The notes under the pieces: generated by a model
The model's database searches: none
What the model was told of the DNA's origin: nothing
The model's input: only the letters and a program-made list of their open reading frames with translations
Source: a virus
IMG/VR virus record: IMGVR_UViG_3300025913_000001
Span: 1-64,000 of that record
Length of the DNA: 64,000 bases
Reading direction: 5' to 3' (one strand)
Part shown: positions 1 to 64,000 of the stretch, one piece after another
Layout: every line of letters starts with the position of its first letter
Numbering within the stretch: position 1 is the first letter of the stretch
Translations under genes and position numbers: made by a program

Positions 1-142
1 ATATTACGGTGAAGTCGCTTTTACGGTCATGTCCCATGCTGTATGATTCCATTTTGCAGGTATCGATGAAGCGGCCTTGTTTCTTCTGTCCAAACGCCAA
101 TACTGGAAATGATATCAGCATGAATATGGTTATGATTTTCAT
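1..142 (-). CDS. Secreted small protein, C-terminus cut by window edge
   Basis: The frame opens with ATG at 142 and stays open to the left edge (47 codons). It starts with Lys, a hydrophobic run (IITIFMLISFPVLAFG) and then QKKQGRF, a typical signal peptide with likely cleavage around AFG/Q. The start overlaps the stop of the upstream zinc-ribbon gene in an ATGA, so the two are translationally coupled. Function unknown; an exported early phage protein is inferred. Confidence 0.6.
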   Translation of the reverse strand, partial: MKIITIFMLISFPVLAFGQKKQGRFIDTCKMESYSMGHDRKSDFTVI

Positions 143-360
143 ATATCTTCATCCTCATAATCGTTAAACAACACCCATGCAGTTGTATTGCCGGCATCGT
201 CTTGATCACCATCGCAACAAACTATTCCGCTTAATCCACATTCTACACATTGAGCGTTATCTCCGTCATGTGCATATCCGTTTTTTGCTGATGTAAGCAC
301 CTCTGCTGGTGCTCCGCATTTAGGACATTCATCTCCAAATTGTTGCCATTGTTTTTTCAT
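139..360 (-). CDS. Small zinc-ribbon protein
   Basis: 73 residues with two CxxC knuckles (CPKC near residues 12-15 and CVEC near 38-41) and a further CC pair, the usual spacing of a zinc ribbon. The C-terminus is acidic (NDYEDEDI). Both ends overlap neighbours by ATGA. Such phage proteins often bind nucleic acid or protein partners; the actual role is unknown. Confidence 0.65.
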   Translation of the reverse strand: MKKQWQQFGDECPKCGAPAEVLTSAKNGYAHDGDNAQCVECGLSGIVCCDGDQDDAGNTTAWVLFNDYEDEDI

Positions 361-623
361 TTCTCTATCTGTTTAAGTTTACTATGATCCAAAAATCCAA
401 TATGCCCGTTACCATTATGGTCGTACCACGTATAAACTGTATCTACGGGCTGTTTATTAACTGTATTAACTTTATCATAAGGCCAATATAACACACACGA
501 TATTATGCCTATAACGGCCAGTACGCACATGATAAAGTTTATCAGTGAAGCCCTGTTTTGCTTTTTGATATATGCTAAATGACGGTCTATTTCTGCTATT
601 TGTTGAGGTGTGTAATGGTTCAT
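357..623 (-). CDS. Single-pass membrane protein
   Basis: 88 residues with one clear hydrophobic segment (about residues 28-47, INFIMCVLAVIGIISCVLYW) preceded by a basic stretch, so an N-in topology with a short periplasmic tail is likely. It overlaps both neighbours by 4 bases. No family recognised; early phage membrane proteins of this size often act on host uptake or exclusion, but nothing here shows that. Confidence 0.6.
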   Translation of the reverse strand: MNHYTPQQIAEIDRHLAYIKKQNRASLINFIMCVLAVIGIISCVLYWPYDKVNTVNKQPVDTVYTWYDHNGNGHIGFLDHSKLKQIEK

Positions 624-1174
624 GGTTGTTTTATTTTAGCCCAACCCAAATTAATAATTTCGGCGCGTTGTAACGTGATTGGTTTGTTATCGTCGGATAG
701 ATAGGTGAACGGCAGTAAAATACCAATACGTAACATATAATTAAATGCAATTAGTAAATTTTGTTCGTCAACTTCATAACGGGTATAAATAACGCCATTA
801 TTAACTATACTGCACCTAAATATGCATTCTTGTTTTGGATTGGCACTTTTTATATGGGAATAATCTCGTATAACACTAAATCCATTTGGCTCTGTTAACT
901 CATTCGACACTATAGATAATTTACCTGCTTTTGCATAATTATTATCAACCAATAATTCAAACAAAAACATTTTTTCATCATCCGTCAATTGTTCTACTGA
1001 ACGAAGGCAAAGAGAGCAGTTATTATTGACTGCATCAGTTAGCGGTATTTTACCCATATCGTTTTCCAAACTCAGAATATAATTAATTTTCATTTCTGAA
1101 TATTCTTCATCTACAATTAGGTTTTCCCCTAAATATTGCGCAAAAAATAGCGCCTTTGCTTCTTGTAAATTCAT
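620..1174 (-). CDS. Hypothetical protein (184 aa)
   Basis: A soluble mixed alpha/beta sequence with two internal Cys close together (NCSLC, about residues 53-57) and no motif I recognise. It is coupled to the membrane protein gene downstream by a 4-base overlap and starts 4 bases after its upstream neighbour stops, so it belongs to the same leftward operon. Confidence 0.6.
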   Translation of the reverse strand: MNLQEAKALFFAQYLGENLIVDEEYSEMKINYILSLENDMGKIPLTDAVNNNCSLCLRSVEQLTDDEKMFLFELLVDNNYAKAGKLSIVSNELTEPNGFSVIRDYSHIKSANPKQECIFRCSIVNNGVIYTRYEVDEQNLLIAFNYMLRIGILLPFTYLSDDNKPITLQRAEIINLGWAKIKQP

Positions 1175-1177
1175 AAT

Positions 1178-1657
1178 CTAAAGGTTTTCTATTTGTTCAA
1201 TAACAGCAGCCGGTACGTTGGCTGCGGTGAGGATATCGGTGACAGTGGTTAATAAATGATGCTTGTATTTTCTAATCATAGCCTCATCTTCATTCCATGA
1301 TCTCTGACCTATTTCTTGGTTTAACTCACTTACAGTTTGTTCTATTATATTAGGATATTGTTTAAGACGATATATTTCTCGTGATTTTGGGCACGGCTTG
1401 TTTGCAAAGAACCCATCATTGTAATAGTCAATATCATTCCATCCATACATATCACTGTAATACTGTTTAACCAACTCAAATTTTATCCATCCATAATAAG
1501 CAGACTTCATATTAACTATCTCTTGCTGCTCATGTGAATCAGCCATTATAGCAGCGTCACCACGTGTCCAATTATCTGGTGGGCATTCTGTGCCGTATGG
1601 GTTTAATTGCTTCAAGTAAACTTGCCAATCTTTTTTTACTGCTATATACTTACTCAT
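1178..1657 (-). CDS. Hypothetical protein (159 aa)
   Basis: Rich in Trp and Tyr in its first two thirds (DWQVYLKQ, YYGWIKFELV, MYGWNDIDYYND) and helical at its C-terminus. Family not recognised. It overlaps the upstream 61-residue gene by 8 bases, which supports a shared transcript. Confidence 0.6.
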   Translation of the reverse strand: MSKYIAVKKDWQVYLKQLNPYGTECPPDNWTRGDAAIMADSHEQQEIVNMKSAYYGWIKFELVKQYYSDMYGWNDIDYYNDGFFANKPCPKSREIYRLKQYPNIIEQTVSELNQEIGQRSWNEDEAMIRKYKHHLLTTVTDILTAANVPAAVIEQIENL

Positions 1658-1835
1658 TGGTAAAAAGTTTAGATATACGGTTAGCTTTTTCTATTGCTGC
1701 CAATGCTGTAACAGTCCATTTATCGCTTTCTGGAAAATATACACTGTTAACGGGGTCACATATCCAACCCAACATCGTATCGCTGATGAATGGAAGTTTA
1801 CGCTTGAAATTTTCGAGTGGTGTTTCTTCTTTCAT
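1650..1835 (-). CDS. Hypothetical small protein (61 aa)
   Basis: A short soluble protein containing LGWICDPVNSVYFPESDKW. The start overlaps the stop of the RusA-like gene by one base (TAATG) and the end overlaps the next gene, the dense packing seen across this operon. No domain recognised. Confidence 0.5.
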   Translation of the reverse strand: MKEETPLENFKRKLPFISDTMLGWICDPVNSVYFPESDKWTVTALAAIEKANRISKLFTNE

Positions 1836-2635
1836 TATCTGTAATTTTTAATCAGTTCAACTTCGAGCCTTACTTCTTCTTCGGTTTGGACATATTCCGT
1901 GAAGTGATAATTGCCGCAGATAATCTCTTGGCAATCTTCAGGCAATATCCGCTTCTTCATAATGTCCTGTATAACCTTTATCCACAAGCCACGGTTGTCG
2001 TTGTCTAAGTTCTTAGCCTCACGCATAATGTAAAAGCCTACCTTCAAAGTTAAACCAGTTTCTTCAACTTGCGACAATTCGGTAAACCACGGCTCAAGGT
2101 ACTTGTGCATCTTGTCGATGTAGTTCATCCTTGCCATATCCTTGATGCGCCCGTTATATATATCTTGACCGTTAACTCTCCAATATCTCGGCTCACCTGC
2201 TTTATTCTTGTTGCTTGGGATAACGGTCCCAGTTAAATCAGTAAGGTATCCTTTTTCGCTCCATATAAGGCTTCCAGAGGCAATATCTTTCTGTAATTGG
2301 ATAGTTAGCTTAGGTGTAGCGTAATTCTTCTTATACGGCTTTATTTTCTGCCGTTGTGCTATGACTATGCGCTCAGTAAACGGCTTTATGGTTAGGTGGA
2401 AAACGGTGGTTGGTCTAATAACAGATGGTGCGAACCATAAACCAGTTTCCTTGTATGTTTTAAACAGTTGTTCGGGTGATTGCTTGGGTATCTCCATATT
2501 GTCAAACACAAGGTGGTTTAACGTGCTTCCATCATAAGCAGATGGCGTTACCTCTTTGTAAGGTATCTTTCCCCACCAGACATCAAGTCCGTCCTTATCC
2601 CCGTTAACTATAGCTTTGAGCTTGTCCCGTTTCAT
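1835..2635 (-). CDS. RusA-like Holliday-junction resolvase
   Basis: The C-terminal part (about residues 211-235 of 266) reads DNDNRG...IQDIM...RILPEDCQEI, matching the RusA pattern in which Asp residues in a D-x-D-N loop and a later I-x-x-D/E-D bind Mg2+ at the junction-cleaving site. RusA proteins cut Holliday junctions during recombination-dependent replication and clear branches before packaging. An N-terminal extension of about 130 residues makes it roughly twice the usual length. I chose ATG 2635 because it overlaps the upstream stop as ATGA; an in-frame ATG at 2656 would lie inside that gene. Distant homology, so moderately sure. Confidence 0.6.
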   Translation of the reverse strand: MKRDKLKAIVNGDKDGLDVWWGKIPYKEVTPSAYDGSTLNHLVFDNMEIPKQSPEQLFKTYKETGLWFAPSVIRPTTVFHLTIKPFTERIVIAQRQKIKPYKKNYATPKLTIQLQKDIASGSLIWSEKGYLTDLTGTVIPSNKNKAGEPRYWRVNGQDIYNGRIKDMARMNYIDKMHKYLEPWFTELSQVEETGLTLKVGFYIMREAKNLDNDNRGLWIKVIQDIMKKRILPEDCQEIICGNYHFTEYVQTEEEVRLEVELIKNYR

Positions 2636-3108
2636 AATAGTTCGGGATTTTGCCAAATATTACCTATTACTTCAAAACTTTCCTCGTGTATGCCCCTTTC
2701 GTTCATCATACACAACTCCATGAATGAACTTTCACCCTCACTTGCTCCATATCCGGTATATCCTTCCCAATGTTCACCTTTAATAGCCTCTAATCCCCAT
2801 CCAAAAGCACCAATCTTAACAACGCCTATCAATGAATGTTCAGCCTCTTTAAAACCTTCTAAACCACCACCAGCGTAGAAATAATGGAACTTAACAATAT
2901 CATCTTCAAATATGGGTTTGTTCTCCCATTGCTCAAATGGCACACATTCCATGATAACCACATCATCCATTTCACTACCATTAAAACAGTTAGTACCGGG
3001 ATTTACGCCATCAAAAATATCTTCGGTTACAAAGTCCTTGCCTAATCCATAAACGTCGAACATACGCTGTGTGGGCTTGTGGTATGCCTTGTATTTAAAT
3101 TCTTTCAT
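2632..3108 (-). CDS. YopX-family protein
   Basis: Begins KEFKYKAYHKPTQRMFDVY and ends SFEVIGNIWQNPELL, the hallmarks of the YopX family (an N-terminal strand pair with R/K-A-Y/W and a C-terminal V-I-G-N-I-x-x-N-P-E-L-L). The middle holds FEDDIVKFHY, the family's E-G-D-I-V strand. YopX proteins are common in phage early regions; their biochemical role is unknown. Related to the next gene upstream, suggesting an old duplication. Confidence 0.8.
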   Translation of the reverse strand: MKEFKYKAYHKPTQRMFDVYGLGKDFVTEDIFDGVNPGTNCFNGSEMDDVVIMECVPFEQWENKPIFEDDIVKFHYFYAGGGLEGFKEAEHSLIGVVKIGAFGWGLEAIKGEHWEGYTGYGASEGESSFMELCMMNERGIHEESFEVIGNIWQNPELL

Positions 3109-3120
3109 AATACGTAATGA

Positions 3121-3612
3121 TTAAAATGGATAGCCCATATCTTCGTGAATGGGTAACAAGTCTTTGTTTTCAAAGATATTGCCAAGTACTTCAATACGAC
3201 CGTGTGTGCCGTAATGTAACGAACAATTAGTCCATTCGCAATATCTTCTATCATCATATAGGCTTATATAAAATGATGGCGCACTATAAACAATTGTGCC
3301 AACTTGTGAAATACTTATCAAGTAATCTTCAATAGTAATATCGGGGTCAGTGTTTGACGGCCAGTCAGTGTAAAGTATCCTACAAATATCTCCTTCGTAA
3401 ATCTCAACTCCGTTACGGTCTTTCATGCCAGTGAATTGTGTGATTTTGAGGTTTAATAATCTGTCAAGACCGCTAATCCCTTCAACAGGATTTTCGGCAA
3501 TCATAATCTCTAATCCGCTGAAAACCGTTACCTCTCCAATAATTGAAAAACCTGTCGCTAAGAATTTGTTAGTAGGCTCATCAAAAGCCCTGAATTTTAT
3601 TTCTCTTGTCAT
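3121..3612 (-). CDS. YopX-family protein
   Basis: A clear YopX member: MTREIKFRAFDEPTNKF at the start, the central FTGMKDRNGVEIYEGDICRI, and RIEVLGNIFENKDLL near the end. The ATG at 3612 is preferred over an in-frame ATG at 3672, because the extra 20 residues run through the promoter-like element and are unlike the family, whose members begin M-R-E-I-K-F-R. It is the first gene behind that promoter and ends DMGYPF. Confidence 0.85.
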   Translation of the reverse strand: MTREIKFRAFDEPTNKFLATGFSIIGEVTVFSGLEIMIAENPVEGISGLDRLLNLKITQFTGMKDRNGVEIYEGDICRILYTDWPSNTDPDITIEDYLISISQVGTIVYSAPSFYISLYDDRRYCEWTNCSLHYGTHGRIEVLGNIFENKDLLPIHEDMGYPF

Positions 3613-3624
3613 TGTAAATTGGTG

Positions 3625-3700
3625 TTTGGTAATTTCCTTCTGTAAAAGTATAAACAATTTTTGTATATACAAGTATTTTTATAAAATAAATATTATCAAG
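3625..3700 (-). promoter_or_regulatory. Leftward promoter with shared palindrome and leader box
   Basis: On the minus strand the 12-base palindrome TTGTATATACAA (core 3662-3671) follows a weak -7-like AATACTTG (3670-3677), with CTTG 19 bases upstream (3697-3700). The leader contains AAGGAAATTACCAAA (3625-3639), about 27 bases before ATG 3612. The same pair of elements recurs near 9.95/10.17 and 13.37/13.41 kb. Confidence 0.55.
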
Positions 3701-4016
3701 CCTCAACCTTCCCCTTAACCTCCGCTAAAAACATCTGTACATCTTCCTGATTACAGGATGCCAATAGCTTAAACGCTTCGTGTAACTCGCAATAATAGTC
3801 GATCACGTAATCGTCGCTTTTCACTTGATTAGCGACCTTGTTTAAGTGTTGGATGACGGTGTTAGCGTCAGACTTAATACGTTTGGCTAAGACCCTGATT
3901 TGGGGTGACAGGGCATTTACTCCTTCGCAATACGTTTCATGCTCAATCTTGATGAGATTAGCCAGAGCGTACATAAAGTTTAACGCTATTAAAAGTTCCT
4001 CTTGTTGTTTGTTCAT
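3696..4016 (-). CDS. Hypothetical helical protein (106 aa)
   Basis: Predominantly helical, with heptad-like spacing of Leu and Ala; no domain recognised. It is the first gene behind a -7-like box and has one of the better ribosome sites in the window (AAAGGAGAATATT before ATG). Confidence 0.6.
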   Translation of the reverse strand: MNKQQEELLIALNFMYALANLIKIEHETYCEGVNALSPQIRVLAKRIKSDANTVIQHLNKVANQVKSDDYVIDYYCELHEAFKLLASCNQEDVQMFLAEVKGKVEA

Positions 4017-4053
4017 AATATTCTCCTTTAAACTGTTATAGTCTATTCAAAAG

Positions 4054-4061
4054 CAAACATA
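4054..4061 (-). promoter_or_regulatory. -7 box TATGTTTG for the 106-aa gene
   Basis: TATGTTTG fits TAnnTTTG and lies 38 bases before ATG 4016, followed by a good AAGGAG ribosome site. The -33 element is poor (TTGG about 23 bases upstream). Confidence 0.45.
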
Positions 4062-4081
4062 CTGTAGGGTATATAAGGTAA

Positions 4082-4855
4082 CTACCAATATTGATTATCG
4101 TAGTAACTTACTCCTTTAGGTTTATTTGCTGCAACAACTGAACTTTTGAAGTCAACTAAGTGTGGCTGTTGAGCCAAAACGTAGTAATAAACTCCTGTTT
4201 GCTTGTCAAATCTGATATTTGGCCGATTTAATTGCAGACAATCTCTAAATACTTGCTTGGTGATATTCACTCTGTTTTGTGTAAGAGTTAAACCGTAGCC
4301 TTTCATGCTGCGGAGTATATCGTAAGTGGTAGATAGTGGTCTGTCAAATAATTTGGCCGCAGATCGGATTGATAAGGTTACTTGTTCGTTCAGTTTGTGT
4401 TTTAGGTATGGCTGATTATATTGGACTGCTTCACAAGATACGTTCCCTTTTTTTACGTTTGAAGCTTTGAACTTAATTGCTCTTACCTGTTGCTTTATGT
4501 TGTGTTTGATTATGGCGTGGTATAGAAATGGTTTGGCATCCGCAACACGCACCTCGACACTATTTTTATGCTTGAATGCCTTCTTATCAGCGTTGTGACT
4601 TCTTAGGCGAAGGTTGTTACCCTCGTAGTAAGCTAATTTTAAGCGAATGGCGGCTTGTAACAGTTTATTAAACTTACTGGCGGATATACCGCAAAGTTTT
4701 CTGTAATTCGCCGTACGGGCTTTAAAATTAAGTAGTATCGGGTGCTTGTGCTGTGCGGATAGCGTTTTTACAAATAAGTAAGTGGTTGCGTAGTCGTGAC
4801 CTTGTTGGGCTACGGTGTAACATCCTCTCTCGCTTATAAGTAAAAATCCTGCCAT
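4082..4855 (-). CDS. Winged-helix-like DNA-binding protein behind a structured leader
   Basis: 257 basic residues. The stretch LSIRSAAKLFDRPLSTTYDILRSMKGYGL (about residues 161-189) reads as a helix-turn-helix followed by a wing, and an earlier one (RKLCGISASKFNKLLQAAIRLKLAYYEGNNLRLR) looks like a second, so a tandem winged-helix initiator or regulator is plausible. A consensus promoter about 150 bases upstream and a 13-bp stem in the leader suggest post-transcriptional or autogenous control. It could be a replication initiator; the family is not recognised. Confidence 0.5.
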   Translation of the reverse strand: MAGFLLISERGCYTVAQQGHDYATTYLFVKTLSAQHKHPILLNFKARTANYRKLCGISASKFNKLLQAAIRLKLAYYEGNNLRLRSHNADKKAFKHKNSVEVRVADAKPFLYHAIIKHNIKQQVRAIKFKASNVKKGNVSCEAVQYNQPYLKHKLNEQVTLSIRSAAKLFDRPLSTTYDILRSMKGYGLTLTQNRVNITKQVFRDCLQLNRPNIRFDKQTGVYYYVLAQQPHLVDFKSSVVAANKPKGVSYYDNQYW

Positions 4856-4864
4856 CTTTAGATT

Positions 4865-5003
4865 GTTAAGCGTCCTCTGGCAGGGGATATCTTTTTGTAA
4901 TTCGCTTTACTCTCGTGATGACAGGATTACCTGTATATACTTTGGAGGTGGGATAAACAATGTGCTGTCCCCTGCCAGAGAAAGCGTTTGTTTAACGTTT
5001 TAC
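4865..5003 (-). promoter_or_regulatory. Structured 5' leader with 13-bp stem
   Basis: Two perfectly complementary 13-mers, CTCTGGCAGGGGA at 4875-4887 and its complement at 4968-4980, close an 80-base loop that itself contains a smaller hairpin (ACAGG-ATTA-CCTGT, 4921-4934). GTTAA/TTAAC lie outside the stem. The whole element is between a predicted start site near 5003 and ATG 4855. It contains no open frame worth calling. Its role is unknown: riboregulator, autogenous binding site or separate small RNA. Confidence 0.55.
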
Positions 5004-5007
5004 TCTC

Positions 5008-5038
5008 CAAAGATAGTAACCTTATCTGATATTTCAAA
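5008..5038 (-). promoter_or_regulatory. Consensus Bacteroidota promoter
   Basis: On the minus strand TTTG (5035-5038), 19 bases, then TATCTTTG (5008-5015): both elements are exact. The predicted start near 5003 gives the winged-helix gene a leader of about 148 bases. Confidence 0.65.
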
Positions 5039-5068
5039 GAACGATTGGCATTGCACCAATTAATATTT

Positions 5069-5260
5069 TTACATTATCGGGTGTTCGCCCAAAAGTTGCT
5101 TCTTTAAGTTTTCAAGTGTGCCTGTTTGGTAGCCTACTATTTGCCACGCTTTAAACGGATTGTCGTTGTGTTCTTCTTTCTTAGAATATTCCACGGCGTT
5201 ATCTATTTGCCGTATAAGCCGTTTAATATCTTCTATTGATATTTGTTTAATCTTTGCCAT
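5069..5260 (-). CDS. Hypothetical helical protein (63 aa)
   Basis: A short charged helical protein (IEDIKRLIRQIDNAVEYSKKEEHND). The start overlaps the upstream gene by 14 bases. No family recognised. It ends just before the promoter of the winged-helix gene. Confidence 0.55.
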   Translation of the reverse strand: MAKIKQISIEDIKRLIRQIDNAVEYSKKEEHNDNPFKAWQIVGYQTGTLENLKKQLLGEHPIM

Positions 5261-5501
5261 CTTCTTTTTGTTTAGATGCCATCATAGCCATTCCAAATGC
5301 CATAACGATATCTGATTTATTAAAAATAATATGCGGATATCTACCTGCTATTTTCTGAGCTATAGTTAAATGGCCTGTTTTAAGGCACTCATTGTAAATG
5401 CGCTTTACTCTTACCCAAAATGGTGATTGAGATTGAGTACCCGAATATTGTTTTAATTCGTTAAGTAGTCCCGCTGAAAATATTGTTGCTCCTACGTCCA
5501 T
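5247..5501 (-). CDS. Hypothetical protein (84 aa)
   Basis: A small soluble protein with PFWVRVKRIYNECLKTG and a Met-rich helix (MAFGMAMMAS). A GGGGGAG ribosome site lies just before the start, inside the tail of the upstream 35-codon gene. Function unknown. Confidence 0.6.
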   Translation of the reverse strand: MDVGATIFSAGLLNELKQYSGTQSQSPFWVRVKRIYNECLKTGHLTIAQKIAGRYPHIIFNKSDIVMAFGMAMMASKQKEDGKD

Positions 5502-5503
5502 TT

Positions 5504-5611
5504 TTACTCCCCCTCTTTCTCTTTGCTGTCCAATAGTTTAATCTCTTTGGCGATCACCGGGCGTATTTTGTCGCCCACCTTAATCTTGTGCTTCTTTATC
5601 CCTGCTGCCAT
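5504..5611 (-). CDS. Very small basic protein (35 aa)
   Basis: ATG at 5611 opens a frame encoding MAAGIKKHKIKVGDKI and onward to TAA at 5504-5506, two bases before the next start. It fills an otherwise empty gap between tightly packed genes and its tail supplies the next gene's ribosome site. Highly charged (K/E-rich); function unknown. Confidence 0.45.
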   Translation of the reverse strand: MAAGIKKHKIKVGDKIRPVIAKEIKLLDSKEKEGE

Positions 5612-5636
5612 GCTTGGCGTTATTCTGAATGGGTAA

Positions 5637-6023
5637 TTAACTGATAGTTTCTCTTTCTTCATATTCTTTGTATTTATCGAGGTATTTCTTAAACTCTTTA
5701 TCGTGTGTGTCGCTCAGGTTATCGTACATGGTTAAGCCGTATATAACGGTGCTATGGTCACGGTGTCCTATCATTACACCTATCTGCTTTAACGTTAGTC
5801 GTGTTCGGTATTTAAGCTCGTGGCAAACAATAAAACGTATCATCACTAATTCCTGTTTCCTACTTAATGATTTAATCTGCCATGTTTCAACATCAAAAGC
5901 CTTTGCTATGCCGTTGAATATCTTGTCTGCAATATCAGGCTCATCAAGTTTGTACTCTTTGAGGAAACGCCTCTTGGGTAAGATGCTCAATCCTGCGTAT
6001 ATCTGCGGTTCTAAGAGCATCAT
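5637..6023 (-). CDS. DnaA domain IV-like origin-binding protein
   Basis: Residues about 48-100 match DnaA domain IV: the helices SRKQELVMIRFIVCHEL, LTLKQIGVMIG and the signature GHRDHSTVIYGL (86-97), close to the DnaA box-binding G-x-R-D-H-S-T-V. The AAA+ domain is absent, so it could bind DnaA boxes without ATP-dependent oligomerisation. In phages such stand-alone domains may recruit or block host initiation. It overlaps the downstream frame's organisation tightly (ATGATG start region at 6018-6023). Confidence 0.8.
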   Translation of the reverse strand: MMLLEPQIYAGLSILPKRRFLKEYKLDEPDIADKIFNGIAKAFDVETWQIKSLSRKQELVMIRFIVCHELKYRTRLTLKQIGVMIGHRDHSTVIYGLTMYDNLSDTHDKEFKKYLDKYKEYEERETIS

Positions 6024-6298
6024 ACCGCCGCCTCCTGTTCCTCACCTGCAAAGCTGTGTCCGGCTTTCTTAGCCTCTGTTTCAAGGTGGGTGAATAGTTC
6101 GCCTAAACAAACGTGAACTTGCTTTAGGAAACGGTAATCGGTCGAGGTGATACATTTACCACATTCGCTTGTTTCTCCTTTACCAACCTCGCAAAAGGCT
6201 AATTGGGTTATGGCGTTGTTGATGATTGTTACCTCGAACTTACCATCGTTATCGTTGTGCCATGTAAGTACGTGTTTTATCTCGCGGTTAATTTCCAT
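6020..6298 (-). CDS. Hypothetical protein (92 aa)
   Basis: A small protein with three Cys (FCEVGKGETSECGKCITS) that could bind a metal, and a helical C-terminus. It overlaps the DnaA-like gene by 4 bases. Not recognised. Confidence 0.6.
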   Translation of the reverse strand: MEINREIKHVLTWHNDNDGKFEVTIINNAITQLAFCEVGKGETSECGKCITSTDYRFLKQVHVCLGELFTHLETEAKKAGHSFAGEEQEAAV

Positions 6299-6300
6299 GA

Positions 6301-6654
6301 TTAAATACTTTTAAGGATATGATTTAATGCCCAATATTCAGGATTGAAAAAAGAGTTTATCGTATCGTTTATTGAAAATAGGCAAGTAATAAAAAGAATA
6401 AAAAAAACGATGGCACATAGTGTCATTGGAATAGAGGCAAATTCATCTAATTCATAATAAACCCCATAGTCCTTGCTAAACCTTACATGAAGTTTAAACA
6501 ATACTATGCCAAATAATGACACAAAAACATACTCTATTAAATTGCCTATTCCGTTTATAAACGCTTGGTGTACCAATACATGCCATAAATAGGTGACAGT
6601 TGTGCCAAGCTTGTCTGCCATTGATTGTAATAGTTTAGTGACTTGATTGTCCAT
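6301..6654 (-). CDS. Two-pass membrane protein
   Basis: 117 residues with hydrophobic segments at about 40-57 (YVFVSLFGIVLFKL) and 75-95 (IPMTLCAIVFFILFITCLFSI). It lies between replication and recombination genes with 2-base spacing on both sides. Function unknown; size and topology would also fit a holin-like protein, but the early location argues against that. Confidence 0.55.
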   Translation of the reverse strand: MDNQVTKLLQSMADKLGTTVTYLWHVLVHQAFINGIGNLIEYVFVSLFGIVLFKLHVRFSKDYGVYYELDEFASIPMTLCAIVFFILFITCLFSINDTINSFFNPEYWALNHILKSI

Positions 6655-6656
6655 GA

Positions 6657-8495
6657 TTACTTATTTTTGAATACGATGTAACTTAATTCCTCGCCAAACA
6701 TGCTGGTATCGGTGTCGATTATTTGCGAGGCATATACGCCAGATGTAGCCTCTTTCTCGTACTCTTTCGGGAATATTCTCAGCGTTGATTTTAGAATTGC
6801 CTGGTCTTTGAAGGGGCGGTCAGGATTAAATGTTAACACAACCGTTTTGGTATTAAACATTTCGTCTTGATCGGCTATTTTAGAGAGTAACCATGCTTTG
6901 TCGTCAGCTTCCGTATCTTCGATGGTAGGTTGATGTTCTTCTTCACCTTGCACGTCAGACAGGTAAACTTCGGTGGTTTCTTCGCCGGGACTACCCGCCA
7001 TGATACTGTTTTCAAATCCTTTTTGAAATTTAAGATTCGATGCCTCAATTTCAGCGTCTATATCAAACAAGTCTGCGGGTGGTTCTTCTTCTTTGGGCGA
7101 AGGTGTTATGCTTATTACCCTCCCAACCGGAGTTATATCTCCTACTTGTGGCTTATTTACAGCCCCTACAAGCGGCGTTTCCAGCGCAACCATTAACTTA
7201 TCCCACTCGTCATCTTCCATGTCGCACAGAGCCGTTATAGCGAACGTATGACCGTTAATCTCGTACTGCTCCAATTCGTTGTTGATAATGTATTTGTCCT
7301 TGAAATTAATATCAATTTCCCTCATGCGCAAGCGAACCTGTTTTTCTTCCAACTTGTCGGTAACGGATTGCAATTGAGCCTTAGCCTCTGCCAATAATGC
7401 TTCCGCTTCTTTCTCTTTACGTTCAGCTTCTTTCTGTTCTGCCTCATCAACTTCTTTAATCTTACCCTCTAAAATTTCCTCTACCTCGTCAAAGCCATTT
7501 TCAATAGCGCTGATATCAGACTTAGCATCTTTAAGCATCGACGTTAGCGGGTCGGTTACATGCTCCTTTGTAGACTTCACAAAGGCAATCCGGCTTTTCT
7601 TTAAGATACCCTTTTCAGACTTGGCTAATTTATAATTAGGGTCTTTCTTGTCCACAATTTTTAGATCCGTAGCAAACTGCTTTTTATCTGCGATAATCTT
7701 TAGGCTTTCTTCCTTGTTAGGAATTTTGTAAGTAGTGGTATCAATTGCTTCTGGCGTAAACACCACTAACAGTTTGTCGTCTTTTTCTTCAATTGCCTCG
7801 TCTAAAGGCTGTATAGTTTTTCCCATTTCGGAATTGTTTTGCGGTTTATCTTTAATTTCTAAATACTGTAATAGGTCGTAGTCAATAACGAACTGCGAGA
7901 ACTCGTCTAACAGACTTTGTACATCGGCTGACATATCAGGATACCTACAGCATAACATTGGCTCTAAAGCCTCTATATTAGCCTTGTGGGCATCGGCTAA
8001 TGTATCTAAGCCTCTCACCTGAAATACATCGTACCAAAAGGTATCCAGTCCCAAAATATCAAGATAGGTACGCCATTGGTAGCTGCGCATATACTCTTGC
8101 ATATCCACGGTACTATACTTCGTTTTTGTGTCCCGTACCGATATGCCCTCAATGCCATCACACGTGCCCGTTACCAATATCTCAAAGTGCTTAGTTTGGT
8201 AAACCTTACTGATAGGCACTTCTTTTTGCATCAATGGGTGAGCGTTGGCGTATTCCACTGCCGGCAAAGCCTGTGCATAGCTAAACTGAATGCCATTAAC
8301 CAAACAACCATGTTGAGATACCATATCCGGGTATTCAATGATTTTGTGAAAGGCTGAACCGTAATCGGCTTTGTCGCCCGAACCACGTTCGTCCTTAATG
8401 GTTAATAGTAGGTTCTCAAAAGTATTGTACGAATTTTCATCTTCGTACATATACTTGCGGAATGCTTCAAGTTTTGTGACTCTTATCGTTAACAT
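6657..8495 (-). CDS. PD-(D/E)XK exonuclease with coiled coil
   Basis: The N-terminal third carries the RecB/Cas4-type nuclease motifs: GSAFH (46-50), D113 in GTCDG, D122-T-K124 as the D/E-x-K strand, and Q140-W-R-T-Y144 as the Q-xxx-Y motif. These proteins degrade duplex ends to start phage recombination. Residues about 340-400 are a charged coiled coil (EAEQKEAERKEKEAEALLAE) and the rest is acidic with no known domain, so at 612 residues it is far longer than a bare exonuclease. It overlaps the Sak4-like ATPase gene by one base, the classic exonuclease plus annealing/RecA-like pairing. Confidence 0.75.
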   Translation of the reverse strand: MLTIRVTKLEAFRKYMYEDENSYNTFENLLLTIKDERGSGDKADYGSAFHKIIEYPDMVSQHGCLVNGIQFSYAQALPAVEYANAHPLMQKEVPISKVYQTKHFEILVTGTCDGIEGISVRDTKTKYSTVDMQEYMRSYQWRTYLDILGLDTFWYDVFQVRGLDTLADAHKANIEALEPMLCCRYPDMSADVQSLLDEFSQFVIDYDLLQYLEIKDKPQNNSEMGKTIQPLDEAIEEKDDKLLVVFTPEAIDTTTYKIPNKEESLKIIADKKQFATDLKIVDKKDPNYKLAKSEKGILKKSRIAFVKSTKEHVTDPLTSMLKDAKSDISAIENGFDEVEEILEGKIKEVDEAEQKEAERKEKEAEALLAEAKAQLQSVTDKLEEKQVRLRMREIDINFKDKYIINNELEQYEINGHTFAITALCDMEDDEWDKLMVALETPLVGAVNKPQVGDITPVGRVISITPSPKEEEPPADLFDIDAEIEASNLKFQKGFENSIMAGSPGEETTEVYLSDVQGEEEHQPTIEDTEADDKAWLLSKIADQDEMFNTKTVVLTFNPDRPFKDQAILKSTLRIFPKEYEKEATSGVYASQIIDTDTSMFGEELSYIVFKNK

Positions 8496-9418
8496 TATGC
8501 TACTCCTTCCGCAACAATAGGTTCAAACACTTTTGCTTCTTTGTTCCACTTCACTTCAATCTTACCTAAATGCTTTGCGAAGTAGGCTTTCACCTGTACG
8601 GCTATATGTGTTTCGGTAATAGCCCCTATTTCGGTGCTTATAGCCTTTAAGGCGGCATCATCTGCGGTTAAGGCATCAATCCTACCATACCAGCCTTCAA
8701 GTATCTCTAAAGCCTTCATTTGGTCGTCTGTTTGTTTGCCTATAGCGTCCTTAACCTTTTGAATGATTTCACGGTCGCAAAAGCCTTTCCAGTCAGGATC
8801 GGTATGTAAAGGCAATATCAGTTTCGGTAGTCCCGCCACGTTCTTGCCAATTGTCTTTTCAGTAGGGTTAAACTCAATGGTGCGGCGGTTATTCTCTACC
8901 GTCATAAAGCCTACTTGGTCAGCTATACGCAATAATAGGTTTAACGAACCACCCGTAACGTCAGGCGTAATTTTGGTATTGTCGCCATCCTTGTCGTACT
9001 TGGCGTGGGCGATGATAACAATATCCCTACCGCTGCCACGATTTTTGGCAATAAATAGTTTGAACTCGTCGCCGATAGCACCGTACATTTTGAGTTTATT
9101 GGTGCGTAGTTTAGCATCGTTTTTAATCACATATTCGGTCAGAAAGTCATCCAAACACGATTTTGCTGTGTCCACGATAAGGGTACTGTATGAGTTAAAA
9201 GTACCTGCGGCATCTTCCCGTTCCACCTCTGCCCAACCCTCGTCAAATACAAGGCTGTCAGGACGGCCAATAGAACGTTGTATGCCTCTATCGAAGTCGA
9301 GGTGTATCGGATTGTTAGAAGTGTTGCCTAAAGAGGTCTTACTAACGCCGGGATCGCCGTATACGAATAGTATAACAGGGCGTGTCGGCAATGATTGCGA
9401 TTTTTTTATGACTGGCAT
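8495..9418 (-). CDS. Sak4-like phage ATPase (AAA_24 type)
   Basis: A RecA-core ATPase: P-loop GDPGVSKTS (21-29), Walker B TLIVDTAKS (79-87), then DIVIIAHAKYDKDGD and a TPDVTGGSLNLLLRIADQVGFM segment typical of phage nucleotide-binding proteins of the Sak4/AAA_24 group. Such proteins load on single-stranded DNA and promote annealing or exchange. The usual Gly before the P-loop Lys is Ser here. The gene follows an exonuclease gene on the same transcript, supporting a recombination role. Confidence 0.75.
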   Translation of the reverse strand: MPVIKKSQSLPTRPVILFVYGDPGVSKTSLGNTSNNPIHLDFDRGIQRSIGRPDSLVFDEGWAEVEREDAAGTFNSYSTLIVDTAKSCLDDFLTEYVIKNDAKLRTNKLKMYGAIGDEFKLFIAKNRGSGRDIVIIAHAKYDKDGDNTKITPDVTGGSLNLLLRIADQVGFMTVENNRRTIEFNPTEKTIGKNVAGLPKLILPLHTDPDWKGFCDREIIQKVKDAIGKQTDDQMKALEILEGWYGRIDALTADDAALKAISTEIGAITETHIAVQVKAYFAKHLGKIEVKWNKEAKVFEPIVAEGVA

Positions 9419-9436
9419 GATTTTAATTTTTAAATG

Positions 9437-9922
9437 TTAAAATGGTAAATCATCATCTTCCGAATTTGAAACGATGACTGGTTTTTCTTTATATCCGTTG
9501 GTGATAATATCAAAATAGTTTATAATGTCTAAGCGGTGTTTAGGTATTCCGTACTTATGGAAGTAAACAAGTTTAGCCTCCATTATTTGTTTTGGAGATT
9601 GTACTCGTAGCTGAATGCCTTGAAACTCTACATTCTCATAAATGACTTTTGGATTAACAAAATAATCGTATTGCCTTTCATTGATAGAGATAGTATGACA
9701 ATTTACATCATCATCGCTTCCTGTTTGATGAACCAATTTTTGCCCTTTAAATGCATAGTAACAATGGCCTACCAAATCAATATCGGTGCTTGTACGGTAA
9801 TTAATGGCCTTCTGAATTATCAGCGCCATACTACCACCTAAAATTATAGAATCCCATTGTTCTTTAAGGGCTATAAATGGTTGTAGATTTGTAACAAGTT
9901 CGTCGGCTTGTGCTTGGTTCAT
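9437..9922 (-). CDS. Nucleotidyltransferase-fold protein with SSB-like C-terminal tip
   Basis: GGSMA (29-33) and RTSTDIDL (43-50, Asp47 and Asp49) are the nucleotidyltransferase-fold signature G-S-x(n)-D-x-D; LRVQSPKQIMEAKL resembles the later helix of AbiEii-like enzymes. It could transfer a nucleotide to protein or RNA. The last residues are SEDDDLPF, the acidic tip used by bacterial SSB to recruit repair proteins, joined by a short flexible linker. The gene follows a long structured leader and a palindromic promoter-like site. No cognate antitoxin gene is obvious next to it. Confidence 0.6.
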   Translation of the reverse strand: MNQAQADELVTNLQPFIALKEQWDSIILGGSMALIIQKAINYRTSTDIDLVGHCYYAFKGQKLVHQTGSDDDVNCHTISINERQYDYFVNPKVIYENVEFQGIQLRVQSPKQIMEAKLVYFHKYGIPKHRLDIINYFDIITNGYKEKPVIVSNSEDDDLPF

Positions 9923-9934
9923 GATTATTTTTTT

Positions 9935-10190
9935 GGTTGGTTTAAAATTTCCTTATGCTTTCTACCACCAATAGCTCAAATCCAGAAGAATGTTGAGCTA
10001 AAGACAAAGCCTTGTTCAAGAGGCAGTCATATTGGTGACCCGTTTTTGCGAGTTGGCTGTCTCGACCATTTTACTGGATTTAGCCGCTTAGTCAGCGGAA
10101 GTATAATAACCCTATTTTTTATAGACTTTAGGCACACTGTCTTTTTCCTTATGCAATTGTAAGAATAATAAATGTATATACAAAATTATT
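9935..10190 (-). promoter_or_regulatory. Promoter with palindrome and long structured leader
   Basis: TAATTTTG (-7 match, 10181-10188) runs into the palindrome TGTATATACA (10173-10182). About 250 bases follow before ATG 9922, with no credible open frame but several hairpins: CCGCT/AGCGG (near 10087-10101), CGAG/CTCG (near 10046-10063) and an 8-bp stem TAGCTCAA/TTGAGCTA (near 9972-10000). The shared AAGGAAATTT box sits at 9944-9953. A stable untranslated RNA or leader is inferred. Confidence 0.45.
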
Positions 10191-10191
10191 T

Positions 10192-10356
10192 TCACTTTGT
10201 TTTTTCAGCCTCGTATTGTCCGATACATTCCCACGCTACAATAGCCTTTGCCAATAGGATTTTCTCGTCCCAAAACTCAGTTTCAAAGTCGGCATCTTTT
10301 ATCTGCTCGTAGCGTTCGTTCGCTGACTGGTATTGTTGTTCGGTGGTGATTGTCAT
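10192..10356 (-). CDS. Hypothetical small protein (54 aa)
   Basis: MTITTEQQYQSANERYEQI and onward, a short acidic helical protein. ATG 10356 is chosen because it overlaps the stop of the 45-residue gene as ATGA; the frame extends upstream but would run through that gene. Function unknown. Confidence 0.55.
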   Translation of the reverse strand: MTITTEQQYQSANERYEQIKDADFETEFWDEKILLAKAIVAWECIGQYEAEKTK

Positions 10357-10490
10357 AATAATTCGTGTTCTTCGATGTAACAACCTAAACCATGATAGGT
10401 AGTCTGTTTAATATATGTTTCTGCCAATTCTTTGTTTTTACAAATTGCTACTATAGCATCCATAAAGTTAAACACTACGTATACAGTCAT
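10353..10490 (-). CDS. Hypothetical small protein (45 aa)
   Basis: Starts MTVYVVFNFMDAIVAICKN and ends at TGA 10353-10355. Both ends form ATGA overlaps (10487-10490 and 10353-10356), strong evidence for a coupled gene despite its length. Function unknown. Confidence 0.5.
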   Translation of the reverse strand: MTVYVVFNFMDAIVAICKNKELAETYIKQTTYHGLGCYIEEHELL

Positions 10491-10768
10491 AGCTTCGGTA
10501 TTTGTTTGGTTATTTCCTCTTTTAAGGCGTTGTAACGCAAGATAAATGCGGTCAGGGTAATCTCATCCTCGTTGCTGCATAAATCTTCCCTGATTAGCCT
10601 ATTGATAGCATTAGGTAGACTTGTATAATAGCCTAAGTCTAGAGACGATTCCTTGCCGAAGTTAGGGCTGTTCTCGTCCTGATTAGTCCTGTACGATTGC
10701 GGGACATATTGGCTCGTGTCGGCTTGTATCGTGTACTTCTTGCCGGATAGTGTAAGTTCTATTGTCAT
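10487..10768 (-). CDS. Hypothetical protein (93 aa)
   Basis: A soluble protein beginning MTIELTLSGKKYTIQADTSQ, with a beta-hairpin-like start and a helical C-terminus. It is the first gene after the tRNA and its terminator-like hairpins and leads three coupled small genes. Not recognised. Confidence 0.6.
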   Translation of the reverse strand: MTIELTLSGKKYTIQADTSQYVPQSYRTNQDENSPNFGKESSLDLGYYTSLPNAINRLIREDLCSNEDEITLTAFILRYNALKEEITKQIPKL

Positions 10769-10795
10769 TTTTATTTTCTCTTTTAAATTGTTTCT

Positions 10796-10835
10796 AAAAA
10801 ACTGGCAGTCAGCCTTGCGCCTCGTGCCAGTTTAC
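10796..10835 (-). terminator. Intrinsic terminator downstream of the tRNA-like gene
   Basis: Minus-strand AAACTGGCA...TGCCAGTTTTTTAG forms a stem of at least 8 bp followed by a T run. It would end transcripts that pass the tRNA-like gene, and lies 28 bases before the next start. Confidence 0.6.
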
Positions 10836-10881
10836 CTAAACCTAAATTAAACCCAGAGGCTTTACAGCCCCTATCACTTAT

Positions 10882-10906
10882 GAAAACTACCGAGATTGGT
10901 AGTCGG
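10882..10906 (-). terminator. Hairpin immediately 3' of the tRNA-like gene
   Basis: Minus-strand GACTACC-AATCTC-GGTAGTTTTC forms a 6-7-bp stem followed by a short T run, starting right after the acceptor stem. It may be a weak terminator or a processing signal. Confidence 0.4.
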
Positions 10907-11011
10907 AGTGTAGACGGGATTTGAACCCGTGGTGTCCACTTAATTACAGGTATCCGAACCCTAAGCAGACATTTATTCGGTATCACCAATAGGCCTCTCT
11001 GGCACTACACT
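10907..11011 (-). tRNA. tRNA-like gene, 105 nt, anticodon unclear
   Basis: On the minus strand the acceptor halves AGTGTAG and CTACACT pair perfectly (7 bp). The D arm has U8, A14, GG and A21 in place (4-bp stem CCAG/TTGG), and the T arm is ACGGG-TTCAAAT-CCCGT. The 55 nt between D and T arms are too long for a normal tRNA. The best anticodon-arm fits each have one mismatch: GATAC/ATGTC with loop CGAATAA lacks U33, TCTGC/TCGGA gives loop TTAGGGT. A long variable arm GTCTGCTTA/TAAGTGGAC (9 bp with two G-U) is also possible. No encoded CCA. A real but aberrant or decayed tRNA. Confidence 0.65.
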
Positions 11012-11020
11012 CTTTATCTT

Positions 11021-11194
11021 TCAATACACCGCTTTAAACACATATCCTTTGCCCTTGTACGCTGCCTTTAGCAACGCTACGTTATAACCTGTATCAATTA
11101 GCGTCTTGCCTAAGTAGACCTGCCACATGGTCGGCTTCTTTGCGCCGAATTGTTGACGGTGGGCTAATTGCTCTGTGCGGTTAAATGTTCTCAT
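11021..11194 (-). CDS. Small basic protein (57 aa)
   Basis: Starts MRTFNRTEQLAHRQQFGAKK, is rich in Lys, Arg and Tyr, and stops 9 bases before the tRNA-like gene. The ATG overlaps the upstream stop (ATGA at 11191-11194). Function unknown; the charge would suit nucleic acid binding. Confidence 0.5.
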   Translation of the reverse strand: MRTFNRTEQLAHRQQFGAKKPTMWQVYLGKTLIDTGYNVALLKAAYKGKGYVFKAVY

Positions 11195-11367
11195 TTGTCC
11201 ATGCTTTTACGGCTGAATAGATACTCCCACCCATCACCGTATGCGTCATACATTCGATCACAAAAGTTTTCGTAACTCTCGAACGGTAGCGAATATTCCA
11301 CGTAAAGCTTTTCCTTAACTGTCGGCTGCGATTCGTCCTCTAAAATGTCGATTTGCTCTTTACTCAT
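11191..11367 (-). CDS. Small acidic protein (58 aa)
   Basis: Starts MSKEQIDILEDESQPTVKEK and runs to TGA 11191-11193. Its ATG overlaps the upstream stop (ATGA, 11364-11367) and its stop overlaps the downstream ATG, so it is coupled on both sides. Aromatic C-terminal half (YSLPFESYENF, YGDGWEYLF). Not recognised. Confidence 0.55.
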   Translation of the reverse strand: MSKEQIDILEDESQPTVKEKLYVEYSLPFESYENFCDRMYDAYGDGWEYLFSRKSMDK

Positions 11368-11726
11368 GGATTTGGTTGTTTAGATGGTTTGATATAGTTG
11401 GTTTTAGCGTCTATAAACTTTTTAAATCTTTCCCATGTTTTAGGGCAACCTGTTATGTAGTTATATAGTCTACCATTTTTATAGTAAACTTCTTCTTTAA
11501 CCGAAAATCCTAATAATAAATCATTCCATTTTTCAGAAATCGGCTCTCTTGTTCTTAAAAAGGAAACAACTGTTTTTTGAGTATTAAATCCTCCAACCCT
11601 GTCCCTATATTGTTCTTTTTTACCGAACCATCCTTTGGGGTAAACAGGATAACCGTAGTTTTTACCTGTATATTCACCGTTGGCATCTAATATGCCATCA
11701 AGCATCATGTCTGCTATATCACCCAT
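11364..11726 (-). CDS. Hypothetical protein (120 aa)
   Basis: Soluble, rich in Gly, Tyr and Lys (GKNYGYPVYPKGWFGKKEQYRDRVGG). No motif recognised. It sits in the operon downstream of the viperin gene and overlaps the gene between them by 8 bases. Confidence 0.6.
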   Translation of the reverse strand: MGDIADMMLDGILDANGEYTGKNYGYPVYPKGWFGKKEQYRDRVGGFNTQKTVVSFLRTREPISEKWNDLLLGFSVKEEVYYKNGRLYNYITGCPKTWERFKKFIDAKTNYIKPSKQPNP

Positions 11727-11928
11727 TGTTCAATGCCTCCTTTAACTCGTTAAACTTCTTGTCACGTTGCAAATGTATTTCCTCGTCATGCATCCTGTCC
11801 AACTCGTTGTAAGCTGCCATAAGATGCTCAAAAACGTTATTGGTGGATTGCTCCCCCTGCTTAGTCCATTCGTTCATCAGATCGAATGTTTTGCCCCTGA
11901 AACGGGATATGATGGTTAATGCGCTCAT
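11719..11928 (-). CDS. Hypothetical helical protein (69 aa)
   Basis: MSALTIISRFRGKTFDLMNEW and a helical, charged C-terminus (LDRMHDEEIHLQRDKKFNELKEAL). I chose ATG 11928, four bases after the viperin stop, over the in-frame ATG at 11955 inside the viperin gene. It is the gene directly downstream of viperin, but nothing in it suggests a nucleotide kinase or accessory enzyme. Confidence 0.55.
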   Translation of the reverse strand: MSALTIISRFRGKTFDLMNEWTKQGEQSTNNVFEHLMAAYNELDRMHDEEIHLQRDKKFNELKEALNNG

Positions 11929-11932
11929 GATT

Positions 11933-12754
11933 TTACCATTTATAAATTCCACCACGTTGTATAAACATTTCTCTATCGAGGCTTATTTGTTCAATACAGT
12001 GGCTAAAATCGTTATCAATTAAACTGTCTGAATAGGTATGTTTACCCGCACTGTTTTCAAATAGTCTGCCTTGCGGGTCAATTAGCAAATAACTACCCGT
12101 CATTGCTTCGTTACTTTCGGGGACTAAGCAATCATGAAATCCGTGGTGCATGACAAACGTTGTAAATTGTTGCTGAGTGACCTTTATTTCATCAAACTGT
12201 TTGTCGTTTTGTTCTTCAATTCTTAGAGCCTGAAAAACTTTCCACCTATCAGGATTGGCGAATGTTATAAAGTCGTTCATATCTTCCCCCCAATTATAGG
12301 CATTAACCACAGTATTGATTTTAAGCTTATAGCCGAACTTTTTAATTTGGCTGACTAATGCCATGTAGTTAATTGCTTTTTTATGCTTACGCCCTATTAA
12401 AGCGTTAGTATCGGGGTTTAAACTGTCGATTGAAACGCCTATCCAATTTAGATATCCTTTCATCTTTTTTAACCATTCATCAGTAATAAAACTGCCATTG
12501 GTTATAATGCTTGTTGTCATACCTAATGAATGAGCATAAATTATGCAAGCATCTAAATCTTTGTATAGCATAGGTTCGCCACCCGCAAAAGTTATTTTTT
12601 GTACGCCAGATAAAAATAGTTTTCGTATGCAAGTTTTAGCATCGTAAATATTTATTGTTTTTACGTGCATATCGTCAAAAGTAGCATAACAGAATTTACA
12701 CTTCATGTTACACGGCTTCACTATGTGAAACGATACGGTTTCAAAAGTTTTCAT
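11933..12754 (-). CDS. Viperin-family radical SAM enzyme (ddhNTP synthase)
   Basis: A 273-residue radical SAM protein with the 4Fe-4S motif C15-N-M-K-C19-K-F-C22 and GGEP (58-61). Many blocks match animal viperin as I know it: NGSF (86-89), IGR (120-122), KIN (145-147), EDM (157-159), RWKVFQ (170-175), CLVPESN (209-215) and the C-terminal RGGIYKW (267-273). Viperin removes water from NTPs to give 3'-deoxy-3',4'-didehydro-NTPs that stop RNA chains; prokaryotic members act in anti-phage defence. The membrane-binding N-terminal helix of animals is absent, as in prokaryotic forms. It overlaps the KTSC gene by 14 bases in an early leftward operon. Which NTP is used cannot be read from sequence. 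MoaA and QueE do not share the C-terminal blocks. Confidence 0.92.
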   Translation of the reverse strand: MKTFETVSFHIVKPCNMKCKFCYATFDDMHVKTINIYDAKTCIRKLFLSGVQKITFAGGEPMLYKDLDACIIYAHSLGMTTSIITNGSFITDEWLKKMKGYLNWIGVSIDSLNPDTNALIGRKHKKAINYMALVSQIKKFGYKLKINTVVNAYNWGEDMNDFITFANPDRWKVFQALRIEEQNDKQFDEIKVTQQQFTTFVMHHGFHDCLVPESNEAMTGSYLLIDPQGRLFENSAGKHTYSDSLIDNDFSHCIEQISLDREMFIQRGGIYKW

Positions 12755-13127
12755 CTTCTTTATATTGTTTTTTAGCCGTTTCAGTTTCTTTAACTTTCAT
12801 CCAATTGTATTCATTGGCGACCTCTTTTAAATCAGCCGCTTTAATGCTAAAATCTGTTTTCTCAAACTTCAAACCTTTCAGGTAGCTGTTCACAAATGCC
12901 CCAACACTTGTATCGAACTTTTTAAGGACTTCTAAGCTACTCAAAGCAACATTTGAGTACATGTACCCAACGCCGGATTTAAATTGAATATACAGCCTTA
13001 AACTGACTTCATCGTAGGCGAAGTAATCAACGTTGCTGCTATCCCTTTTTTCAATAATAAAACTGGTTAACTCTTTCGGTGCGGACAGCAATACGCCGTC
13101 AAGCACTATTAGGAATGTTTGGTTCAT
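12741..13127 (-). CDS. KTSC-domain protein
   Basis: Residues about 30-92 fit the KTSC fold: a strand with SSNVDYFAYDEVSLRLYIQFKSG, then VGYMYSNVALSSLEVLKKF, and DTSVGAFVNSYLKG (normally A-x-S-V-G-x-F-x-N-x-x-I-K). KTSC domains are small and common in phages and sometimes follow lysyl-tRNA synthetase; function is unknown. A 35-residue charged tail ends EDENF. The gene overlaps viperin by 14 bases, so they are probably made together. Confidence 0.7.
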   Translation of the reverse strand: MNQTFLIVLDGVLLSAPKELTSFIIEKRDSSNVDYFAYDEVSLRLYIQFKSGVGYMYSNVALSSLEVLKKFDTSVGAFVNSYLKGLKFEKTDFSIKAADLKEVANEYNWMKVKETETAKKQYKEDENF

Positions 13128-13348
13128 GGGTTCTCTTTGTTAAGTTGCTCAATAAGGTTATTGGCATAGGCGGTTGCTTCTTCAACAACTGAATAAAGCC
13201 CATTGCTTCTATCTTTCGGATTGGCTAACAATCCTTGCATAGCCATCGCTGCAAAGTATTCACGTTTGGTTAATCCTTGCCTACAAGTAACAATATCCCC
13301 TTCTAAAATTGCTATAGATGGGTTTAATACATCGTTTGCGTTTGTCAT
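13124..13348 (-). CDS. Conserved phage hypothetical protein (74 aa)
   Basis: Contains GLTKREYFAAMAMQGLLAN, a motif I know from many small phage proteins of unknown function. It is the first gene behind the promoter at about 13.41 kb and is coupled to the KTSC gene by a 4-base overlap. Confidence 0.65.
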   Translation of the reverse strand: MTNANDVLNPSIAILEGDIVTCRQGLTKREYFAAMAMQGLLANPKDRSNGLYSVVEEATAYANNLIEQLNKENP

Positions 13349-13361
13349 AATGCTTTTTTGG

Positions 13362-13421
13362 TTTGGTAAATTTCCTTAATTCTTAAACGAAGATACAACT
13401 AAAAATGTATATACAAAATGT
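13362..13421 (-). promoter_or_regulatory. Promoter/operator of the viperin operon
   Basis: Minus-strand TTTTG followed by palindrome TGTATATACA (13406-13415), then a leader with TAAGGAAATTTACCAAA (13362-13378) about 28 bases before ATG 13348. This matches the elements at 3.6 and 10.0 kb. The -7 box is degenerate (ACATTTTG), so a phage-modified or alternative recognition is possible. Confidence 0.5.
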
Positions 13422-13434
13422 TTTTGCAAATAAA

Positions 13435-13734
13435 TTATAATTTGTTCCCCAACTCCTTTATTTCGGACTCTAATTCGGCTATACGAACGCTTATAGGCGC
13501 TTCAAATATATTATGCCAATTGGTTATTTGTGTTTCATCTGATAGCCTTACTTGACCATCACACGCCTTATTAAGCGGATCAAAGTTTTGCTGCGGATGT
13601 TGCTTGTATTTTTCTGTACCTACCAAAAGTGTAATGTTTCCGGTTATCTTTGCTTGCTCAAATACTTTTAGCAAGTTCTTTAAACTCTGCCTTTCCTGCG
13701 CTAACTCTTGTAGCCTTTGTAATTCGTTATCCAT
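13435..13734 (-). CDS. Coiled-coil protein (99 aa)
   Basis: Two charged helical arms (DNELQRLQELAQERQSLKNLLK at the N-terminus, RIAELESEIKELGNKL at the C-terminus) flank a central non-helical part with VGTEKYKQHPQQ. It likely forms a dimeric coiled coil. Function unknown. Confidence 0.6.
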   Translation of the reverse strand: MDNELQRLQELAQERQSLKNLLKVFEQAKITGNITLLVGTEKYKQHPQQNFDPLNKACDGQVRLSDETQITNWHNIFEAPISVRIAELESEIKELGNKL

Positions 13735-13735
13735 C

Positions 13736-13951
13736 TTAGTTAAAATTAACGGTTAAATAATCGGCGGTTAAAACGCTCTGATAGCCCTGTTTTGCGGCTG
13801 TCTGGCGAAGTCTTTCTGCTATGGCTGGGCTTATACTGTCAACGCTTAGTAAATCGCCTGTAGGCGTTATTTTGTAAACTGCCTTTGATAAGTCTTTCGC
13901 CATCGGAAAGGCTCTTAACTGTTTGTAGATTGATGAAATAAATGTTTCCAT
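13736..13951 (-). CDS. Hypothetical protein (71 aa)
   Basis: A small soluble protein (AIAERLRQTAAKQGYQSVLTADYLTVNFN at its end). One base separates its stop from the next start. Not recognised. Confidence 0.55.
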   Translation of the reverse strand: METFISSIYKQLRAFPMAKDLSKAVYKITPTGDLLSVDSISPAIAERLRQTAAKQGYQSVLTADYLTVNFN

Positions 13952-13961
13952 TGTGATTGGT

Positions 13962-14078
13962 TTAAAGTGTTTTGTAAATTGCTATACCTATAAGCACTAT
14001 TAAAATAGTGGTGCATACCAATAGAATAGCGTTAAATTGTTCTTCTTTTTTGTTTGTAAAGCGTTCGTATGCGCTCAT
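13962..14078 (-). CDS. Mini membrane protein B (38 aa)
   Basis: MSAYERFTNKKEEQFN followed by one long hydrophobic segment (AILLVCTTILIVLIGIAIY). The start overlaps the stop of mini membrane protein A as ATGA, so the two are coupled and probably work together. No known family. Confidence 0.5.
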   Translation of the reverse strand: MSAYERFTNKKEEQFNAILLVCTTILIVLIGIAIYKTL

Positions 14079-14206
14079 TTTACAAATTGTTTGACAACTT
14101 CAATAATGGCGTAAATTACTATTGTAGATGTTATTATGCCTATAGCTAAATAAAATCCGTTACCACCAATTGCTGTTGTAAACTGTTTTTGTGTATATGG
14201 TTTCAT
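14075..14206 (-). CDS. Mini membrane protein A (43 aa)
   Basis: MKPYTQKQFTTAIGGNGFY followed by a hydrophobic segment (LAIGIITSTIVIYAIIEVV) and a basic tail (KQFVK). It lies 18 bases after the repeat protein and overlaps mini membrane protein B. Paired single-pass peptides like this can act as membrane-active or exclusion proteins; that is inference. Confidence 0.5.
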   Translation of the reverse strand: MKPYTQKQFTTAIGGNGFYLAIGIITSTIVIYAIIEVVKQFVK

Positions 14207-14224
14207 TTGACTTGCTTTTTAAAT

Positions 14225-15379
14225 TTATAGAACCTCTTTGGCTTCGCCCTTTACAAGCGTATAAAAAGTATCAGCCTGTATACTTTTACCGTCTACTTTA
14301 AAGCCTTTAACGTCGATTACATTCCAATTACCTAAATTATCTCTTTCCCATTCTGATATAACGATAAAAGAACCTAAAGCCGCTTTAGCTTTACCGCCTG
14401 CGTTTAAACATGCCGAAATACAATACTCGCCTGTTGTAGCAGAGTTAGCACCGTAGCCTGTTGTAGCAGAGTTAGCACGGTTGCCTGTTGTAGCAGAGTT
14501 AGCATACTCGCCTGTTGTAGCAGAGTTAGCACCGTAGCCTGTTGTAGCAGAGTTAGCACCGTAGCCTGTTGTAGCAGAGTTAGCATACTCGCCTGTTGTA
14601 GCAGAGTTAGCATACTCGCCTGTTGTAGCAGAGTTAGCACGGTAGCCTGTTGTAGCAGAGTTAGCACGGTTGCCTGTTGTAGCAGAGTTAGCATACTCGC
14701 CTGTTGTAGCAGAGTTAGCACGGTAGCCTGTTGTAGCAGAGTTAGCATACTCGCCTGTTGTAGCAGAGTTAGCACGGTCGCCTGTTGTAGCAGAGTTAGC
14801 ACGGTTGCCTGTTGTAGCAGAGTTAGCATACTCGCCTGTTGTAGCAGAGTTAGCACGGTTGCCTGTTGTAGCAGAGTTAGCATGGTTGCCTGTTGTAGCA
14901 GAGTTAGCATACTCGCCTGTTGTAGCAGAGTTAGCACCGTAGCCTGTTGTAGCAGAGTTAGCACCGTAGCCTGTTGTAGCAGAGTTAGCACCGTAGCCTG
15001 TTGTAGCACTCGATATTTCAGAGGCATTAGTCTTTTCAAAAATGAATTTAACCGCTCCTTTGATTAAACTACTCAAATTTAACTCTAAGCCAATTTTGAT
15101 TTTAGAGGATGCTATTTTGCTATCTTCATTATGGCGGTCAATTTTGCCTGAACTTTCGGTATTAAAATACCGATTACCGTTTGTTGGTGGGTAATAATTA
15201 AAGATATCTAACGGATTTTCACAAGCATGAAAACCAGTTTCGCAAGCTTTTGCGTCTTTTTCTTCATACTCTTTGCCGGGTTCATATTGGAAGGATCGAC
15301 ATTTAATATCTTTATCTGTCCCCTTAAACGTGTTTACAGTTTCTTCTTTAGGTTGTTTGCTCTTAGTTTCTTTTTTCAT
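14225..15379 (-). CDS. DUF7666-type protein with 22 nonapeptide repeats
   Basis: The N-terminal part (ACETGFHACENPLDIFNYY) matches a family seen in many phages of Bacteroidota and others. Residues 124-321 are 22 copies of SATTGxxAN in which only the two x positions vary (YG, EY, NR, YR, DR, NH). A period of nine with small residues and Gly suggests a beta-solenoid. The C-terminal piece (CISACLNAGGKAKAALGSFIVISEWE) resembles the cap in relatives with fewer repeats. Function unknown. The constant part is nearly identical at DNA level, which points to recent expansion by slippage or recombination, so copy number is probably unstable. Confidence 0.75.
   Translation of the reverse strand: MKKETKSKQPKEETVNTFKGTDKDIKCRSFQYEPGKEYEEKDAKACETGFHACENPLDIFNYYPPTNGNRYFNTESSGKIDRHNEDSKIASSKIKIGLELNLSSLIKGAVKFIFEKTNASEISSATTGYGANSATTGYGANSATTGYGANSATTGEYANSATTGNHANSATTGNRANSATTGEYANSATTGNRANSATTGDRANSATTGEYANSATTGYRANSATTGEYANSATTGNRANSATTGYRANSATTGEYANSATTGEYANSATTGYGANSATTGYGANSATTGEYANSATTGNRANSATTGYGANSATTGEYCISACLNAGGKAKAALGSFIVISEWERDNLGNWNVIDVKGFKVDGKSIQADTFYTLVKGEAKEVL
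14417..15010 (-). repeat. 27-bp tandem repeat array, 22 units
   Basis: Each unit encodes SATTGxxAN; only the six bases for the two x codons change. First x codons are TAC, GAG, AAC or GAC; second are GGT, TAT, CGT or CAT. Because 27 is a multiple of three, other frames also stay open across the array. Confidence 0.95.
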
Positions 15380-15388
15380 GATTTAGGT

Positions 15389-15601
15389 TTATTTAATTGA
15401 TTTAATTACGTAATTGCTCCCTGCGGTGTCGGTATGCCAAACTAATACAGTATCCCCGACTTTAACAGATTTGTTGTAAGGGCTGATATTAGTTGCAATG
15501 GTGTCTTTATACTCCGCACACATTGACTTTAACACGTAGCTTGTTTTATGTTTACATGATGCTAACAGCACGGCGGTTAATAGGATGATTGATCTTTTCA
15601 T
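15389..15601 (-). CDS. Small lipoprotein (70 aa)
   Basis: A signal peptide II: KRSIILLTAVLLASC, with LLASC as lipobox and Cys16 as the lipidated residue, then a charged tail. The mature part reads like a small beta domain (KVGDTVLVWHTDTAGSNYVIKSIK). It would anchor in the host membrane, where phage lipoproteins commonly block superinfection; that role is inferred. Confidence 0.7.
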   Translation of the reverse strand: MKRSIILLTAVLLASCKHKTSYVLKSMCAEYKDTIATNISPYNKSVKVGDTVLVWHTDTAGSNYVIKSIK

Positions 15602-15627
15602 GGTGGTTAGATGATTGTTTTTAATTT

Positions 15628-15816
15628 TTAAAACTCAAAAGCAAAGTTTTGTTCTGCAAGGCCAATATAAAATTTAGCTTCTCTTAAACCTTCCTTAGCC
15701 TTTGATAGATGGCTTAATGTTTCGTGTTTACATACTTCGTCAATTCCTGTAGAAGCGTTAATGTGTTCAATACGCTTGTTTATTTTTAAAAGCGTGGCTT
15801 CAATATCTTTTTTCAT
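15628..15816 (-). CDS. Hypothetical helical protein (62 aa)
   Basis: Helical and charged throughout (DIEATLLKINKRIEHINAS, HLSKAKEGLREAKFYIGLAEQN). No domain recognised; lies between the lipoprotein and a secreted protein gene. Confidence 0.5.
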   Translation of the reverse strand: MKKDIEATLLKINKRIEHINASTGIDEVCKHETLSHLSKAKEGLREAKFYIGLAEQNFAFEF

Positions 15817-15841
15817 CGTCTTATTTATTTAACTGTTTATA

Positions 15842-16099
15842 TTACTTCCTTGCAATTAGCTGTGTAAACGATTTCCGGGCTTGTAGGAGCGTTAATATCA
15901 TGTCGGCGGTGTCATTGTACTTCAAATCTTTACCCATGCTTAAAACGCTTGTTACAGGCTTTAAATTCAAAGCTAATAAATATTGCCTGTCTGCTTGGGT
16001 TAACACAACCCTTTTGCCTTGTGCTTGTATAACCTGTGCCTTTGCACTTGTGCCTAACATTGTTAATGCAATTGAGGCTAATAGAATGATCTTTTTCAT
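15842..16099 (-). CDS. Secreted small protein (85 aa)
   Basis: A clear Sec signal peptide (KKIILLASIALTMLGTSAKAQ, cleavage likely after AKA). The mature part (about 64 residues) is helical and basic, ending LLQARKSFTQLIARK. Two bases after the upstream stop, so cotranscribed. An exported early phage protein with unknown role. Confidence 0.65.
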   Translation of the reverse strand: MKKIILLASIALTMLGTSAKAQVIQAQGKRVVLTQADRQYLLALNLKPVTSVLSMGKDLKYNDTADMILTLLQARKSFTQLIARK

Positions 16100-16101
16100 T
16101 G

Positions 16102-16359
16102 TTAAAGGTTTTTTAAATGGTTAATAGCACTTTGTAATTGGCTTATATAACCCTCCAATGTTTCAATATCAATGTCAGTAATTTTGTCGGTTCCATCATA
16201 ACAAACCGATTCTACTATTAACACGGCAACAGGATGGCTATCTATTGCCCATGAAATACCTTCTCCATCTCTAAGAGATTTTACGATATCGGCAATTGTT
16301 TGTGTATCAGCACCGCTTGCCAATAGGGTAGACTTTAGAATTTCAATGTTTGCTTTCAT
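16102..16359 (-). CDS. Hypothetical protein (85 aa)
   Basis: Soluble and acidic (TDIDIETLEGYISQLQSAINHL at the end). It is separated by a 259-base gene-free stretch from the next upstream gene. Not recognised. Confidence 0.55.
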   Translation of the reverse strand: MKANIEILKSTLLASGADTQTIADIVKSLRDGEGISWAIDSHPVAVLIVESVCYDGTDKITDIDIETLEGYISQLQSAINHLKNL

Positions 16360-16618
16360 GTAAGGCTTTTTTAAGTGATTAAATTCTTACGGCTTTTACG
16401 CTGGTGAGGCACCGCTTCTACCTACAAAGGCCAGCTCAATGGCTGACCCTTTTCTCTTATCTGTTTTAATGCTTTGCAGTGCGTAACTGCGGTGCTTTCT
16501 GTACTTCACATAATACTTACCTTTTAATCCGGTACTCTTATTACTGCCTTAAGCGCAACTCTTGTGAGGTATGCGCTAAGTGCAACCCGTGAACTGTCTC
16601 ACGGAAACACGGGGTAGT
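16360..16618 (-). other. Gene-free stretch with successive hairpins
   Basis: On the minus strand: CCGTG/CACGG near 16590-16615, CTTAGCGCA/TGCGCTTAAG near 16547-16580, GCAGT-TACGC-ACTGC near 16475-16489, and a GCCAGC-type stem near 16430-16449. One frame is open for about 50 codons but has no ATG (only a GTG giving 37 residues). I favour a structured RNA or leader. Confidence 0.35.
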
Positions 16619-17038
16619 TTATCCAGTGATATGAATTTTACCGCCGTTGTAGTAGTATTCAAAACCGTAACCGTCTTTTGAGTACACATCATACAACGGT
16701 ATGTAGTAATTGCCTGCATCATAATAGCCTTTCAAGGTGCAACGCTCAAAGTTTTCCAAGGCTGCTTGCTCCCTGTATCCAAACGGGTTGTTTTGGCGTT
16801 CTTTGCCTTGTGGAGTAACCCAAAGGTTTTTAAGCCAGTCAAAGCCTTTTAATGATTGTTCTCTCGATAATTCAAATCCCTCAAAGTCATCAGCATGAAA
16901 TAATGCCTTAACATAATCTTTCAATTCGCCATTAGCAGCGTTAAGTATTTTAAACAATAGGTTTTGTTGATTTTGGCTCACTAATTTACCTGCTTTCATT
17001 GCGGCTAATAGTTCGTTTTGTGCTTTTGTAGTTTTCAT
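16619..17038 (-). CDS. Hypothetical protein (139 aa)
   Basis: An N-terminal helical part (KAQNELLAAMKAGKLVSQNQQNLLFKIL) and an aromatic C-terminus (YYIPLYDVYSKDGYGFEYYYNGG). No family recognised. It starts after a leader with the shared AAAGGAAATTTA box. Confidence 0.55.
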   Translation of the reverse strand: MKTTKAQNELLAAMKAGKLVSQNQQNLLFKILNAANGELKDYVKALFHADDFEGFELSREQSLKGFDWLKNLWVTPQGKERQNNPFGYREQAALENFERCTLKGYYDAGNYYIPLYDVYSKDGYGFEYYYNGGKIHITG

Positions 17039-17155
17039 GTTGTGAGACTTTAATGTTAGTGGTTAAATTTCCTTTGTACTGCCAAATGCGTAAACCGTTT
17101 TTAGTGGTGTTACGCTGGCAGACTTTGAGCACATTCTCAAAGCGTCAAAGTGGGG
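17039..17155 (-). promoter_or_regulatory. Structured leader of the 139-aa gene
   Basis: Minus strand: CTTTGAG-AATGTG-CTCAAAG (about 17122-17141), then CTGCCAGCGTAA pairing with TTACGC-ATT-TGGCAG (about 17080-17122), then AAAGGAAATTTAACC (17061-17075). Three features in 117 bases between genes suggest an RNA leader or small RNA. Confidence 0.4.
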
Positions 17156-17332
17156 TTATCCAAATAGTTGTTTATAGAACTGGTTAGATATTGTATGCCG
17201 GCTTATTTGAATAGAAAGGTTTTCTTTTAGAATTGTGGCTATTAAATGAACCTCAGATAATTTCAATGGATTTTCAAAAGTTGTACCATTGTGGCGTGTA
17301 ATCACGCAATGTAGATAGCTTTTAGTTTTCAT
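17156..17332 (-). CDS. Hypothetical protein (58 aa), first gene of left arm
   Basis: MKTKSYLHCVITRHNGTTFE and onward. An in-frame ATG at 17377 would add 15 residues; both are possible since the predicted transcript start is near 17398. I prefer 17332 because the extra stretch looks non-coding. Function unknown; as the first leftward gene it is probably made very early. Confidence 0.5.
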   Translation of the reverse strand: MKTKSYLHCVITRHNGTTFENPLKLSEVHLIATILKENLSIQISRHTISNQFYKQLFG

Positions 17333-17394
17333 CTTGAGAATGTTTAATAACAAACCGTTATTGATTTGCTGATACAATTGTAGAGACTTTATTT

Positions 17395-17410
17395 TGTATA
17401 TACAAATATA
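17395..17410 (-). promoter_or_regulatory. Leftward promoter of the early left arm
   Basis: Exact -7 box TATATTTG (17403-17410) running into palindrome TGTATATACA (17395-17404), as at three other leftward sites. No TTTG at the usual -33 spacing (nearest is 27 bases away). Confidence 0.55.
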
Positions 17411-18298
17411 TTTTTTATAGCTAAGTTACACTATAACCAAACGGAATAGTAAACATCATTTAAACTACATAATTACCAATTTAATGGCATCTACTATTCC
17501 AAAATTTCATACTAACTTTTATTTATAAACCATACCAGGTGAGCAATAGCGAACACAAAACGCTATTCCATGCTGCAGCAGGCTTAATTGTAGTGTAGCA
17601 CAAATAACTATGCATAGCAACAAACAAAGCCTACAAGCGATTATCTACCCAAAACCTTACAATCTATCAACCAACCAACTAAACTCCCGCACAACCCCTA
17701 AAACAAGGCTATAAACGCAAATCATACAAATATCTCTAACAACAAATCAAACCATTTAATCTATCACAATACAAAATCCTATCATTTTGGTAATTTAGAG
17801 GGTAGGTAATTATCCCCCTCCTTTCCCTCCAATCTTCAACAATAACATCCAAGCGTTTAGCCAAGCAAATCTATTTCCAAACAAATAAAAAGTGTGAAAC
17901 ATTGCACGTTTAAATAAAGTGCGTTTGAAAGGGCAAGCAATGCCAAAGGGTTTAATTTTCCAGTTGCAAACTATTTCAACGTTTATCCAACGTGCAAAAA
18001 TGATCTACCAAATGTAAGCCACCCCGGTTTGTGCTTTTCATTCTCTTTTAGGTATGGTGGCTGTCAAATATGGGGGGATAATAACACTAATCAGGCTTAC
18101 AGAAAAAAAATAAAATTTTATACGATTAGCATAATTAAATAACGTCGTAAAAATGCCCCATAAAATATATAAGGAAAAAATACACTTGAAAATTACGATT
18201 GGAAAGAGTTGGCTAAATATATGTCGTTTTATCATGGAAAGACCTTCCACTTAATATGGAAAGACCTTCCATGTTATCTATATTATTTGGTAAATTTA
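17411..18298. other. Divergent control region, no gene; possible origin
   Basis: About 890 bases without a credible gene between the two arms. 17641-17786 is extremely G-poor on the plus strand (I count 4 G and 44 C in 146 bases). Inverted repeats include GGAATAGT/ACTATTCC (near 17443 and 17494), AATAGCG/CGCTATT (near 17546-17567), TTGCACGTT/AACGTGCAA (17902-17910, 17989-17997), GTAAGCC/GGCTTAC and AGCCACC/GGTGGCT (near 18013-18062). Strand asymmetry, repeats and position fit a replication origin or control switch; no DnaA-box cluster was recognised by eye. Confidence 0.45.
18235..18271. promoter_or_regulatory. Tandem operator-like sites
   Basis: Two identical 15-mers TGGAAAGACCTTCCA at 18235-18249 and 18257-18271. 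Each is a 5+5 inverted repeat around AGACC and they are 22 bp apart (two helical turns), as for a dimeric regulator binding cooperatively. They lie 28-64 bases upstream of the rightward -33 element. A half site TTGGAAAGAG lies near 18199. Confidence 0.6.
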
Positions 18299-18330
18299 TT
18301 TGGTAATTTAAAATACATTACATATCTTTG
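18299..18330 (+). promoter_or_regulatory. Rightward promoter, likely leaderless transcript
   Basis: TTTG (18299-18302), 20 bases, TATCTTTG (18323-18330): an exact Bacteroidota consensus. The expected start falls at or next to ATG 18334, so the first mRNA would have no 5' leader. Confidence 0.7.
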
Positions 18331-18333
18331 AAT

Positions 18334-18834
18334 ATGGCAAAAGAGATACAGGAAATAAAAATTAGGTATAAAAAAAAACTTGCGCATAAAGGTGACATAG
18401 ACGGCAAGCCTTATAAAGAATTTGAATACGACTTTATAAAAGCAAGCCTAAGTTGTACTAAGCGTTATAATACGGCATTATGCTTACTAATGGGGATAAA
18501 TGGTTGCCCACATCACCTGATAGATTGGATAAGCGATAATGTCACAAATGGTGGATATGTAAGCAATAACGATATTACTCGTAAAGCGTTTATAGCGTTC
18601 CATAAGCGATATAAAAAGGCTGGTAACAAAGAGTATAGCGAACATGCGGTTATTAAGGCTTTTAAGCAATTATCTGATGAAGGCTTTCTAATACCTTTGA
18701 CAAAAGGAACATACCAAATAAATCCCTTAATGTACTTCTCCAATAGTGAAAGTGAAAGGATTAAATCGATTAAGTATATGATGGAGTTTAAGTCTGGTAT
18801 TGAAACGAAAATGACCGTGGAGGTAAGTAAATGA
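18334..18834 (+). CDS. RepL-like winged-helix protein
   Basis: 166 residues. The segment YSEHAVIKAFKQLSDEGFLIPLTKGTYQINPLMYFSN (about residues 95-131) matches the plasmid RepL/replication-maintenance pattern: a recognition helix, a wing with G-x-Y-x-I-N-P and then F. RepL proteins initiate plasmid replication; in phages such proteins start replication or regulate it. Start at ATG 18334; an in-frame TTG six bases earlier overlaps the -7 box. First gene of the right arm, next to the operator pair, so it may bind the control region. Confidence 0.55.
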   Translation: MAKEIQEIKIRYKKKLAHKGDIDGKPYKEFEYDFIKASLSCTKRYNTALCLLMGINGCPHHLIDWISDNVTNGGYVSNNDITRKAFIAFHKRYKKAGNKEYSEHAVIKAFKQLSDEGFLIPLTKGTYQINPLMYFSNSESERIKSIKYMMEFKSGIETKMTVEVSK

Positions 18835-19247
18835 AAAAAGTTATTGTTAGGGTTTATACCGATGGTTTTGTTTACTGCCTACATGATGCTAAAAATTCAA
18901 TTTGCAGAATAGGAAAAACAGACAAAAAAGCAAACAGAAGAATTGAGGGACAAATAGGTTACTATCCATTCGAATTAATACCTACTAAAATTGCTGTTAA
19001 AAATATTACCGAATGTGAGCGTTATTTACATGCTAAGTTTAAATCATTAAAGCTAAAGTCAGATTGGTATTATATAGAGCCAACTCAATTCGAATTGGCT
19101 GTTAAAGAGTATAAAAAAGCAAATCGGGGTCAAATCCATTATAAATTAGATGAGGAATTTGAATATAATCTTAAACAAGGAACCATGTTCAATAAAACCA
19201 AAAGAATTATAGTTTTTAAAAGCGATAATAAACAATCAAATAATTGA
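18831..19247 (+). CDS. GIY-YIG (T5orf172/MUG113-type) nuclease-like protein
   Basis: FVYCLHDAKNSICRIGKT (about 13-30) has the Y-x-x-x(n)-K/R-I-G-K-T pair of strands, followed by ANRRIEGQI and the helix ECERYLHAKFKSLKLKSDWYYI (about 59-80), which is the E-x-x-L-H-x-x-F...W-F block of T5orf172. These are thought to be DNA-binding nicking enzymes of the GIY-YIG superfamily. The start overlaps the RepL-like gene by 4 bases. Confidence 0.65.
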   Translation: MKKVIVRVYTDGFVYCLHDAKNSICRIGKTDKKANRRIEGQIGYYPFELIPTKIAVKNITECERYLHAKFKSLKLKSDWYYIEPTQFELAVKEYKKANRGQIHYKLDEEFEYNLKQGTMFNKTKRIIVFKSDNKQSNN

Positions 19248-19266
19248 TTTAAAAAGCAAAAACAAA

Positions 19267-19428
19267 ATGGCTGAAAAATATGCGGTATTATACCCAAAAA
19301 TACTTGATTGTAAAGTAGGAATATTTCTTGCTTGTAATCCAAATATTTCCGTTGTTATAAAAGATAAAGTAGTTTCAAACTGGGTAAAAAAATGTGTTTA
19401 CATAAAGATTGGTAAAACATTGGTATAG
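19267..19428 (+). CDS. Small protein (53 aa)
   Basis: MAEKYAVLYPKILDCKVGIF and onward to TAG 19426-19428. Beta-rich by appearance with three Cys. It fills the gap after the GIY-YIG gene in the right direction. Function unknown. Confidence 0.4.
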   Translation: MAEKYAVLYPKILDCKVGIFLACNPNISVVIKDKVVSNWVKKCVYIKIGKTLV

Positions 19429-19467
19429 TCTTTTCAATCGTATGCTCATGTTGATACACAAAAAGAG

Positions 19468-19608
19468 ATGAATAAAACAGACGACGAGATTATAAAAGAC
19501 TTTAAGAATCAAATTGTGGATGACTGTTTTAATTTAGTCAACTTCGATAGAAAACCAATTGAAAATAGGGTATATACAATAAGAAAACTTTTAAAAACAA
19601 ATAAATAA
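19468..19608 (+). CDS. Small protein (46 aa)
   Basis: MNKTDDEIIKDFKNQIVDDC to TAA 19606-19608, which overlaps the next start (TAATG). AGAGATG precedes it. Acidic then basic; function unknown. Confidence 0.45.
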   Translation: MNKTDDEIIKDFKNQIVDDCFNLVNFDRKPIENRVYTIRKLLKTNK

Positions 19609-20138
19609 TGACAAACACAAAAACAATCAGCAAGGCGGTCTTGCACAAGAGTGTAGGGATGAAGATTACCTACGGCGAAACAATTCCTATGGGTGACGAT
19701 GAGGAAAACGATTTAGACCTCGTTGAGAAGGCGTATACGGTACACGTGAAGGCTGTGCCATCCAAGAGCCTTGATGTGTCACTGCGCAGGCTTATTCCTC
19801 ACTATACGCACATATTAGGCTTGACACCAGATAAGGTAACGGTTAACGGCGTTTACTTTGATAAGTACAAGACTGCGATTGACACGATGATGTATCGGTT
19901 TAAGGTGAATGGTGCGCAGGTGTTTGAGAATAACGACGAGCGGTCAGTAGTGCTAATTGGTGCTATTGTTACACCACATGGCGATGTTGAACTGAATACG
20001 CCGAAGATTAATTTGGATAATGGTAAGTACGAGTTTGGCGGTGAGTTGAAGGTGGCTTTGGATAACTTCTTTAACGAGGTTTTGGCTTTCGACAAGGGTA
20101 AGATTACGACTAAGGCGCAATTAGAAATGAGTTTATGA
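19608..20138 (+). CDS. Conserved phage protein of unknown function (176 aa)
   Basis: Begins MTNTKTISKAVLHKSVGMKI and contains YTVHVKAVPSKSLDVSLRRLIPHYTHILGL, then a beta-rich second half. By its place before NinB-like and zinc-ribbon genes it could act on single-stranded DNA, but I see no diagnostic motif. Confidence 0.6.
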   Translation: MTNTKTISKAVLHKSVGMKITYGETIPMGDDEENDLDLVEKAYTVHVKAVPSKSLDVSLRRLIPHYTHILGLTPDKVTVNGVYFDKYKTAIDTMMYRFKVNGAQVFENNDERSVVLIGAIVTPHGDVELNTPKINLDNGKYEFGGELKVALDNFFNEVLAFDKGKITTKAQLEMSL

Positions 20139-20332
20139 AGTGTCACGAATGCGGATGTAGCGACGGGATGCTACACAGAACAGGTGAAATAGGTAGTGTC
20201 CATGCAAACTGGACTTGCTTGCCGTGTATCGAACTTACAGAGCCTGAATTAGCTGATAACATCAAGGATGATTATTTGGCTAACCCGATAATGAAGGACT
20301 TAGAAGCTATTTGTACTAATGCACAAGATTGA
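20135..20332 (+). CDS. Zinc-ribbon protein (65 aa)
   Basis: CHECGCS near the start and CLPC about 20 residues later form a two-knuckle zinc ribbon; the rest is acidic. Overlaps both neighbours (4 and 14 bases). Probably a nucleic-acid or protein adaptor. Confidence 0.6.
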   Translation: MKCHECGCSDGMLHRTGEIGSVHANWTCLPCIELTEPELADNIKDDYLANPIMKDLEAICTNAQD

Positions 20333-20750
20333 ATCGGTAGCCTTCGTAAAAACCGACAAAGGGAATCCAAGACTGTCCATGATTAACCGTGGGCAGTTTA
20401 TGGGTGACCTTGCGGATAGTTACCCGCACATGACTAAAGTGTTGGTTACTATTGAACGGTTTAGGGACAAGCGATCGTTGGAGGCGAATAGTTTGCTGCA
20501 TGTTTGGATAGGGTTGATAGCGAAAGAAGTTGGTCATGATACTGATACGTGTAAGGAATGGCTTAAAGGCAAGTTTTTAAGGGCTACAGTGGAAGATATT
20601 AATGGCAACCCACTCATAGACCGTGAAACAGGCGAAGTGGTCACCAAAGTATTAAAAACAAGCGAACTGGACACTAAGGAGTTTGACACGTTTATGGAGA
20701 AAATACGAATCTGGGCATTGGAGTTTTTAAATTTAGATTTGACGATATGA
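20319..20750 (+). CDS. NinB-like recombination protein
   Basis: The block FRDKRSLEANSLLHVWIGLIAKEVGHDTDTCKEWLKGKFL (about residues 49-88) resembles NinB/Orf, whose R-S-x-x-Q-N...W...I-A motif helps RecA-like or annealing proteins displace SSB. Here the Gln is Ala. The later segment IDRETGEVVTKVLKTSELDTKEFDTFMEKI fits the family's C-terminus. It would belong with the Sak4-like ATPase and exonuclease of the left arm. Confidence 0.55.
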   Translation: MHKIESVAFVKTDKGNPRLSMINRGQFMGDLADSYPHMTKVLVTIERFRDKRSLEANSLLHVWIGLIAKEVGHDTDTCKEWLKGKFLRATVEDINGNPLIDRETGEVVTKVLKTSELDTKEFDTFMEKIRIWALEFLNLDLTI

Positions 20751-21142
20751 GCAAAAGTTACAACTTTATTGTGCCATTAGTCATTTACGATTTCGACATT
20801 ATGTTTAGCGTTGGTGAAAGTAACTACCAAATATATAAAGCGGTAGAACAACGGTTAAAGGATGAGGACTTTAAAATATTTCAGGATGATGAAATGCTTT
20901 TTAAGATGCCCGAAACCACTAATGGCCGAACCGTTCATAATTTAATTGGTGGTCAAACTATCATAAGGCTTCGTAGTAAACCAAAAAATCCCCAAGGATA
21001 TTCTGTATTGGCTCACGAGATATTTCACGCTGTAGACTTTATAATGAGGCATATCGGCATAACTCTTAGCCCTGATAGTGATGAGGCTTATGCTTATTTG
21101 ATTGGCTATGTTACAAGGGAATTTTTTAAGGCTGTTTCTTAA
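20747..21142 (+). CDS. Zinc-metalloprotease-like protein
   Basis: 131 residues with the zincin motif HEIFH (90-94) in a helix (SVLAHEIFHAVDFIMRH) and a downstream acidic pair (SDEAYAYL) that could give the third ligand. Similar small HExxH proteins are frequent in phages; some may act on the host or be inactive. It ends the first right-arm transcript. Confidence 0.6.
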   Translation: MSKSYNFIVPLVIYDFDIMFSVGESNYQIYKAVEQRLKDEDFKIFQDDEMLFKMPETTNGRTVHNLIGGQTIIRLRSKPKNPQGYSVLAHEIFHAVDFIMRHIGITLSPDSDEAYAYLIGYVTREFFKAVS

Positions 21143-21195
21143 AATAATTTTCTACCTTTGACCTATCAAAAGCGTTGAGCGTTCGCTCCGCAATG

Positions 21196-21213
21196 TTTGG
21201 TAAAATTTCCTTA
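21196..21213. promoter_or_regulatory. Fifth copy of the TTTGGTAAATTTCCTTA box
   Basis: TTTGGTAAAATTTCCTTA lies in the gap after the metalloprotease gene, just 3' of a small GAGCG-TT-CGCTC hairpin. In the left arm the same box is inside leaders read from the other strand; here it reads opposite to transcription, which favours a DNA-level binding site. Confidence 0.4.
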
Positions 21214-21234
21214 GCCTCGGGGTGGTTCCTGGGG

Positions 21235-21264
21235 CTTGTTTGTTTAAGAAGTTTTGTATATTTG
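21235..21264 (+). promoter_or_regulatory. Promoter of the 78-aa gene
   Basis: Exact -7 box TATATTTG (21257-21264) with CTTG 18 bases upstream (21235-21238). The start is predicted near 21270, giving a 40-base leader. Confidence 0.55.
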
Positions 21265-21309
21265 ATGCATGGGTAATTCAGCCCTATAAACAATTAAAAA
21301 AGTAAGAAA

Positions 21310-21546
21310 ATGAATTCATTAAGAGCAAAATTCAAAGTTGGTTCGGTAACAGACTTTGCAAACAACAATTTCGAGATAAAAATGACAGTAGTAGTAAACG
21401 ACTGTCCTGAGAACAAAGAGTGGTCAATGTATACGCCATCGGGTGATGCAAGGTTACACATTACCAATCCCGCCGCCGCTGGTTTCTTTAAGCCGGGTAA
21501 AAACTACATAGCAACGTTTGTAGAATGTGACGATACACAGCATTAA
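21310..21546 (+). CDS. Small protein on its own transcript (78 aa)
   Basis: MNSLRAKFKVGSVTDFANNN, beta-rich (TVVVNDCPENKEWSMYTPSGDARLHITN). It sits alone between its own promoter and an intrinsic terminator, which suggests it is needed at a dose different from its neighbours. Family not recognised by name; similar proteins occur in other phages. Confidence 0.6.
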   Translation: MNSLRAKFKVGSVTDFANNNFEIKMTVVVNDCPENKEWSMYTPSGDARLHITNPAAAGFFKPGKNYIATFVECDDTQH

Positions 21547-21589
21547 AGACGTTATTTGCCATTGCATTGCAGGACGCACTTAACTCCAG

Positions 21590-21620
21590 AAGCCCTTTCG
21601 TAAATGTTAGGGCTTTTTTG
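21590..21620 (+). terminator. Intrinsic terminator after the 78-aa gene
   Basis: AAGCCCT (21590-21596) pairs with AGGGCTT (21609-21615) and is followed by TTTTTG. Confidence 0.7.
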
Positions 21621-21671
21621 TTGGAAAATTTATTTTCAGAAAGTGCTTGACATTACGATAATTAAAAGTAC

Positions 21672-21702
21672 TTTTACATCAACATACATGGCAGTATATT
21701 TG
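21672..21702 (+). promoter_or_regulatory. Promoter ahead of leader RNA
   Basis: TATATTTG (21695-21702) with TTTT at -33 spacing (21672-21675, 19 bases). The start is predicted near 21708. Confidence 0.5.
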
Positions 21703-21707
21703 AGGTA

Positions 21708-21780
21708 GAGTTCAGATATTTTGCTTTTAAGCAACAAAAAATTGCCCGGAACTAGCTCTACATCTTTTCGGGCTTTTTTA
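21708..21780 (+). ncRNA. Leader RNA ending in a terminator (attenuator or sRNA)
   Basis: Between the promoter and ATG 21785 lie GTAGAGTTC (21706-21714), a TGCTTTTAAGCA hairpin (21723-21734), and a terminator GCCCG (21744-21748)/CGGGC (21769-21773) with six T. The terminator loop contains GAACTAGCTCTAC, complementary to the leading GTAGAGTTC, so the two pairings interleave. Either a 70-base RNA or an attenuated leader of the next operon. Confidence 0.5.
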
Positions 21781-21784
21781 TTTC

Positions 21785-22072
21785 ATGGAAAATTTAAATT
21801 TAAAGTGTCCAAAGTGCGGTGTCGAAAACGATTATGTTATTACAGAACGAGGCATCCACAAAACAGCTTACTGCAACCCATGCGGAAGCTACATCAAAAA
21901 CCTTCCACAAGGTAAACCATTCATTTTCATGTTCGGAAAGTTCAAGGGAACTCCGCTTGATGATATGAAATCCACAGATCAAATTAATTATCTACACTGG
22001 ATATTATCATCAGATATGAATAACACTATTAAAACCAAAGTAGTTGAACACCTTAAAACTTTGGAAGCATGA
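21785..22072 (+). CDS. Zinc-ribbon plus DUF3820-like protein
   Basis: CPKC and CNPC (about 8-11 and 31-34) form a zinc ribbon. The second half, FMFGKFKGTPLDDM...YLHWIL, matches the short FGK-x-K/R-G...Y-L-x-W-L motif of DUF3820 and of exonuclease X C-termini. Starts 5 bases after the leader terminator. May bind DNA ends; not certain. Confidence 0.6.
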   Translation: MENLNLKCPKCGVENDYVITERGIHKTAYCNPCGSYIKNLPQGKPFIFMFGKFKGTPLDDMKSTDQINYLHWILSSDMNNTIKTKVVEHLKTLEA

Positions 22073-22602
22073 CATTAATTACTCCCCAATTAAAAGCTAT
22101 TGATACAAAATTTGATGGCAATTTATACCGTAGCCGCCTTGAAGCAAGGTGGGCTGTATTTATGAAGAGATTACGTATAAATTTCATGTATGAGCATGAA
22201 GGATATGATTTAGGTGATGGTGTTTGGTATTTACCTGACTTTTGGCTACCTACATTTAATGGCGGTTGCTTTGTTGAGGTAAAGCCTATTGCGTTTACTG
22301 AAATTGAAATAGAGAAAGTTAAACGACTTGTTGCAGCAAGTAATATGCCTTGTATACTTGCTGTTGGACTTCCTGATTTCAAATGTCAAGAGATTGTTTT
22401 TTACGATGTATGCAACGGCATAGAAAACTTTGATATATCTTATGGACTAATGAATGCAGATAGCGCATTTTATGAGGACAGAATGTATATGTGTCCACCC
22501 TATGCCAATAGGGACTTAACTATAAATGAAGGTTACTGGCAATCGCATCTTGGATTAGAGTATATATGGGCTGTTAGTGATGCAAAGGAGGCGAGGTTTT
22601 AA
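22069..22602 (+). CDS. PD-(D/E)XK/VSR-like nuclease
   Basis: FDGNLYRSRLEARWAVFMKRLRINFMYEHEGYDL (about 15-48) gives the E of a helix and the strand, followed by YLPDFWLPTFNGGCFVEVKP, the P-D-F-x-L-P...E-x-K catalytic core (Asp near 57, Glu/Lys near 70-72). This is a frequent phage nuclease of the VSR/PD-(D/E)XK kind. It lies upstream of the replisome organizer with a 2-base gap. Confidence 0.7.
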   Translation: MTLITPQLKAIDTKFDGNLYRSRLEARWAVFMKRLRINFMYEHEGYDLGDGVWYLPDFWLPTFNGGCFVEVKPIAFTEIEIEKVKRLVAASNMPCILAVGLPDFKCQEIVFYDVCNGIENFDISYGLMNADSAFYEDRMYMCPPYANRDLTINEGYWQSHLGLEYIWAVSDAKEARF

Positions 22603-22604
22603 TC

Positions 22605-23342
22605 ATGGCAAAACAACCATATATCCCGCTGTATATCGGCGATTGGGAACAAGATACTAACTGTTTATCCCCTCTTGCAGAATTTGCTTTATTAAAATTG
22701 ACATTTAAGCTATTTAAGTCTGAAAAACGTGGTGTTTTTATTGCAAATATTCGCACACTTTCTGTTCTTTTTAAGTCAAGTTTAGTAGAAACTAAGACAA
22801 TTTTTCAGGAATTAATTGATAATAATATACTTAATGTTTCACTTATTGAGGAAGATAAATTTGAGATAATATCCCGTAGAATGATACGTGAGGCTACTAT
22901 TTCAGAAATACGTTCAGAAAGTGGGGGATTAGGTGGTAGAGGAAATAAAGCAAATAAAAAGCAAAACAAAAGCAAACAAAAAGCAAAAGCGGAGCAAAGC
23001 GCTGATATTGATAATGATATTATAGAGATAGTTAAACTATTAAATGAGTGCTCTGGAAGAAATTTTAAATCAGAAACTCAAAGCACATCTTCAATTATAA
23101 AAAGCCGTAAGAAAGATGGATTTATCAAAGAAGATTTTGAAAGAGTTATTAGGTTTAAATGCTCTAAGTGGAAAGATGATCCAAAGATGAGTGAATATCT
23201 TAGACCTGAAACATTATTCGGTAATAAGTTTGAAGGATACTTACAGTCCTGTCCAAAGATTAATGTAGTTACACAAGGTAAAACTATGACTGATGAAGAG
23301 TATGAAGAATATGTTAGGCCAACTAAACCACGAGAACTATAA
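22605..23342 (+). CDS. Phage replisome organizer / helicase loader-like protein
   Basis: The start (YIPLYIGDWEQDTNCLSPLAEFALLKL) is the DUF1376-type winged helix of phage replication initiators. The end (LLNECSGRNFKSETQSTSSIIKSRKKDGFIKEDFERVIRFKCSKWKDD...YLRPETLFGNKFEGYL) is the conserved replisome-organizer C-terminal domain. A basic linker (NKKQNKSKQKAKAEQ) joins them. It probably binds the origin and loads the primase-helicase whose gene starts at its own stop. Confidence 0.85.
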   Translation: MAKQPYIPLYIGDWEQDTNCLSPLAEFALLKLTFKLFKSEKRGVFIANIRTLSVLFKSSLVETKTIFQELIDNNILNVSLIEEDKFEIISRRMIREATISEIRSESGGLGGRGNKANKKQNKSKQKAKAEQSADIDNDIIEIVKLLNECSGRNFKSETQSTSSIIKSRKKDGFIKEDFERVIRFKCSKWKDDPKMSEYLRPETLFGNKFEGYLQSCPKINVVTQGKTMTDEEYEEYVRPTKPREL

Positions 23343-25390
23343 TGGATGTTTCAGAACTATTAAAAATTAAGGGATTACAATTCATGCCAGTTCGTGAGGA
23401 CAAACGTCCAATATTCGAAGAATGGCAGTTTACCAAAAGGGATTACGATTTTAAAGGTCACAAAGCCGTAGGATTAGTTTGTGGTAAAATATCTGGGAAT
23501 GTTGAAGTAATAGACATCGATACTAAGTACGACCTTACAGGAAATTTATACAAGGATTATAAAACATTAATAAAAACTCTTGACCCAACTTTACTTGAAA
23601 AACTTGTAGTCCAAAAAACACGGAGTGGTGGATTTCATTTTATTTATAGGTGTTCTTACATAGAGGGTAATTTAAAACTTGCTAATCGGTATACCACTGA
23701 GGACGAAAGGAAAAAAACCTATGAAGAATCATATAAAAAAGAATATGATAAATTAATTTTAGACCAACACGAAATAGCAAATGCCGAAAGACAAGCCAGA
23801 GTAGTTGCTGAAAACTCTGCTAAAAATGATAAGATAAGAGTTTTACTCGAAACAAGGGGTGATAGGGGTATGGTTGTATGTGATCCTACCCCCGGGTATA
23901 AAGTAATTTATGGTTCTTTTGATAAAATACAAACTATTACTCCCGAACAAAGATCAATACTTTTCAATGTAGCATTTGGATTTAACGAAGTTTTAAAGGA
24001 AGTTGTTCATAGAGAAGTTAAGCAACGAAAGCAAACCAAAGGTTTAACATCTATCGAAGATTACAATGAACGTGGCGATGTTGTCTCATTATTAGAAAAT
24101 CATGGATGGGAAACAGTTGGGAGAAAAGGCCGTAAGATTTTAATGAAACGACCTGGAGATACCAAAGCAACTCATTCCGGTAATTACGATGAAGAAAAAC
24201 AATGGTTTAGTGTTTTTAGCACATCAACTCAATTTGAAGCACAAACTCCATACAAGCCTTATGCCGTATTTACTGTTCTTGAATTGGACGGTGATTTTCA
24301 AAAATGTCCAAAAGCTTTATATGATTTAGGGTATGGCGATAGAGAAGAAACTATCAGGGATAACGATATACAAGTACCAAGTGTAATAGATACTTCTATT
24401 GAAGATTATTCATTTTTAGCCACGCCACAAGATTATGATGAATACTTAGGACATTGGCGTAGCGGAACATTTCCAATGGGTGCTACTACTGGAATAGCTG
24501 AACTTGATAAGTTTTTCAGGTTTAAGAATGGTAATTTGGTTATTGTAAACGGTATTGATAATGTTGGTAAATCTACTGTAATTTGGTATTTAACTATGTT
24601 GTCAAGCCTGTATAACGGTTGGGATTGGCTAATATTTAGTTCTGAAAATGGAGTTGGTACAGTAGTAAGAAAATTGATTGAATTTTATTGGTGCGAACCT
24701 ATTGCAACAATGAATGATATTAAATATAGAACTGCCAAGAAGTATATTGAAAGCAAGTTTGATTTTATTAAGTGTGGAGACAAACTTTATAACTATCAGG
24801 ATATACTTAACATGGCAAAAATTGCCTTGAATAAGAGAAAATACAAGGGAATGATGATAGACCCGTACAATTCGTTAAAAATGGATATACCCGCTAAATC
24901 AAGGCAACAAGGTTACGAGTATCACTATGAGGCAGCAAGCGTAATGCAATTGTTCGGAAAGCAAAATAACCTATCAATTTATTTGAATTGCCATGTAGGT
25001 ACTGCCGGAGCAAGAAATAAAGATGATAGAGGATTTACTTTAGCCCCTCAGAAAGAAGATACTGAAATGGGTGTAATGTTTGCCAATAAAGCTGATGACT
25101 TCCTTACAGTACACCGTATAACTCAGGATGAGAACGAGTGGATGATGACAGAGATACACGTAAGAAAGATTAAGGAAACGGAGACAGGCGGGCGGGTTAC
25201 ACCTAAATTTAAGCCATTCAAAATGAAAATGATTAATGGACTGTCAGGGTTTGAATACTTTGATTATAATCCGGTATTGGAATGGCATAAGCGAAATAAT
25301 TCAAAACAATCGTTAGTTGACTTTACAGAGCCAAAGAAAGAACTTGAACTAACAATTAATCCAATAGATTCGGATGATATCCCCTTTTAA
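23342..25390 (+). CDS. Prim-pol primase / DnaB-type helicase fusion
   Basis: Residues about 14-210 are a bifunctional primase-polymerase domain: VIDID (56-60, catalytic D58/D60) and SGGFHFIY (95-102). A middle part (about 245-335) resembles the primase-associated region of phage/plasmid proteins. The C-terminal part is a RecA-fold helicase: Walker A GIDNVGKST (404-412), Walker B MMIDPYN (504-510), then LSIYLNCHVGT. It should prime and unwind at the phage fork. The last residues PIDSDDIPF copy the SSB tip. Confidence 0.9.
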   Translation: MDVSELLKIKGLQFMPVREDKRPIFEEWQFTKRDYDFKGHKAVGLVCGKISGNVEVIDIDTKYDLTGNLYKDYKTLIKTLDPTLLEKLVVQKTRSGGFHFIYRCSYIEGNLKLANRYTTEDERKKTYEESYKKEYDKLILDQHEIANAERQARVVAENSAKNDKIRVLLETRGDRGMVVCDPTPGYKVIYGSFDKIQTITPEQRSILFNVAFGFNEVLKEVVHREVKQRKQTKGLTSIEDYNERGDVVSLLENHGWETVGRKGRKILMKRPGDTKATHSGNYDEEKQWFSVFSTSTQFEAQTPYKPYAVFTVLELDGDFQKCPKALYDLGYGDREETIRDNDIQVPSVIDTSIEDYSFLATPQDYDEYLGHWRSGTFPMGATTGIAELDKFFRFKNGNLVIVNGIDNVGKSTVIWYLTMLSSLYNGWDWLIFSSENGVGTVVRKLIEFYWCEPIATMNDIKYRTAKKYIESKFDFIKCGDKLYNYQDILNMAKIALNKRKYKGMMIDPYNSLKMDIPAKSRQQGYEYHYEAASVMQLFGKQNNLSIYLNCHVGTAGARNKDDRGFTLAPQKEDTEMGVMFANKADDFLTVHRITQDENEWMMTEIHVRKIKETETGGRVTPKFKPFKMKMINGLSGFEYFDYNPVLEWHKRNNSKQSLVDFTEPKKELELTINPIDSDDIPF

Positions 25391-25431
25391 CCAACACGAA
25401 ACTTGCAGAGGAATTTTAAAAACCAAATGAA

Positions 25432-26028
25432 ATGAAAATTAAAGCACTAAGCTGGCTATTACACCACGGAAACAGATATGGTAAGAGCGAAAACTTTTAT
25501 CGTATCAAAAAAGAAATACTTTTAAAGTATGGCAAATTAACAGGATATGAGTATCAATATATCGAAGGAAAATCGTGTTGGTCATGCGAGGGAACTGGAA
25601 TTTACCACAAATACTATTTCTTCGATAAACGACCAACGAAAGAACAGTGTTGGAGTTGCGGGGGGAGTGGTCAGTACAAGCAAGAATGTTGGAATGCTTT
25701 GGCTATTTATAATTTTGGCAAGTACACGTTTCATGTGCCATACAATAGGCAGTTTACTAAACCCGCAGTAGGGCTAAAAGTATTCGAAGGTTATATTTCA
25801 CACACGTCAAGTTATTGGAGTAGGTTTGCCCAAATAACAATTTTAGTTCTGTTTGATTTTAACGGTTACCGTAAGCGTTGGCGCACTCATTTAGGTTGGG
25901 GTTGGCGATCATGGGCATGGCGACCAGCGACGATACTAAACAACATTGCCTGGATTATAAAGCATCCGAGTAACCTGATACCAAAAATTAGTTTTAACAA
26001 AGAGATAAACGAAGATTTACCATTTTAA
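25432..26028 (+). CDS. CxxCxGxG zinc-finger protein with SSB-like tip
   Basis: Two DnaJ-type knuckles, CWSCEGTG and CWSCGGSG (about residues 49-56 and 73-80), can hold one zinc; there is no J domain. The second half is Trp-rich (THLGWGWRSWAWRPA). The C-terminus is NEDLPF, again the SSB tip. Directly after the primase-helicase (41-base gap), so a replication accessory role is likely. Confidence 0.6.
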   Translation: MKIKALSWLLHHGNRYGKSENFYRIKKEILLKYGKLTGYEYQYIEGKSCWSCEGTGIYHKYYFFDKRPTKEQCWSCGGSGQYKQECWNALAIYNFGKYTFHVPYNRQFTKPAVGLKVFEGYISHTSSYWSRFAQITILVLFDFNGYRKRWRTHLGWGWRSWAWRPATILNNIAWIIKHPSNLIPKISFNKEINEDLPF

Positions 26029-26050
26029 CCCAAGCGGAGGAAAATTGAAG

Positions 26051-26359
26051 ATGAAAAAAGAAGAATGTGAAAATTGCAATGGATATGGAATTATAATTGG
26101 TTCTTATGATCGAACATTATGTGAAGATTGTAATGGTAGTGGATTTAAAAAGATGCCTGTAACCATAACAGCAGATGGTAAACATGTAAATTATCCTGAA
26201 AATAAAGTGTGGTTTACTGTAAAAGATATGGAAGCATCTTTTGAGGCTGGTATTAATTATTCAAATGATTGTTGCTGTGGTTTATGCGATTATTGTGCAC
26301 AAAAATCAAACAATGAATCTGAATTTAACGAATGGATTAAACTTTATACTAAACCATGA
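26051..26359 (+). CDS. CxxCxGxG zinc-finger protein (102 aa)
   Basis: MKKEECENCNGYG: knuckles CENCNGYG and CEDCNGSG as in the preceding gene, then a Cys-rich CCCGLCDYC near residue 75. ATG 26051 is preferred to an in-frame TTG at 26045. Probably binds zinc; role unknown. Confidence 0.6.
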   Translation: MKKEECENCNGYGIIIGSYDRTLCEDCNGSGFKKMPVTITADGKHVNYPENKVWFTVKDMEASFEAGINYSNDCCCGLCDYCAQKSNNESEFNEWIKLYTKP

Positions 26360-26484
26360 AAGACTTCCTAACCATAAAAATAAAAGAATTACAATGGGCT
26401 AAAGCGAACAACCGCCCGACCTTAGTCAATATTTTACAAGAGTGTATTAACCAATTTAGTGGACACCAATTAAAAATGTTTTAA
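26356..26484 (+). CDS. Small basic protein (42 aa)
   Basis: MKDFLTIKIKELQWAKANNR to TAA 26482-26484. Its ATG overlaps the upstream stop and its stop overlaps the next ATG, so it is part of a coupled run. Function unknown. Confidence 0.5.
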   Translation: MKDFLTIKIKELQWAKANNRPTLVNILQECINQFSGHQLKMF

Positions 26485-26615
26485 TGACAAATAAAGTAGA
26501 TACTGAAAAGCATTTAGCAAATATAAAACGTATTCAAAAAGAGTTAGCACTCCAACACGCTAAAGATAAAGAGGCCGATTATGTTAGCAAAATGAATAAA
26601 CGCAAAAACAAATGA
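26484..26615 (+). CDS. Small helical protein (43 aa)
   Basis: MTNKVDTEKHLANIKRIQKE and onward, a single charged helix by appearance. Overlaps both neighbours by one and four bases. Function unknown. Confidence 0.5.
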   Translation: MTNKVDTEKHLANIKRIQKELALQHAKDKEADYVSKMNKRKNK

Positions 26616-27373
26616 TAGAACTCAACAAGATATATTTCATGAATTGTTTGGATGGCATGGAGTTAATAGATGACGAAATTATTGATTTGATATGCTGTGA
26701 TTTGCCTTATGGAACAACAAATAATGATTGGGATGTAGTAATTCCTTTTGCACCACTTTGGAAGCACTATGAACGCATTATAAAACCTCGAGGCATTATT
26801 GTTCTAACAGCTGCGCAACCGTTCGCTACGGACTTAATTATGAGTAATAGGAAATTGTTTAAGTATGATCTGATTTGGTATAAACCTTTAGGGACTGGCT
26901 TTTTAAACGCTAAGAAGCAACCCATGCGAAATCACGAATATATTTTAGTGTTCTACAAAAATCACGGCACATACAATCCGCAAATGGGCGTAGGTAAACG
27001 AAAGTATGGGATGCGAAAGAATGATAGGAACGGCGGATGCTATAACGATTTTAATAATAACAGAATTGAGAAGTTTGATGATAAGGGTTTAAGGTATCCA
27101 CAATCTGTAATTGATATAACCAATGGCGACCGAACTAAAGAAAATGACCACTCAACACAAAAGCCAATTGATTTTATCAGGTATTTAATAAAAACATACT
27201 CTAATGAAGGCGATTTGGTATTAGACAACTGCATGGGCAGTGGAACTACGGCTGCAGCCTGCATTATGGAAAATAGAAACTTTATAGGCTTTGAAAATAA
27301 GTTAAAATATTATGAGCAAAGTTTAAAGAGGCTTGAATTGTTAAACTCTAAACCACAACTATTCGCATGCTAA
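26612..27373 (+). CDS. DNA N4/N6-methyltransferase (beta order)
   Basis: Catalytic motif IV DLPYGTTNNDWD (30-41) precedes the SAM motif LVLDNCMGSGTTAAA (about 203-217), the beta-class order. DLPY in place of DPPY is known among such enzymes. HSTQKPIDFIRYLI before the SAM motif is typical of phage Dam-like and restriction-site methylases. Likely protects phage DNA from host restriction. No partner nuclease is adjacent. Target sequence cannot be told. Confidence 0.85.
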   Translation: MIELNKIYFMNCLDGMELIDDEIIDLICCDLPYGTTNNDWDVVIPFAPLWKHYERIIKPRGIIVLTAAQPFATDLIMSNRKLFKYDLIWYKPLGTGFLNAKKQPMRNHEYILVFYKNHGTYNPQMGVGKRKYGMRKNDRNGGCYNDFNNNRIEKFDDKGLRYPQSVIDITNGDRTKENDHSTQKPIDFIRYLIKTYSNEGDLVLDNCMGSGTTAAACIMENRNFIGFENKLKYYEQSLKRLELLNSKPQLFAC

Positions 27374-27678
27374 CCGCCGACCCATTCAACTCACGCATGG
27401 AAGCCTTTCTGGAAAGGATACAAGAGGACAGACCTGCGAAGATACCACCGTTGTCGGAAGCAGACCTGAAACGCTTCATAGACTACGTTGACTTGCGATT
27501 CGGTTATGATGTGGATACAGCCACAAGCACAGTTCGCAAACGTAAGCCAGTTTTAGGCTTTCAGAACGATTTATTTATGTACGCTGAACAATGTGTAGGG
27601 GAATATGAGATAAAGGCTCATAGGGGCTATAAAGAAGCGTGGCGTAATGGGATATGCGTGGCGATAAAAACAATTTAA
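27367..27678 (+). CDS. Hypothetical protein (103 aa)
   Basis: Soluble; contains KIPPLSEADLKRFIDYVDLRFGYDVDTATSTVRKRKP. Overlaps the methyltransferase stop by 7 bases. The first Met is kept; a second at residue 13 is possible. Not recognised. Confidence 0.6.
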   Translation: MLTADPFNSRMEAFLERIQEDRPAKIPPLSEADLKRFIDYVDLRFGYDVDTATSTVRKRKPVLGFQNDLFMYAEQCVGEYEIKAHRGYKEAWRNGICVAIKTI

Positions 27679-27688
27679 AAATAAAAAT

Positions 27689-27967
27689 ATGGAAACAACA
27701 TTTAAAGTTTGGGAAACATCTGCAATTAACTTAAGTAATTGGCAAGTATATGTTCATTGTGAATTTATGCTAAATGGCAAAATAAAAAGATTAACTAAGT
27801 CATTAGAAAGCGGGGGTGTATTTAGAAAAACAGGTAATATAAACCGTGATAGGGTTGAAGAAACGTTTTGGGTTGAAAAACATGAATTATCAGAAATAAA
27901 ACCTTGGATAGAAAGCGATAAGATAGATATACTTGAAGATGCAAAATCTATGCTAAACGAGGTGTAA
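27689..27967 (+). CDS. Hypothetical protein (92 aa)
   Basis: Beta-rich start (METTFKVWETSAINLSNWQV) and an acidic helical end. AAAAATAAAAAT leader with no clear ribosome site. Not recognised. Confidence 0.55.
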   Translation: METTFKVWETSAINLSNWQVYVHCEFMLNGKIKRLTKSLESGGVFRKTGNINRDRVEETFWVEKHELSEIKPWIESDKIDILEDAKSMLNEV

Positions 27968-27975
27968 AAATAAAA

Positions 27976-28008
27976 TTTGCTTTTGTCATAAATTGTTGTG
28001 TAATTTTA
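27976..28008 (+). promoter_or_regulatory. Promoter of the 82-aa gene
   Basis: TTTG (27976-27979), 21 bases, TAATTTTA (28001-28008; one mismatch to TAnnTTTG). ATG 28022 follows 13 bases later. Confidence 0.5.
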
Positions 28009-28021
28009 TAAAAAAAATAAA

Positions 28022-28270
28022 ATGGCAAAGAAAGTAGTCATACAAACAGAAGAAATTGAACTAATTGGTTCTGATGAAATCATACCCGACAAGCACGTTA
28101 TATCCGATGGCGATATTGAAAACTATCCCGAACTTACTGAACAGGGAGTAAAAAGCGGTGATGGGGTTGAATACGATTCGCTATATGTAAATAAATCACT
28201 AACTGCAGATGGGCAATCTGTAACACAGATACCTTGGCCCATAAACGTTTCGGCAAAAGCAATTAATTAA
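28022..28270 (+). CDS. Small acidic protein (82 aa)
   Basis: MAKKVVIQTEEIELIGSDEI, acidic throughout, ending PWPINVSAKAIN. It lies between its own promoter and terminator, so it is a one-gene unit. Unknown; could be a decoration or anti-host protein. Confidence 0.55.
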   Translation: MAKKVVIQTEEIELIGSDEIIPDKHVISDGDIENYPELTEQGVKSGDGVEYDSLYVNKSLTADGQSVTQIPWPINVSAKAIN

Positions 28271-28278
28271 CTGTTCGT

Positions 28279-28306
28279 CCCCCTTATCAAATTGGTAAGG
28301 GGGTTT
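28279..28306 (+). terminator. Intrinsic terminator
   Basis: CCCCCTTA (28279-28286) pairs with TAAGGGGG (28296-28303), followed by TTTATAATTTT. Confidence 0.7.
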
Positions 28307-28320
28307 ATAATTTTAAGACA

Positions 28321-28479
28321 ATGGCAAAAGTTAAACACATAGGATTTAAGGGCGCTCAGAAAAAAGTGGAAAGTGAAGGTTATTCAAAAAAAGTTGCCGG
28401 AGCAATCATAGCTAATGCAAGTCGTAAAGCCAGTCCAGCGGCAAAAAAAGTTAATAGTCACTTAAAAAAAGTAAAATGA
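28321..28479 (+). CDS. Small basic protein (52 aa)
   Basis: MAKVKHIGFKGAQKKVESEG... rich in Lys, Ala and Ser, with the AGAIIANASRKASPAAKK pattern seen in small phage proteins of unknown role. It overlaps the next gene by 4 bases. Likely binds nucleic acid, judging only by charge. Confidence 0.6.
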   Translation: MAKVKHIGFKGAQKKVESEGYSKKVAGAIIANASRKASPAAKKVNSHLKKVK

Positions 28480-28859
28480 CCATTAGCCAGAACTCAAATT
28501 ATGTATTGGAGCATCCGTACTTAAAAGCGGCTGTTAACTCATTCTTATCTGGCGACCACAAACAACTCAAATTTATCCTCGATTCCTTACAAGAGGATAT
28601 GTATCATAAAATGTTACCGCTATGCGCCAAAGCATACAAGGCTAACAAGAAAGAAAACTATCCGCAGGTAGAGCAAGCAATCCTCGAAGTATCGCCACCC
28701 GATAGACTAAACATCCAATTACCAATTCCGCTACCAACTATCGAATGTAAGATAGTCCCCATGATAAAGCATAAAAAAAGCAGAACTGTTGTAAACGCAA
28801 AGGGACAGCTTGAATTTGACTTTGACGAAAAAAGGCAACTCTCTCGAATTGCCAATTAA
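28476..28859 (+). CDS. Hypothetical protein (127 aa)
   Basis: Helical N-terminal half (HPYLKAAVNSFLSGDHKQLKFILDSL) and a C-terminal basic/acidic tail (KKSRTVVNAKGQLEFDFDEKRQL). Could be an adaptor. Not recognised. Confidence 0.55.
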   Translation: MTISQNSNYVLEHPYLKAAVNSFLSGDHKQLKFILDSLQEDMYHKMLPLCAKAYKANKKENYPQVEQAILEVSPPDRLNIQLPIPLPTIECKIVPMIKHKKSRTVVNAKGQLEFDFDEKRQLSRIAN

Positions 28860-28884
28860 ATAATTTCAATAAGATACCACTAAA

Positions 28885-29154
28885 TTAAGCTACAACCAAA
28901 GTGTTTAACTGTGCGCCGGTTTGTGCAGTATAAATTGTTGCTGTTTTCCATTGATTGTCTACATGATATTGGATGTAAAGAAAACCAGCAGGAACAGGAC
29001 CACCAGGATATGAAGCAGGAACGCCAACAGCGTCACCATAATCAACTATAGTTGAAGTCATACGGTAACGTGCTAATGATGGTGATTGAGCGGTGTACTG
29101 AGTAGGTGTAGCCGCAGTGCTACCTACTTGGGTAATAAGAATTGAAAGTGCCAT
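28885..29154 (-). CDS. Lone leftward gene in the right arm (89 aa)
   Basis: MALSILITQVGSTAATPTQY... a Thr/Ala/Tyr-rich beta-type protein like small virion proteins near 58.9 and 63.5 kb. No rightward frame competes here, and a -7 match (TACATTTG on the minus strand, near 29197-29204) lies upstream. Reading against all neighbours is unusual. Moderately sure that it is real. Confidence 0.5.
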   Translation of the reverse strand: MALSILITQVGSTAATPTQYTAQSPSLARYRMTSTIVDYGDAVGVPASYPGGPVPAGFLYIQYHVDNQWKTATIYTAQTGAQLNTLVVA

Positions 29155-29253
29155 TTTGCTTTAATTTGCTTTTTATGAGATAAATTTGTTAATTAGTTCA
29201 AATGTAAAAAAACAAACATTTGGTTTTTAATGATATAGTTTTTAGATTTACAT

Positions 29254-29355
29254 CAGCGATACGATAAAATATGAACATAGAAAACACTAAAAAATTTCCC
29301 GCACCTATAAAATGTTCATTAAGTATCGCTGCTCAATCTTCATTTTGGTGCGGGA
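29254..29355 (+). promoter_or_regulatory. Structured element with interleaved stems (pseudoknot-like)
   Basis: CAGCGATAC (29254-29262) is complementary to GTATCGCTG (29323-29331), and TCCCGCACC (29297-29305) to GGTGCGGGA (29347-29355). The order a-b-a'-b' makes a pseudoknot or loop-loop contact. AAAATG/CATTTT (29309-29314, 29341-29346) extends the second stem after a 3-base bulge. It ends 14 bases before ATG 29369 in a gene-free stretch. Confidence 0.6.
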
Positions 29356-29368
29356 TTAATTATTTGGC

Positions 29369-29575
29369 ATGAGCATATTTTCACTATTTAAGAAAAAAGT
29401 ACGTGAGCCGTATAAAAAAGTTGACCTAACTGAAAGTGATTTTATTAAGCGTCAGGTTATGTTTGTCAAACGAATAAGGTTTGAGAACTCATTGTATGAA
29501 TTTTCACAAAGCAATATTGTCGCTATCAATCAAATGAAGATAGAGGCTATGGAAGGGTTCTTTGGATTATGTTAA
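29369..29575 (+). CDS. Hypothetical protein (68 aa), first gene after the structured element
   Basis: MSIFSLFKKKVREPYKKVDL... basic, amphipathic start that could touch membrane, helical end. It overlaps the glycosyltransferase start by 7 bases and leads the glycosylation cassette. Function unknown. Confidence 0.55.
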   Translation: MSIFSLFKKKVREPYKKVDLTESDFIKRQVMFVKRIRFENSLYEFSQSNIVAINQMKIEAMEGFFGLC

Positions 29576-30333
29576 TCGTAATGGCTGTTCACGATACAGA
29601 ACAAAATGATAGATCTAAGTATACCAAAGAGTGTTTAAATAGTTTTTTAGATACTGTTGATTTAGACAAACATCGACTTTTTATTTCAGATAATGGAAGC
29701 TGTTCCGAAACGCAAGAGATATATACTGATTTTTTAAACAAAGCAAAGTATAATAAAAACATCACTTTTAGTTTTAATGGCATCAATCTTGGAACAGCTA
29801 ATGCCATTAATTTAGGTATAAAAACAAGGCAGTTCAAGGAGCATGTTTGTAAGGCAGATAACGATGTTTTTTGGCACAATAGTAGTTGGGCAGACCAAAT
29901 TGAATACGTATTTCGGGACTACGAAAACGTAGGGGTATGCGGATTAAAAAGAGAAGATGTTTGGCAAAATACGGAACATGAAAATCCATTGTACCGTACA
30001 TTTATGGATGGGCGTATTGAAGTATGCGATGATATAATAGGAACTTGTACAGGATTAAACTACAGACTTCTTGATAAAGTAGGATATTTTAATCAGCCAA
30101 GTGGAAAATATGGCGGTGACGATGTACTTATGTCAGCCCGTTCTATATCTTCTGGTTTTAAAAACTGTTTCTTACCTCATATTAAGATTACTCATTTAGA
30201 TGATGGACAAAACCCATATTGTGATTGGAAGAAAAAAGAAGCAGGATTTTACCTTCAAGAAATTGGTATGATGGTAGAAATGTATAAGAATGGACGATTA
30301 AACACATATTACGACGGAGGATTTAATGACTAA
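29569..30333 (+). CDS. Family 2-like glycosyltransferase (GT-A)
   Basis: 254 residues: MLIVMAVHDTEQNDR start, NGINLGTANAINLGIK (about residues 72-87) as the nucleotide-sugar loop, KADNDVFW (about 96-103) with the metal-binding D-x-D, and a later GGDDVLMSAR as the acceptor-side acidic block. Probably transfers a sugar from an NDP donor to a phage or host acceptor. First enzyme of a four-gene overlapping cassette. Confidence 0.75.
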   Translation: MLIVMAVHDTEQNDRSKYTKECLNSFLDTVDLDKHRLFISDNGSCSETQEIYTDFLNKAKYNKNITFSFNGINLGTANAINLGIKTRQFKEHVCKADNDVFWHNSSWADQIEYVFRDYENVGVCGLKREDVWQNTEHENPLYRTFMDGRIEVCDDIIGTCTGLNYRLLDKVGYFNQPSGKYGGDDVLMSARSISSGFKNCFLPHIKITHLDDGQNPYCDWKKKEAGFYLQEIGMMVEMYKNGRLNTYYDGGFND

Positions 30334-30964
30334 ATTAATTACGGTATGTAGCGACCAAACAGCGATTGGAATACAACAGCTTTTTAAATCACTCAATAAA
30401 TTTGAGTGGGATGCAGATGTTTTGGTTACAGAGTGGAAAGGCTTTGGAACTAAACTATTAACCGTTTATCAATATCTTAAAGACCATCCCGAAGTAGATT
30501 CATTCTTTTTTTGTGATGCTTACGATGTAGTGGTTTTGTCTACAATGGAAGAGGCTATGTCAAAATTAAATACAAATGTAATTACCTTTTCTGGTGAAAA
30601 AAACTGTTGGCCTGACAAGGCGATGGAAGCGTATTACGATACTCCAGGAAAAACAGAATGGTGTTTTCTGAATAGTGGATTATATTTTGCTCCAAGCGAA
30701 TTATTTATTTCTTTGTTTGACTACAACATGCCCACATTAGACAGCGATGACCAGCTATGGGCAACTACACAACTGATATTTAATCCTAATAGTAAAATAG
30801 TTTTGGATGTTAACTGCAAGGTTTTTCAAAGTTATTCATTCATATCAAATGATGACTTTGGATATGAAAACAACCGTCTACAAAATTTAAAAACAGGAGA
30901 ACAACCAGTATTTGCTCATGGAAATGGACGTACAGATTTATCTAAGGTTTACGATTTATTATGA
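30326..30964 (+). CDS. PLOD-type glycosyltransferase
   Basis: 212 residues with FFFCDAYDVVVL (about 60-71, D-x-x-D), FSGEKNCWPD, FLNSGLYFA, LDSDDQLW and the end PVFAHGNGR. These blocks are those of the glycosyltransferase domain in procollagen lysyl hydroxylase and related phage proteins. It overlaps both neighbouring genes, so it acts in the same modification pathway. Confidence 0.75.
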   Translation: MTKLITVCSDQTAIGIQQLFKSLNKFEWDADVLVTEWKGFGTKLLTVYQYLKDHPEVDSFFFCDAYDVVVLSTMEEAMSKLNTNVITFSGEKNCWPDKAMEAYYDTPGKTEWCFLNSGLYFAPSELFISLFDYNMPTLDSDDQLWATTQLIFNPNSKIVLDVNCKVFQSYSFISNDDFGYENNRLQNLKTGEQPVFAHGNGRTDLSKVYDLL

Positions 30965-31665
30965 GTATAGACCTATATAAACAACATTGGATTGACAAAC
31001 CCACAAGGCATGAAGCAGTAAATACTATGTTTGCTGCTAATGTCAATGAAAACCAATTGCTAAAGTCTCATCGTGATTTTGTAGAACAAAATGCCTTCGG
31101 GTTTGGAGAACGTAGTTTTCACTGGCTTTGGAAAATTATTATAGATGAAATGCCGAAATCATTTTCATTTTTAGAAATAGGAGTTTTTAGGGGGCAAATT
31201 CTTTCATTAGTTGAATTATTAGCCAAAGAAAGTGGAAAAGAAGCTAAAAGATATGGTGTATCTCCGTTAGACAGTTCTGATGGGCATTGGGATAGTGACT
31301 ACGCTAAAGATATAGAAATTATTCACGATCGGTTTGGTTTGGCTAAAGACTATACCATTTATCATGGATTAAGCATCAACTCAGAAATAATAAAGCAAGC
31401 AAAATCTACAGCGCCATACGATATTGTTTACCTTGACGGGGGGCATACCTACGAAGTCGTTACAAGCGATTTAAAGCACTATCCTGATATGGTTAAGGTT
31501 GGTGGCTTATTTATAGTCGACGATAGCTGTAATAACATGAAAATGCCGTGGGGTTTTTTTCAAGGCATTGAGGACGTAACGAAAGCAACATTAGAGTGGG
31601 AAAACAGTCAGTTTGAATTTCAGTTTAATGTTGTTCATAATCGAGTTTATAAAAGAGTAGCATGA
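30961..31665 (+). CDS. Class I SAM methyltransferase
   Basis: 234 residues: SFLEIGVFRGQIL (SAM motif I, about 67-79), PYDIVYLDGGHTYEVV (motif IV region, about 153-168) and LFIVDDSCNN. This is the methyltransferase-24 / cephalosporin-hydroxylase-like type often found with glycosyltransferases. It probably methylates a sugar put on by the flanking enzymes. Confidence 0.7.
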   Translation: MSIDLYKQHWIDKPTRHEAVNTMFAANVNENQLLKSHRDFVEQNAFGFGERSFHWLWKIIIDEMPKSFSFLEIGVFRGQILSLVELLAKESGKEAKRYGVSPLDSSDGHWDSDYAKDIEIIHDRFGLAKDYTIYHGLSINSEIIKQAKSTAPYDIVYLDGGHTYEVVTSDLKHYPDMVKVGGLFIVDDSCNNMKMPWGFFQGIEDVTKATLEWENSQFEFQFNVVHNRVYKRVA

Positions 31666-32630
31666 AGAAAATCATATACATGACCCAATGGGATGACGAC
31701 GGAACTTATTTCTATCGATTGGCACCCCTTACATTTATTAAACACGAAAATATTACAATTGAAAGGATACCCTATCATGGCAATATTACGTGGTCTACCC
31801 TATTGGGATATGATACCTTAATTTTAGAACGCCCATCAGGTCAGCATGACTTAAACCTTATTAAATTGGCTAAACAATGCGGACTAAAGATTATTACCGA
31901 TTGGGATGATGATGTTTTACATATTGATGAATATAACCCAATGTACGCGCATTATGAAACTGCAAAATCAATTGTTATTGAGTGTTTGCTGTTATCCGAT
32001 GATGTTTGGGTATCTACTGTTGGATTAAAGAAGTCATTTGGCTTTTATAATGGCAATATACGGGTTATACCGAACGCTCATAACGATTACTTGTTTCCTG
32101 TAGCCAATAAAAAGCAATTCAATATAGAGAGTAAAAAAGCTATTTGGAGAGGCGGTCAAAGCCATGAAGCAGATGTGTATGGGGTTGCAGATAGCTTAGT
32201 TAAAACTATCAATGACAACACCGATTGGATGTTTCAGTTTGTTGGTGCAAGATTTATTTATATGGAGCAGAGATGTGGAAACAACTATCAACCTGTTTCC
32301 ATGATGCCGTTAATGCAGTATTTCGGGTATTTGTATAAGGAGAACCCCAATATCGTATTTCACCCTTTATCTAATACTAAATTTAACGAGAGTAAAAGCA
32401 ATATCAGTTTTATTGAGGCTACGTATAGCGGGGGTGTGTTTTTTGGAAACACAACCTTACAAGAATTTTCTGGAGTAGGTATAATGCCGTTTGACTATAT
32501 ATCAGAATATGTGGAAAAAGATAGGATATTGGCATTGCAAAAAGCAAATGAAATAGGGTGGAAACACATAAAAGATAATTTGCTATTATCAAACATTAAT
32601 CAAAAACGCATAGAAAGGCTATTGGCATGA
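31662..32630 (+). CDS. GT-B glycosyltransferase
   Basis: 322 residues: an N-terminal Rossmann half (LILERPSGQHDLNLIKLAKQCGLKIITDWDDD), VIPNAHNDYLF at the domain junction, then AIWRGGQSHEAD and SFIEATYSGGVFFG, the E-x(7)-G/A region of GT4-like enzymes. Last enzyme of the cassette, overlapping the GroES-like gene. Confidence 0.7.
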   Translation: MKKIIYMTQWDDDGTYFYRLAPLTFIKHENITIERIPYHGNITWSTLLGYDTLILERPSGQHDLNLIKLAKQCGLKIITDWDDDVLHIDEYNPMYAHYETAKSIVIECLLLSDDVWVSTVGLKKSFGFYNGNIRVIPNAHNDYLFPVANKKQFNIESKKAIWRGGQSHEADVYGVADSLVKTINDNTDWMFQFVGARFIYMEQRCGNNYQPVSMMPLMQYFGYLYKENPNIVFHPLSNTKFNESKSNISFIEATYSGGVFFGNTTLQEFSGVGIMPFDYISEYVEKDRILALQKANEIGWKHIKDNLLLSNINQKRIERLLA

Positions 32631-33217
32631 AGTTAATCGGAAATGTATTAGGGGTAGAATTTGACAAGGCACATAATAAAGTGTTATCAGTTGGACTAAA
32701 TGGTCTTGATATTATAAGGGCAGATTTATGGATAGCAAGAGAGGACGATGGATTTCAGGGTTCTCAATTTTCTGAAAATACCAATTATCTCGAAACACTA
32801 CCTCAGATATGCACAGTTAAGCACCCAAGTGTCAATCACCCATACAAAGAGGGTGACAAGCTATTTGTACATTACATGGCTAAAGAGTGTGCCGAACGTG
32901 TTGATGACTACGAAGTCATTGATGCGGACTTTATTTTATTTCAAATAATGCCCGATGAAACGTTTGACATGGTTGATCGAACTTACTTAGGAGAACAAGT
33001 GTACACCGAAGAGGAAATAACTCCATCAGGCATCATTGTAAGCGATAGGAAGAAAGACGGGATGAAAGTAGTGATAACACACGTTCCACGCAGGGCTGCT
33101 GTTAAAATAGGTCAAACAGTCATTACCATTGACGATAAGAATTACGAGATAAACTATAAAGGTAAACGCTATATCAAATTAGTAGAACACGAAATTGTAG
33201 GTGTAGTAATCAATTAA
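32627..33217 (+). CDS. GroES-like co-chaperonin
   Basis: The C-terminal half (TPSGIIVSDRKKDG...AVKIGQTVITIDDKNYEINYKGKRYIKLVEHEIVGVV) follows the GroES order: S-G-I-I-V, a glycine-rich mobile-loop region, K-x-G-x-x-V, and the last strand Y-x-x-V-x-E-x-E-I-x-G-V. The N-terminal half repeats a similar strand pattern and may be a second, divergent barrel, making it longer than GroES (196 against about 97). Phages such as T4 use a GroES analogue to fold capsid protein; the place just before the virion genes fits that. Confidence 0.55.
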   Translation: MKLIGNVLGVEFDKAHNKVLSVGLNGLDIIRADLWIAREDDGFQGSQFSENTNYLETLPQICTVKHPSVNHPYKEGDKLFVHYMAKECAERVDDYEVIDADFILFQIMPDETFDMVDRTYLGEQVYTEEEITPSGIIVSDRKKDGMKVVITHVPRRAAVKIGQTVITIDDKNYEINYKGKRYIKLVEHEIVGVVIN

Positions 33218-33221
33218 ACTT

Positions 33222-34004
33222 ATGCCAGCGAAGAAGGGGTTTTGGATTAAGAAAACTGGGTTGATTAAAGTAGATACTTCTTTAACTCCCAAAGAAAAAG
33301 CAACGTTTAGAAAGGTTGAAGTAGACAAGCCAATTCAACGCCTTAAAACAGAAGGTAAAAGTAGCAAGTATCTGAAAGGTGTTATTATTCCCGAACTTAA
33401 AAAACGTGCCGATCATTTTCGCTCTATTATAACCGTTTATGAACGTGTTATAGCCCGTTTACAAGCAAGCACCGATGTATTGGTAAAACAAATTATGCAA
33501 GATTACCAAAATAAACTTGTAGTAGAACGAAAGAAAATAGTAAAAAAAAACAGATTAAAAATAAGAATAGAGGTAGAGAGGCGTTTAAAATTACGGGTGG
33601 TTAATATGACAAAGAACAACGTTGCTGTTTATAATGGCATCGTCGGTCACATGATAACAGAAAATTTTTGCTTTGAACATCAGATTAGTCCACGTGTATT
33701 GGGTTTGTTAACTTTCATATCTTTGCATACAACCGTACACAGAAACGATTTAACTTTATATAATCCCAATATCAAAGGCAATACTTTAACGAAGGTTATT
33801 AATGCCTTATTTGAAAAAAACTACATTCAAAGGGAAAAATATAGCATGTTCATTTCGTTGGAAGGAAAGGTATTAATTGAAAAATATAAAAAGGCTTTTG
33901 AAAAACAGAAACGAACTATAAACAGAACTTTAGATGGAAAAGTCCCAGTCAAACGAAGGATCACCAATAAGACGCTTGGTATCGGCAATCAACCAAGTGC
34001 TTGA
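33222..34004 (+). CDS. Basic protein with C-terminal winged helix
   Basis: 260 residues; first half basic and helical (KKIVKKNRLKIRIEVERRLKLRV), second half an HTH/wing (VLGLLTFISLHTTVHRNDLTLYNPNIKGNTLTKVINALFEKNYIQREKYSMFISLEGKVLIEKY), MarR-like in pattern. Directly upstream of terminase genes, so a DNA-recognition role in packaging or late regulation is possible. Confidence 0.55.
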   Translation: MPAKKGFWIKKTGLIKVDTSLTPKEKATFRKVEVDKPIQRLKTEGKSSKYLKGVIIPELKKRADHFRSIITVYERVIARLQASTDVLVKQIMQDYQNKLVVERKKIVKKNRLKIRIEVERRLKLRVVNMTKNNVAVYNGIVGHMITENFCFEHQISPRVLGLLTFISLHTTVHRNDLTLYNPNIKGNTLTKVINALFEKNYIQREKYSMFISLEGKVLIEKYKKAFEKQKRTINRTLDGKVPVKRRITNKTLGIGNQPSA

Positions 34005-34284
34005 ACAATATGCTGAAAACTTAGAGCTATTGGCCGTTGGTAAAGAACCTGTCATATCGATAGATTATAAGACTTTGGATATGGCTATGAAATTTATTGA
34101 TAAAACAGGTAACTTAGAGCAATTCGAGAAGTTTGCTAATGGTCAACCGTTGGGTAAGCTAAAAGTATTGCCAATAAGTAAAGAAGTTGACGAACCGGAA
34201 GTAGAAGAAATTAATTCTATTGGCAATACGCTCGAAGAAAGAATGAAGGTTGTCAAGAAAAAACTGAATGGAGTTAATAAATAA
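33934..34284 (+). CDS. Possible terminase small subunit
   Basis: 116 residues, helical, with a charged tail; overlaps the previous gene by 71 bases and terL by 17. Position, size and helical content suit a small terminase, but I see no diagnostic helix-turn-helix. Alternative: an adaptor protein. Confidence 0.4.
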   Translation: MEKSQSNEGSPIRRLVSAINQVLEQYAENLELLAVGKEPVISIDYKTLDMAMKFIDKTGNLEQFEKFANGQPLGKLKVLPISKEVDEPEVEEINSIGNTLEERMKVVKKKLNGVNK

Positions 34285-36379
34285 AGATTGGAAAGTTGGT
34301 GAGCCTTTAGAATATGAACTACAGGGCATAGTTTACAAAACACCGCCAGTTCCAAAACTATCTACAATCCGAAATAGCAAAAAGAAACCCAAAGACCAAA
34401 TTTGGGAAAGAGATTTATCCTACTTACAGTGGGATTGGAATACTGACCCATCCAAAGGTCGCTTATGGGTAGACACTGCAAGTCCAGAACAACGAGCATG
34501 GTTTGATGCTGAACTGGAAAGAATATTGGTAGGTAGTTGGATCATGATTAACGGACAACCCACGTTCTTTAATGCCGATTGTTACTTTTTTCACCAAAAT
34601 TTTGTTCTTCAAGAAAATATCTATCCCACTTATAAAGACACTTCTCTCGAATACTTTTATTTTTCAGAAGATTGTGAAAAAGACCCAGTTTTTGTTGGCG
34701 AGGTAGGGATTAAAGGTCGTCGTGTTGGCTTATCGTCAATGTCGGCATCTAAGAAACTACGCATACTACTTACAGAAGATAACACCTTGCAGGGTATCGT
34801 ATCTAAAACAGGGGTGGATGCACAGGAAATGTTCTTTTTCGTTAAGAACGCAATGGAAAATCTATTGCCGTTTTTAATGCCTGATTTGAACAAGGTTACT
34901 GAAAGTGAAATACACGTAGCCAAGCCATCCAAAAAGATTACTGCAAAGAATACTAAAGCATCTGCCGACAAAGGTAAGAACAACCGTTTGGATTGGCGTG
35001 ATACCTCTGAAAATGCTTATGACCAGTCAAGGCAACGGCACGTTACACTCGATGAAGCAGGTAAATGGGCTAAAGTAAGCGTACTAATATGCTTGTCTAA
35101 GATTACTGAAACCTTAGTGGTTGGCGCATCAGTTGTTGGTTTTATATCCATATTCAGTACGGTTAATAAAGGCGATAAGGGCGGAGATAACTTTAGGGTT
35201 ATTTGGGACGGTAGCGACCACGTGAACGGTAAAAAGGATATGTTCGGCAGAACACGTACCAAACTTAAACGTTTCTTTTTAGCAGGTTATAGGGGTTTAT
35301 TGGGATATGTAGGGAAGTATGGTGAATCCATAGTCGATACACCAACGCCAGAGCAAACAGAGTTTCTAAAAACCTATATCGATCCATCCACAGGAAAGTT
35401 AGCCTGTCCTAATCCATATATTGGTGCGAAAGAATACTTGATGGAGACACGCAAGATGTTAGCCAACGAACCTGAATTGCTTGCAGAAGAAATCCGTAAG
35501 TATCCTTTTGAATGGAAAGAAGTATTTAAGGGCGCTAATAACAAGTGTAACTTTGATTTAGATGATCTGAATGAACAAATAAAACGAGTTGAAGATGAGT
35601 TATTGCGTGAAGGTAAAAGGGAAAACGGTCGTCGTGGTAAATTCAATGTTCGCTCCAATGGAGAGAAGTATTTTGAGGATAGCCCAAGTGGGATGTGGTA
35701 CATCTTAGAGTTTCCTGAAAGAACAAATAAAACAGTCATCAAAGGAAGTATCAAATGTCCAGATAACGGCGCTTTTGGTTGTGCGGGACTTGACCCATTT
35801 GCTAATGCCAAACACGCTATTGAAAAAGGCTCCGATGCTTGTTTGATGATACACAAACGGTATGATGCTTTAGACCCCGATGGTTCAGGATATCCCTGTG
35901 CTATGTTCTTAGGCAGACCAAGTATTAAAGAAGAATTTCACGAACAAATCTATTGGGGATTAGAGTATTTTGGCATACGTATGCTTGCTGAACGCACACC
36001 TACCGATTGGGAAGATTACGCTATTAAGAATAAATTGGCTTCACCTTTAGATACACCCGGTAAATTACAAGGCTATTTAATTACTCGTAAACGGTATAAC
36101 AATTCTGAGATATATGGCATCCCACCACAAGATAAAGAAGCCAGAGAACAGCACCTAACAGAAATGATTGAGTATGCCAAATTTAATATGCGCAAAATAA
36201 GGTTTATCCGGTTGTTGAGAGATATGTTAGAATTTGATATCGAAGAAAGGACAGACTATGATGCGTGTATGGCATGGGGATATGCTTTGATGGGATTAAA
36301 GGAATATCAGGCTATTCAAAAATCTGAAATAAAGGTGAGGGAGTTTATGCGGTTGAAAAAAAGCAAGCAATATCATTGA
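34268..36379 (+). CDS. terL: Terminase large subunit
   Basis: 703 residues. Walker A-like GIKGRRVGLSS (147-157) and Walker B HVTLDEAGK (258-266) form the packaging ATPase in the divergent form known from Bacteroidota podoviruses. The nuclease half has GCAGLDPFAN with the first catalytic Asp and later acidic positions (AERTPTDWEDYA, ERTDYDACMAWGYAL). It should cut and pump DNA into the procapsid through the portal encoded next. Confidence 0.85.
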   Translation: MELINKDWKVGEPLEYELQGIVYKTPPVPKLSTIRNSKKKPKDQIWERDLSYLQWDWNTDPSKGRLWVDTASPEQRAWFDAELERILVGSWIMINGQPTFFNADCYFFHQNFVLQENIYPTYKDTSLEYFYFSEDCEKDPVFVGEVGIKGRRVGLSSMSASKKLRILLTEDNTLQGIVSKTGVDAQEMFFFVKNAMENLLPFLMPDLNKVTESEIHVAKPSKKITAKNTKASADKGKNNRLDWRDTSENAYDQSRQRHVTLDEAGKWAKVSVLICLSKITETLVVGASVVGFISIFSTVNKGDKGGDNFRVIWDGSDHVNGKKDMFGRTRTKLKRFFLAGYRGLLGYVGKYGESIVDTPTPEQTEFLKTYIDPSTGKLACPNPYIGAKEYLMETRKMLANEPELLAEEIRKYPFEWKEVFKGANNKCNFDLDDLNEQIKRVEDELLREGKRENGRRGKFNVRSNGEKYFEDSPSGMWYILEFPERTNKTVIKGSIKCPDNGAFGCAGLDPFANAKHAIEKGSDACLMIHKRYDALDPDGSGYPCAMFLGRPSIKEEFHEQIYWGLEYFGIRMLAERTPTDWEDYAIKNKLASPLDTPGKLQGYLITRKRYNNSEIYGIPPQDKEAREQHLTEMIEYAKFNMRKIRFIRLLRDMLEFDIEERTDYDACMAWGYALMGLKEYQAIQKSEIKVREFMRLKKSKQYH

Positions 36380-36400
36380 AAATTAACGTTAACTAAAAAT

Positions 36401-36408
36401 TACCTTTG
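36401..36408 (+). promoter_or_regulatory. -7 box TACCTTTG ahead of the portal gene
   Basis: Matches TAnnTTTG, 17 bases before ATG 36426. The -33 element is weak (ATTG 22 bases upstream). A TTAACGTTAA palindrome lies between them. Confidence 0.5.
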
Positions 36409-36425
36409 TAAATAAATAATACACG

Positions 36426-38894
36426 ATGGCTTACAATGGCATAAGTTTACTTCCTAATATTTTAAGCAACGATACTGAAAAGGATAAAGCTTCTTTTGGG
36501 TTGCAACTTATGCAGGCAGCATACACTAATTGGAACACCGGATATAACGGTGAAACACGGTCAGGTAGGAAAGCCAGATTTGATTATAATCGATCATTTG
36601 CGATGGGAAAACAACCCATGCAAGAGTATAAAGATATCCTCGACTTAGACGGCGAAAATTCAGTCGTTCAGTTAATTTATGAACCACTACCCATTGCTAT
36701 TCCCTTTGTTAACCGCTTAAAAGACCGTTATCTGCAACGTCAGGAAAAGATAAGTTGTAACTCTATAGACCCATTTACTACCGAGAAAAAGAAAAAAGCC
36801 AAAGATAATGCTGTATTCAAGTTACAGAACAAAGAAAAGATACAAGCATTACAGAATGCTGCTGGTGCGCAGATTGAAGAATTTGGTGATGATGACCCGC
36901 AGACGGTCAGAGAAATTGAGGTAGAGTACGGTTATAATTACAAAGAGCGTGAAGAAGTTATCATGCAGGAACTGATTAATATCGTTCTGTATGATAACGA
37001 TTGGTCTGGTGTAATCAAAGAACGCATATTAGACGATTTGATTAACTGCGGTTATGCAGGTGTCAAAGTTTATTTGGATGGCAATGGACGCATTAAAATA
37101 CGCTTTATACGACCCGAAAACTTTATTACATCCTACAGCGAGTGGAATGATTTTAGAGATTGGGAATATCAAGGCGAGGTCTATTATAAGAAGATAACCG
37201 AAATAAGGTTACAATATGGTAATATCATCAGCGAGGAAGAGCTTTTTAGTTTAGCCCAAAACCATGTTGGCAAATACGGGAATCCAACTGACTTTAGCTT
37301 TGATTGGAACGAAAACTATCGTACTGCTTTGGCACGTCCCTATGACGGATGGCGAGTTGAAGTAGTTGAATTAGAGGTTAAGTCATTGTATAACCTGAAA
37401 TATAAAACGGGTGAAGATAGATTTGGAAAGCAGACTTTAGATAGGATAAATGTTGTTGTTGATAAAGATAAGACCTTGATGTCACAACCATACGATGTTT
37501 CCTATACGGGAGTAATGATAGCCGGAACGGAACACGTATTGGAGTGGGGACTATCAAAGAATATGGTTAAGCCACAGGATAACCTACAAGAGATCATTTC
37601 TTCTTATGTGGTATATATGTATGGCAATCAGCAAATGGTGAATACACCAATGATGCAGACCATGATACCATCAATCAAGAAAATGCAACTTATTGATCTG
37701 AAACAACAAAATATTATTGCCGCAGCAATGCCCGATGGTTATGATGTTGATATCTCTACGATGTCTGATATTGATTTAGGATTGGGAGAAGGCGTATTGA
37801 ACCCGTTTGAACTTTATAAAATTAAAAAGCAAACAGGTATCGGATTTTACAAGAGATTGGAAGATGATGGTAGTGGACAGCGCAGAGAGCCTATTACGGC
37901 TAATAATGTACCATTTAGCGGTAAGTTAGAACAATTGCGTGGTGAGTGGAACTCAGAGTACGATACACTACTTAAAATCACAGGGTCAAACAATTTGGAC
38001 TCAGGTAACATCACCAACCAAGCTGTAAGCCAACAAGTCGTTAAACAAGCTCAACAAACAGGTGAAAGTGCTTCTAATTACATTTACAATAGTTTCTTGA
38101 ATATCATGCAACGTGCCGCTAAGTTGGCGCAATTGCGTGGTTGGGATATCTTAGTATTTGGTAAGAAAGACGGAGTAAAATATTATGATGGATACCGTCA
38201 GGCTTTAGGCACACAAAAGATAGAATACTTGAAGTTAGAGGCAACAGACGACTTCGAGAAAACTAATTTTGACGTTCAAATAAAAACGATTATCGACGAT
38301 CAAGAGCAAATGTTCTTAGAGCAAAATATTGCAGCGGCATTAAGCCAAAAGGAAATTACATTAGCCGATGCTATTGATGTACGTAAGTTAGCTTTGATAG
38401 ACGCTGATTATGCAAGTTATATGCTTGCCGCACGTATTGAGCGCAGGAAACAAGAGCAACAGAAAATTGCCGCTCAAAACTCACAAGATAATACTCAAGC
38501 AGCCATTGCCGCAGCGCAAACTAAGTCACAAGGCGAGATACAATTGGAAACAGTTAGAGCGCAATTGAAGTCAGCAGAACTGGATAAACAGTTTGAACAA
38601 GCAAAAGAGTTGGAGATATTGAAATCTGTAAATAACATCAAGCAAGAAATTGCTAAAGGAGTATTGGCCGAACCGGGCAAATCAATCAAAGACTTGCCGA
38701 AAGAAATATTAGATGGTATAGGTATCGTTGACCAAAGCGAAAATATGATTATGGTGAATGCTATCCATCAGCAACAGGATGCTATGATGGCACAGCAACA
38801 AGCAGCCCAAGCACAAGCCCAACAACAGCAAATGGCACAGCAAGACCCTAATCAACAACCACAACAAGAACAGCCGCAGCCACAAGCAGCATAG
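36426..38894 (+). CDS. Portal protein
   Basis: 822 residues. N-terminal stretch with RFDYNRSFAMGKQPMQEYKDIL, YEPLPIAIPFVNRLKDRYL and LDDLINCGYAGVKVYLDGNGRIKIRFIRPENFI is typical of portals in large Bacteroidota podoviruses. Helical C-terminal half (QQVVKQAQQTGESASNYIYNSFLNIMQRAAKLAQ) fits stem and crown. The last 40 residues are almost only Gln, Ala, Pro and Met. Follows terL and precedes the scaffold and capsid genes. Confidence 0.8.
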   Translation: MAYNGISLLPNILSNDTEKDKASFGLQLMQAAYTNWNTGYNGETRSGRKARFDYNRSFAMGKQPMQEYKDILDLDGENSVVQLIYEPLPIAIPFVNRLKDRYLQRQEKISCNSIDPFTTEKKKKAKDNAVFKLQNKEKIQALQNAAGAQIEEFGDDDPQTVREIEVEYGYNYKEREEVIMQELINIVLYDNDWSGVIKERILDDLINCGYAGVKVYLDGNGRIKIRFIRPENFITSYSEWNDFRDWEYQGEVYYKKITEIRLQYGNIISEEELFSLAQNHVGKYGNPTDFSFDWNENYRTALARPYDGWRVEVVELEVKSLYNLKYKTGEDRFGKQTLDRINVVVDKDKTLMSQPYDVSYTGVMIAGTEHVLEWGLSKNMVKPQDNLQEIISSYVVYMYGNQQMVNTPMMQTMIPSIKKMQLIDLKQQNIIAAAMPDGYDVDISTMSDIDLGLGEGVLNPFELYKIKKQTGIGFYKRLEDDGSGQRREPITANNVPFSGKLEQLRGEWNSEYDTLLKITGSNNLDSGNITNQAVSQQVVKQAQQTGESASNYIYNSFLNIMQRAAKLAQLRGWDILVFGKKDGVKYYDGYRQALGTQKIEYLKLEATDDFEKTNFDVQIKTIIDDQEQMFLEQNIAAALSQKEITLADAIDVRKLALIDADYASYMLAARIERRKQEQQKIAAQNSQDNTQAAIAAAQTKSQGEIQLETVRAQLKSAELDKQFEQAKELEILKSVNNIKQEIAKGVLAEPGKSIKDLPKEILDGIGIVDQSENMIMVNAIHQQQDAMMAQQQAAQAQAQQQQMAQQDPNQQPQQEQPQPQAA

Positions 38895-38961
38895 TCAAAA
38901 AAACATTAAAAAAGGTGTTTACCTTTATATCACATTTTAAACACAGAAAAAAGAAAACAAT

Positions 38962-40014
38962 ATGAGTGATTACATGGGAATGGGTACTGAATCAGGTGTA
39001 GTTGATACACCAATTGTAGAAGCACCCACAACAGAACCAATTACACCAGTGGCTACCACTGAACCTGCCGTAGCAGAACCTGTTACGCCAACCACAGAAC
39101 CCGTAACAGCGGTCACAGCAGAACCAAAGATTGTAGAAAAGGTAATTGAAAAAATCGTAGAAAAGTATCCTGAATTTAAAGACGATAACGCCAAGCAATT
39201 GTTTGAGCGTTTTGTTGATGGCGATACCGATGCGGTTTACAACTATTTATCGGAAATCAAAAAGAACTACGATACGATGTCGTCGTTAGACGTGGTTCGT
39301 CAAGGTTTGGCTAAAAAGAACCCGCAATGGAGTAAAGACGAGGTGGAATTGGAAATCAGGGCAGAATATGGCAGCCAATTGGAGAAATATGATTTATCAG
39401 CTATTGATAAAGAACTTGACCCCGAAGCCTATAAAGAGGCAGTTGAACATAATAACCGTGCTGATGCTAATTTACTAAAGTTAGAGCGGGACGCACGTGA
39501 TCACCGGCACGCCCTTAAAGAAGCGCAAAAAACAGTAGAACTACCGAAAATAAAGAAAGAGGAAACAACCGTTCCAGAACCTCAACCACTGACACAAGAG
39601 CAGATTGACGAATCTAAACGACTGTGGGTAGAGGCGGCGACTAACCAAGTTCCGGCACTTGCTGATTTTAAATTTCAAGTTGGTACTAAAGAACAACCCG
39701 AGGATGTGGTTTTCGCTATTACCGATGAGGATAGGGCAGCACGCACCGAAGCTATGAAGTCATGGAATGGTAAAGACTTTATGGCGAATCGTGGTTGGAC
39801 TAATGAAGATGGGTCATTTAATTTGCTAAAGATTGCCGAGGATGTGCATACTTTGGAGAATTTACCCAAAATCATAAAATCCATCCACACACAAGCGAAA
39901 AACGCTACCGTCAAAGAAGTTGTTTCTGATATCAAAAACGTTGACCTTTCAAAGAATCAGTCTAATGCTGTATTTGCTGAAAGTGGCGATGTTACAGGTG
40001 GCTATTGGAATTAA
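38962..40014 (+). CDS. Scaffold-like protein
   Basis: 350 residues. The first 50 are a low-complexity run of Thr, Glu, Pro and Val (repeated TTEPxxP-type units); then acidic helical segments (KQLFERFVDGDTDAVYNYLSEIKKNYDTM, NRADANLLKLERDARDHRHALKEA). Between portal and major capsid genes with a helical, acidic composition it is most likely the assembly scaffold. Confidence 0.65.
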   Translation: MSDYMGMGTESGVVDTPIVEAPTTEPITPVATTEPAVAEPVTPTTEPVTAVTAEPKIVEKVIEKIVEKYPEFKDDNAKQLFERFVDGDTDAVYNYLSEIKKNYDTMSSLDVVRQGLAKKNPQWSKDEVELEIRAEYGSQLEKYDLSAIDKELDPEAYKEAVEHNNRADANLLKLERDARDHRHALKEAQKTVELPKIKKEETTVPEPQPLTQEQIDESKRLWVEAATNQVPALADFKFQVGTKEQPEDVVFAITDEDRAARTEAMKSWNGKDFMANRGWTNEDGSFNLLKIAEDVHTLENLPKIIKSIHTQAKNATVKEVVSDIKNVDLSKNQSNAVFAESGDVTGGYWN

Positions 40015-40047
40015 CTAAATTAACAACGACTTTAAAAACTAAAAACA

Positions 40048-41406
40048 ATGAGTATAATATCTCCTGTTCAAACTCCTGCTAATTACTCCGATGCATCGAT
40101 AACCCGCTACGGACTGATTAGCGGACTTAACATCGTAACGGTTGCCCCTTACGACAAATTCGTGGAAACACGCAACTTCGTGCCTTATGTACTCGTAAAT
40201 GAGTTGGCGGGTAACGTAGAGAAAGTTACTGCCAACAAGCAGTTCTTATGGTATCAAAATAGAGGCTCATACATGGGTTTTGTTACTTCGGCAGGTGCGG
40301 TAACTGTATCAGCAGGTGCATCAGCAACAATCACTGTAGGCGCAGGTGCTTACTCACAAGCTGGCACAAAATCACTACCTGCCGTTGGGATGATATTTTA
40401 TAACTCCCGTACTGGCGTAGAGAGCCGTGTGACCTCTGTAAACACCGCAACACCTAATGCGCATACATTTGCCATGACACCAGTTGTATTGGCTCAGAAC
40501 GCCTCTACATTAGCAGGTGACGAACTACTTGGCCGTGGGTTTAAATACTTGGGTGAGCAATCAGATAAAACCGCTACCATCATCCGTAACATTGACAAGT
40601 ACAGTAACTATTGTACTCAGTTACGTAAAGACAGTACTATCGGTGACTTGTCTGATGCAGAGCGTGTCGATTTTATGACTAATGGTCAACACTCGTTTAC
40701 CTACAAACAAAAACAAGACGACGACTTGTCGCTGTTGTTAGAGCGTGAGTTCCTGATTATGGAATCAACCCAAACCAACAACTTGCCATACACTGAAGAA
40801 GGTACTAATGGTATCATCACTCAAGTACAGGCTAACGGCATCAACGGTAACTACAATACTTGGGGTGTAACTACTACTTTCGCACAATTAGAACGTGCTT
40901 TAAGTGCTGTAGGCGCACCGAAAGAATATGACGTGTTATCGGATAACCAATCTTATATTGAAATGCAAAACTCAATATTCACCGAAATCAACAACGGTGC
41001 GATTGTTTATGCTGACAATGCCGGAAAACGTGGCGGTATCGACCTGTCAAGGGACTTTGATTCGTTGAAGATTTACAAACGTAAATACAACTTCACCAAT
41101 TATGGTCTGTTTGATGAGCAAGCGATGTACAGTTCATCGGGTTTAGGTAAACGTTATAGGTTTTCTTTGTTTATCCCACAAGGTAAAACAAACGCCACTA
41201 ACGAAGCCGGAACTACCGTAACTGTACCACGTCTTCAAATTACCTACCAAACACCTTTTGGCGGTAACAAATGGCACATGGCAGAAAACGGCTTGTTCGC
41301 AAGCACCCCTACTTCAACCAAAGCTGAAAAAGTGTTTACCACTATCGGCTATTTTGGAGTTAAAGTTGCGGGTGCGCAACAATATGCGGTCATGCAAGGC
41401 TTGTAA
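40048..41406 (+). CDS. Major capsid protein (HK97-type fold inferred)
   Basis: 452 residues. An N-terminal arm, a Gly/Ala/Thr-rich beta insertion (about residues 90-150), FKYLGEQSDKTATIIRNIDKYSNYCTQL, and a C-terminal GYFGVKVAGAQQYAVMQGL, an ending common to capsid proteins of this phage group. Its codon use is the most GC-balanced in the window, as expected for the most expressed gene, and an intrinsic terminator follows. Confidence 0.8.
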   Translation: MSIISPVQTPANYSDASITRYGLISGLNIVTVAPYDKFVETRNFVPYVLVNELAGNVEKVTANKQFLWYQNRGSYMGFVTSAGAVTVSAGASATITVGAGAYSQAGTKSLPAVGMIFYNSRTGVESRVTSVNTATPNAHTFAMTPVVLAQNASTLAGDELLGRGFKYLGEQSDKTATIIRNIDKYSNYCTQLRKDSTIGDLSDAERVDFMTNGQHSFTYKQKQDDDLSLLLEREFLIMESTQTNNLPYTEEGTNGIITQVQANGINGNYNTWGVTTTFAQLERALSAVGAPKEYDVLSDNQSYIEMQNSIFTEINNGAIVYADNAGKRGGIDLSRDFDSLKIYKRKYNFTNYGLFDEQAMYSSSGLGKRYRFSLFIPQGKTNATNEAGTTVTVPRLQITYQTPFGGNKWHMAENGLFASTPTSTKAEKVFTTIGYFGVKVAGAQQYAVMQGL

Positions 41407-41427
41407 AATGTAATCCATAAAATAGAT

Positions 41428-41465
41428 AAATCCCCTTCAATTTCTTGTTGGGGATTTATTTTTAC
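41428..41465 (+). terminator. Terminator after the capsid gene
   Basis: AAATCCCC (41428-41435) pairs with GGGGATTT (41450-41457) and is followed by ATTTTTA. It isolates the capsid gene from the homing endonuclease. Confidence 0.65.
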
Positions 41466-41477
41466 CTATCTTTAGAT

Positions 41478-41999
41478 ATGGAAATATTTAAAGCAATACA
41501 AGGATACGAAGGTTTGTATGAAATATCAAATCTTGGAGTGGTAAAAAGTTTACCTAAAGAAAGAGTGTTTGGCAATAGAACATTTTTAACGAAAGAAAAA
41601 ACACTTAAACAAAGAATACATGACGGATATTATCGTGTGAACTTGTGCGGAGTTGGTAAAATGAAAACATTTAACGTTCATTTATTAGTTATAAGAGCGT
41701 TTGTGCCAAAAGAAGAAGATAAAAACTTTGCTAACCATAAGGACTTTAATAAGCTAAACAACCATTTTGAAAATTTAGAATGGGTTACTACAAGTGAGAA
41801 TAATTCGCATAGGCATATAAATAAAGGCAAAAAGACCTCAAAATATGTAGGTGTATGCAAGAGTAAAAATTCATTTGCCTCTCGATTATGCTTAAACGGA
41901 AAACAAGTTAATATAGGTTCATTTAATAATGAAGAAGATGCTTATAAAGCCGTTGTAAACTTTACAACCACAAATAACATAGTAAATAAATACATTTAA
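41478..41999 (+). CDS. NUMOD4-HNH homing endonuclease
   Basis: 173 residues. MEIFKAIQGYEGLYEISNLGVVKSL is NUMOD4; NHKDFNKLNNHFENLEWVTTSENNSHRH is the HNH_3 nuclease; SKYVGVCKSKNSFASRLCLNG...NIGSFNNEEDAYKAV is an AP2-like DNA-binding end. ATG 41478 is chosen over an upstream in-frame TTG because it starts exactly at NUMOD4. It interrupts the virion block between capsid and head genes and has its own promoter-like TATCTTTA three bases upstream: a free-standing homing gene. Confidence 0.85.
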   Translation: MEIFKAIQGYEGLYEISNLGVVKSLPKERVFGNRTFLTKEKTLKQRIHDGYYRVNLCGVGKMKTFNVHLLVIRAFVPKEEDKNFANHKDFNKLNNHFENLEWVTTSENNSHRHINKGKKTSKYVGVCKSKNSFASRLCLNGKQVNIGSFNNEEDAYKAVVNFTTTNNIVNKYI

Positions 42000-42022
42000 A
42001 AACAAGAAGAAAAATTAATTTT

Positions 42023-42991
42023 ATGGAAACAGAAGAAAAAAAACCACACTGGACACAGTTAAAGAAGATGCAAGAAGCAAAAGCAGCGGAGGAACAACCT
42101 AAAAAGTTTGTTGTTCCCCAACCAAAGAAAAAAGAAAAATGGGATATTGCAAAGCGATACCAATTTAAACTATCGCAAGTGTACGATGCGGCAAAGCCTC
42201 GTGATGCTGATACCAACGAGATATTGGATAATCCATACCCACCGACATACCTTTGGGTAAATTCAGGTGTGGCTATTAACCCGGAAACAAATGAGGTAGA
42301 GAACTGGCGATATGTATATGGTTATAGTTCTATTTGGGTTAAAGACCAACAAAAGCCAGAGCCATCCAAACAGCAATTGGAAAATCCCAAGAACGACATC
42401 GTGTTTAAAAACGGGTCGCTATTCGTGAATGGCAATAACAAAGCCTTGTTAGAGGCATTAACCGTACAGGATGCTTTTGAGGGTGTAGAAAACCCTATTA
42501 ACAATATGCCGTTCATTTATGGTTTAGTTGATGAGAATAAAAACCGGGAGCGTGTACGTAGCGAAGCAGATATGGCTTACTTAGCTGAGAAATCGGCTCG
42601 TGAGGCAACTTTAGAGCAAATGGTGCCAGTAGCCATGCACTTTGGTATTGACGTAACCGATCCTGACGAAAACGAAGATCGTATCAGGACAGAGTTTATC
42701 CTAAAAGCTAAAGCGATGCCTCGTGAATTTAGCAACCAGTTTACTAATCCTAAAAATGAGTACAAGTACAACATTGTACAGGCTTTGCAATTAGGTATTA
42801 TATCGGCTGATAAGATTCCGGGTAAAATGGTATTGAATGACACAGGTGCAGTTTACTTCGATGTTAAAATTGGCGATGACGTAGCAGACCAATTTGCGTC
42901 ACTGATGATGATAAGAAACGATAAGGCAATTAAGCTTTATAGTCAAATTGAAAACATACTTGCAGGAAGCAATTTCGAGGTAACGCAATAA
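42023..42991 (+). CDS. Head-associated hypothetical protein (322 aa)
   Basis: A Lys/Glu/Gln-rich N-terminus (EEKKPHWTQLKKMQEAKAAEEQPKKF), a central beta part (PPTYLWVNSGVAINPETNEVENWRYVYGYSSIWV) and an acidic helical end. In the position where related phages have head-decoration or connector genes; no specific family recognised. Confidence 0.5.
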   Translation: METEEKKPHWTQLKKMQEAKAAEEQPKKFVVPQPKKKEKWDIAKRYQFKLSQVYDAAKPRDADTNEILDNPYPPTYLWVNSGVAINPETNEVENWRYVYGYSSIWVKDQQKPEPSKQQLENPKNDIVFKNGSLFVNGNNKALLEALTVQDAFEGVENPINNMPFIYGLVDENKNRERVRSEADMAYLAEKSAREATLEQMVPVAMHFGIDVTDPDENEDRIRTEFILKAKAMPREFSNQFTNPKNEYKYNIVQALQLGIISADKIPGKMVLNDTGAVYFDVKIGDDVADQFASLMMIRNDKAIKLYSQIENILAGSNFEVTQ

Positions 42992-43015
42992 TTTTCTTCT
43001 GTGTTTTCTAAATGT

Positions 43016-43047
43016 AAGGGGTTGGTATAAATACTGATCCCTTTTTT
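43016..43047 (+). terminator. Intrinsic terminator
   Basis: AAGGG (43016-43020) pairs with CCCTT (43039-43043), with inner GTAT/ATAC pairs, then TTTT before G. Confidence 0.65.
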
Positions 43048-43049
43048 GC

Positions 43050-43081
43050 TTTAAATAGATATGAGTAAAGCATTATCTTTG
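43050..43081 (+). promoter_or_regulatory. Promoter, probably leaderless, for the connector genes
   Basis: CTTT (43050-43053), 20 bases, TATCTTTG (43074-43081); ATG 43086 is four bases after the box, so the transcript would begin at or next to the start codon, as at 18334. Confidence 0.55.
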
Positions 43082-43085
43082 TTGT

Positions 43086-43982
43086 ATGGCAACGATAGAC
43101 CAATGTTATAAATTATTGAAGTATAGGGGTAATAAATCGGCTTATTTGTCGAATATATCACCAGATGATTTTAATTTGCTTTGGCCGCAAGCAGAGTTGA
43201 GATTTTTCAATTCAAAATATAAGGAATATGGGATTACCAAAAAGGTTAATGATACCATATCTAAAGTAAAATCAGACCCCTTAACTATAACCATTGATAA
43301 TGCGGGTAAATACGTGTTTCCAGCAGATATGTTGCATGAAAGCAGTGTGACATACATTTATGAAGGTACGCAAGTTGAAGTTGTAGAGGTAGCAGATGAC
43401 AGGCTTGCTAACTTGCTATCATCTGCTTATGAATACCCCACATCAGAGTTTCCTATTTACGTTCGTTATAAGACATACCTACAGTTTTATCCTATCAATT
43501 TAGGCAATGCCATATTAACGTACCTTAAACAGCCTGTATCGAGCTTTTGGGGGTATAATATCAGTGGGTCTATTTTAACAACTTCAAGTCTTACAGGCGG
43601 AGCGACTTATACGAATGGTACTTATACAAACGTACCGCTTACTGGTGGCACAGGTAAGGGCGCACAAGCTACTATCGTAGTTGCAGGGGCGGTAGTTACT
43701 ACAGTTACGATAACCAATACAGGAAGTGGCTACATCGTTGGAGATTTATTATCGGCAGCATCAAGTAACATTGGTGGTACGGGCAGTGGCTTTACGGTGA
43801 CAGTAGCTACTATTTCAGGTTCACGTAATCCTGTATATAATCCCTCAACATCTGTTAATCCTGTTTATTCCGATACCGACATTGATGCGATATGCTATTT
43901 GATATTACAAGACTTTGGGGTTAACGTTCGTGACCAAGAAGTAGAGAATTTTGCTTTAACACAATCTAAAATTAACGCATAA
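43086..43982 (+). CDS. Head-tail connector with beta-rich insertion
   Basis: 298 residues. The start ([43 protein letters not shown]) is characteristic of a connector protein of this phage group. Residues about 175-245 are Gly/Thr/Val-rich with paired SGY-x-x-G-D-L-L and [10 protein letters not shown] motifs, a beta-domain insertion common in phage structural proteins. Begins a new transcript with the two genes that follow. Confidence 0.6.
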
Positions 43983-44617
43983 TGACGGCAACGACATATA
44001 GAAAACTTAGTGAGGAAATATTAACCACGTACTTCAAGGGAACAAGAAGCGACGATGCACAGTATTCTTTACGATTTATAGCAGAGTTAATAGCAAATGA
44101 AGTAGCGTGGTATGCACGCAAAAATGCTTTTGAGAATAGTAACGCAGGAGAAGTTACTTATAGTAACGATACTTTTATTGTAACCTATAAAAACAAGCCA
44201 CTACAAACGGATTCAACGCTTGGAATTAAGTATATTCAACTTTCGTCTATCCCAACAGCATTGCCTAATAATCAGGAAATACAAAAGGTTTGGCCAGTTG
44301 GAAATCAAAAAGTGTTTTTTATCCCATTGTCCAATCATCAGTTATTTTCACAAAGTATGTTGCCGTCCATGCGTGGTTTTATGACTTACTACATAGAGAA
44401 TGGTAATATGTACTTTCCTGATTTAACACCATTGTTTACGGCTAATATCAACTATAATATGGTAGCAGGATTTCCAGAGGGTAATTTATTGGATGCAGCG
44501 TTGTCTATACCTAAAAACTACGAAACTGAAATTACCGATAAGATATTGGCTAAACTGAATTCAGAAAGAAATGTACAGAGAGATGTACTTAACGATGCTA
44601 TACCAATGCCGTCATAA
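43982..44617 (+). CDS. Connector-region structural protein (211 aa)
   Basis: [20 protein letters not shown]..., EVAWYARKNAFENSN, and a beta-rich rest. Overlaps the previous gene by one base and precedes another structural gene by 2. Likely a head-tail ring component; not named. Confidence 0.55.
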   Translation: MTATTYRKLSEEILTTYFKGTRSDDAQYSLRFIAELIANEVAWYARKNAFENSNAGEVTYSNDTFIVTYKNKPLQTDSTLGIKYIQLSSIPTALPNNQEIQKVWPVGNQKVFFIPLSNHQLFSQSMLPSMRGFMTYYIENGNMYFPDLTPLFTANINYNMVAGFPEGNLLDAALSIPKNYETEITDKILAKLNSERNVQRDVLNDAIPMPS

Positions 44618-44619
44618 TT

Positions 44620-45402
44620 ATGCAAACATCAATTAAGAAAATAGTAGCTCAATTTTTGAATAGTGCAGATCGATCTACACATGACTTCGCTCGGCTATAC
44701 AACATTGGTGTTCGTGGCTTAGAGAACGAATTTTCATTAGATGTAACAGGTACGTTTAAGACTGTTTTGCTCGATGTAGAACCTAATAAAACAGTAATAC
44801 TACCTTGCGGTTATATCAACTACTCTAAAATAGGCATTGTTAATCAGGCAGGAGAGTTTGTTACATTAAAGCGAAACGACCAGTTAAGCCAATATCATGC
44901 CACTGCATTTACCAATACAAGCAGAAACGCGGGAGTACCGTCTATTAACTCATTTGGTGCGCCACAAGGTCTTAATCTGCTTGGGTACAACAATACGTAC
45001 TACTTTAACTTTTACAATAGCGGAACTAGCTATAATCTGTATGGTTTGGATAGCGGAACAGCCACTATTGGCACTTACAAGATTGATGTGAATGATGGCG
45101 TTATCCTATTAAACCCTGAATTTATCTATCCGCAGATATTGTTAGAGTATTTGTCGGATGGGTATGATGAAGACGAAGATGACTACACGATTGATAGTAG
45201 GGCGGCAGAGGCTTTGTTGAGTTGGATACGTTGGCAAAACGCAATAGACCAACCAAAAAAGTTCCCGGCAAGTGTGGTAATGATGCACCAAAAGAATTAT
45301 TTCAACGAAAAAAGAAAAGCAAAAGTTCGTTTGAACGGCATCCATCTATCAGAGTTGAATGACATTGTCCGCAGAGGTAACAAGCTAACTCCCAAAGCAT
45401 AA
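44620..45402 (+). CDS. Connector/ring-region structural protein (260 aa)
   Basis: MQTSIKKIVAQFLNSADRSTHDFARLYNIGVRGLENEF...; beta-rich centre (NFYNSGTSYNLYGLDSGTATIG) and YPQILLEYLSDGYDEDEDDYTIDSRAAEALLSWIRWQNA. Position and pattern match ring or stopper proteins; assignment by context. Confidence 0.55.
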   Translation: MQTSIKKIVAQFLNSADRSTHDFARLYNIGVRGLENEFSLDVTGTFKTVLLDVEPNKTVILPCGYINYSKIGIVNQAGEFVTLKRNDQLSQYHATAFTNTSRNAGVPSINSFGAPQGLNLLGYNNTYYFNFYNSGTSYNLYGLDSGTATIGTYKIDVNDGVILLNPEFIYPQILLEYLSDGYDEDEDDYTIDSRAAEALLSWIRWQNAIDQPKKFPASVVMMHQKNYFNEKRKAKVRLNGIHLSELNDIVRRGNKLTPKA

Positions 45403-45403
45403 T

Positions 45404-48400
45404 ATGGCACATAACGACAATATTCGGGGTTTTCTAAATACAGGTATGAATGGTGACGACGCACCTGAGTACGTATCTCCTGAGGACATCATCGAGGCGT
45501 TCAACACTATTTTTACAGGCTCTACAGAAGGCGAAGATGGGAATGCCACCAATATCCCATCAAATGACCTTGTACCCTTTACAGTACAAGCAGGGATAAA
45601 TAAGTGTATAGGTGCTGAAAAGTTTGAATCATTAAGAATAATTATTGGCTTTATATACAACTCATTCGGGTTTCACCAAATTATTGAATATGCTTACGAT
45701 ACTGACAGCATAAGCATTGTCTTTACGAATAAAACAGATAGCGGCGGTGTTTCGATACTTGACTTCGATCCATTATACTATGTGACCGATATTAAGATGG
45801 TTAACGACACCTTCTTAATATTCAGGGCAGATAATATACCACCTGCTTATATTAACTATACAAGGCTAAAAAGTGGCTTTTACGGGGTACTTACTGCCAA
45901 TGATTTTAGTTTAGCTAAACCACAGAACTTAATTCCCGCCACAAGCGTATATAGCGATGATGCAAGCAGGTCTGTTAACCTACTAAACCAAAAGCTGTTT
46001 CAATTTATTAGCCAATTTGAGTATATCGATTATGAGTTTTCGGCATGGTCTACGAGATCTAAAAGAACCGTACCTATAACTCAAAATACGCCATCAGTAG
46101 GAACAAATGTAACTTTAAACAATAATTTAATAGTCAGTATTGATATTGGTGATAACCGAGTTAATCAATTAAATATTGGTGCAAGATATAGTGACCTCGA
46201 TTTCTTCTTGATTAAGACAATTACAAGACAAGAAATAATCGGGCTAACCAATACGAGTGTTGATATTTCAAATCAGATATACGAAGCTTATAATCCAACA
46301 ACCAACATCTATTCATTCGTTTTTTACAATGACGGTCTGTATCCTAATATTGATATTTTAGAAACCGACCTTTATTATGATGACGTGCCTTTATTGGCAG
46401 GAGCAATGGAGTTGGCGAATGGCAACGTAGATACTTGGTGGGACTATACTAAAGGCTATCCACGTCCTCAAACAGTAGTTAATATTAGTGCAGTAGCTTA
46501 TAATCCAGGAATAGCTATTACAGCGCCAACATACGATTATTTAAGAAAGACATACGTTGATGGTGGTGGCGTAGGAAGTGGTGCAGGTAATCACAAAAGG
46601 ACGATGCAAGCCAACTTTTTAGGTTTGCCAAAGCAGGGTGATACTATTACGTTTTACTTTGTTTCTGCACAGGATAGTAGTCAAACTTTTTCAGTAACTC
46701 ACTTGGTGGTTTTTGCAGAGCAAGATGATTTGTTATTAACCATGACAAACTTTGCTGCGCAAATAGCAGGACAGTTTAATACATACGATACAAGTACTGG
46801 TGCGAATGCCTCATCTGACCTTCCTACAAGTCCACAGGTTGTCATACGTATGGTTGGTCCTCCGTATTATGAGTTACGTGGCGTTAACGTTAACCTATTT
46901 AATGCAGGTGCAGGACAATCAAAGTGTATACACGGATTAAAGAGTAATTCATCATATCAGGCAGCATTATCTTATTATGATGATAAAGGAAGGTTCTTTC
47001 CTTTGGATACCGATAACTCATTTGTGTTTAAAACGCAGTCTTACGCTCAGATATTAGGGCAAACACAGGCATTGCAATGGCAGATAACAACCGTATCCGC
47101 ACCTGCGGGAGCTGTTAGCTATCAGTGGATGTTATCTAAAAATACTACCCACCAAACAGATTTATTTATCAATGGGGCATTGATAGTATATAAAGGTACA
47201 TGGAATGCAACTACAAACTCGCCAACACTTGTTGCAGGAACTGGAAGCGTAGGGGATGCCTATTTAGTGAATGTTCCCGGTAGCCAAAATTTAGGTAATG
47301 GCACAACAAGTTATAATGCTGATGATTTTGTTGTCTATAACGGTTCAACATGGGATGTTTCACCCCAGTCTTTTGGTGACTTAACAGATACCTCAGACTA
47401 TTTAGTGTTTAACATTTCGCCATTAAAGGCATTTAACAAAAAAAACTCATCTTCAATATTAGCCTACGAGTATTCTGCAGGGGATAGGGTGACTTTCGCA
47501 TATTTCGCAGTAAGTGGCGGCGGTAATATTTATTTCAATACACCAGTAGTCGATGTAGAGATTGTTGACTTTAATGTAACCAATTACTTATTAAAAGTTA
47601 GAAAACCATCAGCGTTCGTTGTAGCATCACCTAACGTAACTTATAACGGGATAAACATTAACGGAACGGACGTTCTTTTAGAGTTATATAGCCCATTAAA
47701 AAGGACGGTAGTTACGGATGGTGTGACAACCAATAGCACGCAAACCTATTTTGAGATAGGAGAACGTTTTCCTATAGTTAATGGCAATCACAGTGTTTTA
47801 ACAGGGACAATTACGGACGGCGATAATTACTATAAAACAAGAGAGGTTGTATCTGCTGTTGACCCCAATAATTTGTTGGAATTAGTGGTTGAAGATTTTA
47901 ATTTCAGTGATTTTTATATCAGTAATTATACCTCTTACGGTAGAGTAAGAACTTATGACGATGTTTTGGAAACGACCACTAAGATAGCTTGTGGTTGTTA
48001 TTCAGGAGAATTCGTCGTAGGAAGCAAAATAAACAGCCTGACACGTTTTTTCCCTGCGAGGGTATATGGTGAAGCAGACGGACAAACATCTGCTAACTAC
48101 GGGGCTGTAAACAAGGTATTTCAGCGAAATAATGAAATAGTACTCATCCAACAATTAAAAGTTGGTTATATTCCTGTTTTTGAAAGCATCATTACAGATC
48201 AAGCCGAAAGACAAAACGTAGCTATATCAGACAAGATATTTGGTAATATACGGTATAACGATAGTGGAAATCATGGTTCTGGTGGTTGGAAGCGTTGTAT
48301 CGTTATTTATGGTAATAATGTATATGCTCTTGACCCTTTCCGTTCTGAGCCATTTAGAGCGGGTTTAGACGGTGTTCATACCATAAGCGGCAAGATGAGC

Positions 48401-49567
48401 AAGTTCTTTAAACAAACGCTACAGCAAGCATTTGCTAACGGTATAGAACCTGTTGCTTACTATGACCCATACAATAACTTTTACGTAATATCTATTCCGA
48501 CTGATAATGACACTGTAGTAACCTTTAGTTTTGATGCAGCCACATGGCAATATCAGGAAAGCTATGCACCGCCAATTCCATCAGGTATCACTTTAGTGGC
48601 ATCGCCTGCGCATGGAACAGTTAGTTATAATAGCACTACTGGATTTGCTTTATATACACCGAATACTGGCTATGTAGGTACAGATAACTTTACATTTTCG
48701 TTTGTAGTTAATACGATTACTATCACTAAAAGGGCGTGTATAAATGTATTAGCAGGGGGAACTACGATTTATCCTTTTGCATTTACACCGCAAGTTGGGG
48801 TAGCTTTAAGCACTACAATTATTTCTAATTCAATATTAGTTGGTGGCAACACAATACCTGTGCCAATCAGTATTACCGGGGGGCAGTATTCAATTAATGG
48901 AGGTGCCTTTACAAGTGCAACGGGTACTGTTAATCCCGGCGATACAGTAAGGGTAAATGTTTTAAGTTCGGGGTCAACCAATACAGGAACAAGTTCTACC
49001 TTAACGATTAGTACCATATCTGCAACATTTATGGTTACTACTTATTCGTTAATCGCTGGTATATTAATTGTGGATATCAATAACGATGCCACAGGTAATT
49101 TCTGTGGATATGTGAATACACCGGGAGCAACCATTCCTTATCAAGTACCTGTATATACTGGTCAAAACTTTATGCCGAGTGTTGCTACGCCACCTGCTGA
49201 CAATTGGTGCTTGGCATCAGACGTGGTGGGGACTTCAATTGAATGGCGATTTGAATTTAATATTACTAAGTTAGTGGCAACCTATCCGTCAGAGCCTACC
49301 TTTGTGTTTATAATCAGTGGCAGAAGTGTATCTCCGGGTTCATTAAATGGGTCTTACGTTGTTAAGAGTACCACAGGATCAAGTATGATAATGACAGGCT
49401 CACCGGGAACTTATTTACCATCAGCATCTGGGCCAAATATTGGTGTAACCACTTATTCAGGAAAGACAACGGTGGGTGGTGCTAATGGAACTTATGGCGT
49501 TGGTGTGGGGGCAGTCATAATGACTTTTACGTATAATGTGGCCTTAAATACTATAACTTTAACTTAA
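45404..49567 (+). CDS. Large tail-stub structural protein with Ig-like module
   Basis: 1387 residues. Begins MAHNDNIRGFLNTGMNGDDAPEYV and is rich in Asn, Thr, Tyr and Gly. Residues about 1060-1115 (HGTVSYNSTTGFALYTPNTGYVGTDNFTF) form a Big_9/cadherin-like Ig module, and the region after it is Gly/Thr/Ser-rich beta. Such proteins build the ring or muzzle of the short tail or bind the cell surface. The Ig module and the tail end are the parts most likely to be exchanged among phages. Confidence 0.6.
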   Translation: MAHNDNIRGFLNTGMNGDDAPEYVSPEDIIEAFNTIFTGSTEGEDGNATNIPSNDLVPFTVQAGINKCIGAEKFESLRIIIGFIYNSFGFHQIIEYAYDTDSISIVFTNKTDSGGVSILDFDPLYYVTDIKMVNDTFLIFRADNIPPAYINYTRLKSGFYGVLTANDFSLAKPQNLIPATSVYSDDASRSVNLLNQKLFQFISQFEYIDYEFSAWSTRSKRTVPITQNTPSVGTNVTLNNNLIVSIDIGDNRVNQLNIGARYSDLDFFLIKTITRQEIIGLTNTSVDISNQIYEAYNPTTNIYSFVFYNDGLYPNIDILETDLYYDDVPLLAGAMELANGNVDTWWDYTKGYPRPQTVVNISAVAYNPGIAITAPTYDYLRKTYVDGGGVGSGAGNHKRTMQANFLGLPKQGDTITFYFVSAQDSSQTFSVTHLVVFAEQDDLLLTMTNFAAQIAGQFNTYDTSTGANASSDLPTSPQVVIRMVGPPYYELRGVNVNLFNAGAGQSKCIHGLKSNSSYQAALSYYDDKGRFFPLDTDNSFVFKTQSYAQILGQTQALQWQITTVSAPAGAVSYQWMLSKNTTHQTDLFINGALIVYKGTWNATTNSPTLVAGTGSVGDAYLVNVPGSQNLGNGTTSYNADDFVVYNGSTWDVSPQSFGDLTDTSDYLVFNISPLKAFNKKNSSSILAYEYSAGDRVTFAYFAVSGGGNIYFNTPVVDVEIVDFNVTNYLLKVRKPSAFVVASPNVTYNGININGTDVLLELYSPLKRTVVTDGVTTNSTQTYFEIGERFPIVNGNHSVLTGTITDGDNYYKTREVVSAVDPNNLLELVVEDFNFSDFYISNYTSYGRVRTYDDVLETTTKIACGCYSGEFVVGSKINSLTRFFPARVYGEADGQTSANYGAVNKVFQRNNEIVLIQQLKVGYIPVFESIITDQAERQNVAISDKIFGNIRYNDSGNHGSGGWKRCIVIYGNNVYALDPFRSEPFRAGLDGVHTISGKMSKFFKQTLQQAFANGIEPVAYYDPYNNFYVISIPTDNDTVVTFSFDAATWQYQESYAPPIPSGITLVASPAHGTVSYNSTTGFALYTPNTGYVGTDNFTFSFVVNTITITKRACINVLAGGTTIYPFAFTPQVGVALSTTIISNSILVGGNTIPVPISITGGQYSINGGAFTSATGTVNPGDTVRVNVLSSGSTNTGTSSTLTISTISATFMVTTYSLIAGILIVDINNDATGNFCGYVNTPGATIPYQVPVYTGQNFMPSVATPPADNWCLASDVVGTSIEWRFEFNITKLVATYPSEPTFVFIISGRSVSPGSLNGSYVVKSTTGSSMIMTGSPGTYLPSASGPNIGVTTYSGKTTVGGANGTYGVGVGAVIMTFTYNVALNTITLT

Positions 49568-50496
49568 TGTTTATAACGATAGAAAATACACCGATTAGTA
49601 TTGATCTGACACAGCAAGCCTTGTCGACGGGATGGACTGTTACTGGCAGTAATGCCATACACGAATCTTGCAATACAGGTATCATGTACTTAATAGGCTA
49701 TCCTTTAATAACAGGTCAGACTTATGTATATAGCTATCAAGTAAATAGTATTAGCGGCGGCAATGTGCAAGCACGATTGGGCTCCGCTACTGGAACTGCT
49801 TATACGACGACAGGATTTAAGACGGAGACTATAGTAGCTGCTGGAACTAATCCGGTATTGTCATTTTATTCAAATGCAGATTGTAATATAGACCTGTTAA
49901 CGTTTCAACAACAGCCTGTAGTTAATACAGTAACCAAGCAACGTCAAACTATCGTATATAGTGAAAAAAGTAATAAGTGGGCTTGCTTCTTATCGTTTAC
50001 TATTGATATTGGAGTGGCCTTGTTCACCAATTTATTTTTGTTTAAAAACGGGAAAATGTATAAGCATGAACATGGAAGTGGAAGCCGTAATAACTTCTTT
50101 GGCGTACAGTACGACTCAATAATTAAATTTGTAGCCAATAAAGATTCTACGCTTATCAAAACGTTTAATTCTATTGCCATACAGTCTAATCAACTTTTAA
50201 TTACAACAACAGATGGTATTACTACTTCTTTGGGGAATGTATCTGACTTGGAAGCAGAAGATTTCTTGAAAATGGAATTAAATGATGGTATCAATACGAT
50301 AGATGTATATGACGAAGAAGGGATGTATGCGGCATCGTTTTTACGGGATAAAAATTCAGTAGGTGGGCTAATCAATGGTGCTGTGTTAAAGGGTAATTAT
50401 TTAATCGTAGAATTAGTAACTACAGATAGTGGTAATCAATTAAGTTTGTATAGTGTTTCAGTAAATTCGAGTTTGTCTCATATAGGAGTACGGTAA
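49567..50496 (+). CDS. Tail structural protein (309 aa)
   Basis: A beta-rich start (LSTGWTVTGSNAIHESCNTGIMYLIGYPLITGQTYVYSYQVNS) like a carbohydrate-binding or jelly-roll module, then KWACFLSFTIDIGVALFTNLFLFKNGKMYKHEHG, seen in tail-hub-type proteins. Its ATG overlaps the previous stop. Host-cell contact is plausible. Confidence 0.5.
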   Translation: MFITIENTPISIDLTQQALSTGWTVTGSNAIHESCNTGIMYLIGYPLITGQTYVYSYQVNSISGGNVQARLGSATGTAYTTTGFKTETIVAAGTNPVLSFYSNADCNIDLLTFQQQPVVNTVTKQRQTIVYSEKSNKWACFLSFTIDIGVALFTNLFLFKNGKMYKHEHGSGSRNNFFGVQYDSIIKFVANKDSTLIKTFNSIAIQSNQLLITTTDGITTSLGNVSDLEAEDFLKMELNDGINTIDVYDEEGMYAASFLRDKNSVGGLINGAVLKGNYLIVELVTTDSGNQLSLYSVSVNSSLSHIGVR

Positions 50497-50498
50497 TC

Positions 50499-50984
50499 AT
50501 GGCAGAATTAGTTCCACAACAACAACCAACAATACCCCCATTAACGCCACAACAAAAGGCACAATTTAATTCCTTTATAGATTTTATAGAGAAAGAGGGG
50601 TATAAAGGCGCACCTATTTTAGATGATAAAAATCAAAAGATAGGTCAATATTTATTTCAAAAATATCAATCACTTAATCCCAACCTGTCTATCAGCTATA
50701 AAGATATCCCTCGTGTGCAACAAGAGTTACAAGACTATCGCACCAATTTAGTTAATCAATGGAAAAACAATCCAAAATTAATTCCTGATGCCAAGTCAGA
50801 AGATGAAATCATGCAGGGGCTTTCTCCTGTTGATGGATGGTTAGGCAGTAAAACAACCTCTCACAAATTTCCAATAGCGACAGGTACGGTAATTGCTCCT
50901 AATGGACAACAAACAGTTCAAAACTACGGAACTGATATTGCAGCGTTTGACAAGAAGTTTTTAGGAAGGGGAACTAATAAATAA
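50499..50984 (+). CDS. Virion-region hypothetical protein (161 aa)
   Basis: Gln/Pro-rich start (VPQQQPTIPPLTPQQKAQF), then helical (FIDFIEKEGYKGAPILDDKNQK, YKDIPRVQQELQDYRTNLVNQW) and a beta end. One base overlap with the GNAT gene. Perhaps an ejection-apparatus accessory. Confidence 0.5.
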   Translation: MAELVPQQQPTIPPLTPQQKAQFNSFIDFIEKEGYKGAPILDDKNQKIGQYLFQKYQSLNPNLSISYKDIPRVQQELQDYRTNLVNQWKNNPKLIPDAKSEDEIMQGLSPVDGWLGSKTTSHKFPIATGTVIAPNGQQTVQNYGTDIAAFDKKFLGRGTNK

Positions 50985-51412
50985 TGCTTACCGAGATATC
51001 CAGCGATAAATTATTGCCATTTATAGATATTGCCTTTAGCGGCGATGAAGATTTGTTTACGCAGTGGCATATCAATAGTGGTACTCAGCAAGAGTGTATA
51101 TTACATACCTATCATACCATATTAGACACTGAAAAATTAATGCCAATAACCTGCTATCACATGGGTGAAATTGGGTATACTGTTATAATTCCGGATAAAC
51201 ATTTACTCTATAGTTTTGGTATTAACAAAGAACATCGCAATAAAGAAACGTTGAAAAACTGGTTTGATAATATTGTGAATATTTTAGGTACTTTTGATTG
51301 CATTCTTTGGAGTAAGAATAAGAGGGCAATTAATCACCTCCTTAAACAAGGAATGACCATTAAGAACAAAATAGAGGTTTACACCATTTTAACATATACG
51401 TCATGCCAATAG
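50984..51412 (+). CDS. GNAT-fold acetyltransferase-like protein
   Basis: 142 residues: YTVIIPDKHLLYSFGINKEHRNKETLKNWFDNIVNILG (the V/I-x-P/N-x-x-x-R acetyl-CoA loop is only partly kept: INKEHRNK) and CILWSKNKRAINHLLKQGM, matching GNAT motif B's N-x-x-A-I-x-x-x-x-K-x-G. A GNAT-like gene among ejection genes is a recurrent feature of such phages. Enzyme activity is doubtful because the Q/R-x-x-G-x-G/A loop is missing. Confidence 0.5.
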   Translation: MLTEISSDKLLPFIDIAFSGDEDLFTQWHINSGTQQECILHTYHTILDTEKLMPITCYHMGEIGYTVIIPDKHLLYSFGINKEHRNKETLKNWFDNIVNILGTFDCILWSKNKRAINHLLKQGMTIKNKIEVYTILTYTSCQ

Positions 51413-52071
51413 GAGGTTTAGCAATAGCTGGAATAGGTGCTTTGGGGAAAGGGATATTCGGTGCAATCCAAAACCATCAGGCAAGTGAGATTGAAAAAAA
51501 CAATCACAGACCTACGATGGGCGTTCAGCAAGAGTTAAATGATAACGTTGCTACAGCCGACCAAATGGCTCGTATAGGCTTACCACAGCAGCAATATGAG
51601 AATCAATTAAACGATATCCAACGCAATCAGGCAGGAGGGTTATATGCTTTGGGACATAGTGCCAATCCGGGAGCAAATATCGCTTCTGTAGTGCGTGCGG
51701 GTAATGATGCTACCAATAACCTAAATGCAGAAGATGCTGCCGCAAGAAATAGGAATACATTAGCACTCATTCAACAACGTGGGATATTGGCTAATGCTAA
51801 ACAAAATGCTTGGAACTATAACTATGCTGATAAGTATTCAGAGAATTTAGCCAAATCTCAGGCATTACGAGGTGCGGGTACGCAAAATATAGCAGGAGCT
51901 TTAAATGATATAGGAGGCGCTGGTATGAGTATGCTTGGGTATGGCTCTGGAATGCCACCTGTTGGACAAATTAATGATGGTAATCAAGGAGCCGCACATA
52001 TTAGTAATGTTTTACCCGGGGCACAAACTATGCAACGTATGCCGTTGTATTCTAACTGGCAACAATTTTAA
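51403..52071 (+). CDS. Internal virion (ejection) protein, gp14-like
   Basis: 222 residues. The start MPIGGLAIAGIGALGKGIFGAI is a Gly/Ala hydrophobic segment as in T7 gp14-like proteins that span the outer membrane on ejection, followed by Ala/Gln/Asn-rich helices. First of three consecutive ejection-type genes; assignment by composition and order. Confidence 0.55.
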   Translation: MPIGGLAIAGIGALGKGIFGAIQNHQASEIEKNNHRPTMGVQQELNDNVATADQMARIGLPQQQYENQLNDIQRNQAGGLYALGHSANPGANIASVVRAGNDATNNLNAEDAAARNRNTLALIQQRGILANAKQNAWNYNYADKYSENLAKSQALRGAGTQNIAGALNDIGGAGMSMLGYGSGMPPVGQINDGNQGAAHISNVLPGAQTMQRMPLYSNWQQF

Positions 52072-52073
52072 TT

Positions 52074-53525
52074 ATGGCTACCAACAACGCAATTCTTTAC
52101 GGAATAGGGCAAGGCTCAGCCCAAATCATTAATAACGGTGAAATAAATAATGGTTTTGCACAACTATTGGCTAAACAGCAAGCACAGCGCCAACAAGAGG
52201 TTAAGGCATTGGCCGACCAACAAGCACAATTAAAGCCAGAAGGATTACGTAATGATGCCGACCGTAAGGATTTTTTTAATCAAGTAGACGATTGGAGAAA
52301 TAAAGCAGTATCGGCACAAAACGAGCGTGACCCGTATAAAAAGGCTTTGCTTAAATCACAAGCTGATAACGCTTATCTGCAAGCGCAAGATTTGGTGTCT
52401 AAGTCTAAACAACGTGCGCAAATAGAAAATCAGCTATCAAATCATTTACTGGATGATACTTTTCGTCACCAATATAAAGACGATGCGGTTAATACCTTTT
52501 TAAATGGTAAGCAACTATCGGTAAACGATCCCAATTTACCTAATCCAGATATGATGGCAAGACAAGTAGATCATCGTAAAATCATGGACTTATTGGATAA
52601 AGCCGACCAAGCAGCTTTAAAGCAAACACAATATAGCACGCCAATTATTACTAATCAAAAGGTAGGTAATCGGGTGATGCCATTTATTCAGCAAAATAGA
52701 ACGTTAGATCCTGCTGACCGGGCACAGATGTATAGCCAGATGTACGATACGCAACCTGATATTAAGAAGTTTTTTAATGATGTGTATCCGCAAGCATTTC
52801 AAGCAGGGTTATCACCAAAGGCACAAAGGGATGCGGCTATTCAACAGTATATCAAAGACAGTGGGGACGTATCTGAATTTCATGCACCAGTTCCTAAACC
52901 TGAGCCTGTAGATAATTTCTATTCTCACTATGCTTATGAATTGGCTCATCCAAGAGCGGGAGCAGCTAATTCGCAATTAACCCCTGCACAAATGATTATT
53001 GCAGGTAATCCTACTAATGGACAACCCGGGATGTTACAAGGCGACCAAACGGCTATGAATAGGTTTATCAGTCTACACCCTAAAGGACAATATGGCGGTA
53101 AAGAACCAGAAGCTACGGTAGACCCGTTAACCAATGAGCATGTATTTAAGTTTCCTGCACAAGTAGTACCTGATGAGAAAGCTATTAAAGACAACCAAAA
53201 GTTACGTGCTTCATATAATAATAATCCCGAAAAACAAGGTGGCATATTAGGTTTTGGCGGTACGCCAATACCAATTGAAAAAAGCAAAAAGGCAGCATTA
53301 TTACAACCAGAGGTTAAGGTTAAAAGGCCGGCACAGGAGTATCGGTTAAATCCCGCTGATGGGCAGACATATATATCTCAAGCGGCACAAATGGCGGCAG
53401 ACCAAAATATCAAGTTGCCACAGTTAAACCAAATATTGGGGCAAAAGAGCGGCCACGGGATGATTAACCCTACCACAACCAAAATACCACCAACCAAGAA
53501 AGACCCTTTAGGATTAGGAATATAA
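52074..53525 (+). CDS. Internal virion (ejection) protein B
   Basis: 483 residues, Gln/Ala/Lys/Asp-rich and largely helical (GFAQLLAKQQAQRQQEVKALADQQAQL; DWRNKAVSAQNERDPYKKALLKSQAD). Similar to T7 gp15-type proteins in size order and composition. Two bases after the gp14-like gene. Confidence 0.55.
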   Translation: MATNNAILYGIGQGSAQIINNGEINNGFAQLLAKQQAQRQQEVKALADQQAQLKPEGLRNDADRKDFFNQVDDWRNKAVSAQNERDPYKKALLKSQADNAYLQAQDLVSKSKQRAQIENQLSNHLLDDTFRHQYKDDAVNTFLNGKQLSVNDPNLPNPDMMARQVDHRKIMDLLDKADQAALKQTQYSTPIITNQKVGNRVMPFIQQNRTLDPADRAQMYSQMYDTQPDIKKFFNDVYPQAFQAGLSPKAQRDAAIQQYIKDSGDVSEFHAPVPKPEPVDNFYSHYAYELAHPRAGAANSQLTPAQMIIAGNPTNGQPGMLQGDQTAMNRFISLHPKGQYGGKEPEATVDPLTNEHVFKFPAQVVPDEKAIKDNQKLRASYNNNPEKQGGILGFGGTPIPIEKSKKAALLQPEVKVKRPAQEYRLNPADGQTYISQAAQMAADQNIKLPQLNQILGQKSGHGMINPTTTKIPPTKKDPLGLGI

Positions 53526-53531
53526 CACAGC

Positions 53532-56500
53532 ATGGCAGACGAAAATCAAATACAAGAACCGCCAAAGTTATCTGTAGATGATTTTGCAGCAAAGATAAAG
53601 GCGAAATATCCCGACTATAAAAACGTGGATAATAGCGAACTTGTCAAAAAGATTGTCGCTAAATATCCGGAGTATGGAAGTCATGTTGATTTAAACCCTC
53701 CAAAAGCGGCTACACCTATTTTTCAGCAAGCATCTAATAATTTTCTTAATCCATCAATTATAAAGCCACAGACAGGATATTTAACACCTATAATAGACTC
53801 GAATGCCAGACAGCAAGAGGCTGAACGGCAATATATGGTGGAAGGACAACAGGCAAATGATAAATTATCTCGCCAAATCAAACAAGGGCAAGAATTTCAA
53901 AAGTTAGTTGAGAAAGCCGACCCTGAAACAGTCAAGAATTGGGACAAGGTAAATCAGTTAATGGCAAATCATGTACCCGACCAATTACGTGAATATACCC
54001 CTGAAGAACAAAAGCATTATGAGTTTATGCAAACACCTGTTGGTAAAACATTGGGGGCTGTTGCTTATTTAGGTTCTAAAGCTACTAAAGGGTCATTACA
54101 AATAATTAAAGGTGCTGCTCACTTAGCTAATATGGGCTTGAATGCTACTAACCCGTATGCTCAAATGAGTAATGAAGAGGCTATTAATAAGATAGGCGAT
54201 AAAGCCGATAAATTGGCTAATTATGGATTAACACAAGGTGATATAGGCAGAATGGAAGAATCAAAGCCATTATCTGCTTTGGGAATGGCTGCTGAGTTTG
54301 CACCTGCTGTAGCTACCGGAGAAGCCGCTAACGCTCCTAAAGCATTGATGTACTTACAGGGCGTTGGTCAAGGTAAAGACGCTGCTGAGAACATTGAAAA
54401 GAATGGAGGTAATTTAAACCCTGTTGCCAAAGAGGCATTGATACAGGGTAGCGGTTTGGTTAATTTGTTGTTGACTGACGTGTTTAAAGGCTCAAAGGTA
54501 TCTTCTGCTTTACAAGACAAAGTAGTTACGGGTATTGCCGCTGATGCGATTAAAGAGAGTGCAGGTAAAGATTTGTCGGCACAGTCGTTTAAAGACCTAT
54601 TACAAAACAAGGCACAAACATTTGCTCAAAAGTTAGAACGTGCGCCATTAGAGGCTTTGGGTCACTATAACGAAACAGCCAAAACATTCCTTAAACTAAA
54701 TGCAGGTAATTTTGCCGTACATAAATCCGTGGACGCTTTAAATGAAAAGCCTGTATTTAATGAAACGTTAGGTAATCTGGCTGAAAATTCAGTTAATTCC
54801 ATAACTAAAGACGCGCCGATATTTGCTGCGTTGCCGGCCGCTAAAGAATTAACGAAGTTACTGCCTAATACGGCCTATCATAATGATGTGGTTGATGCGA
54901 TTGTAAAAGACCCATCACAAAAGCATACTGACGACATTAAGGCTCAGATTATGAACCATGCGTCTGAACAAGGATGGAACGATAATGAATTGCACAGTAC
55001 TTTAGACCATGTGAATAAAATAGCCGAAGCGGCAAAGGCAATTCCTAAAGATATCCCAAACGAAAATAAGCGCACTGACGCTATCGGATTGGTTATTGAC
55101 CGTAATACACTACAAGACAAACTTAATGGGATTCAAGAGGCTAAAAAGAGCCTTGACCCTGCTATTCAGGAGATACATACTGCACAAGAACAATATCTAA
55201 CCGATAAAATTGAGCAAGCCAATGATAAGTTACGAGATATTGTAAGTGGTACTAAAACTACGTATTCAAAAGAGCGTGATGATAAAGGACAGGAAACAGG
55301 CAAATTCTTAAAGAGTACTGATGGCAAGCAAGAAGAGATAACCCCTGAAAGATATAACTTGGAGCGTACCGAACGGGATGCTAAGGTAAAAGACAATGTG
55401 CAGGAAAATCCTGTTGCAGAACCAACAACTATAAAAGAATCAGACAATGGCAAAATCGATGAAATGGGAGGGAAGCCCAATGGACAAGAAGCAGGACAAA
55501 GCGGGGATGGCAAAAATGAAATCGGCATCCCACAAGAAAGCACCAAAGAAAATGGGCAAGAAAAAGTAGTTAAATCGGGTGCGGGTGAGACTGTACCCGA
55601 TAAATTGAAAGATGTACAAGTTGGAAACAGAGTTCCTATATCAAGAGGCGATGAAAGCGGAATAGTTGAACGAATGGGAGTCGATGGTGATAAAACAGTG
55701 TTATCGGTAAAAGGAGATGATGGTAAATTAAATGAAGTTATTATACCTAAACACGCCGTTGAACATTACGAACAATCTTTAAATGAATTAAAAAATGCCA
55801 TTCAAAAGCAAAGCACAGGAGAAATGGTCCTTCGCCAACAAGAAACCGTGGGCGAAGGAGTGGGCGGACAAGACGAACCAAAAGTCGCTCCCGCAGAAAT
55901 TGAAAAAGAGCAACCAAAAGAAAAAGAAATAAAAGCCGGAGACACGCTCAGAAAACTAGCTGACAGAATAGACGCAGGTAAAATAAATAAGTTAGGTGGT
56001 TTTAAGGCTTCTACAGGCTTTGATGCTTTGTGGGATACCTCTTTACAGGTCGTGTCTACATCGTTGCGTGGCGGAGCTAAATTAGCCGATGCAATTGAAG
56101 AAGGATTGAAACATATCCGACAAAGCGATTGGTATAAAAATCTAACTGATAAAAAAGACTTTGAGGCTAAATATGCTGAACACCTGAATAACGAGTTGTC
56201 AGATACTAAAGAAGATGTTGCTACCGAACAACCTAAAAAGTTTGTTACCAGCGCTAAAAATGCCGACACCGATAAACTAAGGGAGAAATTAGGTTTGTCG
56301 CCATTAATGAAAGCCGCTGCAAGGGCTAATCCCGAAGTATGGGACGAGGTATTGGCACGTTTAGATACCAACCCACAAGCGGCAGATGACCTGATTAAAC
56401 GCTTAGAGGTCGAAATGCGACCCGTAACAGACGTAGAGCAAGGTTTGTTGGTACATAAGCAAATAGAACTTGAAACTACCGTTCAGGAGGCCTCACAGCG

Positions 56501-58895
56501 TATTATAGACAACAAAAAAAAAGGTATTGACGATAAGTTTGACGATATCAATCTCAAAAACGAAAGGGATAAATTATCTGACCTAATTAAACTACAAAAT
56601 AAGGTAGGTAGGGAATGGGGATTATCTGGTAAGTTCCGTCAACAACTGTATAAAGATGATTTTTCATTAGCGAGCTTAGAGCGCAAAACAATGGCGGTTT
56701 TAGGTGGCCGTGACTTAACGCCTAAAGAGTTGGATGAAATTCAAAAGGTACACGATGAGTTTAATAAAAAGCTGAAAGACCACGAAGATATTATTGCGGG
56801 ACTACAAAAGCGCAATGCTGACTTAGAGGCAGAAAAGGCTTTAAAGAAACTAAAAAAAGACGCAGACTTTGAACAAAGAAAAGCGAAGCGTCAAGGTAAG
56901 ATAATTGACTACGATAAGCAGATAAAAGATACCATTACAGATATTCGTGCTAAACTAAAAAAGGCACGTTCGGAAGCCAACGTTGTACCAATACCATACG
57001 CCAAAGAATTAATTGCTATTGCCCCTGAGTTGGGTGAATTGGCAAAAGCTTATATCTCAAAAGGCATAACTAATCTGGAAGATATTGTCGACAAAATTCA
57101 TCACGATCTGAAAGATGATTTTGATAATTTAGATAAACGTGCGGTACGGGACGCTTTAAGTGGATACGGCAAAGAGTCCAAAAAGCAAACTCGTGACGAG
57201 ATACAAACTAAACTTGACGAGATTAAGCGTGAAGCTAAGTTAATGTCGCAATTGGAGGACTTAAAAAATGGTTTGGCTAAAGCAAAGACTGAAAGAGCAA
57301 AAGATAATATTAACGAACGTATTGAGGACTTAAAAAAACAGATACGAGAATTAACACCCCAAGATGAGGCTAAGAACAAGTCCTACATCACCCGTATGCA
57401 GAATATGCAGAAGGAATTGGAGGCTAAGTTAAAAAGTGGTGACTTTGATAAAACTGTTCGTGTGCCTATCGAACTGAGTGAAGAAGCTCGTGCCTCCCGT
57501 GCGGCATATTTGCGTGTTAAAAAAGAATTTGAAACTGCTTTGGAGAAAAAAAGGTTAGCCAACAGAAGCAAGATAGAAAAGGCAAGCGATTGGTTTGTGA
57601 AGTGGAGGCGTAATGTGTTATTCTTAAACCCAAGCACCTTTGTTAAGTTGGGTACATACGCCTCTTTAAAGATGCTTTCTAAGCCATTACACGAACTTAT
57701 AGGTTCGGGGTTACGAAAGTTACCTTATCTGTCAAAGATAGCCGAGAAAGCCCCAAGAGAGGGTCACGCCTTTAATGTACAGGCAGAGGCTAAGGCTTTT
57801 GCACAGATGTGGTCAAAGTCTACGTGGTCTGATATTAAAAAGAACCTGACTAATAAAGAAGGAGACTTACAGGTCATTAATGATGGATCAGATGAAACTA
57901 CACGTGTTCCAGATGCTAAATTATTGGATATAGGCGCATCATTACACTCTGCTATTAAGCAAATACCCAAACACGCAGAATTTGAGCGAAGTTTGATATT
58001 ACGGACTAAATATGCTTATGAGCATGGTTTAGACGTAAGTAATCAATTGGTACAATTACAAAATGTTGCCGGGGCATTGAAAGACAGTTTGCCTGGTTCT
58101 CAATTGAACGAGTTAGAAAGCAAAGCCTATCAGGATTCATTACGGGATATTTTAATGCAGGATAATGTTGTGTCTAAGGCATGGAGCGGTGCTATCAATC
58201 AGTTAAGCCAATTAGCAGAAAGCGGTAAGTTGAATAAGACTACAATAGAATCTACGGGTATTAAAAATGCCGCTAAGTCTTTACGGGCAGCGATGCAGAT
58301 ATTTATACCAATTACCAAAGTTCCGGTAAACTTCGTGATTGATCGTGCTGAATATACACCAATTGTTGGTGCAGTACGTGCTATGTTGATTATGCGAAGG
58401 GGACTAAGTGAAATGAAGCCCGAAGAAGCAGATTATGTAATGCGTGTATTTAAGAAGCAAGGTATCGGTGCGGGTATGTTGGCATTTGGATATTTAAACC
58501 CGAATATGTTTGGTGGTTTTCAAGTGAGCAATAGTAAAAGAACAGATGACCAATTAAAGGCGAACGATATTGAGGTTTTTGGCTATAAAATACCCCACTT
58601 TATGACGCACACAGCCTTTTTATCCATTTGCCAATTAGGGGCGACGTTAAGGCATATAGCTGATGATGAGGTAGAGGGTAAGTTTACAGTAGATAAATAT
58701 ATCAAAGCTACTGACAGAGGCGGTAGTGATGCTGCTATAGCCAATGTACGGGATATTGCTAAAACAGTTCCATTTATGGATACCCCAACAAGATTAATGG
58801 ATGCGGTTAAGTCTAAAGAATCTTGGAATAAGTTTATACAAGATTTTACTATGGGATTGGTATTGCCACCAGATATAAAGACAGCAGTAAAATAG
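53532..58895 (+). CDS. Giant internal virion/ejection protein (1787 aa)
   Basis: Near the start a duplicated motif (FAAKIKAKYPDYKNV and KIVAKYPEYGSHV) typical of phage internal proteins. Then a helical region, an acidic low-complexity linker (about 630-800), a long coiled coil (about 1000-1310, e.g. EKALKKLKKDADFEQRKAKRQ), and a helical C-terminal third with a hydrophobic IFIPITKVPVNFVIDRAEYTPIVGAVRAML. No transglycosylase motif was recognised. It likely is the gp16 counterpart, ejected to form a channel through the envelope. Confidence 0.65.
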   Translation: MADENQIQEPPKLSVDDFAAKIKAKYPDYKNVDNSELVKKIVAKYPEYGSHVDLNPPKAATPIFQQASNNFLNPSIIKPQTGYLTPIIDSNARQQEAERQYMVEGQQANDKLSRQIKQGQEFQKLVEKADPETVKNWDKVNQLMANHVPDQLREYTPEEQKHYEFMQTPVGKTLGAVAYLGSKATKGSLQIIKGAAHLANMGLNATNPYAQMSNEEAINKIGDKADKLANYGLTQGDIGRMEESKPLSALGMAAEFAPAVATGEAANAPKALMYLQGVGQGKDAAENIEKNGGNLNPVAKEALIQGSGLVNLLLTDVFKGSKVSSALQDKVVTGIAADAIKESAGKDLSAQSFKDLLQNKAQTFAQKLERAPLEALGHYNETAKTFLKLNAGNFAVHKSVDALNEKPVFNETLGNLAENSVNSITKDAPIFAALPAAKELTKLLPNTAYHNDVVDAIVKDPSQKHTDDIKAQIMNHASEQGWNDNELHSTLDHVNKIAEAAKAIPKDIPNENKRTDAIGLVIDRNTLQDKLNGIQEAKKSLDPAIQEIHTAQEQYLTDKIEQANDKLRDIVSGTKTTYSKERDDKGQETGKFLKSTDGKQEEITPERYNLERTERDAKVKDNVQENPVAEPTTIKESDNGKIDEMGGKPNGQEAGQSGDGKNEIGIPQESTKENGQEKVVKSGAGETVPDKLKDVQVGNRVPISRGDESGIVERMGVDGDKTVLSVKGDDGKLNEVIIPKHAVEHYEQSLNELKNAIQKQSTGEMVLRQQETVGEGVGGQDEPKVAPAEIEKEQPKEKEIKAGDTLRKLADRIDAGKINKLGGFKASTGFDALWDTSLQVVSTSLRGGAKLADAIEEGLKHIRQSDWYKNLTDKKDFEAKYAEHLNNELSDTKEDVATEQPKKFVTSAKNADTDKLREKLGLSPLMKAAARANPEVWDEVLARLDTNPQAADDLIKRLEVEMRPVTDVEQGLLVHKQIELETTVQEASQRIIDNKKKGIDDKFDDINLKNERDKLSDLIKLQNKVGREWGLSGKFRQQLYKDDFSLASLERKTMAVLGGRDLTPKELDEIQKVHDEFNKKLKDHEDIIAGLQKRNADLEAEKALKKLKKDADFEQRKAKRQGKIIDYDKQIKDTITDIRAKLKKARSEANVVPIPYAKELIAIAPELGELAKAYISKGITNLEDIVDKIHHDLKDDFDNLDKRAVRDALSGYGKESKKQTRDEIQTKLDEIKREAKLMSQLEDLKNGLAKAKTERAKDNINERIEDLKKQIRELTPQDEAKNKSYITRMQNMQKELEAKLKSGDFDKTVRVPIELSEEARASRAAYLRVKKEFETALEKKRLANRSKIEKASDWFVKWRRNVLFLNPSTFVKLGTYASLKMLSKPLHELIGSGLRKLPYLSKIAEKAPREGHAFNVQAEAKAFAQMWSKSTWSDIKKNLTNKEGDLQVINDGSDETTRVPDAKLLDIGASLHSAIKQIPKHAEFERSLILRTKYAYEHGLDVSNQLVQLQNVAGALKDSLPGSQLNELESKAYQDSLRDILMQDNVVSKAWSGAINQLSQLAESGKLNKTTIESTGIKNAAKSLRAAMQIFIPITKVPVNFVIDRAEYTPIVGAVRAMLIMRRGLSEMKPEEADYVMRVFKKQGIGAGMLAFGYLNPNMFGGFQVSNSKRTDDQLKANDIEVFGYKIPHFMTHTAFLSICQLGATLRHIADDEVEGKFTVDKYIKATDRGGSDAAIANVRDIAKTVPFMDTPTRLMDAVKSKESWNKFIQDFTMGLVLPPDIKTAVK

Positions 58896-58910
58896 CAATC
58901 AAAAAACAAT

Positions 58911-58918
58911 TACTTTTG
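58911..58918 (+). promoter_or_regulatory. -7 box TACTTTTG for the 113-aa gene
   Basis: Matches TAnnTTTG, 16 bases before ATG 58935; no TTTG at -33. Suggests a separate transcript from here, ended at 59332. Confidence 0.45.
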
Positions 58919-58934
58919 AATAAATAAATAAATC

Positions 58935-59276
58935 ATGAGTTCGATAATAGCAGGTAAACAGAATACATTAACCCAAACATTTACGGTTGCTACGGTAAGT
59001 GGAGTGCTTACGGCTACTTTAGTCATTGGCGGCGAGACGGCTTTTGACTTTGGGTTCACTGATTTAATCAGGATTAAAGATACTACGACAAACACTACGT
59101 TTGGCTTATCTGCCGGAACGACGTTTAGCAATACATTTGCATCTGGCTTGCCAACTTTTACGTGGGTATTACCCAATGTCCCTACCGGGACTGCCAGTGA
59201 TGACACGATATTGGTGTATTTAAACGTTACGGAGCCACAAGCAGATACATTATTGTTGCAATACCAAAAGGCTTAA
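58935..59276 (+). CDS. Small beta-rich virion-type protein (113 aa)
   Basis: Almost entirely Thr, Ala, Gly, Val and Phe in alternating pattern (LTQTFTVATVSGVLTATLVIGGETAFDFGFTD). Likely a decoration or head-fibre protein. A one-gene unit between a -7 box and a terminator, in keeping with high dose. Confidence 0.55.
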   Translation: MSSIIAGKQNTLTQTFTVATVSGVLTATLVIGGETAFDFGFTDLIRIKDTTTNTTFGLSAGTTFSNTFASGLPTFTWVLPNVPTGTASDDTILVYLNVTEPQADTLLLQYQKA

Positions 59277-59300
59277 GTTTTTCACAACAAATAAATCTTT

Positions 59301-59332
59301 GGAGTTTGATTGAAAAGTCAAACCCTTTTTTT
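59301..59332 (+). terminator. Intrinsic terminator
   Basis: GTTTGA (59304-59309) pairs with TCAAAC (59318-59323), with GG/CC beyond, followed by seven or more T. Confidence 0.7.
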
Positions 59333-59380
59333 ATGTTTGTTCCCAATAAGGAATTTTACCAACTACTAAAAACAAACTTC

Positions 59381-59614
59381 ATGGAAACTTGCAAGCAATG
59401 CTCAAAAGAATTTGAGGCATGGGAAGCTGAATTTTATTGCGACAATTGTGATAACGACGGATTAGAAGAACGTTGGTACGATTGGTGCATTGGCGAACCT
59501 GATATGATTACGTGTACTGAATGTAATGGTGATAAGACAATTAAATCTATGGAACGTGGTTTTTGTTCCGAAGATTGCAGAGAGGATTACTTTTATCCCA
59601 ATAACGGTATATGA
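59381..59614 (+). CDS. Cys-rich zinc-binding protein (77 aa)
   Basis: METCKQCSKEFEAWEAEFYCDNC...: CKQC, CDNC, CTEC and a last Cys pair give two zinc sites. The last part (GFCSEDCREDYFY) is like MYM/FCS-type fingers. Start at 59381 since the earlier in-frame ATGs lie in the terminator. It overlaps the helicase gene by 4 bases and may work with it. Confidence 0.6.
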   Translation: METCKQCSKEFEAWEAEFYCDNCDNDGLEERWYDWCIGEPDMITCTECNGDKTIKSMERGFCSEDCREDYFYPNNGI

Positions 59615-62124
59615 AGGAATCTCTCAAAAAACTCGTCAAGCAAAAGTACGCTGAGATAGTAGAGAAGCGTTTAAGCAAATCAGAGGCTTTAGAGGCGCAA
59701 CAGGCTATTATCTCTCAAATTGATGATACAGTATACCAAGCGGAAGAAGAAGTAGCTGACGAGCCTGTAATAACGGTATTACCCCGTAACATCAGGTTAG
59801 TTAAACAACAGCAAGCAGAGTGCATAGAATGTATCATTGGCGACATTGACAATATCCGTGAAACGTTGCCTTATTTGTTGGAGCATCAGGTGGAAGATGT
59901 GCAGAAAGCAGAGGAACGGTTGTATGTTCAAGATGAAGCGGGGATACTGTTTACTAACCAGACTGGAACAGGTAAGACGATCGTAGGTGCAGGGTTGATT
60001 AAACGTTCATTAAAACTCTTTCCTAATGAGCCTATACTTATTGTAACACCTACCGATAAAAAGTGTAAAGATTGGATATTGGAGTGTTCATACTTGGGTA
60101 TACGAGTTTATCAATTGCAGGATACAAGGGATGCTGGTAGATTAGTAAGCACCACAACCTATGCCAATTTTAGAGAAAACATTCCATTACAATGCCGAAA
60201 GTTTCAGTACATTATTTACGATGAGTGCCATAAGATAATGCAGAATGGTTTGGGCAAAGAAACAAGCGCCTTAGAAGCGCATAGGCGTACCGCTAATCCA
60301 TCCAATAGCACAAAGGTAGTATTCCTATCAGCAACACCCTTCGCCTACGTACAGAACCTTGAATATGCCGATGGCTATTTATTTAAGATGGGCAATCGTG
60401 CTAAGTTCTTAATGGATAATTTTGGCTATACTTTATTGGAAGATGGCAAGTTAATGCAACCCGCTATTGGTGTTGATGTAGGGATATTGGAGCGAGAGTT
60501 TGCCGATAGGCTTATTAAGTCAGGGGCTATGAGTACCCGAAAGATTAAGATACCCTTTGACTATTCGAGAGAATTTGTGTTGATGGGCGATACTTTAGGT
60601 TTACAAATTGATGAAGGCTATATGCGTATTGGTGATGTGAAGCAATTTCCGTTCCTATCACAAGCGATTTCAGGTAAGTTTGACTATCGTTATACATCAC
60701 AGTTATTAGAGTGCATCAAGGCACGACAGGCAGTACCACGTATCAAAGAGCATTTGGCATTAGGACGCAAGGTAGTCGTCTTTCATGCCTATAACCACTC
60801 CCTACCGTCACACCCTTTTGAAATGAGGGCTGAGAACTTTAAAAACTATCTCGATGTAAATAAAATTATGCGGGAAGTTTCGCTATTCCATCAACTTTAT
60901 CCCGAATACGGTAATTTGGATGTGAGGGACTTAAAGAACCCGATAGCAACTATGAAAGAAGCTTTCGGCAATAACGTAGTTTTCTTTAATGGAGAAGTTG
61001 GTAAGGCTAAACGTAGTAGTGACTTGGACTACTTTAATGCCGATAGTGGTGTTGATGTGTTTTGCGTACAGGTAGATGCGGGTAAAGAGGGAATAAGCCT
61101 CCACGACAAGACTTCTGCTAAACAGAGGGTAACGATCAACCTCATGCTACCGACAGCGCCTACGACCGCTATACAAGCCGAGGGGCGTATTTATAGAGAG
61201 GGGAATAAAACAGATGCGATTATTGAATATCCCGTACTCCATACCGCTTTTGAGAAGTTTGTGTTTGCGGACAGGATTAGCAAAAGGGTAAGAACGGCTG
61301 AGAACTTAGCTTTGGGTAGCCAAGCAAGGAATTTGGAGATCACCTTTAAAGAGGGGTATTTAAACCCGACAAGTGATAAGCCTCATAAGGGACAAGGTAA
61401 GGGTGGTAAGAAAGCGGATATGCTGTTTGACCATCCCGACGAGTTTGAAAAGGCTAAGACGTTTTACTACAAGCGTGTGGCTAAAAAGGATAATAAGGCT
61501 TTAGTGCCTGAACCTTTGGGGTATAAGATTGTTCAATGGCTATCGGCCAGACCATGTGATTGCTTATTAGATGCAAATGCAGGAATTGCATCAGTAAGTA
61601 GATATTTTAAAGCAAACACCGATAATACTATAATAGAAACCGATATAAAATTAAGAAGCCAAGCAAGCATTTATGTCGAAGCGGTTGAAAGGTTGATGTG
61701 TGAAGGATTTGAGGAATTACATATTACCAATAAATATCAAGGGATTGTCTTTTTAAATAGAGAAAATATTGATTTTATGCTTACCAAAGCCATTAAGCAT
61801 TTAAAACAAACCGGAAGATTAATATTTATAATACCGTTTAAAGACCTGTCGGATTACTTTTATAAAAACATAAACAGCGTTCTTCGCGCCACAATTATAA
61901 TCCCATCCTGCGTATTTGGTAGTGAATTTATATTATTTGTAATAGACAAAGTTTTGGTTAAAGAAATAATTCCATTATTGCCACCGACTGAATATGTTGA
62001 TTTATCAAGTATTTCAACAATTGATAAGTTCTTTGAAGCAATTAAGGATATAACTATTATTGAGAGACTAGTAGAGCCAGATAAAGTCGTTAAAGTAGAA
62101 AAGCATTATACTTGGCAATATTAG
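59611..62124 (+). CDS. SF2 helicase with degenerate methyltransferase domain (DarB-like idea)
   Basis: 837 residues. SF2 motifs: NQTGTGKT (116-123), DECH (204-207), SATP (240-243) and AIQAEGRIYREG as motif VI (about 528-539), the GR.YREG form of strawberry-notch/DarB helicases. From about residue 640 a class I methyltransferase fold follows (CLLDANAGIASVSRYFKA...IETDI as SAM motif I), but the N-P-P-Y place is FLNRE, so catalysis looks lost. P1 DarB is a virion-packaged helicase-methyltransferase that blocks restriction; this gene's place after the ejection proteins suggests a similar use. Domain order differs from DarB, so this is inference. Confidence 0.65.
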   Translation: MKESLKKLVKQKYAEIVEKRLSKSEALEAQQAIISQIDDTVYQAEEEVADEPVITVLPRNIRLVKQQQAECIECIIGDIDNIRETLPYLLEHQVEDVQKAEERLYVQDEAGILFTNQTGTGKTIVGAGLIKRSLKLFPNEPILIVTPTDKKCKDWILECSYLGIRVYQLQDTRDAGRLVSTTTYANFRENIPLQCRKFQYIIYDECHKIMQNGLGKETSALEAHRRTANPSNSTKVVFLSATPFAYVQNLEYADGYLFKMGNRAKFLMDNFGYTLLEDGKLMQPAIGVDVGILEREFADRLIKSGAMSTRKIKIPFDYSREFVLMGDTLGLQIDEGYMRIGDVKQFPFLSQAISGKFDYRYTSQLLECIKARQAVPRIKEHLALGRKVVVFHAYNHSLPSHPFEMRAENFKNYLDVNKIMREVSLFHQLYPEYGNLDVRDLKNPIATMKEAFGNNVVFFNGEVGKAKRSSDLDYFNADSGVDVFCVQVDAGKEGISLHDKTSAKQRVTINLMLPTAPTTAIQAEGRIYREGNKTDAIIEYPVLHTAFEKFVFADRISKRVRTAENLALGSQARNLEITFKEGYLNPTSDKPHKGQGKGGKKADMLFDHPDEFEKAKTFYYKRVAKKDNKALVPEPLGYKIVQWLSARPCDCLLDANAGIASVSRYFKANTDNTIIETDIKLRSQASIYVEAVERLMCEGFEELHITNKYQGIVFLNRENIDFMLTKAIKHLKQTGRLIFIIPFKDLSDYFYKNINSVLRATIIIPSCVFGSEFILFVIDKVLVKEIIPLLPPTEYVDLSSISTIDKFFEAIKDITIIERLVEPDKVVKVEKHYTWQY

Positions 62125-62142
62125 TTTGAATGCTTATATTTG
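62111..62142 (+). promoter_or_regulatory. Promoter of the HNH gene
   Basis: CTTG (62111-62114), 20 bases, TATATTTG (62135-62142). The start is predicted near 62148, leaving a leader of about 118 bases. Confidence 0.55.
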
Positions 62143-62147
62143 GGCAT

Positions 62148-62262
62148 AAGTAATTGACTTGCCCAAGAGATTGCTTTAACGAAATTAGAATTAGCCTTAT
62201 TGAAAAGTTACTTGGAGGGCAAGCCTTGTAATGATTCGGTGAGGCTTTTATTTTTTATACTA
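62148..62262 (+). promoter_or_regulatory. Attenuator-like leader of the HNH gene
   Basis: CTTGCCC (62158-62164, plus AAG) can pair with GGGCAAG (62217-62223, plus CTT). AAGCCT (62221-62226) pairs with AGGCTT (62242-62247), followed by TTATTTTTTAT, an intrinsic terminator. The two pairings share AAG at 62221-62223 and so exclude each other at that point. Confidence 0.5.
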
Positions 62263-62266
62263 AATA

Positions 62267-62818
62267 ATGAAAAAATGCAAAAAATGCGGGATTGAAAAAG
62301 AATATTCGATGTATCAAAAGAACAAAAAAATGGCAGATGGATATTTATCTTATTGCAAAAAATGTATGAATAGGGTGGTGTCTAATCCAGAATTTAAAGC
62401 ATACATGAATAGCTATAGAATTAGATATAAGGATAAAATAAAAGAACGGTATAGTATTCGTATGAAAAATGACCCTATATTTAATCTCTCAAAAAAAGTT
62501 AGAAGTAGACTTAATACAGCCATGCTAAGAAAATACTCTTATCAATATAGGAAAAAGAATAAAACAGAAGTAATGCTTGGTATTCCTTTTGCATTATTTA
62601 AAATATATATAGAAAGTAAGTTTACAAAGGGAATGAAGTGGGAAAATTTATTAAATGGAGAAATACATTTAGACCACAAAATCCCATTGTCATCCGCTAA
62701 AACAGAAGAAGAACTTGTTGCATTATGCCATTATACTAATTTACAACCATTGTGGGCTAAGGATAATATGGCTAAATCAGATAAAATCTTTCCTACTCAA
62801 ATGATAATGACTATTTGA
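62267..62818 (+). CDS. HNH endonuclease with N-terminal zinc knuckle
   Basis: 183 residues. CKKCGIEK...YCKKCM gives a zinc finger; a basic middle; then IHLDHKIPLSSA...LVALCHYTNLQPLWAKDNMAKSDK, the HNH core (D-H, N, and the N-L-Q-P-L-W...N-x-x-K ending). A typical free-standing phage homing endonuclease. Its AT-rich codon use is stronger than its neighbours', as for a mobile gene. Confidence 0.85.
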   Translation: MKKCKKCGIEKEYSMYQKNKKMADGYLSYCKKCMNRVVSNPEFKAYMNSYRIRYKDKIKERYSIRMKNDPIFNLSKKVRSRLNTAMLRKYSYQYRKKNKTEVMLGIPFALFKIYIESKFTKGMKWENLLNGEIHLDHKIPLSSAKTEEELVALCHYTNLQPLWAKDNMAKSDKIFPTQMIMTI

Positions 62819-62839
62819 GAAAAAAGAAGTAAGTTATAG

Positions 62840-62869
62840 TTGGAATTACAAATAAAGTATATACATTTG
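62840..62869 (+). promoter_or_regulatory. Promoter of the late methyltransferase
   Basis: TTGG (62840-62843), then TACATTTG (62862-62869) 19 bases after the TTG. ATG 62909 is 40 bases downstream. Confidence 0.5.
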
Positions 62870-62908
62870 AAAGTCCAACAATTCCGTTGGCACAAAAGCT
62901 TACCAGCA

Positions 62909-63397
62909 ATGAATAAATTAATCTTAGATGCCTGTTGTGGCAGTCGTATGTTTTGGTTCGACAAAACAAATCCCCAAGTTCTATTTGCGGATATAAGAAC
63001 TGAAACCCATACTCTTTGTGATGGTCGACAATTAAATATTGCTCCGGACATTGAAATTGACTTTACCCAAATGCCTTTTGAGGATAATACTTTTCAAATT
63101 GTGGTTATGGATCCACCTCATATGAAGAAGTTAGGTAAGAATACGTGGATGGCTCAAAAATATGGCGTGTTACTACCATCGTGGGAAACTGATATCCGTG
63201 CGGGGACAAACGAGTGTATGCGAGTACTAAAACCCGGTGGTACGTTTATATTCAAATGGAACGAGGCTCAGGTTACTTTAAATCAAGTATTGGCTTGTAT
63301 CGAATACAAACCTTTATTTGGTCATGTAACAGGTAAACACGGTAAAACTATTTGGCTATGCTTTATGAAGGATATTGACCCCATAGTTCCTTGGTAA
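62909..63397 (+). CDS. DNA methyltransferase-like (class I, DPPH motif)
   Basis: 162 residues: MNKLILDACCGSRMFWFDK (SAM motif I), VLFADIRTETH, IDFTQMPFEDNTFQIVVMDPPHMKKLG (motif IV as DPPH) and RVLKPGGTFIFKWNE. I start at ATG 62909; an in-frame TTG at 62840 overlaps the promoter. Short and close to phage-type class I methylases that act on DNA or small molecules; DPPH suggests an exocyclic amino group. Its own promoter and terminator make it a one-gene unit. Confidence 0.7.
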   Translation: MNKLILDACCGSRMFWFDKTNPQVLFADIRTETHTLCDGRQLNIAPDIEIDFTQMPFEDNTFQIVVMDPPHMKKLGKNTWMAQKYGVLLPSWETDIRAGTNECMRVLKPGGTFIFKWNEAQVTLNQVLACIEYKPLFGHVTGKHGKTIWLCFMKDIDPIVPW

Positions 63398-63413
63398 GCT
63401 CTATGCGGTTGGT

Positions 63414-63443
63414 AAAGCCTCGACTTCGGTTGGGGCTTTTTTG
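63414..63443 (+). terminator. Intrinsic terminator
   Basis: AAAGCCTC (63414-63421) pairs with GGGGCTTT (63432-63439), followed by TTTT. Confidence 0.7.
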
Positions 63444-63470
63444 TGCCTTAAATTGCATTAACTAAACCAT

Positions 63471-63478
63471 TATATTTG
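63471..63478 (+). promoter_or_regulatory. -7 box TATATTTG for the 147-aa gene
   Basis: Exact TAnnTTTG, 21 bases before ATG 63500, after the terminator. The -33 element is not clear. Confidence 0.5.
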
Positions 63479-63499
63479 CTTCAAACAAAATAAGAGCAA

Positions 63500-63943
63500 A
63501 TGGCTTACTCAGGCAATGTCACTCAGGTAGCGGGTGTTTTAACATTTCACGATACCTCAACTATATCAGCACCTTTAACATCAAAGGTATTGGTGGTTCA
63601 GGATGCCAATGGTACGACTTTAGCCACAATCACGATGGGTTCGCTTACTACAGCCACCTACACTATTACAAGCGATCAATGGTTAAACTTTGTGATGACT
63701 TTGGTTGATGCTGCCGGAAGTCATATTGTCGACGTGGCCTATTTAAGCGTTTATTTTTATTGGCAAAGTAAATTAAATCTTACAAAGGCTTTGGGTTGTG
63801 GTTGCTATTCTGAAAAGACTTATTGCAAGATAAACCAAGCTAACGAGTTTTTAGAAACAGCTGAATGGTACGCACCTTTGGTTGGCTATGGCATATTGGC
63901 TAATACAAATATAATTGCTGCAAATACCGTTATCAACAGTTAA
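63500..63943 (+). CDS. Beta-rich virion-type protein (147 aa)
   Basis: Thr/Ser/Ala/Val-rich first half (MAYSGNVTQVAGVLTFHDTSTISAPLTSKVLVVQ) like the 113-residue protein at 58.9 kb, then LTKALGCGCYSEKTYCKINQANEFLETAEWYA with four close Cys. Likely a decoration or tail-fibre-associated protein. Begins another virion-type transcript continuing past the window. Confidence 0.55.
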   Translation: MAYSGNVTQVAGVLTFHDTSTISAPLTSKVLVVQDANGTTLATITMGSLTTATYTITSDQWLNFVMTLVDAAGSHIVDVAYLSVYFYWQSKLNLTKALGCGCYSEKTYCKINQANEFLETAEWYAPLVGYGILANTNIIAANTVINS

Positions 63944-63944
63944 G

Positions 63945-64000
63945 ATGGCAACACAACAAGACGCACAAAACTTAATATTAGCGGCTCAGTTCCAAGCGGC
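63945..64000 (+). CDS. Start of a gene running off the right edge
   Basis: ATG 63945, one base after the previous stop, opens MATQQDAQNLILAAQFQA with no stop before the edge. Too little for a call; same direction as the preceding virion-type gene. Confidence 0.45.
   Translation, partial: MATQQDAQNLILAAQFQA

Follow-up and report, generated by a model that had tools for sequence, protein, structure and literature searches.

Viperin genes carried by phages: a phage-specific clade of an enzyme known from bacterial and animal immunity

Outside phages, viperin is known as an antiviral enzyme of bacterial and animal immune systems, and it ranks among the best-known cases of immunity common to both. 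The products of prokaryotic viperins (pVips), namely ddhCTP, ddhGTP and ddhUTP, are reported to act as RNA chain terminators and, in Escherichia coli, to inhibit T7 RNA polymerase (PMC12926258, PMC9642334), and about 15% of bacterial viperins have a CMPK2-like kinase partner (PMC11249213). Here, we describe a viperin gene in the virus record IMGVR_UViG_3300025913_000001, which is 71,951 bp long and of which bases 1-64000 are referred to below as the window. An earlier note on this DNA had read a phage-encoded viperin in it, and this reading is borne out by family models, phylogeny, predicted fold and phage context.

The gene is an intact ORF with an ATG start and encodes a complete viperin (Table 1). 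Its product scores 294 bits (E=8.5e-88) against NF038283, the curated NCBIfam model of prokaryotic viperins with a cut-off of 180 bits, and reaches E=5e-88 against the PADLOC pVip model. In the comparison of viperin and MoaA models that the earlier note had proposed, the protein thus passed the former and failed the latter, since the best MoaA model gives 77.5 bits over residues 11-182, short of its cut-off of 284 bits. MoaA or another radical-SAM enzyme was accordingly rejected on family scores and fold (TM 0.55 to MoaA); these two criteria carry the separation from MoaA, as the trees described below contain no MoaA or QueE outgroup. By family and fold, the ORF encodes a viperin, and its product is presumably a working one, whose catalysis and substrate we infer.

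All the motifs named earlier are present in the translation, including the cysteines C15/C19/C22, GGEP (58-61), KIN (145-147), EDM, RWKVFQ (170-175), CLVPESN and the C-terminal RGGIYKW (267-273). When residue conservation was compared across 77 cellular and 11 phage viperins, C15, C19, C22, GGEP, R122, K145, N147 and R170-K172 proved invariant, as did E213, Y222, P227, R267 and G269. R122 is a residue that we take, from work on mouse viperin and CTP, to contact the triphosphate. At other positions, where cellular viperins are near-invariant, the phage proteins carry residues of their own (N8S, V84I, M224L, F231L and I245L), and these substitutions could mean an altered activity. The AlphaFold model of the window protein, built on an alignment of 60 viperins, has a mean pLDDT of 95.7; of the solved structures, CTP-bound mouse viperin (6q2p; TM 0.93, 1.7 Å) matches it best. 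The structure prediction that had been suggested as a check therefore yields a modelled overall fold matching CTP-bound viperins.

Table 1. Coordinates, within the window, of the viperin gene, its sequence motifs, its immediate neighbours and two phage structural genes
Feature	Position	Strand	Basis or remark
Viperin, phage-clade prokaryotic viperin, predicted ddhNTP synthase, 273 aa	11933..12754	-	NF038283, PADLOC pVip, tree, model
S8 codon, phage-clade change	12731..12733	-	N in 76/77 cellular viperins
C15-x3-C19-x2-C22 codons, radical-SAM 4Fe-4S site	12689..12712	-	Invariant (77 cellular, 11 phage viperins)
GGEP (58-61), radical-SAM SAM-binding motif	12572..12583	-	Invariant
IGR (120-122), R122 presumed triphosphate contact	12389..12397	-	G121 and R122 invariant
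KIN (145-147), presumed NTP contact	12314..12322	-	K145 and N147 invariant
RWK (170-172), presumed triphosphate contact	12239..12247	-	Invariant
RGGIYKW (267-273), C-terminal	11936..11956	-	R267 and G269 invariant
Upstream gene with KTSC domain (PF13619)	12741..13127	-	14-nt overlap with the viperin start
Downstream small ORF, 78 aa	11719..11955	-	Overlaps viperin end
Terminase	34268-36379		Window phage
Portal	36426-38894		Window phage

Both ends of the record are identical over 127 bp, so that a circularly assembled, complete genome is expected on the strength of this end comparison; identical ends of 127-141 bp also occur in the carrier records G001, G002, G003 and G009. Besides terminase and portal, the window record has primase/helicase, Sak4, virion, tail and recombination genes, and bacterial contamination was rejected in view of the identical ends and the phage structural genes. 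Several other features of this genome deserve mention. In the early operon, 5637-6023 encodes a stand-alone DnaA C-terminal DNA-binding domain (PF08299), and the 384-aa product of 14225-15379 includes a tandem array of over 20 repeats, each of 8 residues and of the GYGANSATT type. Directly before the terminase, at 26612-34004, several glycosyltransferases, including one of the PLOD type (PF25342, 30326-30964), cluster with a DNA methyltransferase. The late genes include one for a very large protein of 1787 aa without a Pfam match (53532-58895) and one for a protein of 837 aa with DEAD/ResIII helicase domains (59611-62124), the latter with matches to parts of giant phage proteins (phrog_10691 and phrog_5143).

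The viperin gene belongs to a series of small ORFs that share its strand, which is opposite to that of the late genes. Because it overlaps its upstream gene within this series, expression early in infection is likely, as judged from gene order, and the KTSC gene and the downstream 78-aa ORF are likely to share its transcript. A Bacteroidota-type promoter motif was found five times, against 2.8 expected, and in no case at the viperin gene. The KTSC gene was rejected as a functional partner, for it adjoins the window copy only and is absent beside the other phage copies; an operon of viperin with a kinase or toxin was likewise rejected, no neighbour being conserved beside the phage copies. As to a CMPK2-like kinase, the window viperin is a single-domain protein and its upstream neighbour has no Pfam kinase match.

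Scans of 2.9 million IMG/VR contigs returned, besides one truncated member of the same clade (L015), ten further full-length ones (L002-L007, L012-L014 and L128); as the search is seeded with short peptide patterns, this count is a lower bound. From 84,980 species genomes, 129 relatives were obtained, and among the best 80 of these, on which clade membership was judged, L016 is the sole clade member. It is located on a 28-kb contig that was binned as Chitinophagaceae and bears a terminase and other phage genes, while the other, cellular relatives among these 80 are at most 47% identical. Twelve full-length phage-clade copies are thus available, from the window and eleven more phage records. 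In maximum-likelihood trees, the phage viperins form one clade with support of 100/100, apart from the cellular viperins (11 of the 88 viperins in the first tree, which also had one outgroup, and 12 of 53 in the second), on a long stem of 0.72-0.84 changes per column. The neighbours of this clade are Bacteroidota viperins, with the weakly supported pair L054/L070 as sister; L054 has an ordinary chromosomal setting. The tree that had been called for hence groups the window protein with prokaryotic viperins, in a clade of its own beside Bacteroidota, the sole outgroup being the very long L008. Together, the tree and the bin of L016 suggest Bacteroidota as the probable hosts of the carrier phages; a TerL search of 395 genomes of L016's phylum, run without a positive control, gave no match. 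Among the tail genes of a phage contig of another type (L136:9866-10864) there is a second, only distantly related viperin, with 305 bits against NF038283 and about 31-34% identity to the others, so that phages have probably acquired viperin on more than one occasion.

Viperin is the only gene common to all 12 carrier records. In pairwise comparisons of the phages, viperins are 55-69% identical, whereas terminases mostly share 23-36% identity or differ in type; the related pair G000/G001 (terminases 53% identical) is an exception. Given this gap in identity and the lack of any other shared gene, the carriers appear from their sequences to be mostly unrelated and the viperin gene has probably moved between phages, although different constraint on the two proteins could explain part of the gap. 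The GC content of each viperin gene tracks that of its carrier. In the closest pair, G007/G008, whose viperins are 89% identical, dN is 0.058 and dS 1.08; the resulting dN/dS of about 0.05 indicates purifying selection on viperin and is given for this pair alone, dS being saturated or uncertain in the others. None of 21 records with related terminases, including five near-complete ones of 72-74 kb, has a viperin, in a search whose query did find its matches in seven known carriers. It was TerL that brought up these relatives; Sak4, tried as a marker of sister phages, yielded none. These five relatives conserve the terminase-to-tail module and have almost no shared genes in the left, early arm, which is the place of viperin. 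The gene is accessory cargo of these phages, and it is dispensable in at least one of them, since the copy of L015 (509-889) is broken off after about residue 117 and followed by unrelated sequence. Two carriers also have Ter stress-response genes (TerC, PRTase_3, HAD-like and TerD; L106:8115-11084 in G003 and 42981-47875 in G005), which are 41-77% identical between the two and in G003 lie within 1-5 kb of viperin.

On the evidence of sequence, phages would have acquired the gene, probably once for this clade, from a Bacteroidota-type viperin, may then have retained it as a phage-specific clade and would have passed it among unrelated phages. The enzyme, a radical-SAM protein, is predicted to convert an NTP to the 3'-deoxy-3',4'-didehydro analogue, which terminates RNA chains, and its position in early-type operons suggests that it is probably expressed early in infection. 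What such a product would do depends on the polymerase of the carrier. No T7-type RNA polymerase (PF00940) was detected in 11 viperin-phage records, in a search in which the T7 control was positive, nor were catalytic motifs of multisubunit RNA polymerases found; absences of integrase, polymerase or viperin are judged here by family models and say little for fragment records. The window phage is therefore most likely transcribed by the host RNA polymerase and seems to be dependent on that multisubunit enzyme. The likeliest benefit would be the poisoning of RNA synthesis in competing phages that have their own, more sensitive polymerase. The exclusion of such competitors, one of the two uses that the earlier note had suggested, fits best, and we put at about an even chance that a ddhNTP-making phage on the host polymerase harms rivals bringing their own without harming itself. 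If the RNA polymerase of Bacteroidota is sensitive to ddhNTPs, the carrier would harm itself.

Other roles have to be weighed against this one. A phage-borne defence gene is typically a moron, which here would mean a viperin expressed from a prophage and guarding the host cell against other phages, and an integrase in carrier G008, a weak integrase match in G001 and the separate viperin among the tail genes of L136 are in keeping with it. We nevertheless regard this as unlikely, for the integrase expected of a temperate phage was not found in the window phage, which matches neither the tyrosine integrase (PF00589) nor the large serine recombinase (PF07508) model, and no such gene was found in G002, G003, G004, G005, G009 or G010; moreover, the one clade member among the best 80 of 129 species-genome relatives is on a phage contig, and the window copy stands within a run of early-type small ORFs. 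The early-type position would also suit a takeover of the host, in which ddhNTP slows host transcription at the onset of infection while that of the phage escapes. The earlier note had proposed this as the other use, with a phage polymerase that tolerates the analogue, and the proposal finds no support where neither a T7-type polymerase nor a multisubunit catalytic motif was found: with no phage RNA polymerase detected that could escape, the product would affect the phage as much as its host, and this role appears very unlikely.

Counter-defence is a further candidate, as a nucleotide lacking the 3'-OH might stop the nucleotide-joining enzymes of host defence (CD-NTases, Cas10 and defence reverse transcriptases), which on chemical grounds should need that group. 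The spread over unrelated phages and the early-type position suit such a gene, yet inhibition of CD-NTases by ddhNTPs is not a known effect and we consider the idea quite unlikely; if true, an immune effector would have been turned into an immune antagonist. That the viperin fold has come to make another nucleotide, for instance for the modification of phage nucleic acid, would accord with the clade-specific changes at near-invariant positions and with the long stem (0.72-0.84 changes per column). Such a change of function is, in our estimate, quite improbable too, because the FeS ligands and the conserved R/K/N positions are retained, the predicted fold is close to that of CTP-bound viperin and no conserved partner gene is there to use the product. 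Finally, the broken copy of L015 could hint at an artefact, be it a viral bin contaminated by bacterial DNA or a passenger gene in decay; identical genome ends, structural genes, 12 full-length copies and a dN/dS of about 0.05 make this extremely improbable.

The earlier note knew of no described phage-borne case, and our searches agree with it. Among 50,697 phage records, tblastn detected no viperin and only distant radical-SAM proteins of at most 31% identity; in BFVD, a collection of viral protein structures, the closest entry (TM 0.67 at 15% identity) is no viperin; and a full-text literature search, which covered neither the two principal papers on viperin nor the prophage counts of DefenseFinder (PMC9090908), returned no report of a phage-encoded viperin. 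The protein is a viperin by every test made, but its clade is specialised to phages and its setting is new. The existence of a phage-only clade over otherwise unrelated phages suggests that phages took a cellular antiviral effector for their own use, and the purpose is probably to fight competing phages. It thereby becomes testable how a phage withstands the RNA chain terminator that it would make, which polymerases are sensitive and whether nucleotide chemistry is a means of competition between phages. For studies of nucleotide selectivity, the clade further supplies enzymes that differ naturally at near-invariant positions.

Compared with MoaA (GTP 3',8-cyclase), the window viperin has the radical-SAM core in common, and its match to the MoaA model stops at residue 182. 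With animal viperin (RSAD2) and the fungal viperin-like enzymes, it shares the fold (TM 0.93 to the mouse protein) and the catalytic motifs, but unlike animal viperin it has no N-terminal extension, and identity is 34% over the aligned region. It is closest to the Bacteroidota branch of pVips, with which it has family models, motifs and length in common; its best identity to a clearly cellular copy is 47%. It has no kinase fusion, whereas many Bacteroidota copies are in ORFs of about 480 aa, and it differs from cellular pVips in its phage-only clade, its own residues at near-invariant positions and its early-type phage operon. As in P2/P4-type elements (PMC9122126), a phage bears an anti-phage gene as variable cargo; unlike those elements, the viperin carriers are mostly without a recognised integrase, and they hold the gene in early-type operons and as a clade found in phages only.
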